Below, piece by piece: positions 1 to 64,000 of a stretch of 64,000 bases of DNA. Source of the stretch: Candidatus Acidiferrales bacterium (GTDB lineage: Bacteria; Bacteroidota; Ignavibacteria; Kryptoniales; JAKASW01); assembly GCA_035515795.1 (NCBI GenBank), contig DATJAY010000005.1, positions 1 through 64,000 of the forward strand. The letters run 5' to 3'. Made by a program: the position numbers and the translations under genes. The stretch's first letter is position 1; each line of letters begins with the position of its first letter. Below the pieces are notes generated by a model that saw nothing but the letters and a program-made list of their open reading frames with translations, had not been told where the DNA came from and made no database searches.

Positions 1-529
1 TACACTTAAACAGATATACTTGGGGAAAAATAGTAATTGAACTTTTGTGGCACCTGTCAACACTGGCGTGTCGACCGGTTACGCATACAAATCTACTCTC
101 GTTGGAGAAACTTGAGTAGTGTCTGCTGCCGAACCCCCTGCCTGTTTTGGTTACAGGCTGGTTGCCGCAGCGCGATTACCACCGCCATTGCGAGTGGTGA
201 TAAGCACTTACTGATTTTCTACGAACTTGAAAACATCCAAACTCCTTTCAAATCTTGTCTTTTCACACCTTAATTTACCATGGCATTGATAAATACGCAA
301 CCCACTTACGAGTAAAATTGTCTTTGGCAAATTTTCTTAGCTCGTGTCAGTTGATTTTTGCGCAAATGAAAATACCTATTGCGGAATTAAAAAAAATTGT
401 GTAAGATGAGGTATTAAGATCCGGTACCGCTAGATTGGTACCCATCCTGCCAAAAGCACAGCTCACTGCAGCTGCGATAATTCAAGAAAACTCATAAAGA
501 ATCGGCATAATTTGCCGGAGGATAGATAT
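1..529. other. Left-edge non-coding stretch
   Basis: I see no convincing gene here. The only open frame of note (about 78 codons from position 37) lacks a ribosome binding site and has Cys/Trp-rich composition unlike the neighbours. Positions 423-442 hold two GGTACC palindromes separated by 8 bases, just upstream of the DUF5659-like gene; this could be an operator, but nothing else supports that. The stretch is AT-rich between 330 and 420 and is where a promoter for the downstream gene pair would be expected. Confidence 0.4.
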
Positions 530-862
530 ATGAATAACAATTCCCTCCAATTATGCGGCAATCCTGCCGACCTATTTAATCCACAGGAAACATATATGAC
601 ATACGAAACAAACGATTTATATCTCAGCGGATATCTGATAGCATCTGGATTTCAGTTGCAGTCCCACACAAATGTGAGTGGACAAACCATTTTCCGCTTT
701 AATCAGACAGACGAGCTTAAGAAACTCGTAGAAAAATATTATAACCTGGACGGATTAGTTAATCCCCAGCGTTTGGCGAGTGCACTAAAATCACTCAAGA
801 ACATCATATACCAGAAGGAAAATAACAATAAGTATCATGGTACAACAAGAATGTATAACTAA
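530..862 (+). CDS. Small DUF5659-like protein of a mobile element
   Basis: A 110-residue protein. The ATG at 530 is chosen over the upstream TTG at 512 because GGAGG at 517-521 sits 8 bases before it. The central part (TNDLYLSGYLIASGF... then FRFNQTDELKKLVEKYYN... then LKSLKNIIY) matches, from memory, the pattern of DUF5659 proteins: 'DLYLAAYL' followed by a hydrophobic strand, an 'EL..LV..Y' helix and a terminal 'LK.LIY' helix. Such proteins commonly sit beside primase/VapE genes in phage satellites. The 3' end overlaps the start of the primase gene by 26 bases, so the two are probably translationally coupled. Molecular function is unknown. Confidence 0.6.
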   Translation: MNNNSLQLCGNPADLFNPQETYMTYETNDLYLSGYLIASGFQLQSHTNVSGQTIFRFNQTDELKKLVEKYYNLDGLVNPQRLASALKSLKNIIYQKENNNKYHGTTRMYN

Positions 863-3014
863 TACAGAAAGGCAAGATGAAGATTTTGCTACAAAAAGAT
901 CAGTATATACAATCACTGATATAAGAAAAGCGGCATTTGAATATTACGCATCGGGCTTACGTGTGTTCCCGGTAAAGCAGGACAAGACACCTTGTGGTGA
1001 ATGGGGCTGGCTTAGAGATCGTTCAGCTACCGAAGAACAAATGAACTGTTGGTTTCCCGAAGGAACAACAAACCTTATAGCAATAGTCTGTGGTGTACCG
1101 GATGCGGGGAATGTCGAGGTCATTGACATTGATGAGAAATATAATGTTGAACCCGAAAAGCTGATTCACAAATTAAAATACCTTATAAACAATTTTGACG
1201 GCGGCCTCGTTGATACATTGGTCGCCGAGACCAGCATGAACGGCGGCTGGCACCTCATTTATAGTCTGAGTGGCACAGTAGATGGCAATCAAAAGCTGGC
1301 GATGAGGCACACAAACGAAAAAGATCTGATAGACGACCCGAATGCAAAATGCAGGACTTTGATCGAGACGCGCGGCAGATCAGGGTACATCATTGTAGCG
1401 CCTTCAAGAGGATATACGGCAAGGTCCGGAAGAATTACTAATCTGCCGCTCATTAGCGAAGAAGACCGAAAAATACTCTTAGATTGTGCCCGATCTCTAA
1501 ACTCATATATGCCTGAAGATGAGTCAGTTAATGATCCCACACGTTTAACAACCTCGCCAAAGGACGGCATCCTATTGCCGGGAACCGACTTCAACATGCG
1601 AGGCGATTATGCAGCATACCTCAGGAAAGCCGGCTGGAAAATCTCCTATGTTTCGAACGGCGTTCAATATTGGACCAGGCCTGGCAAGAAGAACGGTATG
1701 AGCGCAACATTCAATTATATGCCGAACACATTTTACGTGTTCTCAACAAATGCCGCCCCGTTCGAAGAGAATAAAAGCTACTCACCGTTTGCTATCTATA
1801 CCTATCTTCAACACAAAAAAGATTTCACGAAGGCATCTGATGCGCTGAAGAGAATGGGTTACGGCACAACCAGGAGTTTGGAATTTGCAGAGCGGGTATT
1901 GAATCACAGATACGAGTTCAAATACAACGTGATAAGAGGGATCACCGAATTCAAGGAGCGCAGCGGTGGCGAGAGCTTTACAGCTTTAACAGATAAGAAG
2001 GCAAACTCAATATATCGGGAACTAGTTCATATAGGGTGTACGCTTCGCAAAGAGGCATTGGAACAACTCCTTGTTAGCGACTTCGTTCCTGATTATGATC
2101 CGTTCGTAGAATATTTCGCGACATTAAAGGAATGGGACGGAAAGACCGATTTTATCAGACTATTGGCCGAGACGATAACCCTAAAGGATCCAAAACGATT
2201 CCACCGATGGCAGACGTGCCTGACCAAATGGCTGGTTGCAACCGTGGCATGCGCTACACACCAAAAGACGAATCAAACGGTTCTGACCCTTCTCGGCAAG
2301 CAGGGGACATACAAGACAACATGGCTGATGTCATTACTGCCAACCAAATATAAGATCCAGAACCAATACCGGATTTCCCGGGCCATAAATCCAGATTCGA
2401 AAGACTCGCAGATAGCTCTCGCAGAGAATTTTCTCATCAACATCGACGAATTAGATTCGATGAGTAAATATGATGTTGGAAGTTTAAAGTCATTCATTAC
2501 TCAAGAGTCGGTGGACGTCAGGCGTCCTTATGGCCGGCGTCAGGAAAACCTTCCGCGACGGGCGTCACTTGTTGCAAGCGTGAACAAGGACACCTTTCTA
2601 GTTGATGAGACGGGTAATCGAAGGTTCCTAATCTTTGAGGTGGAAAGCATCAACTGGAACCACAACATTGACATGGATAACGTTTATGCACAGGCTCAAG
2701 CACTATTTAAGCAGCCCGGCTCCTTCAGATACTGGTTCGGTGACGAGGAGATCGAAGAAATAAACAAGATTAACAGCGCCTATCGAGTTAAGACAACGGA
2801 GCAAACATACATCGAGACACTTTACGAACCGGTATTGGAAAAAGATGTCACAGACCGGACCACTTGGGTCAATTCAGCCGAAGTAGCGACCGAGTTGAAC
2901 AATCTCTTTCACATTCCTCGAAACACGGTGTACGTTGGGAAAGCTTTGATGGCAATGGGCGGCTTTCACAAGAGGACCAGCAGTGGCGAGACGTACGCTG
3001 TCAAACGGATATAA
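837..3014 (+). CDS. Bifunctional primase-polymerase / VapE-type helicase
   Basis: A 725-residue replication protein. Residues about 30-200 look like a prim-pol (AEP) domain: a YYASGLRVFPV start, the metal-binding pair in VEVIDID, GGWHLIYS, and RGRSGYIIVAPS. Residues about 420-640 form a VirE/VapE P-loop domain: entry motif FVEYFATLKEWDGK, Walker A in LLGKQGTYKTTW, Walker B in FLINIDELD, sensor ASVN, and the arginine motif GNRRFLIFEV. This pairing is typical of the initiator of phage satellites and small integrative elements, where it primes and unwinds the element's own origin. The repeat region directly downstream fits that role. No capsid, terminase or integrase gene lies beside it in the window, so the element is either small, decayed, or continues to the left. 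Confidence 0.85.
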   Translation: MVQQECITNTERQDEDFATKRSVYTITDIRKAAFEYYASGLRVFPVKQDKTPCGEWGWLRDRSATEEQMNCWFPEGTTNLIAIVCGVPDAGNVEVIDIDEKYNVEPEKLIHKLKYLINNFDGGLVDTLVAETSMNGGWHLIYSLSGTVDGNQKLAMRHTNEKDLIDDPNAKCRTLIETRGRSGYIIVAPSRGYTARSGRITNLPLISEEDRKILLDCARSLNSYMPEDESVNDPTRLTTSPKDGILLPGTDFNMRGDYAAYLRKAGWKISYVSNGVQYWTRPGKKNGMSATFNYMPNTFYVFSTNAAPFEENKSYSPFAIYTYLQHKKDFTKASDALKRMGYGTTRSLEFAERVLNHRYEFKYNVIRGITEFKERSGGESFTALTDKKANSIYRELVHIGCTLRKEALEQLLVSDFVPDYDPFVEYFATLKEWDGKTDFIRLLAETITLKDPKRFHRWQTCLTKWLVATVACATHQKTNQTVLTLLGKQGTYKTTWLMSLLPTKYKIQNQYRISRAINPDSKDSQIALAENFLINIDELDSMSKYDVGSLKSFITQESVDVRRPYGRRQENLPRRASLVASVNKDTFLVDETGNRRFLIFEVESINWNHNIDMDNVYAQAQALFKQPGSFRYWFGDEEIEEINKINSAYRVKTTEQTYIETLYEPVLEKDVTDRTTWVNSAEVATELNNLFHIPRNTVYVGKALMAMGGFHKRTSSGETYAVKRI

Positions 3015-3019
3015 ACTTA

Positions 3020-3535
3020 AGTGATAGTAGTGATAGATGGTGTTTTTGTCCCATCTATCACTAAAACCTTCGAATATGCAAGGAATTAATGGAAGTGATA
3101 GTAGTGATAGTAGATTTGCATAAATTTTATTGCTCAAAGGAGCATGGAGTATATGGTATTATTACTTATCCTCCCTATGTTGCAAAGTGCTATCACTGCC
3201 ATCACTTCTATCACTAATGCTGATTCTGAGTGAATTTGACGATTCTTAGTGATGGTTGATGATAGTTAGTGAAGGTTCATGCTACCCTCAGACACCTAAG
3301 ATGTTCGATTCGGACTTCGCAGCTGTGGGTTCCCAACACGCAAAAGCATCCCAGCTTGAAACCTAATACAAAAAAATCAAAGCCGGTAATAATTTTTACC
3401 TACCGCTCTAAAAGCCTTGGGTCTCTGTACCATGATGGTGATAGATTGAAAACCCTTATAAGTTATAGACTTATAAGGGTTTATATACTGGTGATAGATC
3501 GATGAGAGATCGACATCATGGTACATCTATCACCA
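3020..3535. repeat. AGTGATAG iteron-like cluster, candidate replication origin
   Basis: The word (A)GTGATAG recurs on the + strand at 3020-3038, 3094-3112, 3438-3444 and 3491-3497, and as CTATCAC on the other strand at 3055-3061, 3189-3195, 3209-3215 and 3527-3533. Near variants (GTGATGG, GATGATAG) fill 3190-3275. GTGATAGATGG at 3030-3040 pairs with CCATCTATCAC at 3051-3061, a perfect 11-bp stem. Direct and inverted iterons immediately downstream of a primase/helicase gene are the usual layout of a satellite or plasmid origin. That role is inference from layout only. Confidence 0.55.
3450..3482. repeat. Perfect 13-bp inverted repeat inside the iteron cluster
   Basis: AAACCCTTATAAG at 3450-3462 is the exact reverse complement of CTTATAAGGGTTT at 3470-3482, with a 7-base loop. 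It is flanked symmetrically by GTGATAGAT at 3438 and 3491, and the outer GTACCATGATG (3427-3437) is matched by CATCATGGTAC (3514-3524). No T-run follows, so a simple terminator is unlikely. An extrudable hairpin at an origin, or a dimeric protein binding site, is more plausible. Confidence 0.6.
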
Positions 3536-3823
3536 AAACAGGCCAAATTAATCTAAAATGATGGATTGGTGAGAGAATGAGAGATAAAATGTGCATTTGA
3601 ACATTCTACATTTTACGGATCATATGGCAAGAGAGTATTGATGGGATCGAATAGATTTGTGACTGGGTCTGAACCCTTAAGAAAACTCGTAAGGGATCTT
3701 GTGTTTTTTGAGAATTCTTGACCTTGATACTTGACTATTGTTCCATCTTTTCTGAGATTAAGAGTGAGGTGGGCGTCGTTGTTGGAATCATCTAAGTCAA
3801 ACGTAGAGTCGGAGGGTTTTTAG

Positions 3824-6456
3824 ATGAAAAGTGCTGTTGCGGTTCTTGCGGTTACATTTCTAATAGTAAGTTCACTTCTAGCTCAAGTCCACATAAAATA
3901 GAGTGCGACGATCACGCCCACGCAGGCCAAGAAGACACAGAGCAGCAACCATACTCTCCGATTCGAGTTATATTGGACTCCTTATATGGATGCAGGGGTG
4001 TACTATTGGGATGCTTGTGGAACCGTAAACAATATGGCATCCTCAACTAGCAGTCCGATTATTATAACTATTCCCTCTGCGGGGGCAGGGGTGTATACAT
4101 TTCTGCTGCGATTTGACGCGTATTACTCAAGCGTATGCGCCACTTATAATTTTTTTCAGACGACTCGTTGGTGAGCACCGGCTCGGATACACTGCCGCAA
4201 TATACGACATGTTGCGGGACTTTCTGGAATCTTCCCGGCTTCGCAACTCCATATTACTCAAATTTTTCGTTTTCTTTGAATACTCATATGTTTCAGTGTG
4301 GAGATTCAACCGGGATGAGCTTGACTGGAGATTACAGCGACTGCAATGGTGCGACATGGTCACCGGCTGATCCGCTTACGTTGACCGTCGTTTCCGGGAG
4401 TCAATATGTGTCGTTCCATCAGAGAGATTCACAAACGGGAGGAGATACAAAGATTGGTTTGGTTGTCACGACCACAGGGAAGGAGATTGGACAATATTCT
4501 CTTGTCGCGGATGGTATCAATCCAGATTCAAGTGGTAGTTGGGCAACGGTACAGGCGGTTAGTGATGGAATGACCAGAACAGATTCAGTGCAAGTTTGCC
4601 AGCTGCTGGATCACTTCTCCGTTTATACTGACCCGGATACAATCGCACATTCAAGAAGGGGAAACATATATGTTCAAGCAGAGAACAGCACAGGTAGCGA
4701 TATTGTGATTCCCTGGAGTACCCCTCTTTATATAACTGCAGATGATAGTGGAAAGTACGGCGAAGTCTATGATTGGGGTGTTAGTTCACCGTATCCATAC
4801 AGTGATGCTTGCGCAGGGATGCTGTATAACGCAGACGGAGGAGAACCGAATGGCGTGCAGAAAATTACGATATCAGTTACAGATGTTAATGATCCGACGA
4901 AGACCGCAACCGGAAGTTTATTTGTTGAAGGAGACATTGTTGTAGAAGTCGTTCCTTCAGTGATATCGCCCGGCGATACTGCGGCGATTACAGCGAAGCA
5001 GAGAAACCCGGATGGAAGCTTGACCGACTTTCCGCCAAATCAATCCTTCGAAGTCGGGATAGACAGCGGAAATGGAAATGGTACGATACTATCAAATGAT
5101 AGTACATCGGGATATTTTTCATCTGCATCGCAGCCTTTTCAATTTATCGCCGCCGATAGCATAGGTGCGGACTCTGTAAATGTAGAAATAAGGGTAGGGA
5201 TACCGAATGAGATAGCGACTTCTATACTGCCTGGTCGCAAAGGAAATTCAGGTCAGAACATGAAAGTGAAACGTCCAACAATTAGTGCCGGGCTTGAGAA
5301 TTCGGGTCTCAGGAAATCTGCAAGCAACGTAGGGCCTAACGCGACGGGCCGCAAATCGGTTTCTGATGAGAATAATTTTACTTTGAGTGACTACGGAATA
5401 GGGTGGGTGGAGATTCAAAATGGGAATCATCGTCCAATTATAAAAAGCATCAGTTACTCCCCCTCTCGCCGATATTTTTCATACGACAGCGTTGTGTCAG
5501 TTTCAGCAGTAGTGTTTGATCCTGATGGAGACAGCGTTACCGTGAAGTATGAACCTGGTCAACAATTTAAACTTGAAAATCTTGGAGCAAACATTGTCAA
5601 AGTAACTGCAACGGATTCAAAGGGAGCTTCGACTGTGAAGTACGATACAATCTACGCGGTCTATGTCGATATGGAGCCGTCCGATGAAGTTGTCAAGGAC
5701 GGAGAAAACATGGATTTTCAGGCAAAGGTTTATCCCAACACTATTACAGCAAATTCGTTTGAGTGGAGTTGGTCACCAGATAATCCAGACGGAGGAAATG
5801 ATCCGTTCGTAGATTTTGAACCTGGCTCTGACCAACAAAAAGTGACCGTCAAAAGTGCGAAATGGTACGCTTTCCCAGATCACGATTGTCATCCGCCAAG
5901 CAATCAGACTTCTACCTATGACTTGAAGACACTTGTCAAGATAAAAGGAGACGAGTTTGATCAGAAAGGCAACTTGAATGTATTCTTGCCTCGCTTAGGT
6001 GGTGAAGAAACGCATGCTTATATCATCGGTAATCCGTACGCAGTGCCAGTTTATGATAATTCTGGAAATATTAAGCAATGGCGCATATTCAGTATTGGAA
6101 CCTTGGAGCGAGTTGTGGATAAGCCCGTTGTGAATCTACCCACAACAAGCCAATTCTATACAAAATTGATCACACATGAGAATATTCACCAGCAGCAGTG
6201 GATATCTGGTATGGCGATGAATTTGTGGTCAGTGGATGAACTCTACAAGAGAATACGGACCATTACAGCGAAAAGCCTACCTGATATTGCCGCGAAGGTG
6301 AGCACCGTTCGCCTTGCATTCGAATCGGAGCAAATAAAGGCATTCGAAGAAATATACAATCTAATGGAGTTAGAAGCCTATAACGTTTCAGATCAAATTC
6401 CTCCAAAATATTATTATCAGAGATGTGATCGTACTGATTTTCTAACACAAAACTAG
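3824..6456 (+). pseudogene. Broken gene for a large secreted protein with HExxH motif
   Basis: The reading frame opens at ATG 3824 with a good signal peptide (MKSAVAVLAVTFLIVSSLLAQ) but meets TAG at 3899-3901 after 25 codons. The same frame then continues protein-like (SATITPTQAKK... TLRFELYWTPYMDAGVYYWDACG) until a stop at 4172-4174. Coding resumes in the +1 frame as about 760 residues to 6456. The frame change coincides with a run of seven T at 4150-4156. The long part is rich in Gly, Ser, Asp and beta-strand patterns resembling Ig-like repeats, and near its end has THENIHQQQW, which fits a zinc-protease HExxH motif. I do not recognise a named family. Two lesions suggest a pseudogene; a sequencing error in the T run would explain only one. 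Confidence 0.65.
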
Positions 6457-6468
6457 GATGGGCTGAAA

Positions 6469-7344
6469 ATGCGAAAGAAACTTTTCTTCATGATTGTTAG
6501 TACCTGCTTACTGCTTGTGTCCGCTCCTTCGCGAGTACCTGCTCAGGTAACACAGTTTTCATTATCAGAAGTAGTTGATAGCTCAAGTTTGATCGTTATT
6601 GGGAGAGTTGATAGCGAGTATCAATTGTCGGGGTACAGAATAGATTCGACTAGTAAACCAGGTTACTACGGCATACTGACCGATCTAGACGGATCTATTA
6701 TTCGCATAAGCGTTCAACAGGTTCTGAAGGGAGACTCGGGGGGTTCTGACTTGAGTATCTTTTTAAAGACTGATGAAGCTGCCCCTAAAGAAGGACCGGG
6801 TGTATCGTTCACAAAACAGAAAACGTATTTATTATTCTTGAACTTACGAGCCATCGACTCGACAATTGCTGTCAAATATAGTCTATCAAGGGAGGACTAC
6901 TATTTCCCATACTTAAGTGGCTATGGGGTTGTGTTGCTAGAGGGGAAAAATGGCTTGAATGAACTGGAGACGACAGAAAACTATTTGTTGTCACTCCCGA
7001 CAGTGCCGCCGAAAGATACCCCACTCTCATTTTTGCTTGACAGCTTGGCTGACAAAACTCAGGAGGCTTACAGCAACCGTTGGATAGGCAATCAAGATTT
7101 TGTCGGTGAATTAGAGAGAAAACTTGACAATGCAAAGAAACATTTGGTGAAGGGAGATTCTATAGCGTGCTGTTTGTCATTGCAGAACTATCAGAGAGAG
7201 GTAGACACTATTTATGAAAAAACGTTGAGAAAAGAAATAGGAGGAAAGAATGATGAAAGTCGGTTCATTTCCCCCGAAGGTTGGAAACTTTTGCACTATT
7301 ACGCGCAATACGTTATCGACAGGCTTCCCTGTCAAAAAAAATAA
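6469..7344 (+). CDS. Secreted protein of unknown function, OB-fold-like N-terminal part
   Basis: A 291-residue protein with a clear signal peptide (MRKKLFFMIVSTCLLLVSAPSRVPAQ). Residues about 30-140 follow a pattern seen in many exported proteins with an OB-like barrel: SSLIVIGRVDS, then IRISVQQVLKGD, then QKTYLLFL. The remainder is mixed helix with no motif I recognise, and there is no T9SS C-terminal tag. The gene starts 12 bases after the broken secreted-protein gene and is followed 59 bases later by a T9SS-tagged gene, so the three may once have formed one transcription unit for surface proteins. Confidence 0.6.
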   Translation: MRKKLFFMIVSTCLLLVSAPSRVPAQVTQFSLSEVVDSSSLIVIGRVDSEYQLSGYRIDSTSKPGYYGILTDLDGSIIRISVQQVLKGDSGGSDLSIFLKTDEAAPKEGPGVSFTKQKTYLLFLNLRAIDSTIAVKYSLSREDYYFPYLSGYGVVLLEGKNGLNELETTENYLLSLPTVPPKDTPLSFLLDSLADKTQEAYSNRWIGNQDFVGELERKLDNAKKHLVKGDSIACCLSLQNYQREVDTIYEKTLRKEIGGKNDESRFISPEGWKLLHYYAQYVIDRLPCQKK

Positions 7345-7403
7345 TCACTGTTTACAAAGACGCTCACAAAACATGTTGCTAAGTATAAAAAAGGTGATCT
7401 GAA

Positions 7404-8072
7404 ATGAGAAAAGTGATCATTCTATTGTTCGCGCTTGTCACCGGTTCTTTTCCGCAGACGTCAAGTTTCCATTCTGAAATTGCGGCTGGTCAGGTGTGGC
7501 AAATCCCATTTGCCTCATCAGACAACACGATCTCACTCAGCATTCAAAACAGCTCCAGCGTCGAGGCGAAGAATGTCTTCGTCGCCTTCAATAGATTTCC
7601 ATCATGGTTGAAATTCAAAGAGAGTACCTCAATTATAAAGAGCATTTCAGCCAATTCTTCCGGAGATGCCGAGTTCACGTTCTCAGTCGAAAAGAAAGCA
7701 CCAGTCGGAAAAGACACGACTTTGACAGCGACAATTACCACTGCCAACGGTCAAAGCTGGACGAAAGACATAAAGATCTCTGTCGGAGCGCCGAAGGATT
7801 ACAAGCTTTACAACAACTTTCCCAATCCATTCAACCCGTCGACAAAGATAGCATTTGAGCTTCCGAAAGCATCGCATGTAAAGCTCATCATCTATGACAT
7901 CGTCGGGAGAGAAGTTGTGCAAGTTGCAGACGCAGATTATCCCGCCGGTTATACCGAGCTGACATGGAACGGAACAAACAAAAATGGAACACTTGTTTCA
8001 TCCGGAGTTTACTTCTACCGCATCAGCACGGATAAGTGGAGCAAAGTGAAGAAGATGTTGATGCTAAAGTGA
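7404..8072 (+). CDS. Small secreted protein with T9SS C-terminal sorting domain
   Basis: A 222-residue protein. A ribosome binding site (AAGGTGATCT) precedes the ATG. A short signal peptide ends near FPQTSS. Residues about 25-130 form one beta-rich domain with no catalytic motif that I recognise. From about residue 135 the type A sorting domain is complete: YKLYNNFPNPFNPSTKI, a VKLIIYDIVGREV strand pair, SSGVYFYRI and the terminal KKMLMLK. Proteins of this build are carried across the outer membrane by the T9SS and anchored or released. It is the last gene before the cassette array and shows no attC-like site behind it. Confidence 0.8.
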   Translation: MRKVIILLFALVTGSFPQTSSFHSEIAAGQVWQIPFASSDNTISLSIQNSSSVEAKNVFVAFNRFPSWLKFKESTSIIKSISANSSGDAEFTFSVEKKAPVGKDTTLTATITTANGQSWTKDIKISVGAPKDYKLYNNFPNPFNPSTKIAFELPKASHVKLIIYDIVGREVVQVADADYPAGYTELTWNGTNKNGTLVSSGVYFYRISTDKWSKVKKMLMLK

Positions 8073-8243
8073 ATTGGGTCCCATCTGAATAACCGCTACA
8101 TAAGTATCCTACCGGATAGGTTCTACATATATGGTGGATCAGGTCAACCTTGAAATTTTTTTCTAGAAATTTAAGGGGCTCTACTGGGGAGAGTTGCAAA
8201 TTGAAAATAAACCGGGTAATATTAGGAGAACCAAGGAGGTGGC

Positions 8244-8531
8244 ATGCCAAACGAGCGATTTAGACTAAGTGCTGAAATAAGCACTAGTGATACAAAGAAG
8301 ATTGAACCAGTCCTAACCAAAGTTATCGGAGTTAACGGGATAATTCGGACCGAAAAGGGTTTCAAGGTAAAAACAACGATAGAAGGTCAGAGCGCCACGG
8401 AATTGAACCTTGAATTGTTATCAGCATTGAAACGAGTAGAAAAGGAAACTGTCCTTCGAGCTAAATGGACTACGGGCAGAACAACGGAATGGTTCATTGA
8501 TTACGTGTTGAAAGGTGTTACGGAATCTTAG
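8244..8531 (+). CDS. Small protein of unknown function, first gene of the cassette array
   Basis: A 95-residue soluble protein with a strong ribosome binding site (AAGGAGGT at 8233-8240, start ATG 8244). The sequence alternates charged and hydrophobic residues in two halves: LSAEISTSDTKKIEPVLTKVIG, then VKTTIEGQSATELNLELLSALKRVEKET. This suggests a small alpha/beta fold. I recognise no family. It lies immediately before the first attC-like site, so it is probably the first cassette, although no matching left boundary is visible upstream of it. Similar orphan small proteins are typical integron cargo. Confidence 0.6.
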   Translation: MPNERFRLSAEISTSDTKKIEPVLTKVIGVNGIIRTEKGFKVKTTIEGQSATELNLELLSALKRVEKETVLRAKWTTGRTTEWFIDYVLKGVTES

Positions 8532-8536
8532 GTGGA

Positions 8537-8627
8537 TGATCAACTTCCTATTTATCTCCGTTTTGTGTAGCGCGTATTGTATGTTTCGAGGAGTGCGGCG
8601 CGACTTTTTTTCTGGCGGACGTTAGGC
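8537..8627 (+). repeat. attC-like site 1
   Basis: The right end is a textbook 1R box, GTTAGGC at 8621-8627 (consensus GTTRRRY), preceded by the array's common right arm GCGGCGCGACTTTTTTTCTGG. The left 1L box is degenerate; GATCAAC at 8537-8543 is the best candidate. The right end is the first base group of the next cassette (8699 gene), whose 3' end matches it as a reverse complement. Confidence 0.6.
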
Positions 8628-8698
8628 GCAACCCGCTTTTCGAAATAAGATGAGCACACGACTCATTTGTTAAACAGCAAACAAAGACGACAGACCGC

Positions 8699-9109
8699 AT
8701 GAATAGCGAAGCATTTCTCAAAGCACTTGATAGTGAAATTTGGTGGGAGTGGAAGTGGGAGAAGCGCAACCGTTATTGGATGTTGACAATTAACTGGGCT
8801 ACTTGGCTGGCACGATTGTTCATCCTAGGCTTAGCTTGGTTCCAATTGACCAGCCAAGACAAGGATGGTAATGCGCTTTGGGTGTTGCTGTCGCTTGCAA
8901 TCCTGTCAATGCTGAACATTGCCCTACCGCTTTTGTCTTATTCGTTTCGCTTCCAGGAACGACAAGAAGTTCACGACAAAAATGCACGCGAATACGAGTC
9001 CATCAAAGTTGAACTACAAACGGCCCTTATCTCACTTCAAGATGCCGTTAACAAGTTCACGAAAGTACGGCGAGAGCCGACCGAGAAGGTTATTCGCTCG
9101 ACTCCGTGA
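8699..9109 (+). CDS. Two-TM membrane protein, possibly SLATT-like (cassette gene)
   Basis: A 136-residue protein. Residues 1-28 are Trp/Lys-rich and amphipathic. Two hydrophobic helices follow (about 35-53 and 60-82), and the tail (about 85-125) is a predicted coiled coil beginning HDKNAREYESIKVELQ. Two adjacent TM helices followed by an H...A..Y helix resemble SLATT-family pore-like proteins, which often partner nucleotide-second-messenger defence enzymes; this is a resemblance by eye only. The gene fills a complete cassette: its 5' end at 8621-8633 and 3' end at 9131-9143 are reverse complements at 11 of 13 positions. Confidence 0.55.
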   Translation: MNSEAFLKALDSEIWWEWKWEKRNRYWMLTINWATWLARLFILGLAWFQLTSQDKDGNALWVLLSLAILSMLNIALPLLSYSFRFQERQEVHDKNAREYESIKVELQTALISLQDAVNKFTKVRREPTEKVIRSTP

Positions 9110-9136
9110 AGCAGCCAAATGGAGAGTGCAGGCTGC

Positions 9137-9271
9137 GTCTAACACGCGCAAAAAAGATGCTCGATTATTATATATCATGGAGTTCGCTTCATCCCGCTTT
9201 GCCGCATCGTGGACGCCAAGCAATATTTGTAGCGGCAAGCGGGGCGGACTTTTTTGCGCAGGACGTTAGTT
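9137..9271 (+). repeat. attC-like site 2
   Basis: 1L is GTCTAAC at 9137-9143 (matches RYYYAAC exactly) and 1R is GTTAGTT at 9265-9271. The left inner arm contains 22 bases (9159-9180) identical to those at 16647-16668 in site 7, followed by the common TTCGCTTCAT...CCGC. The right arm carries GCGGACTTTTTTGCGCAGGAC. Total length is 135 bases, within the usual attC range. Confidence 0.8.
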
Positions 9272-9308
9272 GCAATTGCCGTCAGAGTTTACGAAAGGAG
9301 TATCAAAC

Positions 9309-11561
9309 ATGAAAAATCTATTTCGGTTCTTAGTATTGTTGATCTGCTCACTTGCGAGTGCAAACCTATCGATTGCTCAATGGGTTCAAAGTAATGGACC
9401 GTATGGTGGTGATGTTCATGCTCTTGCAATCAGCACGGATGGGACAAATATTTTTGCAGGAACTAATGCCGGCGGAGTTTTTCTGTCAACGAATAACGGT
9501 TCAAGCTGGACATACTCCGGATTAACAAACCACGCTATTAGCTCTCTTGTTTTCACTCCTGATGGTAAAAATATTTTTGCGGGTGTTTGGGGCAACATGA
9601 GCGGAGTCTATCGTTCGACAGACAACGGTTCAAGTTGGGTAGCAGTTGATAATGGCATGCTAGATAACCGGACAAACACTTGTCCTTGGGTCTATTGTCT
9701 TGCCATTTCTGGGACGAATCTCTTTGCCGGTACTTTAGGTGGTGGGGTCTTTCTGTCTACCGACAATGGCGTAACCTGGACTACAGACACTTCAGGTTTG
9801 ACGAACAAATATGTGTTGTCTCTTGCCGTATCGGACACGAATGTCTTTGCCGGCACCGACGATGGTGTCTTTGTTTCCACCAACAACGGCACAAGCTGGA
9901 CGGTGGGGGACAGCGGACTCACGAATACCGAGATCAATTCTCTTGCAATCAGCCCTGACGGGACGAAACTTTTCGCCGGCACGAATAGCAGCGGAGTTTT
10001 TCTGTTAACGAACAACGGTTCAACCTGGACGGCGGAAGACAGTGGACTCGGAAACGCTAATGTATACGATTATGTCAATGCACTGGCAATCAGCCCCGAT
10101 GGTAAGAATATCTACGCCGGAACTTGGGGCGGTGAAGTTTTCCTTTCGACTGATAATGGATCGACTTGGCGAAGGATAGGTTCTCAATTGGCGGCCGTGT
10201 CGACTCTCGCACTGAGCCCCAACGGAACGAATATCTTCGTAGGCACTCATTCCAACGGAGTCTATCTTTCTACAAACACCGGTTCAAGTTGGACAGTTGT
10301 CAATAGCGGATTAATGGCCGTCATTATTAATTCTTTTGCATTCAGTCCTAATAACACTAATGTCTTTGCAGGGAGCGGCGGTGAAGGAGTATTTCTTTCA
10401 ACCGACAATGGTCTGAACTGGATACCCATCAACAACGGAATAGGGGAACTTGCTGACATTACATCTTTTGCGATTAGCACGAATGGGGCCAGTGTCTTTG
10501 CAGGTACCGACGGTGGTCAAGGTGTTTTTCTTTCTACGGACAGTGGTTCAAGCTGGGCCGAAGCGAACAAAGGATTAACAAATGGCCAGGTTAAAACTCT
10601 TGCAATGAGTCCCGACGGAAGGGATATTTTTGCGGGTACCAGCTACAGCGGTGTCTTTCTTTCTAGCGACAGTGGTTCAAGCTGGACTCCTATAGATTCT
10701 GGATTAACGAACGATACTGTCTATTCGATTGCAATCAGCCCCGATGGGGCGAAAATTTTCGCCGGCACGCTTGGAGGCGGGATCTTCCTTTCCATAAATA
10801 ACGGTTCAAGCTGGACAGCAGCGGACTCTGGATTAACGAACAATTATGTCCATTCTCTTGCGATCAGCCCAGATGGAACGAAAATCTTCGCTGGGACGTA
10901 TGGCGGTGGAGTTTTCCTATCTACGAACAATGGCGTAAGCTGGGAGGCGGTGAACAATGGGCTAGGGAGTGGTTCCTATATTCCACCTATTACATGCCTT
11001 GCCATTACTCCAGATGGCGCAGTTGTTTTTGCAGGCACAGACTGCAGTGGCTTGTTTCTATCCACGGACAATGGTTCAAGCTGGAAATCGGCTAATGATG
11101 GAGCGGAGGGTGTCATTGTCATCTCTCTTGCCGTTGACCCAAGTGGGACATTTGTCTTCATGGGTACTAAGTCAGGGGGCGCTGCAGCCAGTTCCACGGG
11201 TACAAACACTGCGAGCGCAAACTCTGGATACGGGGTGTGGCGATGCTCAGTATCGAAGATAGTTAGTGGTGTTAAGAATGACCCGAAGCAAATTCCAGTT
11301 CGTTTTGCTCTTGAGCAGAACTATCCGAATCCGTTCAATCCGTCCACGACCATCGACTATCAAATACCCGGAAACGCGTTTGTAGCCTTGAAGGTGTTCG
11401 ATATACTTGGAAGAGAGATCAAGACCTTGATCAATGAACGGCAAGCTGCAGGAAGCCATTCCGTGCGATTCGACGCAAGCAATCTACCGAGTGGAGTTTA
11501 TTTTTACCGACTGCAAGCTGGTACATTAACAGAAAGCAAGAAGCTTACGCTTCTTAAATGA
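9309..11561 (+). CDS. Secreted beta-propeller protein with T9SS tag (cassette gene)
   Basis: A 750-residue protein. The ATG at 9309 is preceded by GAAAGGAG and begins a signal peptide (MKNLFRFLVLLICSLASANLSIAQ). Residues about 30-650 are some thirteen repeats of about 40-50 residues of the form LAISPDGTKIFAGT.GGGVFLSTNNGSSWT..DSGLTN. This is the sortilin/BNR and Ycf48-like propeller pattern with an Asp-box (S.NNG.SW). The end is a complete T9SS type A domain: FALEQNYPNPFNPST, then SGVYFYRLQAG and KKLTLLK. The start lies 44 bases inside the cassette and the stop lies 12 bases before the 1L box. The cassette ends match at 15 of 16 positions. Ligand is unknown; surface adhesion or polymer binding is likely. 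Confidence 0.85.
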   Translation: MKNLFRFLVLLICSLASANLSIAQWVQSNGPYGGDVHALAISTDGTNIFAGTNAGGVFLSTNNGSSWTYSGLTNHAISSLVFTPDGKNIFAGVWGNMSGVYRSTDNGSSWVAVDNGMLDNRTNTCPWVYCLAISGTNLFAGTLGGGVFLSTDNGVTWTTDTSGLTNKYVLSLAVSDTNVFAGTDDGVFVSTNNGTSWTVGDSGLTNTEINSLAISPDGTKLFAGTNSSGVFLLTNNGSTWTAEDSGLGNANVYDYVNALAISPDGKNIYAGTWGGEVFLSTDNGSTWRRIGSQLAAVSTLALSPNGTNIFVGTHSNGVYLSTNTGSSWTVVNSGLMAVIINSFAFSPNNTNVFAGSGGEGVFLSTDNGLNWIPINNGIGELADITSFAISTNGASVFAGTDGGQGVFLSTDSGSSWAEANKGLTNGQVKTLAMSPDGRDIFAGTSYSGVFLSSDSGSSWTPIDSGLTNDTVYSIAISPDGAKIFAGTLGGGIFLSINNGSSWTAADSGLTNNYVHSLAISPDGTKIFAGTYGGGVFLSTNNGVSWEAVNNGLGSGSYIPPITCLAITPDGAVVFAGTDCSGLFLSTDNGSSWKSANDGAEGVIVISLAVDPSGTFVFMGTKSGGAAASSTGTNTASANSGYGVWRCSVSKIVSGVKNDPKQIPVRFALEQNYPNPFNPSTTIDYQIPGNAFVALKVFDILGREIKTLINERQAAGSHSVRFDASNLPSGVYFYRLQAGTLTESKKLTLLK

Positions 11562-11573
11562 AGGGGCAACTGC

Positions 11574-11689
11574 AACTAACAGCCAGAAAGAAGACGCTCA
11601 TCATGGTATATAAAATCGAGTTCGCTTCACACCGCGCTCATCGGAATAACATGGATGTGCGAAAAGGTTCTTCTTGGTGGACGCTGGTC
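11574..11689 (+). repeat. attC-like site 3
   Basis: 1L is AACTAAC at 11574-11580, extended outwards as GGGGCAACTGCAACTAAC, the mirror image of the cassette's own left end. The inner left arm GAAGACGCTCATCATGG and TTCGCTTCACACCGCGC match the other sites. The right end is worn: GCTGGTC at 11683-11689 stands where GTTRRRY is expected. Confidence 0.65.
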
Positions 11690-11753
11690 ACCGGCACATA
11701 GCTAAACTACTATATTGATCTTGACATTGAAGAATAATGATCTAGGGGATGCG

Positions 11754-12434
11754 ATGGAAAAAGAAACAGATTCAACAACCACGGCACACCCAGAGTTCGG
11801 GAAATTGAACAACTCGTTGGTGCTGTTGTCGCCGTTGCTAGTAATTATCATAAGCTTTGCCGCTGCCCGGATATTCAAGGTTATATGGGGTGTCTGGGCA
11901 TGGGCACCGGGTATTCTGATATATTGGATTGCAATCGCGATCTTAATTTGGTGGGGAGGCGGAAGATCGTCCATCAAAAGATGGTTGGGATCCTCGAAGG
12001 GAGGTTGGGGTTGGTCAGTGTTTGCTGTAATTTTAGCTTTGCCTGCTCTGCCTATGATTCTCACGAAGAGTCATCTCCTTCACGGTATTTCGATCTGGCT
12101 ACCGTGGTTATTGTTAGGGCTGATTAATCCTTTCCTGGAAGAAGGCTATTGGCGAGGTCTCGTACTGGATTCGACATCGAAATGGTCTAAATGGTTAAGC
12201 GTTCCTTATTCAGCTTTATTTTTCGCCTTGAATCATCTTGTTGGTCTGGGGACAACATCAATTGCCTGCCGCAACCCTATTTTTCTGGCGAATGTGTTCA
12301 TCATAGGCATATGCTTCGGGATTATTTACTACAGGACGGGAAGTCTTCGGTGGCTAATCTTTTCGCATGCACTGACAGACCTTTTCAGTCTGAGCGTCCC
12401 TGTTTTCTTGAATCTGTACGTCCCACCGCTTTAA
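11754..12434 (+). CDS. CPBP family intramembrane metalloprotease (cassette gene)
   Basis: A 226-residue, multi-pass membrane protein. The ATG at 11754 is preferred to the upstream TTG at 11715 because AGGGG lies 5 bases before it. The three CPBP/ABI motifs are present in order: EEGYWRG (motif 1, EExxxR), FALNHL (motif 2, FxxxH) and SHALTD (motif 3, HxxxD). These residues bind the catalytic metal in Rce1-like proteases. Bacterial members act in bacteriocin immunity, anti-sigma factor cleavage or unknown roles; the substrate here cannot be told. The stop codon lies inside the 1L box of the following attC-like site, a common arrangement in cassettes. Confidence 0.85.
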   Translation: MEKETDSTTTAHPEFGKLNNSLVLLSPLLVIIISFAAARIFKVIWGVWAWAPGILIYWIAIAILIWWGGGRSSIKRWLGSSKGGWGWSVFAVILALPALPMILTKSHLLHGISIWLPWLLLGLINPFLEEGYWRGLVLDSTSKWSKWLSVPYSALFFALNHLVGLGTTSIACRNPIFLANVFIIGICFGIIYYRTGSLRWLIFSHALTDLFSLSVPVFLNLYVPPL

Positions 12435-12489
12435 CATTTTCATAGCATCATGGATGCGCGGCGGGACTTCTTTTCGCATCACGTTAGTT
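12429..12489 (+). repeat. attC-like site 4 (compact)
   Basis: A short site of 61 bases: 1L-like CTTTAAC at 12429-12435, the common right arm ATGGATGCGCGGCGGGACTTC, and 1R GTTAGTT at 12483-12489. The left inner arm seen in longer sites is absent. The stop codon TAA of the CPBP gene is part of the 1L box. Confidence 0.65.
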
Positions 12490-12526
12490 GCAATTGCCGG
12501 CTCATGGTCAGAAAGGCATGGTTGTT

Positions 12527-14650
12527 ATGAACAATGTGGAAAAGTTTCGTTTGCTGATCACTGTATCTACACTTTGTCTCACTAATTTGTCCGTCGCTCA
12601 ATGGGTTGAGACAAACGGGCCGTATGGAGCCTCAGTCTGTTCTTTTGCCGCAGATAGCACGACGATTTTCGCAGGAACGATCGAAGGGGGAATCTATCGG
12701 TCGACCGATGACGGCATCAGTTGGGTGAGCAGCAACGGTGCCATGGTCAGCACCTATGCACTCTCATTGGCTGCAATCGGAAGGAACATATTTGCTGGAT
12801 CAGGGACTGGTGAAGGCATCAGTGTTTCGACTAACGATGGGATAACATGGAGAACGGTCAACAACGGACTACCTCCAAGCCCATATGGTTTTCAGACTGG
12901 CGTGATTCGCGCTCTTATTGTCGTGGGCACGCACATTTTCGCTGGGATTAACGACCCGAATGCCGTTGTGTACTGCTCCACGGATAGTGGGACTAGCTGG
13001 AATTTCGCTGGTTCAGGGATCACTTCCGGAAGCATTTCAGCATTTGCTATTGGTCCCGAAGGAAATGATTCGATTATTGCTGCCGGGACCAATGATGGAG
13101 TCTTTCTTTCGACAGACTATGGGTCAACATGGGAGGGTGCCGGATTGAAGAGTGAACCAATTCGATCTCTCGCTTTCTATGGAAGGAATCTTTTTGCAGC
13201 ATCTTTTTATGATGGGGTCTTTACTACGTCTGACAATGGTGTCACTTGGTTGGCTGCGGATTCAGGATTATCTAGCACACAAGCGAGTTGTCTTTTATCA
13301 AACGGTTCAGAATTGTTCCTGGGGACTTACAACGAGGGTATCTTTCGTTACAATAATGACCTCAGAACCTGGAGCGCTGTTAACGTGGGTTTACCCCCGG
13401 ATGAGACAAATGCCCTTTTTTTCAATGGGAACAGTCTATTTGCTGGTCTAATGGAAGTCGGAGTTTGTCGTTCTTCGAACTACGGTGCAGGTTGGAATGT
13501 CTCGAACAAGGGGATGAGAGAGTACGATATCTATTCGTTGGCTTCACTTGGGAATATCATATTTGCAAGTAGCTATTACTCATTCCGGTCATCGGATGAA
13601 GGGTTGAACTGGGTTCCCATTATGTATAGGTCCGCCTTCTTTGCGGACATGGATACTGTCGTTTTTGCTACCGCGGATTCAGGTATCTGCTTCTCAACAG
13701 ACCAAGGAGTCAGTTGGACAACATCTCCGAATGACAGTCCACCGCTAGGATTCCAATACACTGCTCTTGCGGCGGGAGAAGAGAATCTATATTTGGGGGG
13801 TGCGGGTATGTGCGATATATGCAATCAAGGCGGTGTTTATCTTTCAACAGATCGGGGTGGTTGCTGGAGCTACAGAGGGCTCGCGAACATCTCTGCTTTG
13901 GCAACTAGTGGAGCGAAGGTCTATGCCGGCGATGTCGCCAACGGCGCCGCCAACGTTTTAGTATCCACAGATGCTGGATTGAATTGGGACGCTATCCTGA
14001 GTGCACCTTATTACATGAAAGCTATTGCCGTTCGAGAAGGCGAAATATTTATCGGAACCGAAGGCGGTGGTGTTATCCATTCGACCGACGATGGAAAAAA
14101 TTGGGAGTATATAGATACAGGTCTATCTGGTTCCGCATTGCTAGTATCTTCCATTTTGGTCTGTGGACAGAATGTCTTTGCAGGGACAGGCGCGGGAGTC
14201 TTTTCTTTGGACATTGATGATACGAGTTGGAATGCCATTAACACAGGATTTGTACTTTCTTCTGATGCGGTGTACGCACTCGCGAGTGGTGATTCAAACT
14301 TGTATGCAGGATTGTATGGGAGTGTTTGGGAACGTCCGTTCTCACAGATTACTGCAGTGAAACAAGCTGTTCCACCAGCGGCACCTTTATTTTTCCGGTT
14401 AGGCCAGAATTACCCTAATCCTTTCAATCCGACAACGATCATAGATTACCAGCTGCCTTCAAGGAGTTACGTGACTTTGAAGGTATATGATGTCCTCGGA
14501 AGGCAAGTGGAAATTTTGGTGAATGAATATCAGAGCGCGGGCAGTCATTCCGTGAGATTTGACGCAAGCAAATTACCGAGTGGAGTTTACTTCTACAGAC
14601 TCGAAGCTGGAACCTACCATGAAACCAAGAAACTTCTCTTGCTTAAATGA
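12527..14650 (+). CDS. Secreted beta-propeller protein with T9SS tag, paralogue (cassette gene)
   Basis: A 707-residue protein. ATG 12527 is chosen because AGAAAGG ends 10 bases upstream; ATG 12518 is possible. A signal peptide ends near LSVAQ, and the mature start QWVETNGPYG is nearly the same as in the propeller protein at 9309 (QWVQSNGPYG). Repeats of the form FAGT..GGIYRSTDDGISW occupy most of the chain but are more diverged than in the paralogue. The C-terminus is a T9SS type A domain (LGQNYPNPFNPTTII... SGVYFYRLEAG... KKLLLLK). The cassette ends match each other at 15 of 16 positions and are the same as those of the paralogous cassette, pointing to duplication of a whole cassette. Confidence 0.85.
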   Translation: MNNVEKFRLLITVSTLCLTNLSVAQWVETNGPYGASVCSFAADSTTIFAGTIEGGIYRSTDDGISWVSSNGAMVSTYALSLAAIGRNIFAGSGTGEGISVSTNDGITWRTVNNGLPPSPYGFQTGVIRALIVVGTHIFAGINDPNAVVYCSTDSGTSWNFAGSGITSGSISAFAIGPEGNDSIIAAGTNDGVFLSTDYGSTWEGAGLKSEPIRSLAFYGRNLFAASFYDGVFTTSDNGVTWLAADSGLSSTQASCLLSNGSELFLGTYNEGIFRYNNDLRTWSAVNVGLPPDETNALFFNGNSLFAGLMEVGVCRSSNYGAGWNVSNKGMREYDIYSLASLGNIIFASSYYSFRSSDEGLNWVPIMYRSAFFADMDTVVFATADSGICFSTDQGVSWTTSPNDSPPLGFQYTALAAGEENLYLGGAGMCDICNQGGVYLSTDRGGCWSYRGLANISALATSGAKVYAGDVANGAANVLVSTDAGLNWDAILSAPYYMKAIAVREGEIFIGTEGGGVIHSTDDGKNWEYIDTGLSGSALLVSSILVCGQNVFAGTGAGVFSLDIDDTSWNAINTGFVLSSDAVYALASGDSNLYAGLYGSVWERPFSQITAVKQAVPPAAPLFFRLGQNYPNPFNPTTIIDYQLPSRSYVTLKVYDVLGRQVEILVNEYQSAGSHSVRFDASKLPSGVYFYRLEAGTYHETKKLLLLK

Positions 14651-14662
14651 GCGGGCAACTGC

Positions 14663-14707
14663 AACTAACAACCGCCGTTGGAGAAACGAAGCGGTTCAAT
14701 GTTGAAG
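14663..14707 (+). repeat. attC-like site 5 (short or degraded)
   Basis: 1L is AACTAAC at 14663-14669. Only 45 bases follow to a possible 1R, GTTGAAG at 14701-14707. Between them ACCGC and GCGGT form a short stem around CGTTGGAGAAACGAA. This could be a minimal attC or the remnant of a longer one; the right end does not match the 3' end of the next cassette. Confidence 0.45.
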
Positions 14708-14734
14708 GTGTACTTAATTCCTAATGAGATTATC

Positions 14735-15763
14735 ATGAAGCAGAAGTTCATTCGGGTAACATCGATCTTTGCGGTTGCTTTTATCTCTGTAATAAGTGCT
14801 TCTTCTTTCAGGGGAAATAATGGATCAATGGACCCTGACAGTCTGACGTTGAATAGTCTGCGGAAGTTGGATAGATCTCCGTTTTACACGATGACTTTTT
14901 ATGGCGATTATTATTTCAAAGATTATTTAGACGGACGAATTGAATTTCCGAGGTTGGACAGTGTGGATGCGAAAATAAAATGCACCTGTTTCGCGGCAAT
15001 GGGCAATAGCGACTCGATGCTGTTCGGAAGAAATTTCGATTATCCAAACTCAATTCCTCTGCTTCTCTTCACGCATCCAAGAGATGGGTATGCATCCATG
15101 TCGATGACCGATCTAGATTATTTTGGATATAGCTACAAGAACCTACCGGACTCCTGTTCAAATAGAAAACAATTGTTGAAAACGCCATGGTTGCCGATTG
15201 ACGGGGTAAATGAAAAAGGGGTAGCAATCGGTATCATGACCGTTGAAAAGACGGAGCCTCCAAACGATTCAAGCAAGCGTACGATAAATGAAGCGGCGAT
15301 GATAAGATTAGTGCTCGACTATGCTGGCAATGTTGAAGAGGCCATTGAATTGATTCGACATTACAATGTCAATACCACCTTGATCGATCCGGAGCCCGAA
15401 CATTATTTGATCGCAGATCCTTCCGGGCAATCGGTAATTGTCGAGTTTCTCGAAAATGATACAAAGATAATTCGGAATCAAACCCCCTGGCAGGTCGCGA
15501 CAAATTTTAATGTTTATGGAAAAAACGTTTCAGAAATAAATGATGAAAGATACTTACTGGCATCTGCTGAATTAAAAGCAAAACTCGGTAACGTTAGTAC
15601 GATTGAAGCTATGGCAATTTTGAAAGACGCTTCGGAAATCAATACAAGGTGGTTGGCAGTATATAACATGACTACAAAGAAAGTCGTAATTAGCATTGGA
15701 CGGAATTTCGATAAAGTCTATAGATTCAATCTAACAAACTCAGAGAACGACGGCAGCAACTAA
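14735..15763 (+). CDS. Exported Ntn-hydrolase, choloylglycine/C45-like amidohydrolase (cassette gene)
   Basis: A 342-residue protein counted from ATG 14735, which begins a signal peptide (MKQKFIRVTSIFAVAFISVISASS); the frame is open upstream to 14678. The core fits linear-amide C-N hydrolases of the Ntn superfamily: CTCFAAMGNSDSMLFGRNFDYP holds the candidate N-terminal nucleophile Cys plus the conserved GRNFDY strand, followed by GVNEKGVAIG and the C-terminal YLIADPSGQSVIVEF strand pair. Substrates in the family include bile salts, acyl-homoserine lactones and beta-lactam precursors; none can be assigned here. The stop codon TAA lies inside the 1L box of the next attC-like site. Confidence 0.75.
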   Translation: MKQKFIRVTSIFAVAFISVISASSFRGNNGSMDPDSLTLNSLRKLDRSPFYTMTFYGDYYFKDYLDGRIEFPRLDSVDAKIKCTCFAAMGNSDSMLFGRNFDYPNSIPLLLFTHPRDGYASMSMTDLDYFGYSYKNLPDSCSNRKQLLKTPWLPIDGVNEKGVAIGIMTVEKTEPPNDSSKRTINEAAMIRLVLDYAGNVEEAIELIRHYNVNTTLIDPEPEHYLIADPSGQSVIVEFLENDTKIIRNQTPWQVATNFNVYGKNVSEINDERYLLASAELKAKLGNVSTIEAMAILKDASEINTRWLAVYNMTTKKVVISIGRNFDKVYRFNLTNSENDGSN

Positions 15764-15880
15764 CAGCGGCAACAATAACATTCACTCATACCATGATGAA
15801 TAAAGGGGTTCCCTCAACGCCGCACTCATATTATATTGAATTGGTTGCGCGGCAGGACTTTTTTCTGGCGGACGTTATAC
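15758..15880 (+). repeat. attC-like site 6
   Basis: 1L is AACTAAC at 15758-15764 and 1R is GTTATAC at 15874-15880, length 123. The right arm GCGCGGCAGGACTTTTTTCT followed by GGCGGAC is almost identical to that of site 1 (8596-8620). CCTCAACGCCGCAC on the left arm provides the pairing partner for the GCGCGGC block. Confidence 0.8.
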
Positions 15881-15982
15881 GCAAGCAAAGGTACATCTGG
15901 TAAGGCGTTTTGCGGAGACTATAATTACCCAGGGCCAAAGAGTGATTTTATCTAGAAACCATAAGGATACGGGAAGGAACCA

Positions 15983-16546
15983 ATGAGAAAACTGATCGAA
16001 ATCACGTTCATGAGTCTCAATGGCGTGATGGACGCCCCAGACATTGTGCAGGAGGCGCAGCGATACTTCTTATCCAGCGAGGAGCACAACGACTATCAGA
16101 AGGAGCGACTTTTTGCAGCGGATGCTTTGCTGCTAGGACGAAAAACGTACGAAGTGCTATCGAAGGCTTATCCAAGCATGGCGAAATCTGGCGGAGGGGT
16201 ACCGATGGACTTTGTAGATCGCATGAACAGCATTCCAAAATACGTAGCCTCGATGAGCCTCAAAGAAGCATCGTGGAACGCGAAAGTCATTCGAGGCGAT
16301 ATCGCGGAAGAAATGCGAGAGATTAAGGACCTACCAGGCAAAGACATCATAAAATATGGTACAGGGCCTCTCGACTCTATCTTGTTTGGCCAGCATTTGG
16401 TTGATTTGCTTTGCATCATTGTTTACCCTTTCGTACTGGGTCACGGCAGGCATTTGTTTGAGGGGCTCGAGTTCACGACGCACTTGAGATTGTCGGAGGT
16501 GAAACGGTTTGAGAGCGGAACTGTGGTGCTTGAATACATCCCCTAG
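15983..16546 (+). CDS. RibD C-terminal / dihydrofolate reductase-like protein (cassette gene)
   Basis: A 187-residue protein of the RibD_C/DHFR-like family. Typical landmarks are present: N-terminal strand KLIEITFMSLNGVMD, DALLLGRKTYE, VRIP-equivalent PKYVASMSL, the central DIIKYGTG phosphate/nucleotide loop, and the terminal VLGHGRHLFEG. These proteins bind NADPH and reduce small heterocycles, but stand-alone members are mostly uncharacterised. DHFR-type genes are classic integron cargo (dfr genes), though this protein is RibD-like rather than a trimethoprim-resistance DHFR. The cassette ends (15874-15890 and 16615-16631) are reverse complements at 16 of 17 positions. Confidence 0.85.
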   Translation: MRKLIEITFMSLNGVMDAPDIVQEAQRYFLSSEEHNDYQKERLFAADALLLGRKTYEVLSKAYPSMAKSGGGVPMDFVDRMNSIPKYVASMSLKEASWNAKVIRGDIAEEMREIKDLPGKDIIKYGTGPLDSILFGQHLVDLLCIIVYPFVLGHGRHLFEGLEFTTHLRLSEVKRFESGTVVLEYIP

Positions 16547-16624
16547 AAATGATCAGCACTGATATAACATGGAAATCTTGTTTCTTTGTTCTGCAAAACA
16601 CGATCCGTACAGAACTTTGCCTGC

Positions 16625-16769
16625 GTATAACAACGGCAATCACGACGCTCGATTATTATATATCATGGTTCTCGCTTCATGTCGCGCACATCATATCAAG
16701 AAGGATCGCGCCACGAACCATGCGAAAGGCATAGCAGGCGTGGAGTTTCACATAATTGCTGCGTTGCGT
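16625..16769 (+). repeat. attC-like site 7
   Basis: 1L is GTATAAC at 16625-16631, the mirror of this cassette's left end GTTATAC. The left inner arm contains 22 bases (16647-16668) identical to site 2, then CTCGCTTCATGTCGCGC. The right end is imperfect, GTTGCGT at 16763-16769. Length is 145 bases. Confidence 0.75.
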
Positions 16770-16863
16770 CTGTAGACAAACTCTTTGGGTGTGGTATATT
16801 ACGTGTATAGCAATAGATTAGTGAGTTCCTTAGTGAGATTTCCAATTAACAGGAGATGATTGC

Positions 16864-17154
16864 ATGTCTATTCTTTTGCATTTTTTTGCATTGATTATCG
16901 TATTACTACTTTTTGGATCTATTGGTTACGGACTAGCAAAAAGATCGAAGAAATTGGTCTCTCTTATTGCAGGGATAGTCCTGGTCGTGGTTACGATCTT
17001 TGTGTTTGGCATTATGCCTTCTACTATTCTTATCGGAATCTACGAACTTAAGGTTTATGTTTCATATTCTCTCATGGCTCTCATTTTAGGAATAGTTGTC
17101 GGTCTTGTAGTCCTAGAGATAAAGCACAGGAAACGCGAAGACGCGAATGGCTAA
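16864..17154 (+). CDS. Small three-TM membrane protein (cassette gene)
   Basis: A 96-residue hydrophobic protein with AGGAG at 16851-16855 in front of ATG 16864. Three membrane helices are evident (about residues 4-24, 31-53 and 63-85), separated by the basic loop AKRSKK and ending in a basic tail EIKHRKREDANG. No catalytic motif and no family that I recognise. Small multi-helix proteins without homologues are frequent in integron arrays. The gene lies between two attC-like sites and has the same orientation as all other cassette genes. Confidence 0.65.
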   Translation: MSILLHFFALIIVLLLFGSIGYGLAKRSKKLVSLIAGIVLVVVTIFVFGIMPSTILIGIYELKVYVSYSLMALILGIVVGLVVLEIKHRKREDANG

Positions 17155-17309
17155 ATGTTATTGCAGAATGAAGACGACTATCTGACACGAATGTGCGATA
17201 GCTGGGAAAGAGGGGCTTCATCGTCGCGCTCAGTTAATCTTGCGCCATGGTATGCACGCAATCGGCCGCAAGGAGCGCGGCACGAATGTGATTCGCGCGG
17301 ACGTTATCG
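17150..17309 (+). repeat. attC-like site 8 (degenerate left end)
   Basis: The right end is GTTATCG at 17303-17309 behind GCGCGGCACGAATGTGATTC and GCGCGGAC. The left arm GAAGACGACTATCTGAC aligns with GAAGACGCTCATCATG of site 3, but no clean RYYYAAC box precedes it, so the left boundary is approximate. Confidence 0.5.
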
Positions 17310-17352
17310 AAACTTGCAATCTTCAAAACGCTAATTATCTGTTGACGCATCA

Positions 17353-18072
17353 ATGAAAGAAAAAATCATCTTTTCATGGAGTGGCGGTAAGGATAGCGCC
17401 ATGGCTCTTTATGAGCTAAAGATGATCGGCGATTGCGACATATCGGCGTTACTCACAACTGTGACAGAGGACTACGATAGAATCAGCATGCATGGCGTTC
17501 GACGGGTTCTTCTTGAGCAACAGGCTGTGTCTTTAGGTCTTTCTCTTGAAAAGATCTACATCACGAAGAATGCGACCAATGATGAGTATGAAACAAAAAT
17601 GAGAGCGAAGCTGATGGAATATCACGACAGAGGTGTTTCGTCGGTTGCCTTTGGGGACATTTTTTTAGAAGAATTGAGAAAGTATAGAGAAGAAAACTTG
17701 TCAAAAATAGGAATGAAGGGGATCTTCCCTATATGGAAAAGGGATACTACTGAACTGGCAAGTACATTCATAGACCTAGGGTTAAAAGCAGTTGTAACCT
17801 GCATTGACTCAAAAATCCTTGATAAAACATTCGTCGGCAGACTCTATGACAAGCACTTCTTGGGTGATCTCCCTTCCGGTGTTGACCCATGCGGGGAAAA
17901 CGGAGAATTTCATTCGTTTGTATATGATGGACCGATATTCCGAGAAAAGATAGCACTAACACCTGGAGAGGTCGTCTTACGCGATGACCGTTTTTACTTT
18001 TGTGATTTGATACCTGCCGAGGGTATTGGTGTCGGTTCTGATAACATGCAGAAGAAAGATGCCCGTCATTAG
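17353..18072 (+). CDS. Dph6-like diphthine-ammonia ligase family PP-loop ATPase (cassette gene)
   Basis: A 239-residue protein. The PP-loop SGGKDSAMALYEL is at residues 10-22. Other family landmarks are HGVRRVLLEQQAVSLGL, FGDIFLEELRKYREENLSKIGMKGIFPIW, DKTFVGRLYD and the C-terminal CGENGEFHSFVYDGPIF. Eukaryotic Dph6 amidates diphthine on EF2; bacterial homologues use ATP to activate an unknown substrate, so only the adenylating chemistry can be inferred. The last codons overlap the attC-like site that follows (TGATAAC at 18039-18045 lies inside the coding sequence), which suggests that the original C-terminus was extended into the recombination site. Confidence 0.85.
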   Translation: MKEKIIFSWSGGKDSAMALYELKMIGDCDISALLTTVTEDYDRISMHGVRRVLLEQQAVSLGLSLEKIYITKNATNDEYETKMRAKLMEYHDRGVSSVAFGDIFLEELRKYREENLSKIGMKGIFPIWKRDTTELASTFIDLGLKAVVTCIDSKILDKTFVGRLYDKHFLGDLPSGVDPCGENGEFHSFVYDGPIFREKIALTPGEVVLRDDRFYFCDLIPAEGIGVGSDNMQKKDARH

Positions 18073-18151
18073 AGTTGTATCGAGTTCGCTTCATGCCGCG
18101 CACGTAATAGGCTTCAAAGAGCTCGCTGCGACTTTATTCCCGACGTTAGAT
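18039..18151 (+). repeat. attC-like site 9
   Basis: 1L-like TGATAAC at 18039-18045 mirrors the left end of this cassette (GTTATCG, 17303-17309) at 6 of 7 positions. The left arm ATCGAGTTCGCTTCATGCCG and CGCACG is common to the array. The right arm is GCTGCGACTTTATTCCCGAC and 1R is GTTAGAT at 18145-18151, a perfect consensus match. Length is 113 bases. Confidence 0.75.
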
Positions 18152-18178
18152 GAAATCGACTAGTAATTGGAGGAGGGT

Positions 18179-18850
18179 ATGACTAGGTTCATCCAGGATC
18201 CAGATTCACATGGCAGTCTGAAGGACTTACAGATTCTTGTTAATAACAAAAAGGAAATCCTCGATGCGAAGATTTCTGAGTGGAAGGGTGAGCGGGTTAG
18301 AGTAGAATCGGTCTCGCCTATGAAAGCCGACGAATATGCGGAGTATACGGATTCGGACTTTCTGGCAAAGCTAGGAATTGAGTCGCAGGTGAAGCATCCT
18401 TCAGTCAACTTTTGGCCGAGGAATGGTCCACAGTGGGATGCTCTAGGACGCTCTGGTGAGAACTTATACCTTGTTGAAGCCAAGGCCAATATACCTGAAT
18501 TAGTCTCTCCTCCAACTGGAGCTGGCGAAGTGTCCAAATCCCAAATAATTGACTCGTTAAGTGAGGTTAAAGAGTATCTCAACATTAACGATGCTGTGGA
18601 TTGGACAGGAAAATTTTATCAGTACACGAACAGAATCGCTCATCTCTATTATCTAAGAGTAATGAACGGATTCAAGGTGCACCTACTCTTCATTTATTTT
18701 GTGAACGACTTGGATGTCAAAGGACCGTCTTCAATTGAAGAGTGGCGTGGGGCCATACAAATAATGGAGAACTATTTGGGTATCAGCAAACATCACAAAC
18801 TTAAGAGATATATCGGAGAATTTTTCGTCGAAGTCAGTGCTTTACGCTAG
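18179..18850 (+). CDS. PD-(D/E)XK nuclease-like protein (cassette gene)
   Basis: A 223-residue protein. The ATG at 18179 follows GGAGG (18169-18173). WPRNGPQWDALGRSG is followed by LYLVEAKANIPEL; the spacing of the Asp (WDAL) and the EAK triad after a hydrophobic strand fits a PD-(D/E)XK nuclease core (D ... E-x-K). Upstream, helical residues 1-70 are charged; downstream is an aromatic-rich segment (KFYQYTNRIAHLYYL, HLLFIYFVND). I do not know a named family. In a cassette array such a protein may be a restriction-type or abortive-infection effector; this is speculation from the fold only. Confidence 0.6.
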   Translation: MTRFIQDPDSHGSLKDLQILVNNKKEILDAKISEWKGERVRVESVSPMKADEYAEYTDSDFLAKLGIESQVKHPSVNFWPRNGPQWDALGRSGENLYLVEAKANIPELVSPPTGAGEVSKSQIIDSLSEVKEYLNINDAVDWTGKFYQYTNRIAHLYYLRVMNGFKVHLLFIYFVNDLDVKGPSSIEEWRGAIQIMENYLGISKHHKLKRYIGEFFVEVSALR

Positions 18851-18968
18851 CATGGCTTTTTCACAACAAGATCATAATATATGTGGAGTGACATAAAGAA
18901 TAGTCGATAGCAATGGAATTTTACTCGTCGCAACAAGCGAGGCTGCCTTCGTATTGTAAACGTTAGCG
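18851..18968 (+). repeat. attC-like site 10 (worn)
   Basis: The right end is GTTAGCG at 18962-18968 after AACAAGCGAGGCTGCC. The left arm AAGATCATAATATATGTGG with GAGTGAC resembles AAGATGCTCGATTATTATAT of site 2, but no RYYYAAC box is intact. It separates the PD-(D/E)XK gene from the next one in the usual cassette position. Confidence 0.45.
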
Positions 18969-19011
18969 ACAGCCGACATTGCAATGCCAATTATTCGTTA
19001 GGAGAAATCAC

Positions 19012-19671
19012 ATGAGATCATTGACACGGTTTATTAATAACAATCGGCTTGTTCTCTATTCTCTTGAGAAGACTAGGAAGTTCTATCGTCAGTATGACCC
19101 AGGATGGTACCTGTACAGAAGAGTTGCATCAGAGATAAACATGGAAGCTAAATTCAGAGATGAGTTCATCGAGCTAGTCTACGTGACATTGTCGGCTTGG
19201 AATATGAATTCTCGTAGGGCCAGGCTTGCCGGATTCGATGTCTTCAAAGAATCAATACATGAACATAGAGACAGATTTGCCAGACTATCGAACTTCTGTC
19301 TTGACGGGCTGACAAGCGCACAGTTGAATGAAATTTTATGGGTGGACGGCCACGCGCTGTTCTCAAACCTTGTGTTGGTTGCGGACACCAAGCCCAGATT
19401 GGTTACCTATTCTAAGACATTGCACTTCTTTCTTCCAGATCTGTTCATGCCTATCGACAGGACATACACGCTCAATTATTTCTGTGGTAATCTCAACGTT
19501 CCAAGGAGGGTTGAACACCAATTCGAACTTCTTTGTAAAGTCCTTGAGGAAGCTCGTCGATTTGCTGCATCGGTTCCTCTTGCCCATTTCATTGATAGAG
19601 TCTGGAATGCCAATGTTCCCAAAACAATCGACAATATTATTATCGGTTATCAATTGCTAAATCGTCATTGA
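19012..19671 (+). CDS. Hypothetical protein, probable last clear cassette gene
   Basis: A 219-residue basic, helical protein. ATG 19012 follows TTAGGAG; the frame is open to 18979 upstream. I recognise no named family. The segment TYSKTLHFFLPDLFMPIDRTYTL is the most conserved-looking part and recalls a 'SK.LH..LP.L.P..D' motif seen in helical, glycosylase-fold-like hypothetical proteins; that resemblance is weak. Its cassette begins with GTTAGCG (18962), but the 3' end (TTGCTAAATCG just before the stop) matches the expected CGCTAAC only loosely, so the site after it is degenerate. Confidence 0.55.
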   Translation: MRSLTRFINNNRLVLYSLEKTRKFYRQYDPGWYLYRRVASEINMEAKFRDEFIELVYVTLSAWNMNSRRARLAGFDVFKESIHEHRDRFARLSNFCLDGLTSAQLNEILWVDGHALFSNLVLVADTKPRLVTYSKTLHFFLPDLFMPIDRTYTLNYFCGNLNVPRRVEHQFELLCKVLEEARRFAASVPLAHFIDRVWNANVPKTIDNIIIGYQLLNRH

Positions 19672-19770
19672 GATGGAAGTAAGAAATTAATCGGGAAGGA
19701 TCTCTACCAATATTTCATGATCTTATGTTGAGTTCGTGAAGAACCTGATTACAGAAAAAGGAAAATCGCC

Positions 19771-20571
19771 ATGAAATACGAAAACAGGATTGTTGCTTTT
19801 ATAGACATCCTAGGCTTTAAAGCGATTGTCGGAGCTACCCTCGACGAAGACGGAAACGAGGTTTCGGAGAAAATTAAGACCCTGAACGATACATTACTTC
19901 TGGTTCGACACGAATTCGATATGGATGAGCCGGACACGAAACTTACAAAATCAAGACAAGTTACCCAATTTTCGGACTCAGTTGTAATCTCCTTCCTTGC
20001 GCAGGAGCCAAGTGAAGTTTTCTACATTCTTCTCGACCTATTACATCTGGTGATAAACTTCGTAGGCGTCGGTGTCTTGTGCCGGGGTGGAATTGCATTT
20101 GGTAAATTGATACATACAGATAAGGTTCTGTTCGGACCTGCTCTTATCAAAGCTTATGAAACTGAAACCCGGGCCGCCCTTTTTCCGCGAATTATTCTTA
20201 GTGATTATATTATTGCCCTTGGTGCCAAATACCACTTGTCACATCATGATCCTGCAGACGAATTGGACTCAATATTGGATATAGTAACGGTCGACACTGA
20301 CGGGATGTACTATATTGATTACTTCACCAATGCACAATCTGAGCTAAATGATCCAGCGTATGATATGCCTGAGTATATAACAAGACTTCGGAAGATTATA
20401 AAAGAGATGTCCCAGCATGACGAACCTGATATTGTCGTCAAGTTTGGCTGGATGAAAGACAAGTTTAACAAGCTAATAGATGTTTCAAGAGGCGAAGCCT
20501 TTATAAAAAGGCTAAAGAAGAGTGGCAACTATGAACTCGCTGAATTCTATTCGAAACAAGTCCATATGTGA
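19771..20571 (+). CDS. Class III nucleotidyl cyclase-like protein
   Basis: A 266-residue soluble protein. RIVAFIDILGFKAIV places a metal-type Asp at residue 12. QFSDSVVISF gives the second Asp at residue 69, and CRGGIAFGKLIH follows with Arg 105. This order (first Asp strand, SDS hairpin, RGGI/RVGI strand) is the core of class III adenylate/guanylate cyclase domains. The remainder does not show an obvious purine-specifying Lys/Asp pair, so activity is uncertain. Related lone proteins occur in bacterial defence islands, and Pycsar cyclases belong to the same fold class, but no Pycsar-type effector sits next to it. It may be the distal end of the cassette array or a separate insertion; no clean attC follows. 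Confidence 0.6.
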   Translation: MKYENRIVAFIDILGFKAIVGATLDEDGNEVSEKIKTLNDTLLLVRHEFDMDEPDTKLTKSRQVTQFSDSVVISFLAQEPSEVFYILLDLLHLVINFVGVGVLCRGGIAFGKLIHTDKVLFGPALIKAYETETRAALFPRIILSDYIIALGAKYHLSHHDPADELDSILDIVTVDTDGMYYIDYFTNAQSELNDPAYDMPEYITRLRKIIKEMSQHDEPDIVVKFGWMKDKFNKLIDVSRGEAFIKRLKKSGNYELAEFYSKQVHM

Positions 20572-20824
20572 GAACGCATTTAAGCTAGCTGCATTGGCCT
20601 CATTTATGCTGCAAGCATAACGACAAGCTTGGAGAAATGATGACGAACAGGGCCAACGAGTCCGCTGGGAGATTTGATTGGAGAACGAAAAAAACTTAAG
20701 CTGATGTAGTGTTTCCAGAAAAAGCATGGTGGCCCTTGGGCGGTTTGATTTAGGGTTCTCGCTTGCACTTCATGGATGCGAATAATAACTTTCAAAGTCA
20801 AATGGGTGTGTCGAAAAATTTTTC

Positions 20825-22144
20825 ATGGGTTCAAAAGGAAATGTGAAGGCAAAAAAAAGGGCTTACATATCAAGGAATTGGAAGGTTGCAACGCCGATAC
20901 CCGTGGTCTCTCTCTTCTGGCGCATTACGCACGAATTCAAGACGTCATTTGGACGTGTTTTAGATATGGGAGCTGGGGATTGTAGATTCGCTCGAGGCGT
21001 TAAATTTCAGAGTTACGTGGGCGTGGAGATCGATCAGCGCATCTCTGCTGACATCCAATCAGCTAAGGTGTCCTACTTACATGGCTGCGTATTTGAACAT
21101 AGTGGAAATGATTACGATGCTTGCATTGGTAATCCACCATATCTTAGACACAATGAAATCGAAAATACTTGGCGACAGAAGATGATTTGGAGGTTCGATA
21201 ACACACTTGGAATGACGCTCGATAGAAGGTCGAATCTTTATCTCTATTTTTTTCTGCTTGGACTTCAAAAGACAAAAATGAATGGGATAGTCTCTGTTTT
21301 GGTACCTTACGAATGGGCATTTATTCCGTCTGCAAAGTCTTTGAGAGACTACATTGAGATGAACGGATGGAGCGTTTTTGTCTATCGCCTCAACTACTCA
21401 GTCTTCAAAGGTGTTCAGACGACTGCATCTGTTAGTATCGTTGATAAATCTGATAATCGTGGCACTTGGGAATATTTTGACATAGACAAAGGGGGAATAA
21501 TAACACAAGTCCCATCTTTTACGGAAAGTGGTCAATCACCTCTAGAACATGGAACAAGAGGCAGGGTGTGGGCTATGCGAGGATTGAGTCCAGGCACAAA
21601 TAAGGTGTTTACCCTTACCGAGGGTGAAAGAGTTGAGGCCAATCTAACAAAGAAGGATGTACGAGCTTGTATTATTTCTCTCAAAGAGCTTCCATCGAAA
21701 TTAACGGTTCTCGATAACGCGAACTTCAAGAAATACTTTGTTTCTAAAAACAAAAAATGTTGGTTAATACGAACGGACAAGAAGCCCACGAGTGCACTTA
21801 AGAAATATCTTCGAAAAATTCCTGAGGAGAAAAGGAGCACTTGGACTTGTCAAAATCAGACACCATGGTATAGGTACAAACCCCATCGTGCTCCAAAATT
21901 ACTCTTCGGCCCTGCTTTCAAAAAAGCAAATCCTTTGATTTTATTTAACAAGATTAAAGCGATTGCGGTCGGTTCGGTGATCGGGATTCACACTCAATCA
22001 ATAGAAAATATGAACGCGCTACACAAGAAGCTTCGTAAATACGATTTCAGCTCAAGATTGGTCCCTCGGGACAGGGGACTGAAGGTGATAGCTGTCAAGC
22101 AGGTGAACACTGTTCTAAATTCGTTGGTTAAAAACCCAGAATGA
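20825..22144 (+). CDS. N6-adenine DNA methyltransferase (Eco57I/gamma-type)
   Basis: A 439-residue protein. AdoMet motif I is VLDMGAGDCRFA (residues 45-56), the acidic strand is YVGVEID (64-70), and the catalytic motif IV is NPPY at 103-106, which identifies an N6-adenine methylase. The middle part (VSVLVPYEWAFIPSAKSLRDYI) is the usual strand after motif IV in Eco57I-like enzymes, and the C-terminal 200 residues probably include target recognition. No good ribosome binding site precedes the ATG at 20825. The stop overlaps the next gene by four bases (ATGA at 22141), so the pair is translationally coupled. No nuclease gene is adjacent. Confidence 0.85.
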   Translation: MGSKGNVKAKKRAYISRNWKVATPIPVVSLFWRITHEFKTSFGRVLDMGAGDCRFARGVKFQSYVGVEIDQRISADIQSAKVSYLHGCVFEHSGNDYDACIGNPPYLRHNEIENTWRQKMIWRFDNTLGMTLDRRSNLYLYFFLLGLQKTKMNGIVSVLVPYEWAFIPSAKSLRDYIEMNGWSVFVYRLNYSVFKGVQTTASVSIVDKSDNRGTWEYFDIDKGGIITQVPSFTESGQSPLEHGTRGRVWAMRGLSPGTNKVFTLTEGERVEANLTKKDVRACIISLKELPSKLTVLDNANFKKYFVSKNKKCWLIRTDKKPTSALKKYLRKIPEEKRSTWTCQNQTPWYRYKPHRAPKLLFGPAFKKANPLILFNKIKAIAVGSVIGIHTQSIENMNALHKKLRKYDFSSRLVPRDRGLKVIAVKQVNTVLNSLVKNPE

Positions 22145-22794
22145 AGGATAATACAGCTACCCTTCTTGATGAAGGTAAAATCCATTTCTCTACCGAAGGG
22201 AGGTTACTCCAAGAACTCGGTGAGCGGCTTGTCGCATCGGCCGATTTGGCAATAATTGAGCTCATCAAGAACGCATACGATGCCGATTCTCCGATCTGTA
22301 AAGTATACTACTCAGGAGAAGATAGCCTTGCCGTTGAAGACCATGGCCACGGGATGACGATTGATGAGTTCAAAACAAAATGGATGACTATTGCGACTTC
22401 AAGCAAGCAGGAAGATCGGATTTCTCGCAAATACAAATGGAAGTTAACTGGAGCAAAAGGAATAGGCAGGTTCGCAGTACGATATATGGGACGATTCTTA
22501 AAGTTGTATTCGGTGGCATTTGATGAACAGCGAAAGGCGATGACGAGCCTCGAGGCAAATTTTGATTGGGTGAATGTTGATAATATCTCGACATTGGAGG
22601 CTTTTGAAATACCATATAAACTCTTTAGAGCCGCGGATGATGAGCAACCTGGAACAAAGCTTACAATAAGCCACCTGCGGAACGAAATCATCAATAAGAG
22701 TAAGATCAAATCAGAAGTTTTAAAGATCGTATCCCCATTATCAGGCCTAGAGCGAGGAAAGTTTGAGACGTCGATGAGATTAACGTGGTATTGA
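22141..22794 (+). CDS. GHKL (HSP90-like) ATPase domain protein, probably truncated
   Basis: A 217-residue protein with all ATP-binding boxes of the GHKL fold: N-box AIIELIKNAYDAD, G1 VEDHGHGM and G2 GAKGIGRFAVRYMG. It starts inside the stop codon of the methylase gene. Family relatives (MORC/HSP90-like ATPases paired with methylases) are usually several hundred residues longer. Here the chain ends abruptly after SPLSGLERGKFE, and its last 89 bases are overlapped by the tail of a minus-strand gene. I infer a deletion or insertion junction near 22770-22794 that removed the C-terminal part. Without that part the protein could bind ATP but would lack its effector domain. Confidence 0.8.
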   Translation: MKDNTATLLDEGKIHFSTEGRLLQELGERLVASADLAIIELIKNAYDADSPICKVYYSGEDSLAVEDHGHGMTIDEFKTKWMTIATSSKQEDRISRKYKWKLTGAKGIGRFAVRYMGRFLKLYSVAFDEQRKAMTSLEANFDWVNVDNISTLEAFEIPYKLFRAADDEQPGTKLTISHLRNEIINKSKIKSEVLKIVSPLSGLERGKFETSMRLTWY

Positions 22795-23281
22795 CAGAAC
22801 CATCTTCATTGATCTCAGAATACTGATAGAACTGGCGACCTTTATTATTCTCAATCTGAAACTCTAAGATTACGTCTCCAAATACATTTTTCGGAAAAGG
22901 CGGAACTTTGCTCAACTCCATGGCGCTGTTTCGGAATTGATTTCCAAGCGTAGCCGAGTCACTCTGAACAGTTGCCGTTATATTAATTCTAATACGTTGG
23001 TCCGCTTCAAGTCGTGTAGGAATTTCGCTATTCAGAACCCAAGAACTAGGAAAGGATTTCAATAATTTGATTCCTCTCGCTGGGAAGGGTGCATCGTTAT
23101 GTAGCACCAGTATTCTATAAAAGGAATATGCATAAACGTTGTTAGCAACAAAACCACTCCCCGCACCGCGTCCTTCAATACTAATTGTTAATTTGGGTTT
23201 TTCAAGAAAATACTGAAATAGAGCTTGAGCCGGACCTTTCACCCATTCAAGTATCTTAAAGAAGTCATGCATATTAGCCAC
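22706..23281 (-). CDS. Hypothetical protein, possibly truncated at its C-terminus
   Basis: A 191-residue protein starting at GTG 23281 (ATG 23272 is an alternative). Residues 1-150 alternate beta strands (KLTISIEGRGAG, YSFYRILVLHNDAP, IRINITATVQ, DVILEFQIEN), suggesting a beta-sandwich; I recognise no family. The last 30 residues are read from the antisense of the GHKL ATPase gene and look non-native. Two convergent genes overlapping by 89 bases in this way suggests that a rearrangement fused their tails. It is separated from the recombinase by about 230 bases. Confidence 0.5.
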   Translation of the reverse strand: MANMHDFFKILEWVKGPAQALFQYFLEKPKLTISIEGRGAGSGFVANNVYAYSFYRILVLHNDAPFPARGIKLLKSFPSSWVLNSEIPTRLEADQRIRINITATVQSDSATLGNQFRNSAMELSKVPPFPKNVFGDVILEFQIENNKGRQFYQYSEINEDGSVNTTLISSTSQTFLALGLIMGIRSLKLLI

Positions 23282-23508
23282 TCAAATTTCCGATAGGATT
23301 ACCATGTCGATCTTGGAAAAGTCGAAAAATACTTTTACAGGATTAAGTACATCCCTTTGTGAATCGATAGGCATATTCAATGTTTTTTCTTTTCGTACCG
23401 GAAATAATAAATTAAGATAAGCCCGATGGGGGAAGGTATTATTAACAAAAAAACGGTATTCATATCGTAGCCCTCTTTTTTTAGACCGAATTTAACACAA
23501 GGAGAAAT

Positions 23509-23640
23509 TCACTCCAAATTGTTTAAGTCATCACCCGCCGGGTTTGTCCGGGATTTGTTTGCAGGCTGACTAACCAAATCATAACCACAGCCGATCCCTG
23601 CATCTACCAGGCGCGTAAACACTACCCCGTGTTCCTGCAT
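23509..23640 (-). CDS. 43-residue small ORF directly behind the recombinase
   Basis: It starts at ATG 23640, 14 bases after the recombinase stop codon, in the same direction. The product contains RLVDAGIGCGYDLVSQP and ends in an acidic tail (GDDLNNLE). Its CGYDLV(S) core and the DNA beneath it (14 identical bases, 23578-23591) recur in the non-coding stretch at 35182-35195, where the antisense reads CCGYDMVTHP. It may be a real small partner of the recombinase or a decayed tail of a longer gene. I cannot decide from sequence alone. Confidence 0.35.
   Translation of the reverse strand: MQEHGVVFTRLVDAGIGCGYDLVSQPANKSRTNPAGDDLNNLE
23578..23591. repeat. 14-bp direct repeat, left copy (candidate attachment site)
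   Basis: ATCATAACCACAGC here is identical to 35182-35195, in the same orientation, 11.6 kb apart. The pair brackets the recombinase gene and the whole ABC/VWA operon. The left copy lies just downstream of the recombinase, a common place for an att core. A 14-base match of moderate complexity in 64 kb could also be chance or a decayed duplicate. Confidence 0.4.
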
Positions 23641-23654
23641 TTGCCTCTGAATTT

Positions 23655-24671
23655 CTAGTCAGTGGGCTCCATCAATTTCTCCACTGCATTTGACAGCGTA
23701 TCGTTTGTGAGGTGCGCATAAATTTGCGTGACGGATGGGCTTGAATGACCTAACAACCGCTGCACTTCATAAAGTGAAACTCCCTTCATTACGAGCCAGC
23801 TTGCAAACGAGTGACGCAGGCTATGAAAACGCAGTGCCGGGTTGAGTCGGGCTGCTCTTACACATTTCTTGAAGTGCTTCGAAAGCCTCTCCACCTTCAT
23901 TTGCTTTTTATCCAGCGTAAACACCAGACTATTTGGGTTGCTGTCCAGTCGATGCTGCAACACCTTTAGAGCTATGCCATTTAATGGAACTGCTCGGACC
24001 TTGCTCGACTTTGCCATGTGGGTTTGGTTATCTAGGAGAATTATCCGTTCGTAAATTCTTACTTGTCTCCATGTCAGATTAACTAGCTCTCCTGATCTAC
24101 AACCGGTGTTTGCAGCGAAGAGCGTTATGTCTGATAGATCTTTATCATTCTTCATCATTGAAAGTAGTGCTTGAAATTCTTCTTGGGTAAAAAACAGTGG
24201 ATATTTCACTGGCAGGCTGGGTTTCTTAATTCTCTTGCAGGGGTTCTCCTGCAGGTAGTTATGTCTTATTCCCCAATTGAAGAATGCGGAAATGCTGGCG
24301 TAATCCTTTCTGGAAGCATAGCTTGAGACTTGGGCTGCTCTGAACGACAAGAATGATTCAATCGCAGCTGTGTCCAGTGAATTGAGTAGTGGGTTGCCGA
24401 AGTATTTCCTCATTTCATTGAATGTTGTCACATAGACTTTTGTCGTGGATATTCGGTGAACCATTTTAGAATACTTCAGGAACTCTGATGAAAAAGCATT
24501 GAGATTAATTGTGTTTGTTCTCTTGGGTTTCGCTACATCAATCTTCCTGTTAAGCTCTATCAGAAAGGAGAGAGCTTCGGATTTCTGCCTAGCTCTAGTT
24601 GACTTTTTTCTTCTCTTGCCATTCTCATTCCAAATTACATAATAGATACCGCGTATCTTCGCTAGGAACAT
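23655..24671 (-). CDS. Phage-type tyrosine recombinase (integrase)
   Basis: A 338-residue protein with a strong ribosome binding site (AAGGAGGTAGT) before ATG 24671. An N-terminal strand pair (IRGIYYVIWNENGKRRKKST, Arm-type) is followed by a SAM-like core-binding domain (about 55-145) and the catalytic domain. Catalytic residues are all present: Arg192 (TGCRSGEL), His283 and Arg286 (HSLRHSFAS), His309 (LLGHSS) and Tyr318 (TQIYAHL). The extra helical insertion that marks integron integrases (IntI) between the second and third boxes is absent, so this enzyme is not expected to move the attC cassettes to the left. It more likely mobilises, or once mobilised, the adjacent operon. Confidence 0.9.
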   Translation of the reverse strand: MFLAKIRGIYYVIWNENGKRRKKSTRARQKSEALSFLIELNRKIDVAKPKRTNTINLNAFSSEFLKYSKMVHRISTTKVYVTTFNEMRKYFGNPLLNSLDTAAIESFLSFRAAQVSSYASRKDYASISAFFNWGIRHNYLQENPCKRIKKPSLPVKYPLFFTQEEFQALLSMMKNDKDLSDITLFAANTGCRSGELVNLTWRQVRIYERIILLDNQTHMAKSSKVRAVPLNGIALKVLQHRLDSNPNSLVFTLDKKQMKVERLSKHFKKCVRAARLNPALRFHSLRHSFASWLVMKGVSLYEVQRLLGHSSPSVTQIYAHLTNDTLSNAVEKLMEPTD

Positions 24672-25038
24672 ACTACCTCCTTATTACCAGATATTTTAAT
24701 GACCAACACAGTTCTTGACAAATCGCCAGTGGATACTGTATCCGTCGATTAGTCTATCTTGCACTTTCAGCATAGCATGGAAGCATTTTCTCTTCAGTGG
24801 ATTCTGGATGAGTGATCAAATCATCACGTCAGCGGGTAATGATCTGTATTATTGCTTGCGAGCGCGGTTTAATGAAGAGTCTTCATTGCTGAATAAGGTC
24901 GCTAATGCTTGACAGGATTATCAACTAATCATCGACTTACAATTGGGGGTAGGCTATTGCACCCGAATTTATGAAATTACACGATTCTGGCGAGATATCG
25001 TTCCTGCTGTCCTATTGTCTATTGGACATCATGACTTA
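24672..25038. other. Non-coding stretch with left 94-bp repeat
   Basis: No gene is called. The stretch separates the recombinase from the end of the ABC operon; both are on the minus strand. It contains the left copy of an imperfect 94-bp direct repeat (24745-24838). Short open frames here lack ribosome binding sites. Confidence 0.55.
24745..24838. repeat. Imperfect 94-bp direct repeat, left copy
   Basis: By eye about 75 of 94 bases match 35107-35200, including TTGCACTT, ACATGGAAG/GCATGGAAG, TTTTCTCTTCA and GGATGAGTGA. Read on the minus strand the two copies encode similar peptides (RLI..., KVQ/EVQ, KRK.FH) with a stop codon in this copy. This suggests that both derive from one ancestral coding sequence. 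The pair flanks the ABC/VWA operon. Confidence 0.6.
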
Positions 25039-26769
25039 TCAATACACTCCATCAATTCTTCCTTGTATGAGATCACTCGGTGTATATCGCAGAAACTTCT
25101 TCACGGCGAGCCAGATACTCATCATTCCAAACAATATAGTTGGCGCCAAAAGAAATAAGGTCGACACGCTGAGAATATCAATGAAACGCTGATTCGAATT
25201 AGAAGCGATGTGGGAGAATCTTGTAAGCAGTATATATGGCAATGGTGATAGCTGTACCAGAAGGGAAAAAGAAAAGGCAAGGAAGCAGAGCATTCCTAGG
25301 AAAACCAAACCTTGAAGCAAAAATAATACGTAGAATGTTCGTGGCCTGGTACCAAATGCCTTCAACATGCCGATACTATATCGGTTTCTGGTGAGATAAG
25401 AACGGAAGATATGATATGCAACAAGACTTGAACAAAAAACCGAAATGATAATAATGAAAACCAGAAAAACCTCGGTCAACTTTTGCACAAAGTTATAGTT
25501 GGAAAGAGCGTTAACACTCTCTGTCTGTATTTGAGTTCCGAATTTCTCCCCTAATAGCTCGTTGAGAGCTTGCCAGCGAGAGAGATCGGAGACGTAAACG
25601 GCTATGTGATCATATGCAACATTGTTCTCTTTTTCAGGCAAGTTAATTCGAGTGGGACTGTACCTCCTGAGCATGCCCCCTTTGAACGTTAGCAGAGCTT
25701 CGTATATTTGCTGCAGTACTGCATTGTTGATTGTCAAATTCGCGTCCATAGAGATAAGACTAATCTTCCATCGGAATTCTGAGCAGCCGGTCGGAAGTTG
25801 GTCGGCAGGAGGCTCCCCCAACCAAGACACCGCCGGATTAAGTCTAACGTCAACTTTCTGAGAAGAATAATCTTCGATTAATGAATTAACTGAATCGAGC
25901 CCTGCAGAATCAACTGAACAACCGATAATTAAAGAGCCTTGACCAGTTCGATTCGGACCTTTCGGGATGGTAATGTACCTAAGGATCTGGTCCAACTCGT
26001 TTTTCCCTCGCTTCCCCAACACTCCTGCCCCCGCCTGGAGAGATGCCTTTCCAATATCTTTCTCTAACAATGAGTTCAGATGATTTGTAATCAGGAAGTC
26101 AGACTGATAGGGTAGCTTCCTTGCTATTCCTCGGATCGGCAATACATAGGGCGCTCCTTTACCAACAGATTTTAAGATGTATCTTGCTTCAGGATGTATG
26201 CCCGCTTGAGCTTGAATACCTAAGGCATGGGCCATTTCTTCACTGATAATGATACCAATGTCGAACGAATCAATAAACTTCCGACCAAACAATCCATTGC
26301 CGTCCGAAAATACTCCATCCACAATCTTATCGGTCCCCTCAACTGATCTACCCTTAAACGAAGAATAACCTGACACTCCATTCTTTCCATATGCTGAGAA
26401 GCTTCCGAATTGAAAAGCAAATCCTCCGATTGTCTCAACTGAATACTGTTTTCTTGATTCAGTGCTTTCGAAATACTTCAGTATCTCTGCCGCACGCTCG
26501 GTCCCCGTGGTACCAACACCTATCAAGTCAATAGGCAACCAGTGAACGAAAGGATCAGCGAATTTCAGATCCAAGATACTCCTAGCACCAACTGAGAATC
26601 CGACGGATAGCATCGCAAGAGAAAGGATCAATCCAAATGTCGTGAAATCGAGCTTCATTCGCGAAAAATCAAACGAAAAAATCCTTCGAGTGACGCGACC
26701 AAACCCAAACAGCGATACTGGATTGATCGTCGACTTCTTACTTTCACTGTTTGTAAGCTTGCCACTCAC
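25039..26769 (-). CDS. FtsX/MacB-like ABC transporter permease
   Basis: A 576-residue membrane protein starting at GTG 26769, 11 bases after the ATPase gene. One TM helix lies near residues 45-65. A large extracytoplasmic domain follows (about 70-430), and three TM helices lie near 430-460, 480-510 and 535-560 with the FtsX-type loop LKAFGTRPRTFYVLFLLQG between the second and third helices. This is the type VII ABC topology (FtsX, LolC/E, MacB, TagS), in which ATP hydrolysis drives periplasmic work rather than solute uptake. The large periplasmic domain does not show motifs I know. Together with the upstream ATPase it forms a complete transporter. Confidence 0.8.
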   Translation of the reverse strand: MSGKLTNSESKKSTINPVSLFGFGRVTRRIFSFDFSRMKLDFTTFGLILSLAMLSVGFSVGARSILDLKFADPFVHWLPIDLIGVGTTGTERAAEILKYFESTESRKQYSVETIGGFAFQFGSFSAYGKNGVSGYSSFKGRSVEGTDKIVDGVFSDGNGLFGRKFIDSFDIGIIISEEMAHALGIQAQAGIHPEARYILKSVGKGAPYVLPIRGIARKLPYQSDFLITNHLNSLLEKDIGKASLQAGAGVLGKRGKNELDQILRYITIPKGPNRTGQGSLIIGCSVDSAGLDSVNSLIEDYSSQKVDVRLNPAVSWLGEPPADQLPTGCSEFRWKISLISMDANLTINNAVLQQIYEALLTFKGGMLRRYSPTRINLPEKENNVAYDHIAVYVSDLSRWQALNELLGEKFGTQIQTESVNALSNYNFVQKLTEVFLVFIIIISVFCSSLVAYHIFRSYLTRNRYSIGMLKAFGTRPRTFYVLFLLQGLVFLGMLCFLAFSFSLLVQLSPLPYILLTRFSHIASNSNQRFIDILSVSTLFLLAPTILFGMMSIWLAVKKFLRYTPSDLIQGRIDGVY

Positions 26770-26780
26770 CTTCTTTGCCT

Positions 26781-27632
26781 CTAAGAAAAAACTTTCTTCA
26801 GACGCTCAACAAAGGTTTCTTCAGAAAAGGTGCGATTCTCATAGACACAATGCCAAGCATTCTCAATAGTTCTACAAAAGAAGTTTTCTTCAGATATCAT
26901 ATGCGTTTCACGGTCGCTGATGAGTATAACATTATGAGCGTGTCTGACTGCCAGATTAATATTATGAGTAATAACAATTGCCGATTTCTTCGCTTCAGAG
27001 TTGACAATATAGTCTCGTATTGCAGCCATGACCGCCGCAGCATCGTTATCACCAAGATTGCCCGTCGGTTCGTCACAGAATAGGACATCATTTTGAGTGA
27101 GAACTGCACGCACAAGTGCTGTCCGCTGCTTTTCGCCGCCTGATAATTTGTTTACTTGTTTTGATTTGAACTTTTCTATTTGGAGATCCTTGTATAGAGA
27201 TTCAGACGGATCTTGATCAATATCGATTGGTTGGGACTTGATAAGCCTTGGGATTCGTACATTTTCATCTAAGCTAAGTCCCGGGAAGAAATGACTTTCC
27301 TGAAAAACATAAGAGAAATGATCTCGTCTCATTTCAGCAAGTCGTTTTTCGTCTGTCCGGATACTCGAATATAGTATGGGTGCGCTCCCATTCTTGTGGA
27401 AATATTTGATTTCTCCTTTGAATTCACGATAGTTGTTGAGCAGAGAAAGCGTATCTAGAAAAGTCGTTTTGCCTGCCCCAGATTCCCCCAACACGCAGGT
27501 CATCCGCCCCCTATCAACAAGCAATCGTGGAACACGGAGGACAGTCTCATCGTCATATTTTATTTCTAAATCTTCAATTTCAAAAAGGATATCGCTATGG
27601 TCCGATTCTCCTTCATTCACGGAATTAGCCAC
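26781..27632 (-). CDS. ABC transporter ATPase, LolD/FtsE/TagT-type
   Basis: A 283-residue ATP-binding subunit. Walker A is GESGAGKTT (49-57), the Q-loop is FSYVFQES, the signature is LSGGEKQRTA (162-171), Walker B is VLFCDEPTGNL (182-192), and the switch His is in IVITHN. The start GTG 27632 lies within the end of the VWA gene (16-base overlap), so translation is coupled. The C-terminal extension of about 60 residues beyond the switch region (SDRETHMISEENFFC...) is slightly long for this class. It pairs with the downstream FtsX-like permease. Confidence 0.9.
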   Translation of the reverse strand: MANSVNEGESDHSDILFEIEDLEIKYDDETVLRVPRLLVDRGRMTCVLGESGAGKTTFLDTLSLLNNYREFKGEIKYFHKNGSAPILYSSIRTDEKRLAEMRRDHFSYVFQESHFFPGLSLDENVRIPRLIKSQPIDIDQDPSESLYKDLQIEKFKSKQVNKLSGGEKQRTALVRAVLTQNDVLFCDEPTGNLGDNDAAAVMAAIRDYIVNSEAKKSAIVITHNINLAVRHAHNVILISDRETHMISEENFFCRTIENAWHCVYENRTFSEETFVERLKKVFS

Positions 27633-30118
27633 TCGTCAACCCAGAAATATTTTGTTTCATTTGAAATAAACACAAAGCTACCAGTCTCAGGGCCATTGAA
27701 CAAATCGTAGAGAAGCTTTCTTTTTAATTCTAAGTACCTGATGAATTCTGGCAACTGCAGTTTCACTTCATCAGAACAAGCCGCTACGTCCTCCAAGGGC
27801 ACGTCTCGCATTAGTTGGCTCTTATAAGGCAACCCGGTTACGTATTGAAACACTTCAGCCACGGGCATCTTCCGCAGTTTTTCTATTTCTGATTCGCCCG
27901 AAAATCTTCTGCACAACTCCAAGAATACGTTATATAAACCCATGCACACTTGCTGCTCGGTGCCAGGCTGAATGTTTGGATTGTCTGCGCTCAGGGGCGT
28001 GACATTTATTATTTGGTTTAACGGGTCGAGAAGTCCGCGGTCCAGCTCTGTTGCGGAAAGGAATAGCTCAAATCTATAAAGCGGCTCGGAGTAGCCAATC
28101 ACTGAATCTGCTGTAAACCCGTCGGTAAACACTTGAAACGCCGTATCGATAACATTAGCGGCAGCAAATGTAAGTATGTCTTTATCCTCTTTTCGAATTT
28201 TGTTAAGCAGCCCCAGATTAGGAATGCTCGTCTTCGTTGAATCAAGCAAGATTCCCCAACTGTTAAATGACTCGATTTTTTCAGCCTCATTGATCAATTC
28301 CGTGTTCAGACTATCCACCGAGTCGATAGATGCAACAATTCCGTGCACAAGGTTGTCGATGACTTGTGCCGAATCCCCGCTATTTTCTGCAGGATAAATC
28401 CGACCATAGAATGGAGTATTCTTAGTCATGAAAAATCCGTTTTCCTCACTAATACCAAATGGACCTAACCTTGGGAAATATCGCCTGATAGAATTGGACA
28501 GTGTTCTTCCGGAGCGATCCAAAATCTCTTTTACGTCATCGACAAAACGTCCATAGGCCGGGTTACTTTCCACTTGGCCTACTTGAAAAGCCACAAAGTG
28601 AGGCTGATCGTACCTTACCATGAATTGAACAAGCTCGTTCATGTCACTTGTCCGCTCTTCGCAGGATTTATTCCCGACACCTCCGATCAGCACCACCAGA
28701 CTTGTCTCATCAAAGCTACGAGTTTTCACGTTGAAGTTTTCACCTTCGTTGCGATAGGCCTCCGATAGTCCTCTGAATAGACACTTGTCATCTAGAATGG
28801 CATCGTTTGGATTTTGGGGAGTGCATTTTTGGGGATCCAGAAAAACGTCGACCATATGGGGAATCTGATCCTCTCCCACCAATGGGAGGAGTTCGGTTTG
28901 TGTAAAACCGGATGAATAGTTGCGATAAATTACGCTGCCAAATCTAATAGTGTTCCTAGAATGATGACTTCTTATCACACCTATAGCTGTCTTAATGGCG
29001 GTTCTAGCCGCATCAAAATAGGGACGCATACTGGCCGAGCCATCAATGACGAATATAACGTTTATGTGTCGAGTCCTTTCTATGATCTCGTTCAATATCC
29101 CACGAACGTTTGCTTCTCGATTTGGGTCAAGGATATTCATGCCCAGTGTAAGAGGCTGAATACAACCTGTGTGCATGACAGGTGGATTGTAAGAAAGCAC
29201 TGGAAAGCGGCGGCGCTCTCCCGGCCATGGCGCGTCTCCCCATTTATCATCGTTCCAGATGATTGATGAATCAGGGCAGCCTTGGTTCTTGGAATAGGAC
29301 AATGCTGAGACAGAGTCCGAAAAAATTGTGGCCTTAATGTTATTAATCCTCTCGTGAGCTGCAGTGCTTATATAGTTTGGTTCTATCACAATCCGATTCG
29401 ACCAAATGAGAACTCTACTGGTTGGAGCCCACCCGACAAATTGGTTTCTATCTTCAGCATCATTGCCGAACATCGTAACGTTTGGGTTACCGCTCTTGCC
29501 TAATAATACCCATCCTCCAGTTTCGTCAAACTTGAACACATGATAGAACTCAAAAGCGTTCGCGCTATATCCCGTGTAGGAACTCCCCTCAGTGCCCGGA
29601 TTTCTCCTAAACTGCAAGACCTTTGGATTTGTCCCGAGATTTGTGACCATTCCTTTTGCCACAACGCTGATAATCATGCCCTTTGTGGGAATTCCAGAAT
29701 TCTTATCTTGAAGGCACTCATTTGGCCACAAGAGAATATTTCTTTTGGGGATCCATCCGAGTACATCCGAGTCCGTCATGTTGTCTCCTTTTGTCTGCCA
29801 GACATCCAACTTGACTACCCGAATGAATTCCTGCTTTTCGGCGACCACTACCAACGGTGTAAGGAACCCTATCGTGCCAACAAACGATGACTCTTCCGGA
29901 ATTGTATATATACTATCATCGTCTCGGTCAGAGAACACTATCCACGTGATGTCATTCATTCGGGAATGTATCGGTGCACCAAGCTCCCTCTCATAATGAG
30001 ACAGGAGATCCTTTGTTGGTGCCATGAGGCAGTCTGATCTGCCAAGGGCCCTTACAGTTTGACTGGAGGCCATCTGCACAGACAAGAAAAACAAAGACAA
30101 TGCTTTCAGCCAATTCAT
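27617..30118 (-). CDS. Exported VWA-domain protein with GW..LLW modules (TssR/PpkA-like)
   Basis: An 833-residue protein with GGAGGGAT before ATG 30118 and a signal peptide ending near QMASSQ. Two copies of an SH3-like motif, GWIPKRNILLW (121-131) and GWAPTSRVLIW (229-239), precede a VWA domain beginning VIFVIDGSASMRPYFDAAR, with the metal-site DxSxS at residues 359-363. The remaining 300 residues are unassigned. The combination 'GW....LLW' plus 'VID.S.SM.PY...' recalls, from memory, the TssR protein of Bacteroidota type VI secretion and the VWA part of PpkA. No tube, sheath or baseplate gene is in the window, so this is homology by pattern only. Confidence 0.75.
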   Translation of the reverse strand: MNWLKALSLFFLSVQMASSQTVRALGRSDCLMAPTKDLLSHYERELGAPIHSRMNDITWIVFSDRDDDSIYTIPEESSFVGTIGFLTPLVVVAEKQEFIRVVKLDVWQTKGDNMTDSDVLGWIPKRNILLWPNECLQDKNSGIPTKGMIISVVAKGMVTNLGTNPKVLQFRRNPGTEGSSYTGYSANAFEFYHVFKFDETGGWVLLGKSGNPNVTMFGNDAEDRNQFVGWAPTSRVLIWSNRIVIEPNYISTAAHERINNIKATIFSDSVSALSYSKNQGCPDSSIIWNDDKWGDAPWPGERRRFPVLSYNPPVMHTGCIQPLTLGMNILDPNREANVRGILNEIIERTRHINVIFVIDGSASMRPYFDAARTAIKTAIGVIRSHHSRNTIRFGSVIYRNYSSGFTQTELLPLVGEDQIPHMVDVFLDPQKCTPQNPNDAILDDKCLFRGLSEAYRNEGENFNVKTRSFDETSLVVLIGGVGNKSCEERTSDMNELVQFMVRYDQPHFVAFQVGQVESNPAYGRFVDDVKEILDRSGRTLSNSIRRYFPRLGPFGISEENGFFMTKNTPFYGRIYPAENSGDSAQVIDNLVHGIVASIDSVDSLNTELINEAEKIESFNSWGILLDSTKTSIPNLGLLNKIRKEDKDILTFAAANVIDTAFQVFTDGFTADSVIGYSEPLYRFELFLSATELDRGLLDPLNQIINVTPLSADNPNIQPGTEQQVCMGLYNVFLELCRRFSGESEIEKLRKMPVAEVFQYVTGLPYKSQLMRDVPLEDVAACSDEVKLQLPEFIRYLELKRKLLYDLFNGPETGSFVFISNETKYFWVDEWLIP

Positions 30119-30136
30119 ATCAATATCCCTCCACTT

Positions 30137-31465
30137 CTATGGTATCACGAGGGTCTGTACTCTGATTCCTGCGATGTGTTTGAGTGTGCCAGGGGAGCTG
30201 CTGTCTTCTCTGGCCAGGATCAATGTGTTGCTCGAATTAAATCCTTCGTTAATTAACAGTTCCGCAAACTTGTCACTATTACTTCTGATGTTGTCAATGC
30301 TCGACTGGGACAAAAACAAAAACAATTTCTCATGGACCCTGTCACTATTGGGAAAGTCGCTTCGGAAATCTTGTATCGCCATCAACAAATGATTGAATGT
30401 GTTCGGCGCTAACGGCTCATAAACCGAATATGCATTCATTAGTCTGGCACTATCAGATAGAAACCCATCACAATAATACTCACCGCCGCCACTTACGAAT
30501 AAACGTCCCTCGGTTAGCCTCTTGTTTGATTTCACATCCCTAATTAAGGAATCCAATGCCGGTTTGATTTCTTCCCACGGTATGAATCCTCTTGATTTGT
30601 CGAGGAAGAAAATAGGGACGCTTGGGAGCGCTTCGAGTTTCACTGATTCGCGCTCTTTAGGTTGATATACAAGCTGCTTCCAGCCATTAGAGTTTGCGGG
30701 TGCATATCCTTGAGGCATAATTATTGAAACCGAGGAAGTAGATGCCGTTGAGAACAATGGAATGGCTAGTGTGATAGAAATAGAAGTTAGATGCGTCCCC
30801 TGTAAATAGTCGTGCTCTACGTCGACAGGGCTGGAAGTATGGGAGAATGAGCTAGGAGAAATTACTCCTACTTCTATGCCAACTTTATATGAACTATTAA
30901 GCAAGTATTCCCATCCTATAGATATGCCCAATCCGTTACGATGATGAGAAACCTTAGTCACAGGATCGGTTGACTCAAGTTCCACTGCCGATGGCTGCAA
31001 ATAAAATTGATGTTCTTTCATGTTGATTTCGGCGAGTGGTAGTCGAATGTACAACGAAAAGGAATAATAAGGAGTGCGGGCGAGAATACTTGAGTTAAGT
31101 TCCTTTGATAAATCAGATGCACGGACTTCGTTCTGATACGAATAGCTGCCTAATCCAATTTGGCCGCCAAGTCGGAAATCCCCTTCAACTAACTTGAACC
31201 CATCCAGCCTCCCGCCAGAAAATAGTCTCACACAATTCTTCAGAGAGAAGCTATATCCCATTTGAACGAGATACCCGTTTTCCGCTCCCCAAAATGCGCC
31301 GCTCGATACGTTAGCCTCGCCATCCTTTGACACCACTGACCAGACATCTTGCTTTGATCTGAGTGAATCCACCACTGGCTGTGCCATAACAGCGCCATAC
31401 GAAACGGCAAAGCAAAACAGCAATCTCGACAAAACGGATAAGTAGCTTTCCTCAAAGACTACCAC
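30137..31465 (-). CDS. Exported protein with degenerate VWA-like C-terminal domain
   Basis: A 442-residue protein from GTG 31465, overlapping the lipoprotein gene by 7 bases. The N-terminus has a signal-like segment (SVLSRLLFCFAVSYGAVMAQ). Residues about 45-245 are amphipathic strands with Gly/Ser/Tyr repeats typical of an outer-membrane barrel (YLVQMGYSFSLKN, FRLGGQIGLGSYSY, LGISIGWEYLL, SISITLAIPLFS). Residues about 285-430 have a VWA-like layout: VPIFFLDKSRGF (a DxSxG variant of the metal site), RLFVSGGGEYYCDG, then KLFLFLSQSS. It may be a barrel that holds a soluble sensor domain. I recognise no named family. Confidence 0.6.
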   Translation of the reverse strand: MVVFEESYLSVLSRLLFCFAVSYGAVMAQPVVDSLRSKQDVWSVVSKDGEANVSSGAFWGAENGYLVQMGYSFSLKNCVRLFSGGRLDGFKLVEGDFRLGGQIGLGSYSYQNEVRASDLSKELNSSILARTPYYSFSLYIRLPLAEINMKEHQFYLQPSAVELESTDPVTKVSHHRNGLGISIGWEYLLNSSYKVGIEVGVISPSSFSHTSSPVDVEHDYLQGTHLTSISITLAIPLFSTASTSSVSIIMPQGYAPANSNGWKQLVYQPKERESVKLEALPSVPIFFLDKSRGFIPWEEIKPALDSLIRDVKSNKRLTEGRLFVSGGGEYYCDGFLSDSARLMNAYSVYEPLAPNTFNHLLMAIQDFRSDFPNSDRVHEKLFLFLSQSSIDNIRSNSDKFAELLINEGFNSSNTLILAREDSSSPGTLKHIAGIRVQTLVIP

Positions 31466-32460
31466 TGTACTTTCCCACTCAAGTCAAACTCAATCATAGG
31501 ATTTCTAGGATCGTTTGTTCTAAATCGTATCTTTGTTGATAATTGCGTCGTTGTTGATTTTTCCCCTGGATTTGCAAACCTGGGTAGAAAGCGAAAATAA
31601 AGAGTATCTCGCTTTCCTCCAGGGATTCGAAAGTAATTGCTTGGTTGGATATCGAAACAGTCCGCATTAGGGCCCGTCTTACCATCCAAGGATATCTTGC
31701 CAATTGCTCCACCTTCGTTATACACTTCGACTCTTTCTACAGGGATCTCGCCGGGCGTATAAACTACGGTACCCCCTCCGAAGGCAATTACTTGCCTATC
31801 AGTTCGCAACCGCGCATTTCGTTGGTCGAGAGAAGGTTTTGAAGGTGTTGAGATATTGGGATGAGAAGACTTATCTATCGGCGGCTCAACAAACAAAGTG
31901 ATAGAAGAATAATCCTGATTGCAGATTAGAGCAGCTATCCATGCCCGCACACTGTCAACATCCGTAAAGATTTTCATCCCGATATTCTTAAGCGATTCAT
32001 TACTCGTTAGTATCGCCATGGAACTCGTATCAACTGCACTTAGATATTCATCATAGGCCCTCTTAATGTCAATATTCTTATCGTTCTCCTTTGAGAAGGA
32101 CTCGCCTATCTCAACATTTGCAAGGTGCCTTTTCACTTTATTTGTAAGAAAATTTATATTTGCCTTGTTACCTGCTGCGCCTTCCTCTATCACTGTCTCA
32201 AGTGACAGGTCCGAAGATCTATCGTAACCCAACCGATGCAACCTTGGTATAGGCAAGATATTATACTGTTCACAACCTATTGGAAAACACAACTGCCTTA
32301 TCTTATCCGGGATAATGTCCGTCTTCTCGCTTCCCAATCTGTCAGCTACTACAATTACAAGATTAAGTTCCTTCGGCGGTTTATTAAGACCGCTACATCC
32401 CATAAACATCAACATCATGGAGATGCAAAATAGAATTGAAACGTTAGTTTCCTTCTTCAT
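31459..32460 (-). CDS. Lipoprotein with Ig-like (ASPM/SPD-2/Hydin-type) C-terminal domain
   Basis: A 333-residue protein whose signal peptide ends in the lipobox MFMGC. Residues about 30-200 begin with a strand ELNLVIVVADRLGSEKTD that could be a reduced VWA/Rossmann fold. Residues about 235-333 resemble the choice-of-anchor/ASPM-SPD-2-Hydin beta-sandwich: VERVEVYNEGG, FRIPGGKRDTLYFRFLP, TKIRFRTNDPRNPMIEFDLSGKV. The protein should sit in the outer membrane facing the periplasm. It is the second gene of the operon and overlaps the next gene by 7 bases. Confidence 0.7.
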   Translation of the reverse strand: MKKETNVSILFCISMMLMFMGCSGLNKPPKELNLVIVVADRLGSEKTDIIPDKIRQLCFPIGCEQYNILPIPRLHRLGYDRSSDLSLETVIEEGAAGNKANINFLTNKVKRHLANVEIGESFSKENDKNIDIKRAYDEYLSAVDTSSMAILTSNESLKNIGMKIFTDVDSVRAWIAALICNQDYSSITLFVEPPIDKSSHPNISTPSKPSLDQRNARLRTDRQVIAFGGGTVVYTPGEIPVERVEVYNEGGAIGKISLDGKTGPNADCFDIQPSNYFRIPGGKRDTLYFRFLPRFANPGEKSTTTQLSTKIRFRTNDPRNPMIEFDLSGKVQW

Positions 32461-32472
32461 TTCTTGGACTCC

Positions 32473-33363
32473 TCAAATGGTTTTCTTCGCAGTTGGTTCG
32501 ACATCAAGGATGGCCATCTGATGCTCAACACCCTTTACTGCCAAGTCCCTCTTCTGTTCTCTGGTATCCTGACGAGAGATGAATTCAGAGAGTTCTTTAT
32601 CAGTCAATACACCTAATGTCTCAAGCCAATATCTTTTCTCAGTCCCTCCCCCCCCTGCTCGTTCTTTCGTTTCCATTACTATCTTATGATTCCCCACCTC
32701 AAGAGCTTTGAATTCTCTATCTCCAAGATCAATCCTTAATGGATTACTAGAATCATATGCGAACTCTTTTGCTTCTGATTCAATATATGCGGTATGTTCT
32801 TTACTTATCTGCAGTTCGAATATAATAGTGAATATTGCATAGCCAGTGCATGAACAATGGAGCATAGCACCTATCATGTAACAAGTAAATATTAGTCCCG
32901 ATGTTGTGTTTGGAATTCCGTAAACTGAATAAAACCAGTAGAATTTGAAGAAAGCGGAACACACAATAAATAGATATAAAAACCGTTGCAACATCTTGTA
33001 GCGGCTCAGTCTTCTTGCTGTTTTCTTCGCGGTCACGTCTTCTTCATACACCAGCTTGTTTTTGCACTCACAGATTTTCTGCTGCCAAGGTAGATGGCTC
33101 AAAACCGCCAGCACAAAATCAACCACAATAGAACCAATAATCGCGGTTATGTTTACACCTTGCCAATAAGAATAGTAAGTTGCTATAGATTCGAGGATGA
33201 AAATACCTATCACGCCAAGTATCCGCCAAATGAATGTGGTAGTTGCGAAAAGGCCTGGCAACGGCACAGCCGCAAAAGTTCGTACTGTCTTGTGAGTGTA
33301 CATCCACGCGCGCTTGGTACTCTGCGACGGCCAAAAGTTTTCATCTGGATTGAATTCAAACAT
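32473..33363 (-). CDS. Four-TM membrane protein, first gene of the operon
   Basis: A 296-residue protein. Hydrophobic helices are at about 43-63, 70-92, 127-148 and 152-180. Residues 185-296 are hydrophilic and include IDLGDREFKALEVGNHKIVMETKERAGGGG and an ISRQDTREQKRD helix, probably cytoplasmic. I recognise no family. The gene is 12 bases upstream of the lipoprotein gene and is the first of six closely spaced or overlapping minus-strand genes. That makes it part of the same transcription unit, perhaps its inner-membrane anchor or sensor. Confidence 0.65.
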   Translation of the reverse strand: MFEFNPDENFWPSQSTKRAWMYTHKTVRTFAAVPLPGLFATTTFIWRILGVIGIFILESIATYYSYWQGVNITAIIGSIVVDFVLAVLSHLPWQQKICECKNKLVYEEDVTAKKTARRLSRYKMLQRFLYLFIVCSAFFKFYWFYSVYGIPNTTSGLIFTCYMIGAMLHCSCTGYAIFTIIFELQISKEHTAYIESEAKEFAYDSSNPLRIDLGDREFKALEVGNHKIVMETKERAGGGGTEKRYWLETLGVLTDKELSEFISRQDTREQKRDLAVKGVEHQMAILDVEPTAKKTI

Positions 33364-34067
33364 TTCTGGACCCTTTCAACTTATTGTCTTCAGTTTCAAG
33401 AGATAATACAACGAGGAAGCTTATGAGAAGCCTCACTGTTTGATTAATTGTACACATTGCACTATGCCGCGCGCTCTCCCTCAGGGCAGTGCAATTGTTT
33501 TGAAATGTGTAACTAATTTATCAATGAAAACCAGAAACAAAGAGATGATACATTGATAATCATCCCGTACAGCACACCTAGAACATAGTACAAAATGCAT
33601 TTACCACAATCAAGTTTCTTTTCCACGGCCTTTCATTTTGTCGAAGTCGCAGCGGTCTTGACGCCTCTGATTCCTTGACTCGTGAGTTTATCTGAATAGA
33701 CGCCGCAGGTTATCAATTCCATCTATTTTTCTTGAAGAGTGTTCAAACTGTATCACATTTAGAATCAGCAAGCACTGAGGTGAAATGAAGATATTGGTCC
33801 AATTGATTCATTCAACGATTCCAGATCTCCTGATCTTCAATTGAACGAACCCTCGGGTGAGCCTTTGATTGAATTCCAAAGCAGACATCTCAAAAACTAA
33901 GTTCGTCTGTCTTTCACCAGATTGTACGCCCGATAAGTACATTGTATTGCCACCATGGTCATTTTGAAACTGAACCGCGGCGGATGGAAGTAATTACAGT
34001 TTCGTCGTGGTCTCCTCTATTGTTAGGGTGATTGCTCACACTTATCGTGGCATATCATCTGAATACG
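33364..34067. other. Non-coding stretch upstream of the ABC/VWA operon
   Basis: About 700 bases without a credible gene. It should contain the operon promoter. ATTGCACT (33456-33463) and AGTGCAAT (33488-33495) form an 8-bp inverted repeat around a GC-rich centre, with outer ACACATT and AATGTGT partly extending it. The central ATGCCGCGCGC resembles the ATGCCGCGC block of the attC-like sites, but no GTTRRRY box is present. From 33600 to 34060 I see only unstructured sequence. Confidence 0.5.
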
Positions 34068-34706
34068 CTAACTCGAATCTGAACTATGCTTCCTGACATA
34101 ACGGCCCTTCTTGTTCCCAAGTCTGACGAGAATCAGGGATACAAGGATAATGGACATGCCGAGTTGCACGTTCACGGCAATTAATTGGGTTCCAACTAGA
34201 GCTCCAATTATGAAAGCATTCGTCCCAAAATCCTCTGGCCATCGACCAGTCTTATTAACCATGCCTGCTATCGCGCGAATAAGGGAAGCGACTAGAATCA
34301 CGTCTATGAAAACAAATATGAGGAGAATGCGAAAATCCTCTCCGATCCTGAAACTCCAAATCAATCCCACTGTAAAGAGTATTGACCCGATAAGCCAGAA
34401 GTTCTTTGCAAATTCGAGTACGAACTCCCTTAGTGGTTGTCTACCTGTGGCGATTAAGCTAGTAATGAATGTCGCAATGCCCCAAAATACCAACGCGACC
34501 GCTGTCGGAGGATTGACTTGTTGTGGTTTTGACTTGAGAACACGGTCGATTTGTGCCTGAATTTCGTTGAACAGTTTTGGAATATCTAATCCCGTCAGGA
34601 AGACGAGCAAGGTCACAACTGTTGCGATGCTCCCCAACACTCCTTCGATTTTTCTTAGCCGTATTCTATCCATATATGATAGTCTGCTTGTTACCTGCAA
34701 TAGCAT
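34068..34706 (-). CDS. Polytopic membrane protein of unknown function
   Basis: A 212-residue protein from ATG 34706 (GGAG just upstream); a longer form from TTG 34739 and a shorter one from ATG 34673 are possible. Five or so hydrophobic helices: SIATVVTLLVFLTGL, VALVFWGIATFITSLIA, NFWLIGSILFTVGLIW, ILLIFVFIDVILVASLIRAIAG, and a final pair TNAFIIGALVGTQLIAV / GMSIILVSLILVRLG. The tail is basic and Ser-rich. No motif that I recognise. It is 700 bases upstream of the ABC/VWA operon and inside the same repeat-bounded segment, so it may be further cargo. Confidence 0.6.
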   Translation of the reverse strand: MLLQVTSRLSYMDRIRLRKIEGVLGSIATVVTLLVFLTGLDIPKLFNEIQAQIDRVLKSKPQQVNPPTAVALVFWGIATFITSLIATGRQPLREFVLEFAKNFWLIGSILFTVGLIWSFRIGEDFRILLIFVFIDVILVASLIRAIAGMVNKTGRWPEDFGTNAFIIGALVGTQLIAVNVQLGMSIILVSLILVRLGNKKGRYVRKHSSDSS

Positions 34707-34739
34707 CAGCTCCAGAATAAAGCGCGGATATATGATCAA

Positions 34740-35503
34740 CTACCTTGTGAATTCTCAGCGCCTCCGAGTCTAGAGTAATTTTAATAGGTCATTTATTCAG
34801 ATGCAAGCTTTTCGAGAGATGGCTCAAACGGCAATTCGAGAATCTTGAGATATCTCCACAGAATGATTTTCCTATTGCTCGGCTTAACTTGCACTTGCTG
34901 ATTTGCTGTCCATATACTTTCTGGTTAGTGCGCCTTAGGAAATTCATCTAAATCATTGTTACTCATTTAAGTAGGAAAAATAATAAAACAGACCCCGCTT
35001 CCCATATTTGCTTAGTAGTCTTCGCTTGTTTTTCGAAAGCTCGACAACCGAGGCACATAATGGAAAATCTTTGTGTTGTTGACAGCTCGGCATGACCCCG
35101 TCCCTGTTGATCAGTCTTCCTTGCACTTCCAGTATAACATGGAAGTTTTTTCTCTTCATAGGATTGCGGATGAGTGACCATATCATAACCACAGCAGGTA
35201 CCAGTCCGACCACAGAAACACAAAAAGGGGATGGAAGGTACTAGACGCGAGGGCGTCGGTGCTGTCCAGATCGGGAGATTTTTCGGAGGAGCGGGAGGAG
35301 GAGAAGTGATTATGCTATTATATATATGATTGTGGATAAACCTCAATTTACCTGCGGTATTGTCCACAACTGTTTACTTGAAAGTTGTGACCTCGTTGGA
35401 TAAATTGAATCGTGCGACAGTAACATCTAACAGGACATCTAACAGGTGGTCGAAAGTTGGAATGACCAGTCGCGAGATTCTTTAAAAGTAACCCGATTTG
35501 AAT
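34740..35503. other. Non-coding stretch left of the tRNA with right repeat copies
   Basis: No gene is called. The stretch holds the right copy of the 94-bp repeat (35107-35200) and, within it, the right copy of the 14-bp repeat (35182-35195). Overlapping minus-strand open frames of 84 and 134 codons cross the repeats; they look like decayed coding sequence rather than genes. The tRNA-Asp promoter must lie near 35440-35500. Confidence 0.55.
35107..35200. repeat. Imperfect 94-bp direct repeat, right copy
   Basis: Partner of 24745-24838 (about 80 percent identity by eye). The end of this copy contains ATCATAACCACAGC (35182-35195), identical to 23578-23591 next to the recombinase. It lies about 300 bases upstream of tRNA-Asp. 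It could mark the right end of an integrated element. Confidence 0.6.
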
Positions 35504-35578
35504 GGGGTTGTAGCTCAGTTTGGTTAGAGCGCCTGCCTGTCACGCAGGAGGTCGCGAGTTCGAGCCTCGTCAACCCCG
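35504..35578 (+). tRNA. tRNA-Asp (GTC)
   Basis: The acceptor arm GGGGTTG (35504-35510) pairs with CAACCCC (35571-35577). The D-arm is GCTCAGTTTGGTTAGAGC, and the anticodon stem CCTGC/GCAGG encloses CTGTCAC with anticodon GTC at 35539-35541. The T-arm is TCGCGAGTTCGAGCCTCG-like, and G35578 is the discriminator base, as usual for tRNA-Asp. A genomic CCA is not encoded. The tRNA stands at the border between the accessory region on its left and core-like genes on its right, but its 3' end faces away from the accessory region, so it is not an obvious integration target. Confidence 0.97.
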
Positions 35579-35786
35579 CAGTTCCCTTCCGCCTTGAAAC
35601 CTTCTTTCGATAGTGTGAATTTCATCATACAATGAAATTACATTACAATAATGTGAAAACCAGGTTGTTTTTTCTGAAATTTTCACTCATGGAAACTGAG
35701 AGGGCAAGCAATTCCGCTGCATCCATCGTCGGTTATAGGGGCTTTTCCTATGATTCAACCGGGCGATATTTGCGTTGAGAAAATCA

Positions 35787-36824
35787 ATGAAGCTTGAATA
35801 CAAACAGTACGATCTGAAGCTCAAACATATTTTCAAAATCTCAAGAAGCTCTCGCGACATTGTCCCAGTTATCATTGTCAAGATAGTAAAGGATGGAGTT
35901 GTCGGCTATGGAGAGGCGTCTCCAAATGCCCGATACGAGGAGACGATGGAGACGGTCAAGGAATTCTTGGATGCGATCGACCCCGCGAAATTATCGGACC
36001 CATTTCGACTCGAAGCCGCCGGCGATTACGTGGATTCAATTGCACCCGGCAATCCGAGCGCTAATTGTGCCGTCGATATTGCCCTGCACGATTGGATCTG
36101 CAAGAGATTGAACGTTCCTCTATATGAATTCTTCAATACGGATAAAGATCAGGCGCCGGTTTCCGTTTTCACTATAGGGATCGACACGCCGGATAACATC
36201 GTTAGAAAGGTCAAAGAGGCAGTTAACTATCCGATTCTAAAAATAAAACTCGGTGTGCCCAATGACGAAGAGATAGTTGAAGCCGTCCGAAGAGTCACAG
36301 ACAAGCCCTTGCGCGTGGATGCTAATGAAGGATGGAAATCGAAAGAGGAAGCACTCGAGAAAATCAAATGGTTGTCAGCTCAGAATGTGGAGCTTATTGA
36401 ACAGCCTATGCCTGCGTCGCAGATCGACGACATGGAATGGCTTCGTGAAAGAGTGTCGCAAAAATCCTTTCGGGGTAGGATGCCTGTTATCGCCGATGAG
36501 GCACTTTCGCTCTACGGAGTTTCGGAATTGTCGGCCGCGTACGATGGGATAAACATCAAACTTCAGAAGAATGGAGGCTTGGTGAAAACCCGCAGGCTTA
36601 TCCATGAAGCACGTAACCACAATATGAAGATCATGTTGGGCTGCATGATCGAAACATCCGTGGGCATAACGGCAGCGGCACGTATCTCCCCGCTCGTCGA
36701 TTGGAATGATGTCGACGGGAATCTATTAATCTCTAACGATCCTCTCGAAGGAGTGAGAAATGAGAAGGGACGTCTCTATCTCAGCGACAAGCCAGGATTA
36801 GGTGTAAGTCCGAACATCGTTTGA
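35787..36824 (+). CDS. Dipeptide epimerase (L-Ala-D/L-Glu epimerase type), enolase superfamily
   Basis: A 345-residue protein starting at ATG 35787 (TTG 35775 would add four residues). It has an N-terminal capping domain and a TIM barrel. The barrel shows the KxK catalytic pair in ILKIKLG, metal ligands Asp in LRVDANEGW, Glu in LIEQPMP and Asp/Glu in VIADEAL, and the second catalytic Lys in GINIKLQKNGG. The end DVDGNLLISNDP contains the substrate-binding DxD element of Ala-Glu epimerases. In this family the enzyme inverts the Glu centre of L-Ala-D-Glu released from murein. The next two genes also handle murein fragments, which supports the call. Confidence 0.85.
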   Translation: MKLEYKQYDLKLKHIFKISRSSRDIVPVIIVKIVKDGVVGYGEASPNARYEETMETVKEFLDAIDPAKLSDPFRLEAAGDYVDSIAPGNPSANCAVDIALHDWICKRLNVPLYEFFNTDKDQAPVSVFTIGIDTPDNIVRKVKEAVNYPILKIKLGVPNDEEIVEAVRRVTDKPLRVDANEGWKSKEEALEKIKWLSAQNVELIEQPMPASQIDDMEWLRERVSQKSFRGRMPVIADEALSLYGVSELSAAYDGINIKLQKNGGLVKTRRLIHEARNHNMKIMLGCMIETSVGITAAARISPLVDWNDVDGNLLISNDPLEGVRNEKGRLYLSDKPGLGVSPNIV

Positions 36825-36928
36825 TGTGTAAAGTGGAAATGAACCGGAAGAGTCCACGAATAATTGACAATATCGAAAACATGGGGACATTAATTGTTTC
36901 CATAGGTTCGATAGCATAGATTTTATAA

Positions 36929-37867
36929 ATGAGTAAATTGCAGAAATATTTTCTTGGCGTCGATGGCGGGGCGACAAAAACAACCGCGGCAATAATAAAT
37001 TCGGGAAAGGAGGTTCTCGATGAAAAGGCGGGCGGTCCGTCAAATTTTCAGATCATTGGAATTCCTCAGACATCGAGAAATATTTTAGATATTACATTGG
37101 TGATGCTGGATAGCGCCAATTTGAAGTTTGCGGAAATTGCCGGGATATTTCTCGGCTTGACGGGCGCTGGAGAGAAGCGCGAACAAGACCGGATGAAAAA
37201 AGGATTTGAAGAATTCGTGCTAAGCATGCATCTGCCTGTACCATGGATCGGCGTTGAAAGCGATGCGCTTGCCGCACTTGAAGGCGCCTTTCCGGGAAAA
37301 GAGGGAATGGTCCTGATAAGCGGCACTGGTTCGATCCTGCTTGCAAAGGATGCGGCCGGCACCGTTTACAGGGTCGGCGGATGGGGCCGCTTCGTGGGGG
37401 ATGAAGGGAGCGGGTACGCGATCGGCAGGGCAGGCCTGAAAGCCTACGCCGAGCAGCATGATGGACGCGGGAAGAAAACTAAGATTTCAGACTTCGTGGA
37501 GAAAGAACTGAATATAGACTCTCCGCAGTCATTGGTTCTAAAGATATACCATGAGAATTTCGACATTGCCTCGACAGCAAGATTTGTTCTTGCGGCGGCA
37601 GAAAAGGGCGACGAAGTTGCCCTTTCCATACTCGATGACGCTGCAAAAGATTTATTTTTACATGTCAGCGCAGCCATTTCAAAGATTGGCAAAGAAGTTT
37701 CAATTGCATTCATGGGAGGTATTCTCACTCACGAAAACATGCTCGTTGCTAAGCTCACATATCTAATTCGCCAGAGATACCCGGCGATGAAGATTATACT
37801 GCCAGAACGATCTGCTGCCGTTGGAGCGGCTTTACTCGCGATGAAGGGAGTCGAAGCACATAAATGA
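36929..37867 (+). CDS. N-acetylglucosamine kinase (BadF/BadG family)
   Basis: A 312-residue ASKHA-fold kinase. The phosphate-1 loop is FLGVDGGATKTTAAI (residues 8-22), the phosphate-2 segment is GMVLISGTGSILLAKDAAG with GGWGRFVGDEGSGYAIG, the canonical signature of GlcNAc and GlcN kinases, and the adenosine segment is VSIAFMGGIL. It phosphorylates GlcNAc (possibly MurNAc) taken up or released in the cell. The stop codon overlaps the start of the GH3 fusion gene (ATGA at 37864), so the sugar-releasing and sugar-phosphorylating genes are translationally coupled. Confidence 0.88.
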   Translation: MSKLQKYFLGVDGGATKTTAAIINSGKEVLDEKAGGPSNFQIIGIPQTSRNILDITLVMLDSANLKFAEIAGIFLGLTGAGEKREQDRMKKGFEEFVLSMHLPVPWIGVESDALAALEGAFPGKEGMVLISGTGSILLAKDAAGTVYRVGGWGRFVGDEGSGYAIGRAGLKAYAEQHDGRGKKTKISDFVEKELNIDSPQSLVLKIYHENFDIASTARFVLAAAEKGDEVALSILDDAAKDLFLHVSAAISKIGKEVSIAFMGGILTHENMLVAKLTYLIRQRYPAMKIILPERSAAVGAALLAMKGVEAHK

Positions 37868-40800
37868 CAAAATTGATCCCTTTTTATGCCTTTATCGCAT
37901 TTCTCGTTTATGGGTGCACGGCGGCAAACCATTCGACGTCGCGGAAGAGCACAACCGATAAAGAACAACCTTCCATAACGTCGGCGGCCACAACCCATGT
38001 TGGTGTCTCGACCGACGCGTATCCTGTGGAACATTCGGAGAACTACAAATGGAATGCCGACGAAAATTGGGTTGATGGAACACTACGTTCTCTTACGCTT
38101 AGAGAAAAAGTTGCACAAATGATAGTACCCTATTCTCTGTCGCAGTACTTTAGTGAAGATGATCCCGAATATAAAGACTTGGTCCATATGGTCCGCGATG
38201 AAAAAGTCGGCGGAATAGTGGTATCCCTGGGAAACATTTATGAACAGGCAGTCTTGTTAAACAGACTTCAGAAGCTTGCCGATGTGCCGCTATTGATATC
38301 GTCCGACTACGAAAACGGATTGGGCATGCGGCTCACGGGAGGAATTTCTTTCCCGAGCAACATGGCGCTCGGTGCGACGCGAGACTCGGCACTCGTCTAC
38401 GAGATCGGAAAAGCTGTAGGAAGAGAAGCTCGTGCGGTCGGTGTTTTTCAAAATTATGCGCCTGTCTCGGACGTAAATGATAATCCTGAGAATCCTATTA
38501 TCAACGTCCGTTCTTACGGCGAGAATCCTGAGCTCGTCGCAAAGCTTGCTTCTGCATTCATCAAGGGCAATCAGGATGGAGGAGTCATCGCAACGGCAAA
38601 GCATTTTCCGGGTCATGGTGATACTCAAGTTGACTCTCACCTTGGGTTACCGGTGATCAATTATGGATTCGAAAGACTCGACACCGTGGAATTGGTCCCA
38701 TTCAGGGCAGACATTGCAGCAGGGGTGAAGTCGGTCATGGTGGCACATATAGCGTTCCCAAAGATAGAGACAAAACAGGGTATTCCGGGAACTCTATCGC
38801 CCGGCATTACTACCGGCGTGCTCAAAGACTCTTTAGGCTTTCACGGTCTTGTCGTCACAGACGCTATGACCATGAAAGGAGTGACCAGCGAGTTTTCGGG
38901 TGCCGAAGCGGCGATAAGAGCGGTGAAGGCGGGAGCCGATATTGTGCTGATGCCTCCGGACAACAACGTCGCGATAGACGCGATCACAAAGGCAGTGGAA
39001 CGCGGCGAAATCAATCGATCAAGAATTGACAGCGCAGTAAGAAAGATTCTCATGATGAAATCCGAACTGGGTTTGAACGGAAATAGAATTGTCGATCTGA
39101 GCAATATCCCGAAGGTTGTCGGCACGGAAGAACATGAGCTTCTTGCGGAACATGCTGCGCGCCGCTCGATCACCATTGTCAAAAATGAGGGTAACGTCCT
39201 GCCGCTTCAATATGAGCAGCCGCAGCGCATGGTCTGCCTGATCGTCGCGGACAACAGCGACCCCAACGTGGCAAGAGATTTTAAACAAGAATTGCTGCAA
39301 AGGTATGAGAACGTAAGCTTCTTGCAGATCGATCCTTCGTCTAACGAACTTGACTTCCAGAACGCGCTGAGCGTGGTAGCCAACTCCGGTTTAATACTTA
39401 TTCCGACTTACGTACGCTGGCGTTCCGGCAGCGGAACGATCGATTTCACTCCTCCAGTTCAGTCATTTCTTCAGAAGGTGACAAACTCCAGGAAACCCGT
39501 AGTTATGGTCTCATTTGGAAACCCTTATTTGCTCAGGAGTGTCCCTAATGTGCCGGCATATGTTTGTGCCTATGGCGACATGAAAGTTTCGGTTCAGGCT
39601 GCCGTCCAGACGCTCTTCGGCGAAATAAACGTAAGCGGAAAACTTCCCGTGACAATTTCCGGTGTGGCGAAATATGGAGACGGAATTGATTTGCCGCAAA
39701 CAAGCCTGAGATTTGCCGCTGCCCAAGAGGCGGGGTTTAATTCGATGAAGTTGGCGCAGCTTGATTCCATCCTCAACTTCTGGATCGCCGACAGCGCATT
39801 TCCATGCGCACAGCTTTTGGTGGCGAAGGACGGCAAGATCGTTTTCGATAAAGCGTTTGGCACTTATGATTATTCGCCGCTTTCACGGACGATCGATTTG
39901 AATACGATGTTTGATCTCGCGTCGCTGACAAAGATTTGCGCCACAACATTTGCCGCAATGAAACTGTACGGGGAAGGGAAGCTGGATATCGAGGCACCTG
40001 TCGCGAAGTACTTGCCACAGTTCGGGCAAAACGGCAAAGAGAAAATAACCGTTCGTGATCTTCTTGTGCACGACAGCGGACTCCCGCCTGATCCGCCGAT
40101 GTTTCTATGGGATACTTCTGTAATTCCTCAAGAACAGATGGATAGGCTTTTGAGAGATCCGCGTTCTTTTGTCGAAGCCGACTCGTTCGGGAGCAACTTC
40201 AATGCGGCGCATGAAGCGATGTGGGATTCTTTATACGCGACGCTGCTCAATTATCCCACGGGTACGAAGATGGTGTACAGCGACATAAATTTCCTGGTGA
40301 TCGGGAAAATCGTAGAAAAAATTACGGGGATGACGCTCGATAAATATGTTGAAGAAAACTTTTATCATCCGCTGGGAATGGTGCACACAATGTTCACCCC
40401 GCCTGCGTCGCTTGCACAGATATGTGCACCGACCGAATATGATTCTGCAGCGGGCTACTTGATACAGGGAGTGGTGCACGACGAAAATTCCCGCTCCCTT
40501 GGCGGTGTCACCGGGCATGCCGGATTGTTTTCAACGGCTGATGATATCGCAATTTGTTTGCAGCTGATTTTGAATCATGGCACCTACGACGGACGCCGTT
40601 ATTTGCAGGACTCGGTGATCGCATTGTTCACGCGGAAGCAATCCGATCTAAGCACACGCGCACTCGGCTGGGATACGAAAGCACCGGCTCCTCATTATTC
40701 GAGCTCGGGGCATTATTTTTCTCCTAATTCTTTCGGTCACACGGGTTTTACAGGAACTTCAATTTGGATCGACCCTGTCAGGAATTTATTTGTCGTTCTA

Positions 40801-40902
40801 TTTACGAACAGGGTTTGTCCGACCCGCGAGAACGAAAAGATTGAGAAGGCAAGACCCGACATCCATGATGCGGTCATAAAGGCTCTTATGAATGACAAGT
40901 AA
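37864..40902 (+). CDS. Lipoprotein: GH3 beta-N-acetylhexosaminidase fused to serine beta-lactamase-type hydrolase
   Basis: A 1012-residue protein with a lipobox (LVYGC at about residue 18). Residues about 60-420 are a NagZ-like GH3 domain: KHFPGHGDT (His247 and His251, the acid/base dyad loop) and VVTDAMTMKGV (nucleophile Asp333). Residues about 430-620 resemble the GH3 C-terminal domain. Residues about 640-1010 are a class C beta-lactamase/transpeptidase-like domain with SLTK (Ser687, Lys690), a YSD box (MVYSDINFLVIG) and HTG (FGHTGFTGTS). The fusion could cut muropeptides on both the sugar and the peptide side. Fusions of this type are known in Bacteroidota. Context with the GlcNAc kinase and Ala-Glu epimerase supports cell-wall recycling. 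Confidence 0.88.
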   Translation: MTKLIPFYAFIAFLVYGCTAANHSTSRKSTTDKEQPSITSAATTHVGVSTDAYPVEHSENYKWNADENWVDGTLRSLTLREKVAQMIVPYSLSQYFSEDDPEYKDLVHMVRDEKVGGIVVSLGNIYEQAVLLNRLQKLADVPLLISSDYENGLGMRLTGGISFPSNMALGATRDSALVYEIGKAVGREARAVGVFQNYAPVSDVNDNPENPIINVRSYGENPELVAKLASAFIKGNQDGGVIATAKHFPGHGDTQVDSHLGLPVINYGFERLDTVELVPFRADIAAGVKSVMVAHIAFPKIETKQGIPGTLSPGITTGVLKDSLGFHGLVVTDAMTMKGVTSEFSGAEAAIRAVKAGADIVLMPPDNNVAIDAITKAVERGEINRSRIDSAVRKILMMKSELGLNGNRIVDLSNIPKVVGTEEHELLAEHAARRSITIVKNEGNVLPLQYEQPQRMVCLIVADNSDPNVARDFKQELLQRYENVSFLQIDPSSNELDFQNALSVVANSGLILIPTYVRWRSGSGTIDFTPPVQSFLQKVTNSRKPVVMVSFGNPYLLRSVPNVPAYVCAYGDMKVSVQAAVQTLFGEINVSGKLPVTISGVAKYGDGIDLPQTSLRFAAAQEAGFNSMKLAQLDSILNFWIADSAFPCAQLLVAKDGKIVFDKAFGTYDYSPLSRTIDLNTMFDLASLTKICATTFAAMKLYGEGKLDIEAPVAKYLPQFGQNGKEKITVRDLLVHDSGLPPDPPMFLWDTSVIPQEQMDRLLRDPRSFVEADSFGSNFNAAHEAMWDSLYATLLNYPTGTKMVYSDINFLVIGKIVEKITGMTLDKYVEENFYHPLGMVHTMFTPPASLAQICAPTEYDSAAGYLIQGVVHDENSRSLGGVTGHAGLFSTADDIAICLQLILNHGTYDGRRYLQDSVIALFTRKQSDLSTRALGWDTKAPAPHYSSSGHYFSPNSFGHTGFTGTSIWIDPVRNLFVVLFTNRVCPTRENEKIEKARPDIHDAVIKALMNDK

Positions 40903-40939
40903 GTCGGCCGCGCTGAGACTTTAACAGAGCAAGATTTCA

Positions 40940-40979
40940 GCCGCGTGCTTCCGCATCTTGGAAAAGATAGCTACGCGGC
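40940..40979. terminator. Stem-loop between convergent genes
   Basis: GCCGCGT (40940-40946) pairs with ACGCGGC (40973-40979), and an inner ATCTT/AAGAT stem lies within the loop. It sits in the 116-base gap between the convergent GH3 fusion gene and the GlmU-like gene, the expected place for a bidirectional terminator. No long T-run follows on the + strand. Confidence 0.4.
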
Positions 40980-41018
40980 CGGAGAAAAAATCGCAACTGA
41001 GACCAATATCGTGATCGA

Positions 41019-42293
41019 CTAGTCCTTTACACCGGTCGCGGCGCGCTCCTCTTTCGTCATTTCGAAGACTTTTCTTAAAAGCTGCTCGGAAGCGTCGCTC
41101 ATGTTTGTTTTCCTTCGCGTCATGACTTTTCTTGCGACGTCGATAGCTTTGTCGATCTTATATGTCACGAAGCCGTCTGATGTACCGCCCCACGAGAATG
41201 CAGGAACATACTTCGGCGGGATTCCCGCTCCGTAGATGTTGCAGCAAACGCTCACAACCGTTCCGGTGTTGAACATTGAATTGATTCCGCACTTGGAATG
41301 ATCGCCCATCGTCAATCCGACAAACTGTGAGCCGCTGTCGATGAGCGAGCCGTCATTATAGACCTTGACACTTCCATAGTCATTCTTGAGGTCGCTGTTG
41401 TTTGAATCGGCACCGATGTTTACCCACTCTCCCAAATATGCATGACCGAGAAATCCTTCATGCTGCTTGTTGGAGTAAGCGTGTATGATGGACTCCTCGA
41501 CCTCGCCGCCCACCTTGCACGTCTCACCGATCGTCGTGTTTTCATAAATCTTTGCACCAACCTTGATAACGCTGTTCTCGCCTATAAAGGCTGGACCTTC
41601 AATCACGGCGTTCGGCATGATCTTCGCGTTTTTTGAAATGTAAATCGGACCTTCCTCGGCGTCGAGAACTGCACCCGGTTTGACTTTTGCTCCCTCCGCG
41701 ATATGAATCTGGGAGGGATTTAATAGATGAACTCCTTCATATACCTTTCCGAGAATCTTTGGCGTTCCATTGGTTAGAACGGTAAAATCCGAAGCAAGTC
41801 TCGATCCATTATACTGGAAGAGCTCCCAGGGAAAAGTAATGAGCGGCGCTTGTTGAAATTCTCTCTTGTTAATTGACGCGAACAAATCTGACGTCAGGAC
41901 GCCCTCTTTTAGTGAAGATCTAATCCGATTCAGGTTTTCATTCGAAAGCCATGCGGCGATCACGACGTTGTCCTTGTAGAATACAATATCTTTGCCGGGA
42001 TACTTGTCTCCGAAAATCTTTGCTTCGTCAGCTGACATTAGAAGCCGGCCATTTATCAACAAAGCCTCTTTTGTCTCAGAAGGAAATTTGTTCACCGAGA
42101 CGTCTGCACTCTTTTCCTTGACAACACTTGCCAGGTATTCTCTCGAATGAAGAGTGAGAGTTACATTTGGATAAGACCGGAGGATTTTTTCTTTCAGAGT
42201 GGTGATTCCGCACCTCAGGTCATAAGCAGGACGGAAATGAACAAGTGGCAAGAGTTTTTTATAATAATTATCTTCGAATATGCAGAGATGCAT
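41019..42293 (-). CDS. GlmU-like putative sugar nucleotidyltransferase with hexapeptide repeats
   Basis: A 424-residue protein. The N-terminal half begins MHLCIFEDNYYKKLLPLVHFRPAYDLRCG, the signature of 'putative sugar nucleotidyltransferase' proteins of Bacteroidota that replace the classical GlmU pyrophosphorylase signature. The C-terminal half (about 195-390) is a left-handed beta-helix: hexapeptides such as IHIAEGAKVKPGAVLD, IYISKNAKIMPNAVIEG and IGENSVIKVGAKIYEN, then GHAYLGEWVNIGADSNNSD. It probably makes UDP-GlcNAc or another activated amino sugar. It runs in the same direction as the nagB gene 130 bases upstream. Confidence 0.82.
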   Translation of the reverse strand: MHLCIFEDNYYKKLLPLVHFRPAYDLRCGITTLKEKILRSYPNVTLTLHSREYLASVVKEKSADVSVNKFPSETKEALLINGRLLMSADEAKIFGDKYPGKDIVFYKDNVVIAAWLSNENLNRIRSSLKEGVLTSDLFASINKREFQQAPLITFPWELFQYNGSRLASDFTVLTNGTPKILGKVYEGVHLLNPSQIHIAEGAKVKPGAVLDAEEGPIYISKNAKIMPNAVIEGPAFIGENSVIKVGAKIYENTTIGETCKVGGEVEESIIHAYSNKQHEGFLGHAYLGEWVNIGADSNNSDLKNDYGSVKVYNDGSLIDSGSQFVGLTMGDHSKCGINSMFNTGTVVSVCCNIYGAGIPPKYVPAFSWGGTSDGFVTYKIDKAIDVARKVMTRRKTNMSDASEQLLRKVFEMTKEERAATGVKD

Positions 42294-42422
42294 AAATTAC
42301 CTTTGACGTTATTGACAAAATCTCAATTGTCTCTTTACATGAATGCAGTTGATGCCTATGGTGCACAACGGGTAGCCTGCGTTAATCTATGACCAGGACC
42401 GGCGAACATCCAGCATTTACTC

Positions 42423-43205
42423 TTAACCGTAAGTCACAAATTCTGCAGAGAGTTTTGCTGCGGCCTTCTTGTCGATCAAGATGATTGCTTTCCTGTGGAG
42501 CTGCATGGCGGAACCCGGGCACATTGCGGTAACAGGTCCTTCGACAGCGGACTTCACGGCATCCGCTTTTCCATCTCCATTTGCGAGGAGGAGCAATTCT
42601 TTAGACTCCATTATCGTTCCGACTCCCATTGTTATTGCGTATCGTGGAACATCTTTCGTGTTCTTAAAGAACCTAGAATTGTCCCTGACAGTTTTTTCAG
42701 TAAGAGTTTTTATTCTTGTTCGGGATCCCAGTGAAGATCCGGGTTCGTTGAAAGCTATGTGGCCGTTCCCTCCTATTCCGAGGATTTGCATATCGATGCC
42801 GCCGTACTTTCTCATCTCGTCTTCGTACCACCTGCAAAATTGTTCAATCTTTGGCTCGGTCTCGAACGAAGAAATTTTTAAATCGCCGTACATTCCCTGG
42901 GGAATGTAAACATGGGAGGGGTTGACATTGATATGTTTGAAGAGATTTTCCCGCATAAAATAATGATAACTCTGGTCATGTTCGGGCGGAAGTCCGATGT
43001 ATTCGTCAAGATTAAAGGTTACGACCTTTGAGAAGTCGAGGCCATCGTTCTTGTGAAGCCTTATGAGTTCTTTGTAAAGCCCGAGCGGCGAACTTCCCGT
43101 CGCTAGCCCGAGAACAAGATTGGGCTTTTGCCTGATTCTTGATGCAACAATTTCAGCTCCCCTTTTGCTCATCGCATCGTAGTCTTCATGTACAACGACT
43201 AACAT
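42423..43205 (-). CDS. nagB: Glucosamine-6-phosphate deaminase
   Basis: A 260-residue protein. ATG 43205 is chosen because GAGGAG lies 9 bases before it; the ATG at 43214 directly abuts that box. Family motifs are LGLATGSSPLGLYKELI (phosphate loop), VVTFNLDEYIGL (catalytic Asp), ILGIGGNGHIAFNEPGS (catalytic His and Glu) and RYAITMGVGTIM. It converts GlcN-6-P to fructose-6-P and ammonia, feeding amino sugars from cell-wall recycling or chitin into glycolysis. An operator-like palindrome lies about 85 bases upstream (43290-43307). Confidence 0.93.
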   Translation of the reverse strand: MLVVVHEDYDAMSKRGAEIVASRIRQKPNLVLGLATGSSPLGLYKELIRLHKNDGLDFSKVVTFNLDEYIGLPPEHDQSYHYFMRENLFKHINVNPSHVYIPQGMYGDLKISSFETEPKIEQFCRWYEDEMRKYGGIDMQILGIGGNGHIAFNEPGSSLGSRTRIKTLTEKTVRDNSRFFKNTKDVPRYAITMGVGTIMESKELLLLANGDGKADAVKSAVEGPVTAMCPGSAMQLHRKAIILIDKKAAAKLSAEFVTYG

Positions 43206-43289
43206 GTTTTCCATCTCCTCTTTTGATTTGGCAAGAAATGATTGTCGTGTCGTGGGTGATATAACCTTGAACGAAAGTTAACGCTATTA

Positions 43290-43307
43290 TTAAAGAACGG
43301 TTCTTAA
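43290..43307. promoter_or_regulatory. Operator-like palindrome upstream of nagB
   Basis: Within 18 bases, AAGAAC and GTTCTT form perfect 6-bp arms around a single G (AAGAACGGTTCTT). The core ACGGTTC is shared with the palindromes at 43580 and 56394. Its position fits repressor control of the nagB/GlmU-like pair. Assignment to a LacI-type regulator is inference. Confidence 0.4.
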
Positions 43308-43579
43308 TATTGCCAGTGGAAACTAAGCAAATGTTTATGATTAAACAAACTTCAAACCGTGGGCGGATAAATTTTTCCCAATGATATAATAATGAAAATG
43401 ATCAAGACAACACCGGGTTTTTGTTTACTCCGGCGGATCTTCTTGATTTTGCAGGGAATCCATTGCGGGTACGCAGCGTAAGTGTTTTAACTCTTTAGTG
43501 TGGTCCTTATTTCGGCCGACGGACGATTTGTTCCAATATTTTTGTTTTCCTCTTGACTTTCCAGAAGTTTCTCCATATC

Positions 43580-43595
43580 ATTAAATCGGTTCAAT
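43580..43595. promoter_or_regulatory. Operator-like palindrome upstream of the xylan locus
   Basis: ATTAAATCGGTTCAAT matches ATTGAAACGGTTCAAT at 56394-56409 at 14 of 16 positions, and the similarity continues downstream (CGGTTCAATTG identical, then AAACTG identical). A central CG within an A/T-rich dyad is typical of LacI-family operators. A second element, ACTGGTTCATAATTTAGAAC at 43605-43624, may be another half-site pair. Confidence 0.5.
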
Positions 43596-43666
43596 TGTCA
43601 TAAAACTGGTTCATAATTTAGAACCGGATTCTGGCTTTTTATGCAAACAATAACAGGAGGCAGTGC

Positions 43667-43726
43667 ATGAGTGTTGAACAAACCGATCTTTTCCGCCGGG
43701 CGGACACCATCTCCCAAAAATATTAA
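43667..43726 (+). CDS. 19-residue leader-like peptide or gene remnant
   Basis: ATG 43667 is preceded by AGGAGG (43655-43660) at ideal spacing, and a stop follows after 19 codons (product MSVEQTDLFRRADTISQKY). The next gene starts 110 bases later. It could be a leader peptide in the transcript of the xylan locus, or the start of a gene whose remainder was deleted. No attenuator hairpin with a T-run is visible. Confidence 0.35.
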   Translation: MSVEQTDLFRRADTISQKY

Positions 43727-43836
43727 TCAACCGGCACCATCGATGACCCCTTTTCTTTCTTACGGGTCCTCATTTCGCAGGGTGTACCGAGACGGTACCT
43801 ATCAAACTATCATGGCTAAGAGCGGAAGGTGCTAAA

Positions 43837-45294
43837 TTGACTTTGATACTAAATCGAAGACACATAAGGTCACCTTTTTTTGTCTTTGCCTTCCTTTCTC
43901 TTGCGGTTACCGCGGCTCAAAATCGATCCGGGCAGAAAATTCTTGCGACCGTCGATGGCAAGGTAATTACTGTCGAAGAGTTCAAACAAAGAAGCGAGTT
44001 TATTCCACGACCAATTCCATTCGAGGATAAAAATACCACTCTTAACAATCTGATATCGGAAAAGCTCCTCGCGATAGAAGCGGAACGGCACAAGCTCCCG
44101 CTGAGCCGTGAAATGCTCGACAACATAAGAGGCATCAAAGAGCAAAAAATGCGAGAGGAGCTTTATTACGCCGAGGCATACGACAAGGTCGAGTTAGATA
44201 TCAATAACGTGAAAAACGCATGCAGACTTTCACAACGCGAATACACTGTCGAATATTGTACGATAAGCAGCGGAAAGCTGGCGCGTGCAATGAAGACGGT
44301 GAAGAATCAACTTCCGCAGTTCAGCGACAGTCTGTTCTTGGCCGAGGAGAAAACTCTGAACAGGAAACCTGTCCATGATGTGAAATTCGATGACCCCGAT
44401 GACGATGCGATCCATGATGCTTTGTTTGCAAAGCTCCTGAATGTTGGCACAGTTGTCGGTCCGATCAAACTTAGCGACGGTCAACATATACTAATCAAAG
44501 TAACTAATTGGGCGGATCATCCGATCCTGGGTGGCGAGGACGAAGTGGTTAGATGGAATGAAGTCCAGAGTAAGTTGCACCGAATCGAGGGAGACAAATT
44601 GTGGCGCGCCTATGAGTCAAAGGTAATGCGCGGGAAGAAATTGGATTTCAACAGAGAGACATTTGAGGTCCTCTCTAACTGGGCAATGGAAAAATACTTA
44701 AGCAGACAGGATTCCACGAGATTCAGAATAAGTGAAATTCCCGTCAGGCCCAACATCGATCTGGATTCGCCATTCTTCACTTTGGACAAAAAGGTGTGGA
44801 CTGTCGGCGATTTCCGGGACGAAGTGATGTCTCATCCACTCGTTTTTAGAAACACCGATGCAGATTCCACGAACTTCAAAAGACAATTTGAGTTGGCAGT
44901 CGTCGATCTGATGAGAGATCATTTCCTGACGCGGAATGCTTACAGGGAACATTTGGATACTACTGCAGATGCAAGAATCTCTGAAGAGATGTGGAAGGAT
45001 TCCTTTATGTCGGGCTATGAAGCGAAGAGCATCATGGATGCCGCGTTGGATAAGGGGTTAATCAAAGAAAGCGATAATCTTGGAAAGATAAAGTTTTGGG
45101 ATGCGTATCTGGACAGTTTGCAGGGAGTCTACAGCGATTCTATTCGCATAAACTGCAACGAATTCAAGAAAATCAATCTGACGCATGTAGATATGGTTGC
45201 ATGGCAGCCGCAGAACCCATATCCTCTTGTCGTTCCCAATTTCCCGGCTCTGATTGCTTCAGGAGACTTGAGGTACGCGGAGCGGGAGAAATAG
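43837..45294 (+). CDS. SurA-like periplasmic chaperone / parvulin-type peptidyl-prolyl isomerase
   Basis: A 485-residue protein starting at TTG 43837 with GGAAGG 7 bases upstream; no ATG fits the signal peptide (RSPFFVFAFLSLAVTAAQ). KILATVDGKVITVEEFKQR is the usual SurA N-domain entry, followed by LNNLISEKLLAIEAERH. YTVEYCTISSG... through VVGPIKLSDGQHILIKVTNW is a reduced parvulin domain. The remainder is helical. SurA-type proteins escort outer-membrane barrels through the periplasm. Its place 41 bases upstream of a TonB-dependent receptor gene suggests service to that receptor. Confidence 0.78.
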   Translation: MTLILNRRHIRSPFFVFAFLSLAVTAAQNRSGQKILATVDGKVITVEEFKQRSEFIPRPIPFEDKNTTLNNLISEKLLAIEAERHKLPLSREMLDNIRGIKEQKMREELYYAEAYDKVELDINNVKNACRLSQREYTVEYCTISSGKLARAMKTVKNQLPQFSDSLFLAEEKTLNRKPVHDVKFDDPDDDAIHDALFAKLLNVGTVVGPIKLSDGQHILIKVTNWADHPILGGEDEVVRWNEVQSKLHRIEGDKLWRAYESKVMRGKKLDFNRETFEVLSNWAMEKYLSRQDSTRFRISEIPVRPNIDLDSPFFTLDKKVWTVGDFRDEVMSHPLVFRNTDADSTNFKRQFELAVVDLMRDHFLTRNAYREHLDTTADARISEEMWKDSFMSGYEAKSIMDAALDKGLIKESDNLGKIKFWDAYLDSLQGVYSDSIRINCNEFKKINLTHVDMVAWQPQNPYPLVVPNFPALIASGDLRYAEREK

Positions 45295-45335
45295 ATAATC
45301 GAAATAAGAACCCAATTAAATCGAGGCCAGGTCCT

Positions 45336-48300
45336 ATGAAAATTAGAATTACAATTTTGTTTCTGGTGCTTCTGCCATTGACGGCCGGCAAAGTACTAGG
45401 AGGTACAACCGGTAAGATAGCCGGTACGATTACCGACGCAACAACCAAAGAGCCGTTAATTGGCGCAAATGTCGTCATAAAAGGGACCACGATGGGCGCG
45501 TCGAGTGACCTCAACGGCAACTATGCCATATTGAATGTCCAGCCGGGTGTTTACACTCTGGTTTTTTCGATGGTTGGATACCAGAGAGCCGAGGTTCAAG
45601 ATGTTCAGGTGAACATAGATTTGACGACGGCCGTAAATATGGAATTGAGCGAGGCTGCGGTCCAGAGCGAGACCGTCGTGGTCACCGCCGAAAGGAGGCC
45701 GCTGGTACAAAAGGACATGACTTCGTCTCTTTCGACAGTGACTGCAAGTGAGATTCAAGCTCTGCCCGTCGACAATGTCCAGCAGGTGCTGAGGCTAGAC
45801 GCCGGCATAGTCATGAGCAGCGGTCAGATCACTATTCGCGGAGGGAGACCAGGCGAGGTTGCATATTGGGTCGACGGTGTCGCAACCACCGACGTTTACA
45901 ACAACTCGATGACCCTGTCGGTTGAAAACTCTTCGATTCAGGAGCTTCAGGTCGTTAGCGGTACCTTCAATGCCGAATATGGTCAGGCAATGTCGGGGAT
46001 CGTCAATATTGTCACGAAGGACGGCGGCCAGAATTATTCCGGACAAATAAGAGCTTATGGCGGTAATTATCTAAGCAATGACGGAACATTTAGCGTATAC
46101 AAGAGTCTTGTCACGGCGCAAGACCCTGTAACAAATCAGAATGGTGTCAACACGACCGAGATTACAGGCGGCAATAAAGTCTATCCGCTTGAGCAGGTGC
46201 ACCCAGTTTATGATGGAGAGTTTACTCTAAGCGGTCCCGTACCACTATTGGAAAATTATCTGACATTTTTTACGAACGAACGTTACTACAACAATCCCGG
46301 ATATTTCTACGGGGTTAGCTGGTTCTTGCCCGATGGCGTGCCGGGTGATAGTTCAGTCGTGCCGATGAACCCCTATCGAAATATCTCGACCCAGGGAAAA
46401 CTCACCTTGAAATTAGGCAGCACAATAAAGACGAGCTATGAGATTTTTTACAACAAGTGGAACAGAGACCGGACTTATTACCCATTCAGTTCGAACGATT
46501 TCCCTTATAGTTTCAATTCTCACGACTACTTGTACGACCCCGGTGGATTGCCCCAGTCCTTCGGAGACTCTTACACACACATATTTACGTTGAGTCATGA
46601 CATTTCCCCTTCAACTTTTTACGAAGTGCATGTCAGCAGATATTCCTCGGCGATGAGTCAATACGTATTTGCCGGCCCGACCCAATCTGTGAAATATCTT
46701 ATAAGTGTTAATGCGGACTCGACCAAGAGCCCGCCAATTGTTGCCGAGACTTTTGATCCGAGCACACCTGCAGGGAAGGCACACCTGCAAGACCTTATTC
46801 AAGAGGGAGCACAGTATACTTACGTGCCCGATCCCAGCGGTCCTGACGGCTACATTCAACCAAACACCGACGGGAGCTACAATGCACCAGCTTCTTACAG
46901 CTTCATGAACCAGGGCATGGACCCGACCCACACATACCGTAGCACCGCGTACTGGGACGCCAAGCTCGATTTGACAAGTCAGATAAACAAATCTCATCAG
47001 CTCAAGTTTGGGGCGGAGGCCCGACTTCATGAGCTTACATTGGATCGTTATCAAATCGTTCCGGCGACCGATTCGACAGGATCGGTGGTAACGCCGTTTG
47101 TGCCTGCCGTGCCGGATCCATCAAGCATCTACAGAAGCATGTATGATAGAAAGCCGCGCGAGTTTTCGGCCTACGTTCAGGACAAAATGGAATTCAACGA
47201 CATAATTGTCAACGTCGGTTTGAGGTATGATTACTTCAATGCTGAGTCGTACATTCCTACCGATCCTACAGACCCTGACATATATTCTCCATTTAAACCT
47301 GAGCACACGTATAAGGGTTGGATTCCGATGCCGACGGATTATCAAGGGGCGTTGAGCCAATGGATTGCAGACAACCTGGCTTCAGGTAATTTCACCGAAT
47401 ACACCCCCGCTGAACGCAGAGCCTTCATGTTAAAAAAGGTTGACCCGAAGACGGCTTTTAGCCCCAGGCTTGGGATCGCATTTCCTATTACGGATCGAGG
47501 AGTGATCCACTTCTCTTATGGTCATTTCTTCCAGATACCGGAATTCCAATATCTTTATAGTGATCCGGATTTCAAGATCAGCAGCGGCACCGCTACCAAT
47601 GCGGCACTATTTGGGAACCCGGACCTGAAACCGCAGCGAACTGTCATGTACGAGATCGGGTTGCAGCAGCAGTTAAGCGACGACATCGGAGTTGACTTGA
47701 CCCTCTTTTACAGAGATGTGCGCGACTGGGTCGGAACAAGCGATGCGCCAATTACAACCGCGCAGGTCGGTGTAACATACGCAATGTTTGAGAACAAGGA
47801 TTATGAAAATGTGCGTGGTGTGACCCTAAAATTTGACAAACGATTCGATAACAATTTCTCCTTCCGGGTCGACTACACGTTCCAGGTTGCAGAAGGAACC
47901 TATTCAAATCCCACAGATGCTTACAATGCAATTCTGAATAATCAGGCGCCGGTTCTTGCCCTTGTTCCGATGAACTGGGACCAAAGGCACACGCTCAACG
48001 CTGAGTTAGTATATAGCAAGAGCGATTGGACGATCTCGCTGATCGGAACCTACTGGAGCGGACAACCGTACACCCCGAGCTTCCCATCAGCCGAAGCTAC
48101 AGGTGCTTCTGCAGTAACAGGCCTGACTACCAATAGCGCATACAAACCTGACCAGAAAGATATTGATTTGACCGTGAGCAAAAGAATCCGGTTTGGTTCT
48201 TCCACATACGTCGAGCTTTTCATAAATGTTTACAACTTGCTCGATCAGAGAGATGCATTGGGTGTTTACGGTGACACTGGAAGCCCTGATTACACAACCA

Positions 48301-48428
48301 ACCCTCTGCGGCTGTCACAGATTTCTTACAATTCAAGCCGAGTAGGTACTCCTGACGAATATGTTGTTCAACCCGGTTGGTTCACCTCGCCGCGTCAGGT
48401 CCAAGTCGGAGTGTCATTAGGATTTTAA
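45336..48428 (+). CDS. TonB-dependent receptor, SusC-like
   Basis: A 1030-residue outer-membrane receptor. The ATG at 45336 begins a signal peptide (MKIRITILFLVLLPLTAGKVLG). Residues about 27-110 are a carboxypeptidase-regulatory-like domain (GKIAGTITDATTKEPLIGANVVIKGTTMG...LNGNYAILNVQPG). The plug follows (SETVVVTAERRPLVQ... IQALPVDNVQQVLRLDAG ... IRGGRPGEVAYWVDG... YGQAMSGIVNIVTKDGG), then a 22-strand-type barrel ending in the outer-membrane signature VQVGVSLGF. No SusD gene is nearby; the partner may be the large T9SS protein encoded next. The likely substrate is xylan oligosaccharides, judged from the adjacent xylanase. Confidence 0.9.
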   Translation: MKIRITILFLVLLPLTAGKVLGGTTGKIAGTITDATTKEPLIGANVVIKGTTMGASSDLNGNYAILNVQPGVYTLVFSMVGYQRAEVQDVQVNIDLTTAVNMELSEAAVQSETVVVTAERRPLVQKDMTSSLSTVTASEIQALPVDNVQQVLRLDAGIVMSSGQITIRGGRPGEVAYWVDGVATTDVYNNSMTLSVENSSIQELQVVSGTFNAEYGQAMSGIVNIVTKDGGQNYSGQIRAYGGNYLSNDGTFSVYKSLVTAQDPVTNQNGVNTTEITGGNKVYPLEQVHPVYDGEFTLSGPVPLLENYLTFFTNERYYNNPGYFYGVSWFLPDGVPGDSSVVPMNPYRNISTQGKLTLKLGSTIKTSYEIFYNKWNRDRTYYPFSSNDFPYSFNSHDYLYDPGGLPQSFGDSYTHIFTLSHDISPSTFYEVHVSRYSSAMSQYVFAGPTQSVKYLISVNADSTKSPPIVAETFDPSTPAGKAHLQDLIQEGAQYTYVPDPSGPDGYIQPNTDGSYNAPASYSFMNQGMDPTHTYRSTAYWDAKLDLTSQINKSHQLKFGAEARLHELTLDRYQIVPATDSTGSVVTPFVPAVPDPSSIYRSMYDRKPREFSAYVQDKMEFNDIIVNVGLRYDYFNAESYIPTDPTDPDIYSPFKPEHTYKGWIPMPTDYQGALSQWIADNLASGNFTEYTPAERRAFMLKKVDPKTAFSPRLGIAFPITDRGVIHFSYGHFFQIPEFQYLYSDPDFKISSGTATNAALFGNPDLKPQRTVMYEIGLQQQLSDDIGVDLTLFYRDVRDWVGTSDAPITTAQVGVTYAMFENKDYENVRGVTLKFDKRFDNNFSFRVDYTFQVAEGTYSNPTDAYNAILNNQAPVLALVPMNWDQRHTLNAELVYSKSDWTISLIGTYWSGQPYTPSFPSAEATGASAVTGLTTNSAYKPDQKDIDLTVSKRIRFGSSTYVELFINVYNLLDQRDALGVYGDTGSPDYTTNPLRLSQISYNSSRVGTPDEYVVQPGWFTSPRQVQVGVSLGF

Positions 48429-48450
48429 ATGAGAATTAGGAGATAATAGA

Positions 48451-51400
48451 ATGAAGAGGCTCTTGTATTTTGTTTCGGCTTTACTTTCTATGGTCGGACT
48501 TTTCAAGTCGACAGTAATTGCCCAAATGGAAAATCTGCACGGAGATGACAGAGAGTACCGTATCGGAATGCATTCCGGCAACCAGTTCAGGACAACCTTT
48601 TTCAATGACGGAACATGGGGCGGACAGACTCAGAATTATCCGGGAATGAGCATCGTCAAGACAGATATTCCCGGCGAATGGCCGATAAACAGCGGGCACT
48701 GGTATCTCATCGATGGAGACACGTACGTACTTTCCGAGGTTGCCGACAACTACGATCCTATAAATCACCGTCTCTTATTGGCTCCCGGGACCGTGCGGCA
48801 CGTCGAGAGCACTGTCAAAGCAGCTCCCGGAGGTGGTACACAGGGGGACAAGGATCCGGTGACTAATGCATGGTGGACTTTTCTCCCTCTTCCGGGATTT
48901 GCCAATCCGAACGATCAATTGATAGCAATGGCGAAAGGAGGCCAACAATGGTTCGACTACACCAAGGGGGCAGGGTCGTGGCCCCGTTCCTGGCCGGATG
49001 TGGCAGATCTGAAAAATCCGTATAAGATATATTCATCCGATGGCTGGGCCGGTTCATGGAACGGCTACTTTGGAAGGGACAAATTCAACGCGGATGAAGA
49101 AAGCTATTTCGTAGCGGATGATTACGCGAAACAGAAATTCCCTTCATTCAGGCCGGACACAAACGATGTAACGAGAGGCGGGCTGGGAATACGAATGTTC
49201 GTAAGAGGATTTCAATGGTCAAATACTCTGGTTCAAGATGCACTGTTTATCGTAAGCGATCTGGAAAACATCGGGACGTACCAGCATAACAAAGTTGTTT
49301 TCGGCTACAAGATCGGAAACAACATGGGGCAGACAAACAGCGGACCGGACGCGGGTGATGATGGCGGGAGTTACGATATTTCCAACAATCTTTCCTGGAC
49401 CTGGGACAATAACGGTCTCGGTGCTTCGGACTGGGGACCAACACCCGTTGGAATTTCCGGCGCGTGTTTGTTGGAGACGCCCGGTGATCCCTTTGACGGG
49501 ATTGACAATGACAATGATGGAAATCCAAATAGTCCGAACTACGGCATGGCGAACCATGAAGTCGGTGCAGTGCAGCTGGCGACAATCAACGGGCCGCAGA
49601 CTTTCTATGCTGGCTCCGGGCCAACCATCACCACAGATATGTTCCAGCCAAAAGTCCTTGGCATAGACGACAAGATTGTGCTGATCGATTACAGGGATCC
49701 GCATTACAAGCGTACTGTTACAACTTTTAGGCAGGCACTCGCTGATCAGGGGAAAGGGCCAGCGGATACTCTTGATATTACATTCGGCGGATTCGTTTAT
49801 GAATTTTGGGCGGGAGATACTCTGAAAGAGATCGGTGATAATTTGTTTGATGATAATCTGAACGGAATCATCGACGAAAACAGGGGAGTCGCAGATCCAT
49901 CGACGGGAATCATCAATTACCTTTATGTGGGGCACAAGTATATTGACTATGCTAATCCGGATCAGACAAGTAACGGTTCGCTCAATCCGCTGATAGATGA
50001 ACGACGAGACGATGGTGTCGATAACAACGGTAATTGGGTCAATCGCGATAGCTACGGACTTAATGACGATACGGGCCAGGATGGTTTAGGACCCGGCGAT
50101 CCGGGATATCCTGGAGCCGACAAGGGTGAAGGCGACGGCCTGCCCACTCCAGGAGAAACGCACTTTGATAAAACCGACATAAATGAGAGTGACATGGTCG
50201 GCTTAACGAGCTTCAATTTATATCAATGGAATACTGCTGACAAGTTTGGGAACGGAAAACAAGATGACGATCAGGGGTGGTGGAACAGGCTTGCGCCGGG
50301 TTCATTTTACGCATACGATCAGGCATCTAATGTTGAACTCGCGTTCGGAGCGGGTTATTTTCCATTGCCTCCTGGTGACATCGAGAGAATCTCTTACTCA
50401 TTCATCGTTGTTGCCGGTCCGTCAGGCGGCTGGACCGGAGGAGCCGGACCCGCAACGCCTCCGGACAACCTGCTGCAGGAAAAGGATTTCGTCCAGCTTG
50501 CCTACGATCAGAATTACAATTTCTCGAAACCTCCGGATATCCCTGTGATCACGTCGGTCGTAACCGGCAATCATAAGGTGACGCTGTTCTGGGACACGAG
50601 GGCAGAACGATCGAAGGATCCCATCAGCGGACACGACTTTGAAGGATACAAAATTTACCGCTCAACATATCCGGACTGGAGCGATATGGCCCCGATAACG
50701 GATGCACAAGGCAACGTCATCATGCGAAAGCCGTCGGCGCAATTTGATATCGATGAATCGCAGACTCCCGGTCTGGTTGATTCCACAAACACTACGGACT
50801 ATAAAGGCTATGCTGCTGTGCCTTACGCGCTGCAGGGCATCTACTTCTGGCTTGGCAATGATACCGGGCTGAGGCATTACTTCATCGATACGACCGCGGT
50901 AAATGGGATGACCTATTACTATGCGGTAACCTCGTACGACCATGGAGATGCAGCACATGATATTGCTCCAGCTGAATGCTCGAAATACGTTGCGCTTAAT
51001 CCGGATGGCACTTATGATCATGGTACTAACGTAATCCGAGTTGTTCCCAATTCCCCGGCAGCCGGCTACGTCCCGGCCGATCTTGATACGTCGAAGTTCA
51101 GGGCGGGCCTGAATAACACTGCTGATGGGGCACTCAGTTACAAGATCGTTGATGGCACGAAAGTCAAGGAAAATCACACATATCGTATTACGTTTGGGGA
51201 CAAAGACACGCTATATCAACCCACATCGACGCAGCAAGGTGAATACTACCAGGCTGCTACCCTGAAGACCACCGGAACTTTCACTCTGGTAGATACCACG
51301 TCGGGTGATACGGTTATATCAAATTCGCCGCTCTTCGCCGCAAATAACGACGAACTGGCATTGGTCAACCATGATGGTTTCTCGCTGTCGTTCCAGAACG

Positions 51401-52311
51401 ATCCGGCAATGCTGTACTTAGACTTCAGTCCAGCGGCGAAAGCAGGATGGGCAAGAAGAGCCCCCGAGGATAGTATCGATGCCGAGCCTCTTCCATACTA
51501 CATTTTTGTGCCGTACCGTTCAGGAGACACGAAACATATGCCAACTGATTTAATTCCAACGAATTCTTACGAGATCGATTTTGGAGAAGTTGGAGTTGAT
51601 ACCTCAAAGCCCTTCAAGAATTATGTACTGCCCAATATCTATCAGAAGGTCCCTGCGATTCCTGTAGACTTCACGATAAAAGACACGAAGACTGGCGAGA
51701 AGGTCGATTTCGCGTTCTTGGAAAGTGATACGATGCAAGGCGGCCCTGGAGTTTTTTCCTTCAGCAAAGTAAAAACGGGAGCCTCCGCCTCCGATGTTAT
51801 AATCTTCCTGAATCAAACCGACACAATTCCGGGATGGGCACTGAAGTTTAACGTGGATACCACGGCGAAGACAAGTGGCTATCCTCAGCCGGGTGATCGC
51901 TTGATTCTCCCAATGACTCATCCGTTTCTGTCAAACGACTCCTATACATTTACCACCAAGGCAGAAACGGTGGACTCAACGAAGGCAAAAGCCGAGATGG
52001 GCAAGATAAGAGTAGTTCCAAATCCGTATATCGTTACCAACTCATGGGAGCCTCACAACGTTTATTCCAATGGCCGTGGAACCAGAGAGCTGCATTTCAC
52101 TCACCTGCCTCAAAAATGCACGATCGATATTTTTGACGTGCGAGGACAGTTGATCAAGACGATCCATCACAATGCACCTATGGATGATGGTACAGAAGTG
52201 TGGAACATGTTGTCTAAGGATAATCTTGAGATCGCGTACGGCATCTACATCTACTACATAGATGCTCCCGGCGTCGGCAGGAAGATTGACAAGTTCGTTG
52301 TCATTAAATAG
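48451..52311 (+). CDS. Large secreted T9SS protein with Asp-rich calcium-binding-like motifs
   Basis: A 1286-residue protein with AGGAG before ATG 48451 and a signal peptide ending near STVIAQ. The middle part has several Asp/Asn-rich loops of thrombospondin-3/EF-hand style: DGIDNDNDGNPNSPNYG, DNLFDDNLNGIIDEN, DDGVDNNGNWVNRDS. A fibronectin-III-like segment follows (about 700-800: PDIPVITSVVTGNHKVTLFWD... GYKIYRST). The C-terminus is a T9SS domain (RVVPNPYIVTNSW... CTIDIFDVRGQLI... YGIYIYYIDA... DKFVVIK). It is encoded 22 bases after the TonB receptor gene and may stand in for SusD as the surface partner. I recognise no enzymatic motif. Confidence 0.8.
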   Translation: MKRLLYFVSALLSMVGLFKSTVIAQMENLHGDDREYRIGMHSGNQFRTTFFNDGTWGGQTQNYPGMSIVKTDIPGEWPINSGHWYLIDGDTYVLSEVADNYDPINHRLLLAPGTVRHVESTVKAAPGGGTQGDKDPVTNAWWTFLPLPGFANPNDQLIAMAKGGQQWFDYTKGAGSWPRSWPDVADLKNPYKIYSSDGWAGSWNGYFGRDKFNADEESYFVADDYAKQKFPSFRPDTNDVTRGGLGIRMFVRGFQWSNTLVQDALFIVSDLENIGTYQHNKVVFGYKIGNNMGQTNSGPDAGDDGGSYDISNNLSWTWDNNGLGASDWGPTPVGISGACLLETPGDPFDGIDNDNDGNPNSPNYGMANHEVGAVQLATINGPQTFYAGSGPTITTDMFQPKVLGIDDKIVLIDYRDPHYKRTVTTFRQALADQGKGPADTLDITFGGFVYEFWAGDTLKEIGDNLFDDNLNGIIDENRGVADPSTGIINYLYVGHKYIDYANPDQTSNGSLNPLIDERRDDGVDNNGNWVNRDSYGLNDDTGQDGLGPGDPGYPGADKGEGDGLPTPGETHFDKTDINESDMVGLTSFNLYQWNTADKFGNGKQDDDQGWWNRLAPGSFYAYDQASNVELAFGAGYFPLPPGDIERISYSFIVVAGPSGGWTGGAGPATPPDNLLQEKDFVQLAYDQNYNFSKPPDIPVITSVVTGNHKVTLFWDTRAERSKDPISGHDFEGYKIYRSTYPDWSDMAPITDAQGNVIMRKPSAQFDIDESQTPGLVDSTNTTDYKGYAAVPYALQGIYFWLGNDTGLRHYFIDTTAVNGMTYYYAVTSYDHGDAAHDIAPAECSKYVALNPDGTYDHGTNVIRVVPNSPAAGYVPADLDTSKFRAGLNNTADGALSYKIVDGTKVKENHTYRITFGDKDTLYQPTSTQQGEYYQAATLKTTGTFTLVDTTSGDTVISNSPLFAANNDELALVNHDGFSLSFQNDPAMLYLDFSPAAKAGWARRAPEDSIDAEPLPYYIFVPYRSGDTKHMPTDLIPTNSYEIDFGEVGVDTSKPFKNYVLPNIYQKVPAIPVDFTIKDTKTGEKVDFAFLESDTMQGGPGVFSFSKVKTGASASDVIIFLNQTDTIPGWALKFNVDTTAKTSGYPQPGDRLILPMTHPFLSNDSYTFTTKAETVDSTKAKAEMGKIRVVPNPYIVTNSWEPHNVYSNGRGTRELHFTHLPQKCTIDIFDVRGQLIKTIHHNAPMDDGTEVWNMLSKDNLEIAYGIYIYYIDAPGVGRKIDKFVVIK

Positions 52312-52380
52312 GGAGAGAATAAAATGAACACAACAGGCAAACATATGATTTCCTTCCCTTTCAAAACTGGAGTCTCGAAA

Positions 52381-53403
52381 ATGAAGGTATTCGTTTTGTT
52401 GATGCTTCTTTTGACCGCCGTGTTGAATCTGGAATCGCGCGCGCAGGGAGTCAGCAAGGTTGGGACTACTGCCGCAGGATTCCTGGCAATAGATGTCGGT
52501 CCCCGTGGAACAGCCATGGGCAGTGCGTATGTGTCTGTAGCAGACGATCCAACTGCGATGTACTGGAACCCTGCCGGCATTGCCAGGATAGACGGCTTCG
52601 AGGCGTCATTCTCGAATACGAAATGGATCGCGGACTTGTCGTTTAATTATGCGGCCGCAGCCTTGAGCCTCGGAAATTTTGGCAGCCTTGGTCTGAATGC
52701 GACATTTCTTACCATGGGCCAGATTGAGCAGACCACGGTCGACAACCCGGATGGTACAGGCGTATTTTTCGACGCGGCGAGTTACTCATTCGGCATAAGC
52801 TATGCGCGCAATTTGACGGACCAATTTGCAGTCGGCGTTAGCGGCAAGTATATCAACGAGAGATTGTATAACGAAAGCGCGACAGGATTTGCTCTTGACG
52901 TCGGAGCGTTGTTCGACACACATCTCGATGGATTGAAGCTTGGCATGAGCATCTCAAATTACGGGACGAAAATGCAGCTGAGCGGACGTGACTTAACCGT
53001 GCAGGTTGATACAGACCCAAGTATTTCAGGCAACAACCCGAACATCAACAGCCAGCTGCAGACCGATGCGTATGACCTGCCGTTACTCTTTCGCGTCGGC
53101 GTCTCAATGGATGTTCTCAAGGGAGCGTACAACAGCAACCTGATTTTGTCCGCCGATGCGCTTCACCCAAGTGACGACGTGGAGTCCGTCAACGTGGGCG
53201 GTGAGTACTCTTTTGACAATCTGATTTTCCTGAGAGCAGGATACAAAGGACTTTTCAACCCCGACTCTCAGCAGGGCTTAAATCTGGGCGCCGGCGTACG
53301 GTACAATGTGGTCGGCTCGACTACCGTCATTTTTGACTACTCTTATATAAAATTCGGTGTGCTTGGCAACATCAACAGTTTCAGTGTAAGCCTGGGGCTT
53401 TGA
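52381..53403 (+). CDS. PorV/PorQ-family outer-membrane protein
   Basis: A 340-residue protein. ATG 52381 is chosen because GGAG lies 8 bases before it and a signal peptide starts there (MKVFVLLMLLLTAVLNLESRAQ); ATG 52324, with its own GGAGAG, would add 19 residues in front of the signal. SKVGTTAAGFLAIDVGPRGTAMGSAYVSVADDPTAMYWNPAGIAR is the family hallmark, followed by a FadL-like barrel ending FSVSLGL. PorV shuttles T9SS substrates from the translocon to the attachment complex. A locus-specific copy between two T9SS cargo genes suggests a dedicated shuttle. Confidence 0.85.
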   Translation: MKVFVLLMLLLTAVLNLESRAQGVSKVGTTAAGFLAIDVGPRGTAMGSAYVSVADDPTAMYWNPAGIARIDGFEASFSNTKWIADLSFNYAAAALSLGNFGSLGLNATFLTMGQIEQTTVDNPDGTGVFFDAASYSFGISYARNLTDQFAVGVSGKYINERLYNESATGFALDVGALFDTHLDGLKLGMSISNYGTKMQLSGRDLTVQVDTDPSISGNNPNINSQLQTDAYDLPLLFRVGVSMDVLKGAYNSNLILSADALHPSDDVESVNVGGEYSFDNLIFLRAGYKGLFNPDSQQGLNLGAGVRYNVVGSTTVIFDYSYIKFGVLGNINSFSVSLGL

Positions 53404-53492
53404 AGCTTGAAATGCAAATACAATACGCCCAGGTGTGATTCTAATTTGTTTGGATTTCTTTGCTGAGATTTCAAAAACCTTATGGAGGAAAT

Positions 53493-54698
53493 ATGAAAAA
53501 CTTGTTCCTATCCCTTTTTGCTTGTCTTGCTCTGGTGTTCTTCACATCAGGTGTGAAGACTGCCATGGCACAGACAACGCCCTCTAACCCCGATGGCGGG
53601 TTTGAAGATTATCCGCTCGGTGAGCAGGATTCTAGCTATACTTTTGATGGATGGACACTGCTACAGGGTGCACCTGATTCAACAATCTTTCTGATCGTTG
53701 ATGATTCTGTGCATTCAGGAAGCCACTCGCTGATGGTCGGCCTTTTGAGTGTCGATGCGACATCAAAGGATTGGGATGTCCAGGTTGTGAATGAACCGAT
53801 CAAAGTGGATACCATTGCCGCTACCTACGTTTATTCAGTCTGGGCAAAAGCCGATCCGCCAGGTGCAGTGGTGAACTTTACTGTCGGTGTTCCGGTAACG
53901 TACAACGAACGATACAGAATGGGCAGCGCTGTGGTAACAGATAGTTGGAGAAGATACTCGTCGACTTTTAATACGGTAAAAGGTGACACCTCTTTGAGGG
54001 CACCCATTCACTTCGGCTTACCTGCAAACAGCGCATACGCGCCCGTCGCGTTCTGGATCGACGATCTAACTATAGCTAAAGTACCTGTTGATACCATAGC
54101 GCCTGATGCTCCCGTGCTCGCGTCGCCAAATGATGGTGCGGTTGGTCAGAATCCCAAAATAACACTGACGTGGAATACCAACAGTCGCCCCTGCGTTTTT
54201 CATGTTCAGGTTGCAACCAACCAAACGTTTTCGACTCCCCAATTGGTCTTCAACGACTCTACTGTAATTGACACGACGATCCAGCTCAGCCTTGCCACAA
54301 ACACCCAATACTACTGGCGTGTTCAAGCGTATGATACCAAAGGGAGGAGCTCTTACTCAGCGGCTATTTCTTTCACTACCGGAGTGACCGGCGTCAAGAG
54401 CCTTGGCGGATTGCCTGCGAGTTATGCACTTTCGCAGAACTTTCCGAATCCGTTCAACCCATCGACGACAATTCGTTACAGCGTTCCGAAGAATTCCTAT
54501 GTGCGAGTTGCGATCTATGATCTGCTCGGCCGCGAAGTCACCAGCCTGGTGAATGGTGTCCAACACGCAAGTGAGTACAGTGTTCAATGGAATCCGTCGG
54601 GCTTGAGCAGCGGTATATATTTCTGTCGGATTCAAGCTGCCAGCATGGACGGTTCCGGCAATTTCACTTCAGTGAAAAAGCTTGTCTACATGAAATAA
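53493..54698 (+). CDS. Secreted carbohydrate-binding protein (CBM4/9-like) with T9SS tag
   Basis: A 401-residue protein; TGGAGGAA precedes ATG 53493, and the signal peptide ends near KTAMAQ. Residues about 28-200 look like a CBM4_9/CBM22-type sandwich: GGFEDYPLGE, GWTLLQGAPDSTIFLIVDDSVHSGSHSLMV, YVYSVWAKADPPGAVVNF, WIDDLTIAKV. Residues about 205-300 form a fibronectin-III-like module (PDAPVLASPNDGAVGQNPKITLTWN... TQYYWRVQAYD). The end is a T9SS domain (LSQNFPNPFNPSTTI... SSGIYFCRIQAA... KKLVYMK). It has no catalytic residues of a glycosidase, so it probably binds xylan at the cell surface next to the GH10 enzyme. Confidence 0.8.
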   Translation: MKNLFLSLFACLALVFFTSGVKTAMAQTTPSNPDGGFEDYPLGEQDSSYTFDGWTLLQGAPDSTIFLIVDDSVHSGSHSLMVGLLSVDATSKDWDVQVVNEPIKVDTIAATYVYSVWAKADPPGAVVNFTVGVPVTYNERYRMGSAVVTDSWRRYSSTFNTVKGDTSLRAPIHFGLPANSAYAPVAFWIDDLTIAKVPVDTIAPDAPVLASPNDGAVGQNPKITLTWNTNSRPCVFHVQVATNQTFSTPQLVFNDSTVIDTTIQLSLATNTQYYWRVQAYDTKGRSSYSAAISFTTGVTGVKSLGGLPASYALSQNFPNPFNPSTTIRYSVPKNSYVRVAIYDLLGREVTSLVNGVQHASEYSVQWNPSGLSSGIYFCRIQAASMDGSGNFTSVKKLVYMK

Positions 54699-54712
54699 AA
54701 ACCATTGACAAT

Positions 54713-54750
54713 CTCCCCTGTCCCTCTCGAGTCTCAGAGAGGGACGGGAG
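54713..54750. terminator. Strong stem-loop after the CBM gene
   Basis: CTCCC plus GTCCCTCTC (54713-54728, with a two-base bulge) pairs with GAGAGGGACGGGAG (54737-54750) around an 8-base loop, 14 bases after the stop codon. No T-run follows, so it may be a transcript stabiliser or processing site rather than a rho-independent terminator. Confidence 0.45.
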
Positions 54751-54967
54751 TGAGTCGGCTCAGTTCACAAGACGAGCTCGATTGGGTTTCGACTCACGAA
54801 GACTTGTCTCGATTTTGCTGCCTCGGAGAAAACGGTACGCTCGTAATCATGGAAAGACACTTTGATGTTGGTCAGCCGATTAGAGTATTTCTCCAGTCGA
54901 AGGGACCGACATAGTCTGAGCGCGAGTTATAAACGTTAACAATGAGAAATCATGAAGGAGTAGAACC

Positions 54968-56266
54968 ATGTTAGTCAGGTTAAGACTTAGCGCTGTTCGC
55001 GTCCCGGCTTGTATGATGGGGTTGGCCCTGGTACTCACGGCGCTCGTTTTTCTGCCTGCACGGTCATACGCTCAGTTGGCCGCCGGGCAAAACAAATTTC
55101 TTGGCAATATCATAAGCACAAGCGCACCGTCGAATTTCAGCACGTACTGGAATCAGGTCACACCGGAGAACGCGGGCAAATGGGGAAGTGTTGCAGCCAG
55201 TCAGGATACCAGTTTGTGGAATTGGGCAAGTCTCAAGCTGATTTACAACTATGCAGTGAAAAACGGGTTCCCGTTCAAAGACCACAATCTTGTTTGGGGA
55301 CAGCAGCAGCCTTCGTGGATGTCAGGTCTTGATTCGTTACATCAAGTTCAGATGGTAGAAACATGGATCAGGTTGTGCGGGACAAACGTTCCTAAAGCAG
55401 CCTTTGTTGACGTTGTAAACGAACCGATTCACACGCCGCCGAACGGGCAGAACGGCAATGCCAACTACATTCAGGCACTCGGCGGAGCCGGGGCGACGGG
55501 CTGGGACTGGGTCATCTGGGCATTTGAGAAGGCGCGCCAATATTTCCCAAATGCTAAACTTCTTATAAATGAATATAACATCCTGAACAGTGCGGCAAAC
55601 ACTACTACTTACATCAACATAATCAATCTGCTCAAGGCGCGCAATGTGATAGATGGAATCGGGTGTCAAGGTCATTCCTTAGAGAGCACCGATACAAACA
55701 CGATAAAAGGAAATCTCAATGCACTTGCGGCGACCGGCTTGCCCATCTACATATCAGAGTACGATGTAAACGAAGCAGATGACAACACTCAATTGGCAAT
55801 TTATGAACAGCAGTTCCCTATTTTCTGGAAGAGTCCCTCAGTCAAAGGAATCACGCTTTGGGGCTACATTGAAGGCCAGATATGGCGTACCAACGCTTAC
55901 CTCATTAGATCCGACAGCTCGGAAAGACCCGCAATAACGTGGCTGCGACAATATATTGCAACGAATCCTACTGGGGTTGAGAACCCTGCCTCACCGATTC
56001 CGTCAAAGTATTTCTTGAGTCAAAATTATCCGAATCCGTTTAACCCGGTGACATCGATCGAATACCAACTGCCGATCGAGACCTATGTGACCCTGGAAGT
56101 TTATGACATCTTAGGAAGAGAGATAGCGACACTGGTGCACGGGAGACAGAACGCAGGAACCCATGATGTTACGTTTGACGCGGGTGATCTGCCGAGCGGA
56201 GTTTACTTTTATAGGATCGAGGCTGGAAGATTTGCCGAAGTAAAGAAGCTTGTTGTTGTGAGATAG
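54968..56266 (+). CDS. Endo-1,4-beta-xylanase, GH10, with T9SS tag
   Basis: A 432-residue protein; GAAGGAG precedes ATG 54968, and the signal peptide ends near RSYAQ. The GH10 barrel shows FSTYWNQVTPENAGKWG, HNLVWGQQQPSW, the acid/base Glu152 in VDVVNEPIH, NEYNIL, and the nucleophile Glu264 in YISEYDVNE, then KGITLWGYIEG. The C-terminal 80 residues are a T9SS type A domain (LSQNYPNPFNPVTSI... SGVYFYRIEAG... KKLVVVR). It cuts the xylan backbone outside the cell. The catalytic module is compact (about 300 residues) with no fused CBM; binding is probably supplied by the separate CBM protein upstream. Confidence 0.95.
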   Translation: MLVRLRLSAVRVPACMMGLALVLTALVFLPARSYAQLAAGQNKFLGNIISTSAPSNFSTYWNQVTPENAGKWGSVAASQDTSLWNWASLKLIYNYAVKNGFPFKDHNLVWGQQQPSWMSGLDSLHQVQMVETWIRLCGTNVPKAAFVDVVNEPIHTPPNGQNGNANYIQALGGAGATGWDWVIWAFEKARQYFPNAKLLINEYNILNSAANTTTYINIINLLKARNVIDGIGCQGHSLESTDTNTIKGNLNALAATGLPIYISEYDVNEADDNTQLAIYEQQFPIFWKSPSVKGITLWGYIEGQIWRTNAYLIRSDSSERPAITWLRQYIATNPTGVENPASPIPSKYFLSQNYPNPFNPVTSIEYQLPIETYVTLEVYDILGREIATLVHGRQNAGTHDVTFDAGDLPSGVYFYRIEAGRFAEVKKLVVVR

Positions 56267-56661
56267 CAGTGCATGATTCAACGCAGGAGTCAATTGCGGC
56301 CATGGAGTTTAAGGGCCACGGGACGACCTCACAATTTTGCCGCAAAAAATTTTCCCACTTTACCCCTTGACATTTGAAAAGGTTCCTTGTATTATTGAAA
56401 CGGTTCAATTGGTATTAAACTGATTTATGGTCCAGTGAAATCCAGGTTATCGGTTTAGCGAAACAAAAATGAGATATTCCGCCATCAGCAGGACCATCTC
56501 GGTGTCCAATGAAAGATCTGTTGTCAACAGCTTGCAAATACTCCATCCCGTTGAGTCGGTGGAGCGCATAGACGGCAAATGTCTTTTGCGCTACAAGCTT
56601 TGAATAGACAAGTGCCAGGTCCTTCACGAATTAACAAAAAGTCTTGAAAGCGTCATATCAA
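56267..56661. other. Control region before the GH3 gene
   Basis: About 395 bases without a gene. It contains the operator-like palindrome at 56394-56409 and further TTGAAAAGGTTCC at 56374-56386, a looser version of the same word. The rest shows no structure I can interpret. Confidence 0.5.
56394..56409. promoter_or_regulatory. Operator-like palindrome upstream of the GH3/symporter genes
   Basis: ATTGAAACGGTTCAAT has 6-bp arms (ATTGAA/TTCAAT) around ACGG. With the following bases it matches the block at 43587-43612 at about 21 of 26 positions. The shared site would link the GH3 gene and the TonB/xylanase operon under one sugar-responsive repressor. No regulator gene is in the window. Confidence 0.55.
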
Positions 56662-59013
56662 ATGAGCGAGAAAGTTTTACTGAAAGAGAAAATCGAAGAT
56701 CGCCAATCCAGGGTTGATGTACCAGGATACAGGAATCCCGGACTCTCTGTCAAAGAGCGAACTCAAGATTTATTGCATCGAATGACGGTCGAAGAAAAAA
56801 TTGCTCAGATGCTTTGTATCTGGGGACAGAAGAGGGCGTTGTTGTTTGATGAAGAGGGGAAACTGAGTTTCAAAAATCTCAGAGCACATTTCAAGCTCGG
56901 TGTTGGTCAAATAGCGAGACTGAGCGATACCGGCGGCGCATTTGGAGCTACGGGCGGCACGTTGAGTCCCGCTGAGATGGCGGAACTTGCGAACAAGATT
57001 CAGAAATTTTTTGTCGAGGAAACAAGGCTCGGTATCCCGGTGATATTTCATGAAGAATGTCTCCACGGTCTTGCTGCAAAGGATGCTACGAGTTATCCTC
57101 AGCCGATCGGGTTAGCGTCGACTTTCGACCCGGAACTCCTCGAAGAAATTTACGCCGCGATCGCCGAAGATGCGCGCTTGCGAGGAGTGCATCAGGCACT
57201 GACTCCCGTTGTCGATATAGCGCGCGAGCCGCGCTGGGGAAGGGTCGAAGAGACTTTCGGAGAAGATCCGTATTTGGTTTCGCGAATGGGCATCGCTGCA
57301 GTGAAGGGCTTTCAAGGTGATGGCACATTCAAAGACAAAAAACACATAATCGCGACCTTGAAACACTTTGCTGCGCACGGACAGCCGGAGTCCGGATCCA
57401 ATTGCGGACCGGTTAACGTTTCCGAGCGCCTGCTGCGGGATGCGTTTCTTTATCCCTTCAAGGAAGTCATACAGAAGGCCAAAGTGAAAAGCGTCATGGC
57501 CTCTTATAATGAAATTGACGGAGTGCCGTCACACGCCAACAGATGGCTATTACGAGACGTTCTTCGCGGTGAATGGGGCTTCGATGGATATGTTGTCTCC
57601 GACTATTATGCAATCACGGAACTAAACAGCAAGGATGACACGCACAGCCATGGTGTTGCCAAAGATAAACGAGAAGCCGCAGTGCTTGCTGCGAATGCTG
57701 GAGTTAATATCGAGCTCCCTGATCCCGATTGCTACCCTAGTCTAAAGCAGCTTGTTCAGGAAGGCAAAATTGCCGAAGAAGTTGTGGATGAGTTAGTTGC
57801 CTCTCTTTTGAAGTACAAGTTCGAGCTCGGCCTGTTCGAGGATCCTTATGTTGATCCTGGGTCCATTAAGAATGAAATCAAGTTAGAGAAGGATCGACCG
57901 CTTGCATTACGTGCGGCCAGCGAAACCATCACTCTTCTCAAGAATGAGAACGATTTGTTGCCGCTCGATCTGAAGAAGTACAAATCAATTGCAGTTATCG
58001 GTCCCAATGCCGACCGCACGCTCATAGGGGGCTATAGCGGCACCCCGAAATATTTTGTTTCTGTATTGGGAGGAATAACGGAAAAGGTTGGAGCTAATGC
58101 CAGGGTCTTATACAGTGAAGGATGTAAAATCACCATCGGTGGGTCTTGGAACGAAGACAAAGTGACATTTGCGAATCCCGAAGATAATCGGAAGTTGATC
58201 GCTGAGGCGGTAGAAACAGCGAAGAAATCCGACGTCGTTGTGCTCGTTCTCGGCGACAACGAGCAGACATCGCGTGAGGCGTGGAGCAAAGTTCACCTTG
58301 GTGACAGGGCGAATTTGAATTTATTCGGTATGCAGGAAGAGCTTGCAAGAGCGATTGTGGAAACCGGCAAGCCTGTTGTGGTCTTGCTGTTTAACGGGAG
58401 GCCGATTTCTATCGGCTATATTGCAGAACACATCCCGGCAATACTTGAATGCTGGTATCTCGGGCAGGAGGCTGGTCGCGCGGCGGCAGATGTGCTTTTT
58501 GGGGATTGTAACCCGGGAGGGAAGCTGCCGATTTCCGTTCCGAGGTCCTCTGGGCACGTGCCCTGTTACTACAATCGTAAGCCGTCCGCACGCCGCGGAT
58601 ATTTGGATGACGATATTACTCCGCTATTCCCCTTTGGTTATGGGTTAAGTTACACGAGATTTAAGTTCAACAACCTTAGGCTTGAAAAGGCAACTATTCT
58701 TCCTGATGAATCGGCTAAGGTCTTCGTCGACGTGACAAACGCTGGCAGGCGAACTGGCGATGAAGTAGTTCAACTCTACATTCATGATGTCATAAGCTCC
58801 GTCACGCGACCGGTAAAGGAACTGAAAGGGTTCGAGAGAATCAGGGTCGAGCCGGGCGCGACCAAGACAGTTGCGTTGACTATCTCGCCTGAGCTCTTGG
58901 CTTTCACGAACATTGACATGGAACATGTGGTTGAGCCGGGAGATTTTGAGATAATGGTTGGGAATTCTTCACGCGATGAAGATCTATCGAAGATTATTCT
59001 TCATGTGCTGTGA
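56662..59013 (+). CDS. GH3 beta-glycosidase, probably beta-xylosidase or beta-glucosidase
   Basis: A 783-residue, apparently cytoplasmic or periplasmic enzyme without a recognisable signal peptide; ATG 56662 is preferred to TTG 56644. Domain order is GH3 N-terminal barrel (about 25-350), GH3 C-terminal sandwich (about 400-640) and a fibronectin-III-like domain (about 680-775: DVTNAGRRTGDEVVQLYIHD). KHFAAHGQPESGSNCGPV is the KH motif, and the nucleophile is Asp314 in VVSDYYAI. RVEETFGEDPYLVSRMG is typical of the xylosidase/glucosidase branch. In this context it should release xylose from xylo-oligosaccharides brought in by the next gene's symporter, but substrate choice cannot be fixed by sequence reading. 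Confidence 0.9.
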   Translation: MSEKVLLKEKIEDRQSRVDVPGYRNPGLSVKERTQDLLHRMTVEEKIAQMLCIWGQKRALLFDEEGKLSFKNLRAHFKLGVGQIARLSDTGGAFGATGGTLSPAEMAELANKIQKFFVEETRLGIPVIFHEECLHGLAAKDATSYPQPIGLASTFDPELLEEIYAAIAEDARLRGVHQALTPVVDIAREPRWGRVEETFGEDPYLVSRMGIAAVKGFQGDGTFKDKKHIIATLKHFAAHGQPESGSNCGPVNVSERLLRDAFLYPFKEVIQKAKVKSVMASYNEIDGVPSHANRWLLRDVLRGEWGFDGYVVSDYYAITELNSKDDTHSHGVAKDKREAAVLAANAGVNIELPDPDCYPSLKQLVQEGKIAEEVVDELVASLLKYKFELGLFEDPYVDPGSIKNEIKLEKDRPLALRAASETITLLKNENDLLPLDLKKYKSIAVIGPNADRTLIGGYSGTPKYFVSVLGGITEKVGANARVLYSEGCKITIGGSWNEDKVTFANPEDNRKLIAEAVETAKKSDVVVLVLGDNEQTSREAWSKVHLGDRANLNLFGMQEELARAIVETGKPVVVLLFNGRPISIGYIAEHIPAILECWYLGQEAGRAAADVLFGDCNPGGKLPISVPRSSGHVPCYYNRKPSARRGYLDDDITPLFPFGYGLSYTRFKFNNLRLEKATILPDESAKVFVDVTNAGRRTGDEVVQLYIHDVISSVTRPVKELKGFERIRVEPGATKTVALTISPELLAFTNIDMEHVVEPGDFEIMVGNSSRDEDLSKIILHVL

Positions 59014-59103
59014 TGGTGCGGAAGAACGGCGATGAATTGTTGGAAAAAAGAGGCGAGAAAAGTTAGATGCTAATTGCTAAACGCTAATATCTAAAGGAAG
59101 ACA

Positions 59104-60639
59104 ATGCAGGAAAAAGGTGAAAACGTTTCAGTCGAAATTGCCACCGGTGTCGCGGGAACATCCGAAACCGCCGTTACAAAACTTTCCGTAAGGGAAAAAA
59201 TCGGCTACGGCTTCGGTGACGGAGCGGCGAACTTTGTCTTCCAGACGATGCTGATTTTTCAGCTTCCTTTCTACACGAATGTCTTTGGCATTACTGCCGC
59301 TGCTGCTGGCACACTCCTTCTTGTCGGACGCTTCTGGGATGCGGTATTCGATCCGTTTATGGGTACCCTGGCAGACCGCACAAACACAAGATGGGGAAAA
59401 TTTCGGCCTTGGGTTCTATGGTCGGCGGTTCCTTTCGCGGTGATATTTGTCCTGTCATTTACCACACCCCATTTCGGTGCGACGGGAAAGATCATATATG
59501 CTTATATAACTTACGTCCTTTTGATGACTCTTTATTCGGTTAACAACACTCCTTACTCTGCTCTCAATGGTGTCATTACCGGCGATGTGAATGAAAGGAC
59601 ATCGCTTTCGTCTTACAGATTCTTTTTCTCAATGGCAGTTGCGCTGATAGTTCAGGGTTTCACGCTGCCGATGGTATATAAACTAGGTCAGGACGACCCT
59701 CAAAAAGGATGGTCGATGACGATCGGAGTTTTCGCGATCGTCTGCATAATCTTTTTCCTCATAACCTTTTTCAGCGTCAGGGAACGCATCAAGCCTGATC
59801 CGAAGCAGAAGTCTTCCCCGAGGAAAGACCTGGTGGGTCTTTTGAAGACCGGACCATGGATCACGATGTTTATCACGACTCTTTTTGTCTTCATAACACT
59901 CGCGATGTGGGGAAGCGGCATGTTTTATTACTTCACCTATTACGTGGACAAAGATGCGCTGTTTAACTTCCTTCAATCAATAGGTTTGGGTCAAGTTCAA
60001 CCGGGGACCGGCGGTTTTTGGTATGGAATTCTGAATGCATTCGGGCTCATTGTCGGCAAAGACGGAAGCAATGTCTCGGGTGTTGGGTTCAGCCTGTTCA
60101 ATATGGCAGGCATGCTCATGAACATCCTCGGCGTCATGGTTTCTACGGTTCTGGCGAAGCGCTTCGGGAAAAAAGCCGTATTTACCATTGGACTTTTCTT
60201 CACGGCGGTTTTCACGGCGATGTTCATCTTGCTGCCGGCGCAGGCGGTCGGTCCCGCGTTTGTTTTGAATATTCTTAAGTCGCTCGCGTATGGTCCTACT
60301 ATTCCTCTCCTGTGGGCGATGATGGCTGATGTAGCCGATTATTCGGAATGGAAAACGAGCAGGCGTGCTACGGGACTTGTGTTTGCGGGAATAGTTTTCG
60401 GTCTGAAGGCAGGACTTGGACTGGGCGGCGCAATATGCGGATGGATTCTTTCGGCATATGACTACGTCCCGAATGCCGTACAGACCGCTCATGCCCTCTT
60501 TGGAATCCGAATGGCTTCCAGCATATATCCGGCGTTGACTTTCTTTGCGGGCGTTGTTGCGATTTTGTTTTACGGCATCAGCAAGAAACTAAATTTACAA
60601 ATCCAGGATGAGTTGGCAGAGCGGAGAAAGAGTTTTTGA
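59104..60639 (+). CDS. GPH-family sugar:cation symporter (MFS)
   Basis: A 511-residue membrane protein; AAAGGAAG precedes ATG 59104. The N-terminal 26 residues are hydrophilic, then SVREKIGYGFGDGAANFVFQTM begins helix 1. The loop 2-3 motif FDPFMGTLADRTNTRWGKFRPWVLW is the hallmark of the glycoside-pentoside-hexuronide family (XynB/XylP/MelB type), and YSVNNTPYSALNGVITGDVNERT is also conserved. Twelve helices are expected. A segment of about 45 residues between helices 7 and 8 (ALFNFLQSIGLGQVQPGTGG ... KDGSNVSG) looks longer than usual. It follows the GH3 gene by 90 bases and probably imports xylose or xylo-oligosaccharides. Confidence 0.9.
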   Translation: MQEKGENVSVEIATGVAGTSETAVTKLSVREKIGYGFGDGAANFVFQTMLIFQLPFYTNVFGITAAAAGTLLLVGRFWDAVFDPFMGTLADRTNTRWGKFRPWVLWSAVPFAVIFVLSFTTPHFGATGKIIYAYITYVLLMTLYSVNNTPYSALNGVITGDVNERTSLSSYRFFFSMAVALIVQGFTLPMVYKLGQDDPQKGWSMTIGVFAIVCIIFFLITFFSVRERIKPDPKQKSSPRKDLVGLLKTGPWITMFITTLFVFITLAMWGSGMFYYFTYYVDKDALFNFLQSIGLGQVQPGTGGFWYGILNAFGLIVGKDGSNVSGVGFSLFNMAGMLMNILGVMVSTVLAKRFGKKAVFTIGLFFTAVFTAMFILLPAQAVGPAFVLNILKSLAYGPTIPLLWAMMADVADYSEWKTSRRATGLVFAGIVFGLKAGLGLGGAICGWILSAYDYVPNAVQTAHALFGIRMASSIYPALTFFAGVVAILFYGISKKLNLQIQDELAERRKSF

Positions 60640-60957
60640 GTATTGGCAAGCTGGAACCCATTGCGAGGCAAAAGAAAATTGATTGCGTCATTGAAATGAA
60701 TTCGGCAGATACAACGGACGGAGTGTGAGCGGCAGCATGGACACATTTATGAGTTACGCTGTGTCGCAAGGCTGGTTGAGCAGTTCAATGTGCGGTGATT
60801 GAGTGCGGCAACGAACTAATGCAAGGAGATGGAACATTTGCTTATAACATTGCTTCGATTAACTGAGAGTTGAAAAGAATCTCCTAGTTACCCTTACTCT
60901 TCGCAGAGAGAGGGAACTAAAGAGATGAATTCGGAATTACAAAAAAGGGAGAAGAAT
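60640..60957. other. Intergenic stretch before the second TonB receptor
   Basis: About 320 bases. No gene and no copy of the CGGTTCAAT palindrome. GGGAG at 60947-60951 is the ribosome binding site of the next gene. The receptor may have its own promoter here. Confidence 0.5.
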
Positions 60958-63900
60958 ATGTTCTATAGTGCAAACCGAATGATAAGAAGGGCGTTGCTCT
61001 TTCTGGGCATGGTATCCCTTTTGGCGATTCAATCGGCCTTGGCGGCGGGGACCGGAACACTGAAAGGAAAAGTGTTCGATGCGACGACAAAGGATGCACT
61101 GCCGGGAGCGACGGTTCTTGTGAAAGGCACTAGCGTTGGAGCGTCTACCGACCTGAATGGAGATTTCTTGGTTCATAACGCCCCGAGCGGCAATCAAAGT
61201 GTCGTTGTCTCCTATATCGGTTATACTCCAATCACCGTGACTGTAGATATTCCTGATGGTGAGACTTTGACAAAGGATTTTTATCTGGAGGCAACCGCCG
61301 TGCAAGGTAAGGTGGTTGTCGTGACAGCTCAGGCGCAAGGGCAAATACAAGCAATCAACCAACAGCTTGCCTCGAACAAGATTGCGAATGTCGTCTCCGA
61401 GGCAAGGATACAGGAGCTCCCGGACTTCAACGCGGCAGCGGCTATTGGCCGCCTGCCCGGCGTTTCGACTCTGAAAAGTTCGGGCGAGGATGATAAGGTC
61501 GTGATCAGAGGTTTGGCTCCACAATACAACGAAGTAGCCGTGAGCGGAGTAACGCTTGCGGCAACTGGAAGTAACCAGATCGGTGCGACCTCACATATTA
61601 CTTCACCCAACCCTGCCAATTCGATTGACAATGACAGAAGCGTTGATCTTACGATGATTACCCCGTACATGATCAAATCTATAGAAGTTTATAAGACGCT
61701 CACTCCGGACATGAATGCGAATGCCATCGGCGGCTTTGTCGATATGTCTCTAAGAGAGGCACCGTCCGGACTCCATGGCGACGCATTGTGGCAATCAGGC
61801 TACACGGAGAAAAGCAACACCTATGGAAATTATAGGGCTGTGGCATCGGCCAGCGATCGCTTTTTCAATGATATGCTCGGTGTGTATGTTCTTGGAAATA
61901 TGGAGCAGTATGACCGAAATGCAGATAACATGACTGCCACCTACACCAGTCCAAAGCCTGATTCGGTTGAGGTAAATACTGTTGGACTTCAACGTCATCT
62001 CGAAACCAGGAAGCGCTACGGTGCAAATCTAATTCTTGATTACAGCCTCCCTTCGGGCTCTATAAAGTCGGTAAATATGATAAGCCGCCTCAATTCCAAT
62101 TATCAAGATTACCAGGAGAACCTGGACTATTCGACCGTGACGAAACTGCTTGCTTTCACATATGGAGCAGGTAACGACAATACTGATCTCGCCATCAACA
62201 CATTAAATATTACGAATGATTTTGGATTCATGTCTGTGGAATTATTAGCTGCGAATACTTATTCCCGCAATCATCTTCCATCCTTCCCTGATTTTCAGTT
62301 TCAACAGCAGCAATCATATCCTCCAACTCCTCTCAATACACCTCCAGAGGGTTTAATAAATGAGACAAAGTATGCAGGTGACAGTGTGACCACATTGACC
62401 AATATGGGTTTGTTTAGTTCCGATTATCATGAGAACGACCAGGTTTACAAGGGGGACTTCAAAATGCCTTTTGATTTGGGGACATCGGTTTCGGGCTACT
62501 TCAAATTCGGCGGTGAGTATCGTTACAATTATCACACTAATGCTCAAAGTACCCCTTACGGCAATGTAAGCGGACCTGTGACCGGAGGAGGGACTACCAC
62601 CGATCCCAATACAATAATGGGTGATTCCCTCATAGCCCATTTTCCCCAGCTGGCAGGGGCCAGCGGTAATTTCACCGCTAATTTTTTCACAACACCTCGC
62701 AGTTCAAATCTCTATGACAGTTTCCTAAGCGATAGGTTTGGAAGGATGTACTGGGTTGTCGACCCAACTATTTTGAATTATGCCGTTAATTATCTCTCCA
62801 GGGATACCGTGTTCCGTGCGATAAGTGGTGCGGGCGGGTGGTATGATGGCATATATCAAAATTATCCTAACGACTATAAATATATAGAGAGGTATTATGC
62901 AGCGTACTTGATGTCAGAATTGGATTTCGGACCTGACTTTATGGTGGTTGGCGGTGCGAGATTTGAAGAGGACAAATCATTGTTTGCTGCATGGGATGTG
63001 CTCGATGATCCTACTCCCTCAGGTCAACGTAAATACCCTGTGACTGCCTATCCAGAAAATCATTACTGGCTCCCCATGGTAACGGCAAGATATAACGTTC
63101 TTGATTGGGTTGACGTACGATATGCTTACACTCAGACACTTGCGCGGCCTGGTTATTCGCAGCTTGATCCACACTTCTACCTGGATTACAGCCATAATAA
63201 TGTTTGGGCAGGGAACCCTGATCTCAGGCCTGCACAGGCATACAATCACGACGTCGAGATTACGTTTCACAGCAACACCATTGGCCTCCTGACAATAGGA
63301 GGATTTTACAAAACCATTTCTCACTTTACATTCTCCACGAACTACCCGATGTTTGATAATCCAAAGTCCGTTCCAGCAGGGTTCGATTCTACCGGGTCGT
63401 TCGTCTTTCCCAATGGAGTTCGGCCAAATCAGCAAGTTGGGGCAGTGTATACTTACATAAATAGCCCTTACAAGGCCTATGTCAAAGGTGTAGAAGCAGA
63501 TTTCGAAACGAGATTTTGGTACCTGCCGGCTCCGTTAAATGGGGTCGTTTTCGGCATTAACTATACTCACATTTCGTCGTCAGCGACCTATCCGTTCCTG
63601 TTCCCTCGTACTATTAACAATCCTACTCCGCCGCCGAGGTTCACGACCATTTTGATCGATAGTTCACGCAGTGGAAGATTGATTGACCAGCCAAACGACA
63701 TAATGAATTCCTATATCGGATACGACTATAAAGGCTTCTCTGCCAGAGTCTCTTTTGTCTTCCAGGGTAATTCCGTCAACTACGTCGGAGGTTTTCCTTA
63801 CCAGGATGGATTTACCAGGAACTACTTTCGAATAGATGCCTCTGTGAGGCAGATGCTTCCCTGGGCAGGTCTCCAGCTTTATGCGGATGCCAACAACTTG

Positions 63901-64000
63901 AACAGTGAATCCAATATTGCTGCTCAGCAGACGATCGGTGGTTTCACTTCCGAAAACTTTTATGGTTTAACAGCAGACCTTGGAGTTAGGGTTACACTGT
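60958..64000 (+). CDS. TonB-dependent receptor, partial (runs off the window)
   Basis: 1014 codons from ATG 60958, open to the window end. The signal peptide (MFYSANRMIRRALLFLGMVSLLAIQSALA) is followed by a carboxypeptidase-regulatory-like domain (GTLKGKVFDATTKDALPGATVLVKGTSVGASTD). The plug follows (VSEARIQELPDFNAAAAIGRLPGVSTL... VVIRGLAPQYNEVAVSGV... IKSIEVYKTLTPDMNANAIGG). A barrel follows, with VRYAYTQTLARPGYSQLDPHFYLDY and NPDLRPAQAYNHDVEITF. The RPDY-like LARPGYSQL box and NPDLRP identify the clade of receptors used for oligosaccharides and other large ligands. It is of a different subtype from the receptor at 45336. The C-terminus, probably only a few residues further on, is missing. 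Confidence 0.92.
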   Translation, partial: MFYSANRMIRRALLFLGMVSLLAIQSALAAGTGTLKGKVFDATTKDALPGATVLVKGTSVGASTDLNGDFLVHNAPSGNQSVVVSYIGYTPITVTVDIPDGETLTKDFYLEATAVQGKVVVVTAQAQGQIQAINQQLASNKIANVVSEARIQELPDFNAAAAIGRLPGVSTLKSSGEDDKVVIRGLAPQYNEVAVSGVTLAATGSNQIGATSHITSPNPANSIDNDRSVDLTMITPYMIKSIEVYKTLTPDMNANAIGGFVDMSLREAPSGLHGDALWQSGYTEKSNTYGNYRAVASASDRFFNDMLGVYVLGNMEQYDRNADNMTATYTSPKPDSVEVNTVGLQRHLETRKRYGANLILDYSLPSGSIKSVNMISRLNSNYQDYQENLDYSTVTKLLAFTYGAGNDNTDLAINTLNITNDFGFMSVELLAANTYSRNHLPSFPDFQFQQQQSYPPTPLNTPPEGLINETKYAGDSVTTLTNMGLFSSDYHENDQVYKGDFKMPFDLGTSVSGYFKFGGEYRYNYHTNAQSTPYGNVSGPVTGGGTTTDPNTIMGDSLIAHFPQLAGASGNFTANFFTTPRSSNLYDSFLSDRFGRMYWVVDPTILNYAVNYLSRDTVFRAISGAGGWYDGIYQNYPNDYKYIERYYAAYLMSELDFGPDFMVVGGARFEEDKSLFAAWDVLDDPTPSGQRKYPVTAYPENHYWLPMVTARYNVLDWVDVRYAYTQTLARPGYSQLDPHFYLDYSHNNVWAGNPDLRPAQAYNHDVEITFHSNTIGLLTIGGFYKTISHFTFSTNYPMFDNPKSVPAGFDSTGSFVFPNGVRPNQQVGAVYTYINSPYKAYVKGVEADFETRFWYLPAPLNGVVFGINYTHISSSATYPFLFPRTINNPTPPPRFTTILIDSSRSGRLIDQPNDIMNSYIGYDYKGFSARVSFVFQGNSVNYVGGFPYQDGFTRNYFRIDASVRQMLPWAGLQLYADANNLNSESNIAAQQTIGGFTSENFYGLTADLGVRVTL

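What the first reader, a model, noticed from the sequence alone, without database searches (positions are those of the whole stretch)
25039..33363. Six-gene envelope operon: ABC exporter, VWA proteins and lipoprotein
Overlapping or closely spaced minus-strand genes encode a four-TM protein, an outer-membrane lipoprotein, a barrel-like protein with a degenerate VWA metal site, a large periplasmic VWA protein with duplicated GW..LLW modules, and a LolD/FtsX-type ABC transporter. I know no described system with this gene set. The parts resemble the TagQRST-PpkA signalling module and TssR of type VI secretion, but no secretion-machine gene is present. It may be a stand-alone mechanotransmission or envelope-stress system, perhaps protective.
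Basis: partly seen in the sequence, partly recalled or inferred. Interest (0 to 1): 0.75.

Follow-up and report, generated by a model that had tools for sequence, protein, structure and literature searches.

The report
Stand-alone TssR-ABC envelope relay operon
This operon pairs an ATP-driven inner-membrane motor with a periplasmic protein so far reported only from the Bacteroidota type VI secretion injector, in a genome that has no detectable injector, so the injector's envelope part appears to belong to an older or independent surface-sensing or envelope machine.

Summary
The six minus-strand genes are real, intact and tightly packed. The large VWA protein is a full-length TssR homologue, a membrane-complex protein of the Bacteroidota type VI secretion system (T6SSiii). 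It is followed by a LolD-type ATPase and a permease with the LolE/MacB/FtsX fold. A 2024 paper reports no homologues of that complex outside T6SS loci. I find TssR-ATPase-permease, in the same order and strand, in 44 other loci scattered over Bacteroidota; 11 fuse ATPase and permease. The window genome (100% complete) and six other carriers at least 98% complete lack T6SS sheath and baseplate genes; six carriers have a T6SS. The 32 T6SSiii TssRs without an ABC form one branch and have lost the VWA metal site, which 23 of 40 ABC-linked TssRs with no T6SS gene seen close by keep whole (the window keeps half). The core trio is thus a conserved, undescribed module; the four-TM protein and lipoprotein look specific to this genome. 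The operon lies on a probable 11.6-kb mobile element and is absent from 340 other genomes of its class. Most likely role: a type VII ABC mechanotransmission relay acting on a TssR-outer-membrane assembly, analogous to TagQRST-PpkA. The mechanism is inferred.

The parts
32473..33363 (-). 296-aa integral membrane protein (2-4 TM) with a C-terminal soluble tail; first gene of the operon; no homologue found
   Evidence: not TssN
31459..32460 (-). 333-aa predicted lipoprotein (lipobox FMGC); no homologue found
30137..31465 (-). 442-aa exported protein; C-terminal domain resembles the VWA-like/Rossmann protein encoded upstream of tssR in related loci (E 4e-4); N-terminal barrel not confirmed
27617..30118 (-). 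833-aa periplasmic TssR homologue: TssR N-barrel, second GW..LW module, VWA (DGSAS, distal metal Asp replaced by Gly), TssR C-terminal domain; signal peptide without lipobox
   Evidence: Pfam; alignment; tree; metal site
26781..27632 (-). 283-aa ABC ATPase of the LolD/FtsE/MacB type, catalytic motifs intact
25039..26769 (-). 576-aa type VII ABC permease (FtsX family): 1 + 3 TM around a large periplasmic domain
   Evidence: PF02687; profile of related permeases E 9e-29; model and PDB matches
23655..24671 (-). tyrosine integrase at one end of the probable mobile element carrying the operon
   Evidence: Phage_integrase E 4e-35; NCBIfam
23564..23591 (+). left att-like direct repeat (28 nt), one of two copies in the 4-Mb genome
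35168..35195 (+). right att-like direct repeat (24 of 28 nt identical to the left copy)
34068..34739 (-). 223-aa membrane-protein ORF inside the probable element, about 700 nt upstream of the operon; relation to it unknown

Best explanation
The core (TssR homologue + LolD-type ATPase + FtsX-type permease) is a conserved envelope module in which a type VII ABC motor in the inner membrane acts by mechanotransmission on a periplasmic TssR/VWA protein, which is linked to the outer membrane by partners encoded upstream (here a lipoprotein and a protein with a VWA-like C-terminal domain). It would couple ATP hydrolysis to assembly or gating of a trans-envelope complex, or report outer-membrane contact or damage, as TagQRST-PpkA does in Pseudomonas. 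Some Bacteroidota carry the module together with a T6SS; others, like this genome, carry it without one. Shown: gene content, order conservation, TssR homology, ABC fold, absence of detectable T6SS genes, phylogenetic split, metal-site pattern. Inferred: physical contact between the proteins, direction of the signal, biological role.
For: TssR domains in window and relatives. Type VII ABC fold: LolE Z 16.3 over 384 residues, also MacB and FtsX. Same order and strand in 44/44 ABC-linked loci, 11 with fused ATPase-permease, in different Bacteroidota families. No T6SSiii sheath or TssK in seven carriers at least 98% complete, with positive controls found. Two T6SS loci hold the module between tssP and clpV, and three more genomes have sheath and baseplate genes on the same contig. 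The T6SSiii TssRs without an ABC are one side of a branch, SH-aLRT 97. Metal site complete in 23 of 40 ABC-linked TssRs with no T6SS gene seen close by, 0 of 32 T6SSiii TssRs, 0 of 5 ABC loci next to a T6SS. Related loci add T9SS-sorted SprB-type surface proteins, Ser/Thr kinase, PP2C, FHA. Analogy: PpkA carries a VWA sensor domain (PMC3224232) and TagQRST-PpkA senses outer-membrane damage (PMC11881912).
Against: No protein contact was tested. No TagR-like gene or kinase was found among the six genes, and most related loci show no kinase within about 10 kb. The window's TssR is a long branch (best identity 25%) with an incomplete metal site. The lipoprotein and 4-TM protein have no counterpart elsewhere, so the outer-membrane side is poorly defined. 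A type VII ABC can also extract lipoproteins or export small molecules.
Confidence: 0.55

Rival explanations
1. Orphan or auxiliary part of a T6SSiii: the operon is a piece of a type VI secretion membrane complex that has lost its contractile machine or works with one elsewhere.
For: TssR homology; the module lies inside or near T6SS loci in some genomes; five other loci encode a TssP homologue without other T6SS genes in the stretch read.
Against: The window genome has no TssC, TssK or VipB and the operon has no TssN/O/P/Q. The module recurs without T6SS genes in six other near-complete genomes. TssRs of ordinary T6SSiii form a separate branch and never have the ABC beside them.
Confidence: 0.15
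2. An exporter or lipoprotein-handling transporter (MacAB- or LolCDE-like) for which the TssR-like protein is a periplasmic adaptor.
For: ATPase closest to bacteriocin-export and LolD models; permease fold closest to LolE; a lipoprotein gene in the operon; T9SS-sorted surface proteins in many related loci.
Against: No model cut-off is reached (LolD 118 of 308 bits). No MacA-like adaptor or TolC-like channel among the six genes. One permease gene rather than a LolC/LolE pair. To my knowledge no exporter of this class uses a VWA protein.
Confidence: 0.2
3. A defence or anti-competitor module carried as mobile-element cargo, protecting against envelope attack or phage.
For: Probable mobile element with integrase; absent from 12 congeners and 340 sampled genomes of the class; restriction-modification genes next door.
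Against: PADLOC finds no specific match, only ATPase-type hits. In other lineages the module is followed by what look like ordinary chromosomal genes.
Confidence: 0.1

Closest known systems
Bacteroidota T6SSiii membrane complex TssNQOPR (PMC10781749)
   Same: TssR with its N-barrel, VWA and C-terminal domains; in several other ABC-linked loci also a TssP homologue
   Different: No TssN/O/P/Q and no contractile machine here; an ABC transporter is beside tssR; TssR has no lipobox; VWA motif DGSAS kept
TagQRST-PpkA of Pseudomonas aeruginosa H1-T6SS
   Same: ABC ATPase and permease, outer-membrane lipoprotein, periplasmic VWA domain; kinase, PP2C and FHA genes in some related loci
   Different: VWA is in a TssR protein, not in a kinase; no TagR or kinase in the operon; no T6SS in the genome; homology of the ABC to TagST not tested
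LolCDE / MacB / FtsEX / YbbAP type VII ABC transporters
   Same: Permease fold and ATPase type
   Different: Single permease gene partnered with TssR; far below LolD, FtsE and MacB equivalog cut-offs
FtsZl1 (Tubulin_2)-VWA-kinase operons (PMC2875224)
   Same: Three related loci carry a Tubulin_2 gene plus a trypsin-like gene downstream of the trio; VWA proteins and kinases recur
   Different: The passages I read of that paper name no TssR-ABC trio; the window genome was not searched for Tubulin_2

Membership tests
TssR protein family | TssR N-terminal barrel, VWA and C-terminal domains above Pfam cut-offs | tested here: met
   53.0, 50.5 and 35.6 bits against a cut-off of 25.7
Bacteroidota T6SSiii | Contractile sheath (TssC) and baseplate (TssK) genes in the genome | tested here: not met
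   None in G000 with T6SSiii profiles; positive control G350 and six other carriers found
Bacteroidota T6SSiii | TssN, TssO, TssP, TssQ in the operon | tested here: not met
   No phmmer hit in window ORFs; hhalign null for the 4-TM, lipoprotein and 442-aa proteins
Type VII ABC transporter | LolE/MacB/FtsX permease fold with a separate or fused ABC ATPase carrying intact motifs | tested here: met
   Z 12-16 to LolE, MacB, FtsX; motifs
Type VII ABC transporter | ATP-driven periplasmic conformational work (mechanotransmission) | not testable with these tools
   needs biochemistry
LolCDE | LolD equivalog score and a LolC/LolE permease pair | tested here: not met
   117.8 bits against 307.75; one permease gene
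MacAB-TolC | MacA-type adaptor and fused MacB | tested here: not met
   No HlyD/MacA domain in the six proteins; ATPase 92 of 966 bits
TagQRST-PpkA | TagR and a VWA-bearing Ser/Thr kinase in the operon | tested here: not met
   No kinase or FGE-sulfatase domain in the six proteins
TagQRST-PpkA | ABC orthologous to TagST | not tested
   no TagS/TagT sequence or model was available
FtsZl1 (Tubulin_2) system | Tubulin_2 gene in the operon | tested here: not met
   No Tubulin_2 domain in the six proteins; present in 3 of 44 related loci; rest of the window genome not searched
Known anti-phage defence systems | Specific PADLOC match | tested here: not met
   Only ATPase-type matches

The most novel reading that the evidence does not exclude
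The TssR-ABC module is an independent trans-envelope machine, older than and ancestral to the T6SSiii membrane complex: its VWA protein bound metal and was driven by an ABC motor, and T6SSiii arose by co-opting TssR (and TssP), losing the ABC and the metal site. This would be the pre-T6SS source that the T6SSiii authors looked for and did not find.
Probability: 0.4. Interest if true: 0.85.

Novelty: new variant of a known kind. Interest (0 to 1): 0.72.

Why it matters
The 2024 description of the T6SSiii membrane complex states that its parts are found only with T6SS and that a search for the ancestral system found none. A TssR-plus-ABC module living without T6SS gives that question a concrete candidate. 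It also suggests an energised, possibly metal-dependent working state of TssR, whose role in T6SSiii is not understood, and a Bacteroidota counterpart of the TagQRST-PpkA damage-sensing pathway.

Tried and rejected
Pfam VipB as a test for T6SSiii: rejected, because it also missed the positive control G350; replaced by profiles built here. G153/L038 as a relative: a 51-residue chance match to an unrelated ORF. The 11 weak class-level hits cover only a general VWA stretch. The 4-TM protein as TssN, and the lipoprotein as TssP/O/Q: no similarity. Structure of the 442-aa protein: unusable. Plasmid and phage collections: no match for TssR or, in plasmids, the permease. Empty insertion site in congeners: not found, because the flanking genes are arranged differently. 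Promoter and terminator scans were at chance level. The Caldiserica locus L119 is very close to a Bacteroidales locus in the tree and is probably a mis-binned contig, so no spread outside Bacteroidota is claimed.

Full report
Observation. Pfam identifies the 833-aa VWA protein as TssR by three domains, the 283-aa protein as an ABC ATPase, and the 576-aa protein as an FtsX-type permease, just below the cut-off as a protein (25.4 of 25.5 bits) and above it in the genome search (30.1 bits). The other three proteins have no family.

What TssR is. TssR is one of five membrane-complex proteins of the Bacteroidota type VI secretion system, T6SSiii. The paper that defined the complex says no homologues were detected outside T6SS loci and that a search for a pre-T6SS system found none (PMC10781749). 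TssR there is a lipoprotein; the window's TssR has an ordinary signal peptide.

No T6SS here. The window ORFs have no hit to twelve T6SSiii components. Profiles for T6SSiii TssC and TssK find nothing in the window's genome (100% complete) while finding the control G350 and six of the other carriers. Pfam VipB, which detects its target in the E. coli control, is also negative, but it misses T6SSiii and so was not relied on for that. Contractile systems of other kinds were not searched for.

Relatives. A three-sequence TssR profile found ABC-linked TssRs in 17 of 299 genomes of one other order (contexts). In an even sample of 395 genomes of the phylum, three carry it (the window and two others). 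A named-genome scan added 58 loci. Annotated with profiles built here, these fall into two classes. In Pedobacter, Mucilaginibacter, Chitinophaga and similar genomes tssR lies in a T6SSiii locus and never has an ABC beside it. In the other class, which with the first set makes 44 distinct loci from Bacteroidales, Prolixibacteraceae, Saprospiraceae, Muribaculaceae, Paludibacter and others, tssR is followed on the same strand by the ATPase and then the permease; in 11 the two are one fused gene; three end at a contig edge or break before the permease, and in one no ATPase was seen between tssR and the permease. In a few loci a second, partial tssR-like gene stands between tssR and the ATPase. 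Fusion is strong evidence that ATPase and permease work as a pair.

With and without T6SS. Of 18 carrier genomes including the window, six have TssC and TssK: G532 and G573, where the module stands between tssP and clpV; G681, G753 and G755, on the same contig; G478, on another contig. Twelve have neither, seven of them at least 98% complete. For loci known only from contigs, absence of T6SS genes holds only for the stretch read.

Tree and metal site. In a tree of 82 TssRs the 32 T6SSiii sequences without an ABC are one side of a branch (SH-aLRT 97; quick method, unrooted, several long branches including the window). The VWA metal motif (D.[ST].S plus a distal Asp) is complete in 23 of 40 ABC-linked TssRs with no T6SS gene seen close by and in 5 of 5 with uncertain context, but in 0 of 32 T6SSiii TssRs and 0 of 5 ABC loci next to a T6SS (sequences). 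The window keeps DGSAS but has Gly for the distal Asp. Since canonical VWA domains carry the site (established knowledge), loss on the T6SS side is the simpler reading; this is an argument about polarity, not proof.

The motor. An AlphaFold2 model of the window permease (pLDDT 70) matches LolE (Z 16.3, 384 residues), MacB, FtsX and YtrF. Type VII ABC transporters typically do mechanical work in the periplasm instead of moving substrates across the membrane (PMC12646458).

Partners. Related loci often encode large T9SS-sorted surface proteins with SprB repeats, and some encode Ser/Thr kinases, PP2C, FHA proteins or a Tubulin_2 protein. In Pseudomonas, the TagQRST-PpkA pathway combines an ABC transporter, an outer-membrane lipoprotein and a kinase with a VWA sensor domain, and responds to outer-membrane damage (PMC11881912; PMC3224232). 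The resemblance is of working parts; homology of the ABC to TagST was not tested. Tubulin_2-VWA-kinase operons were described in PMC2875224.

Mobile element. A tyrosine integrase lies next to the operon, and a 28-nt imperfect direct repeat occurs twice in the 4-Mb genome, at 23564 and 35168, bracketing integrase and operon. G+C is mostly 40-46% from about 14 to 36 kb, against 47-50% on either side. Twelve congeners and 340 sampled genomes of the class lack the system. Acquisition by transfer is therefore likely; the donor is unknown and no empty site was found.

Judgement. The conserved unit is the TssR-ATPase-permease trio, with a VWA-like partner upstream in many loci. The six-gene set is this genome's version of it. 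Its function is inferred from parts and context.

Noticed in passing
window 23564-35195: Integrase plus two-copy 28-nt direct repeat and a third weaker copy at 24806-24840: a probable 11.6-kb integrative element with the operon as cargo; tRNA-Asp at 35504-35579 lies just outside.
   Followed up: partly
window 20825-22794: N6A-type DNA methyltransferase followed by a 217-aa HATPase ORF that matches only the first part of a 659-aa BbrUII/HgiDII restriction enzyme model: probably a truncated restriction-modification pair.
   Followed up: no
L105:16290-18779, L118:14358-16850, L123: Tubulin_2 (FtsZl1-type) protein plus trypsin-like protein encoded downstream of the TssR-ABC trio, linking it to the Tubulin_2-VWA operons of PMC2875224.
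   Followed up: partly
L062, L063, L064 (G681, G753, G755): Genomes with a divergent T6SS on the same contig, in which the ABC-linked TssR is the only TssR found at E 1e-10.
   Followed up: partly
L119: Contig labelled Caldiserica carries a TssR-ABC operon very close to Bacteroidales L101; probably mis-binned.
   Followed up: no
window 837-3014: Primase-polymerase/VapE-like protein, typical of mobile elements, at the left end of the window.
   Followed up: no
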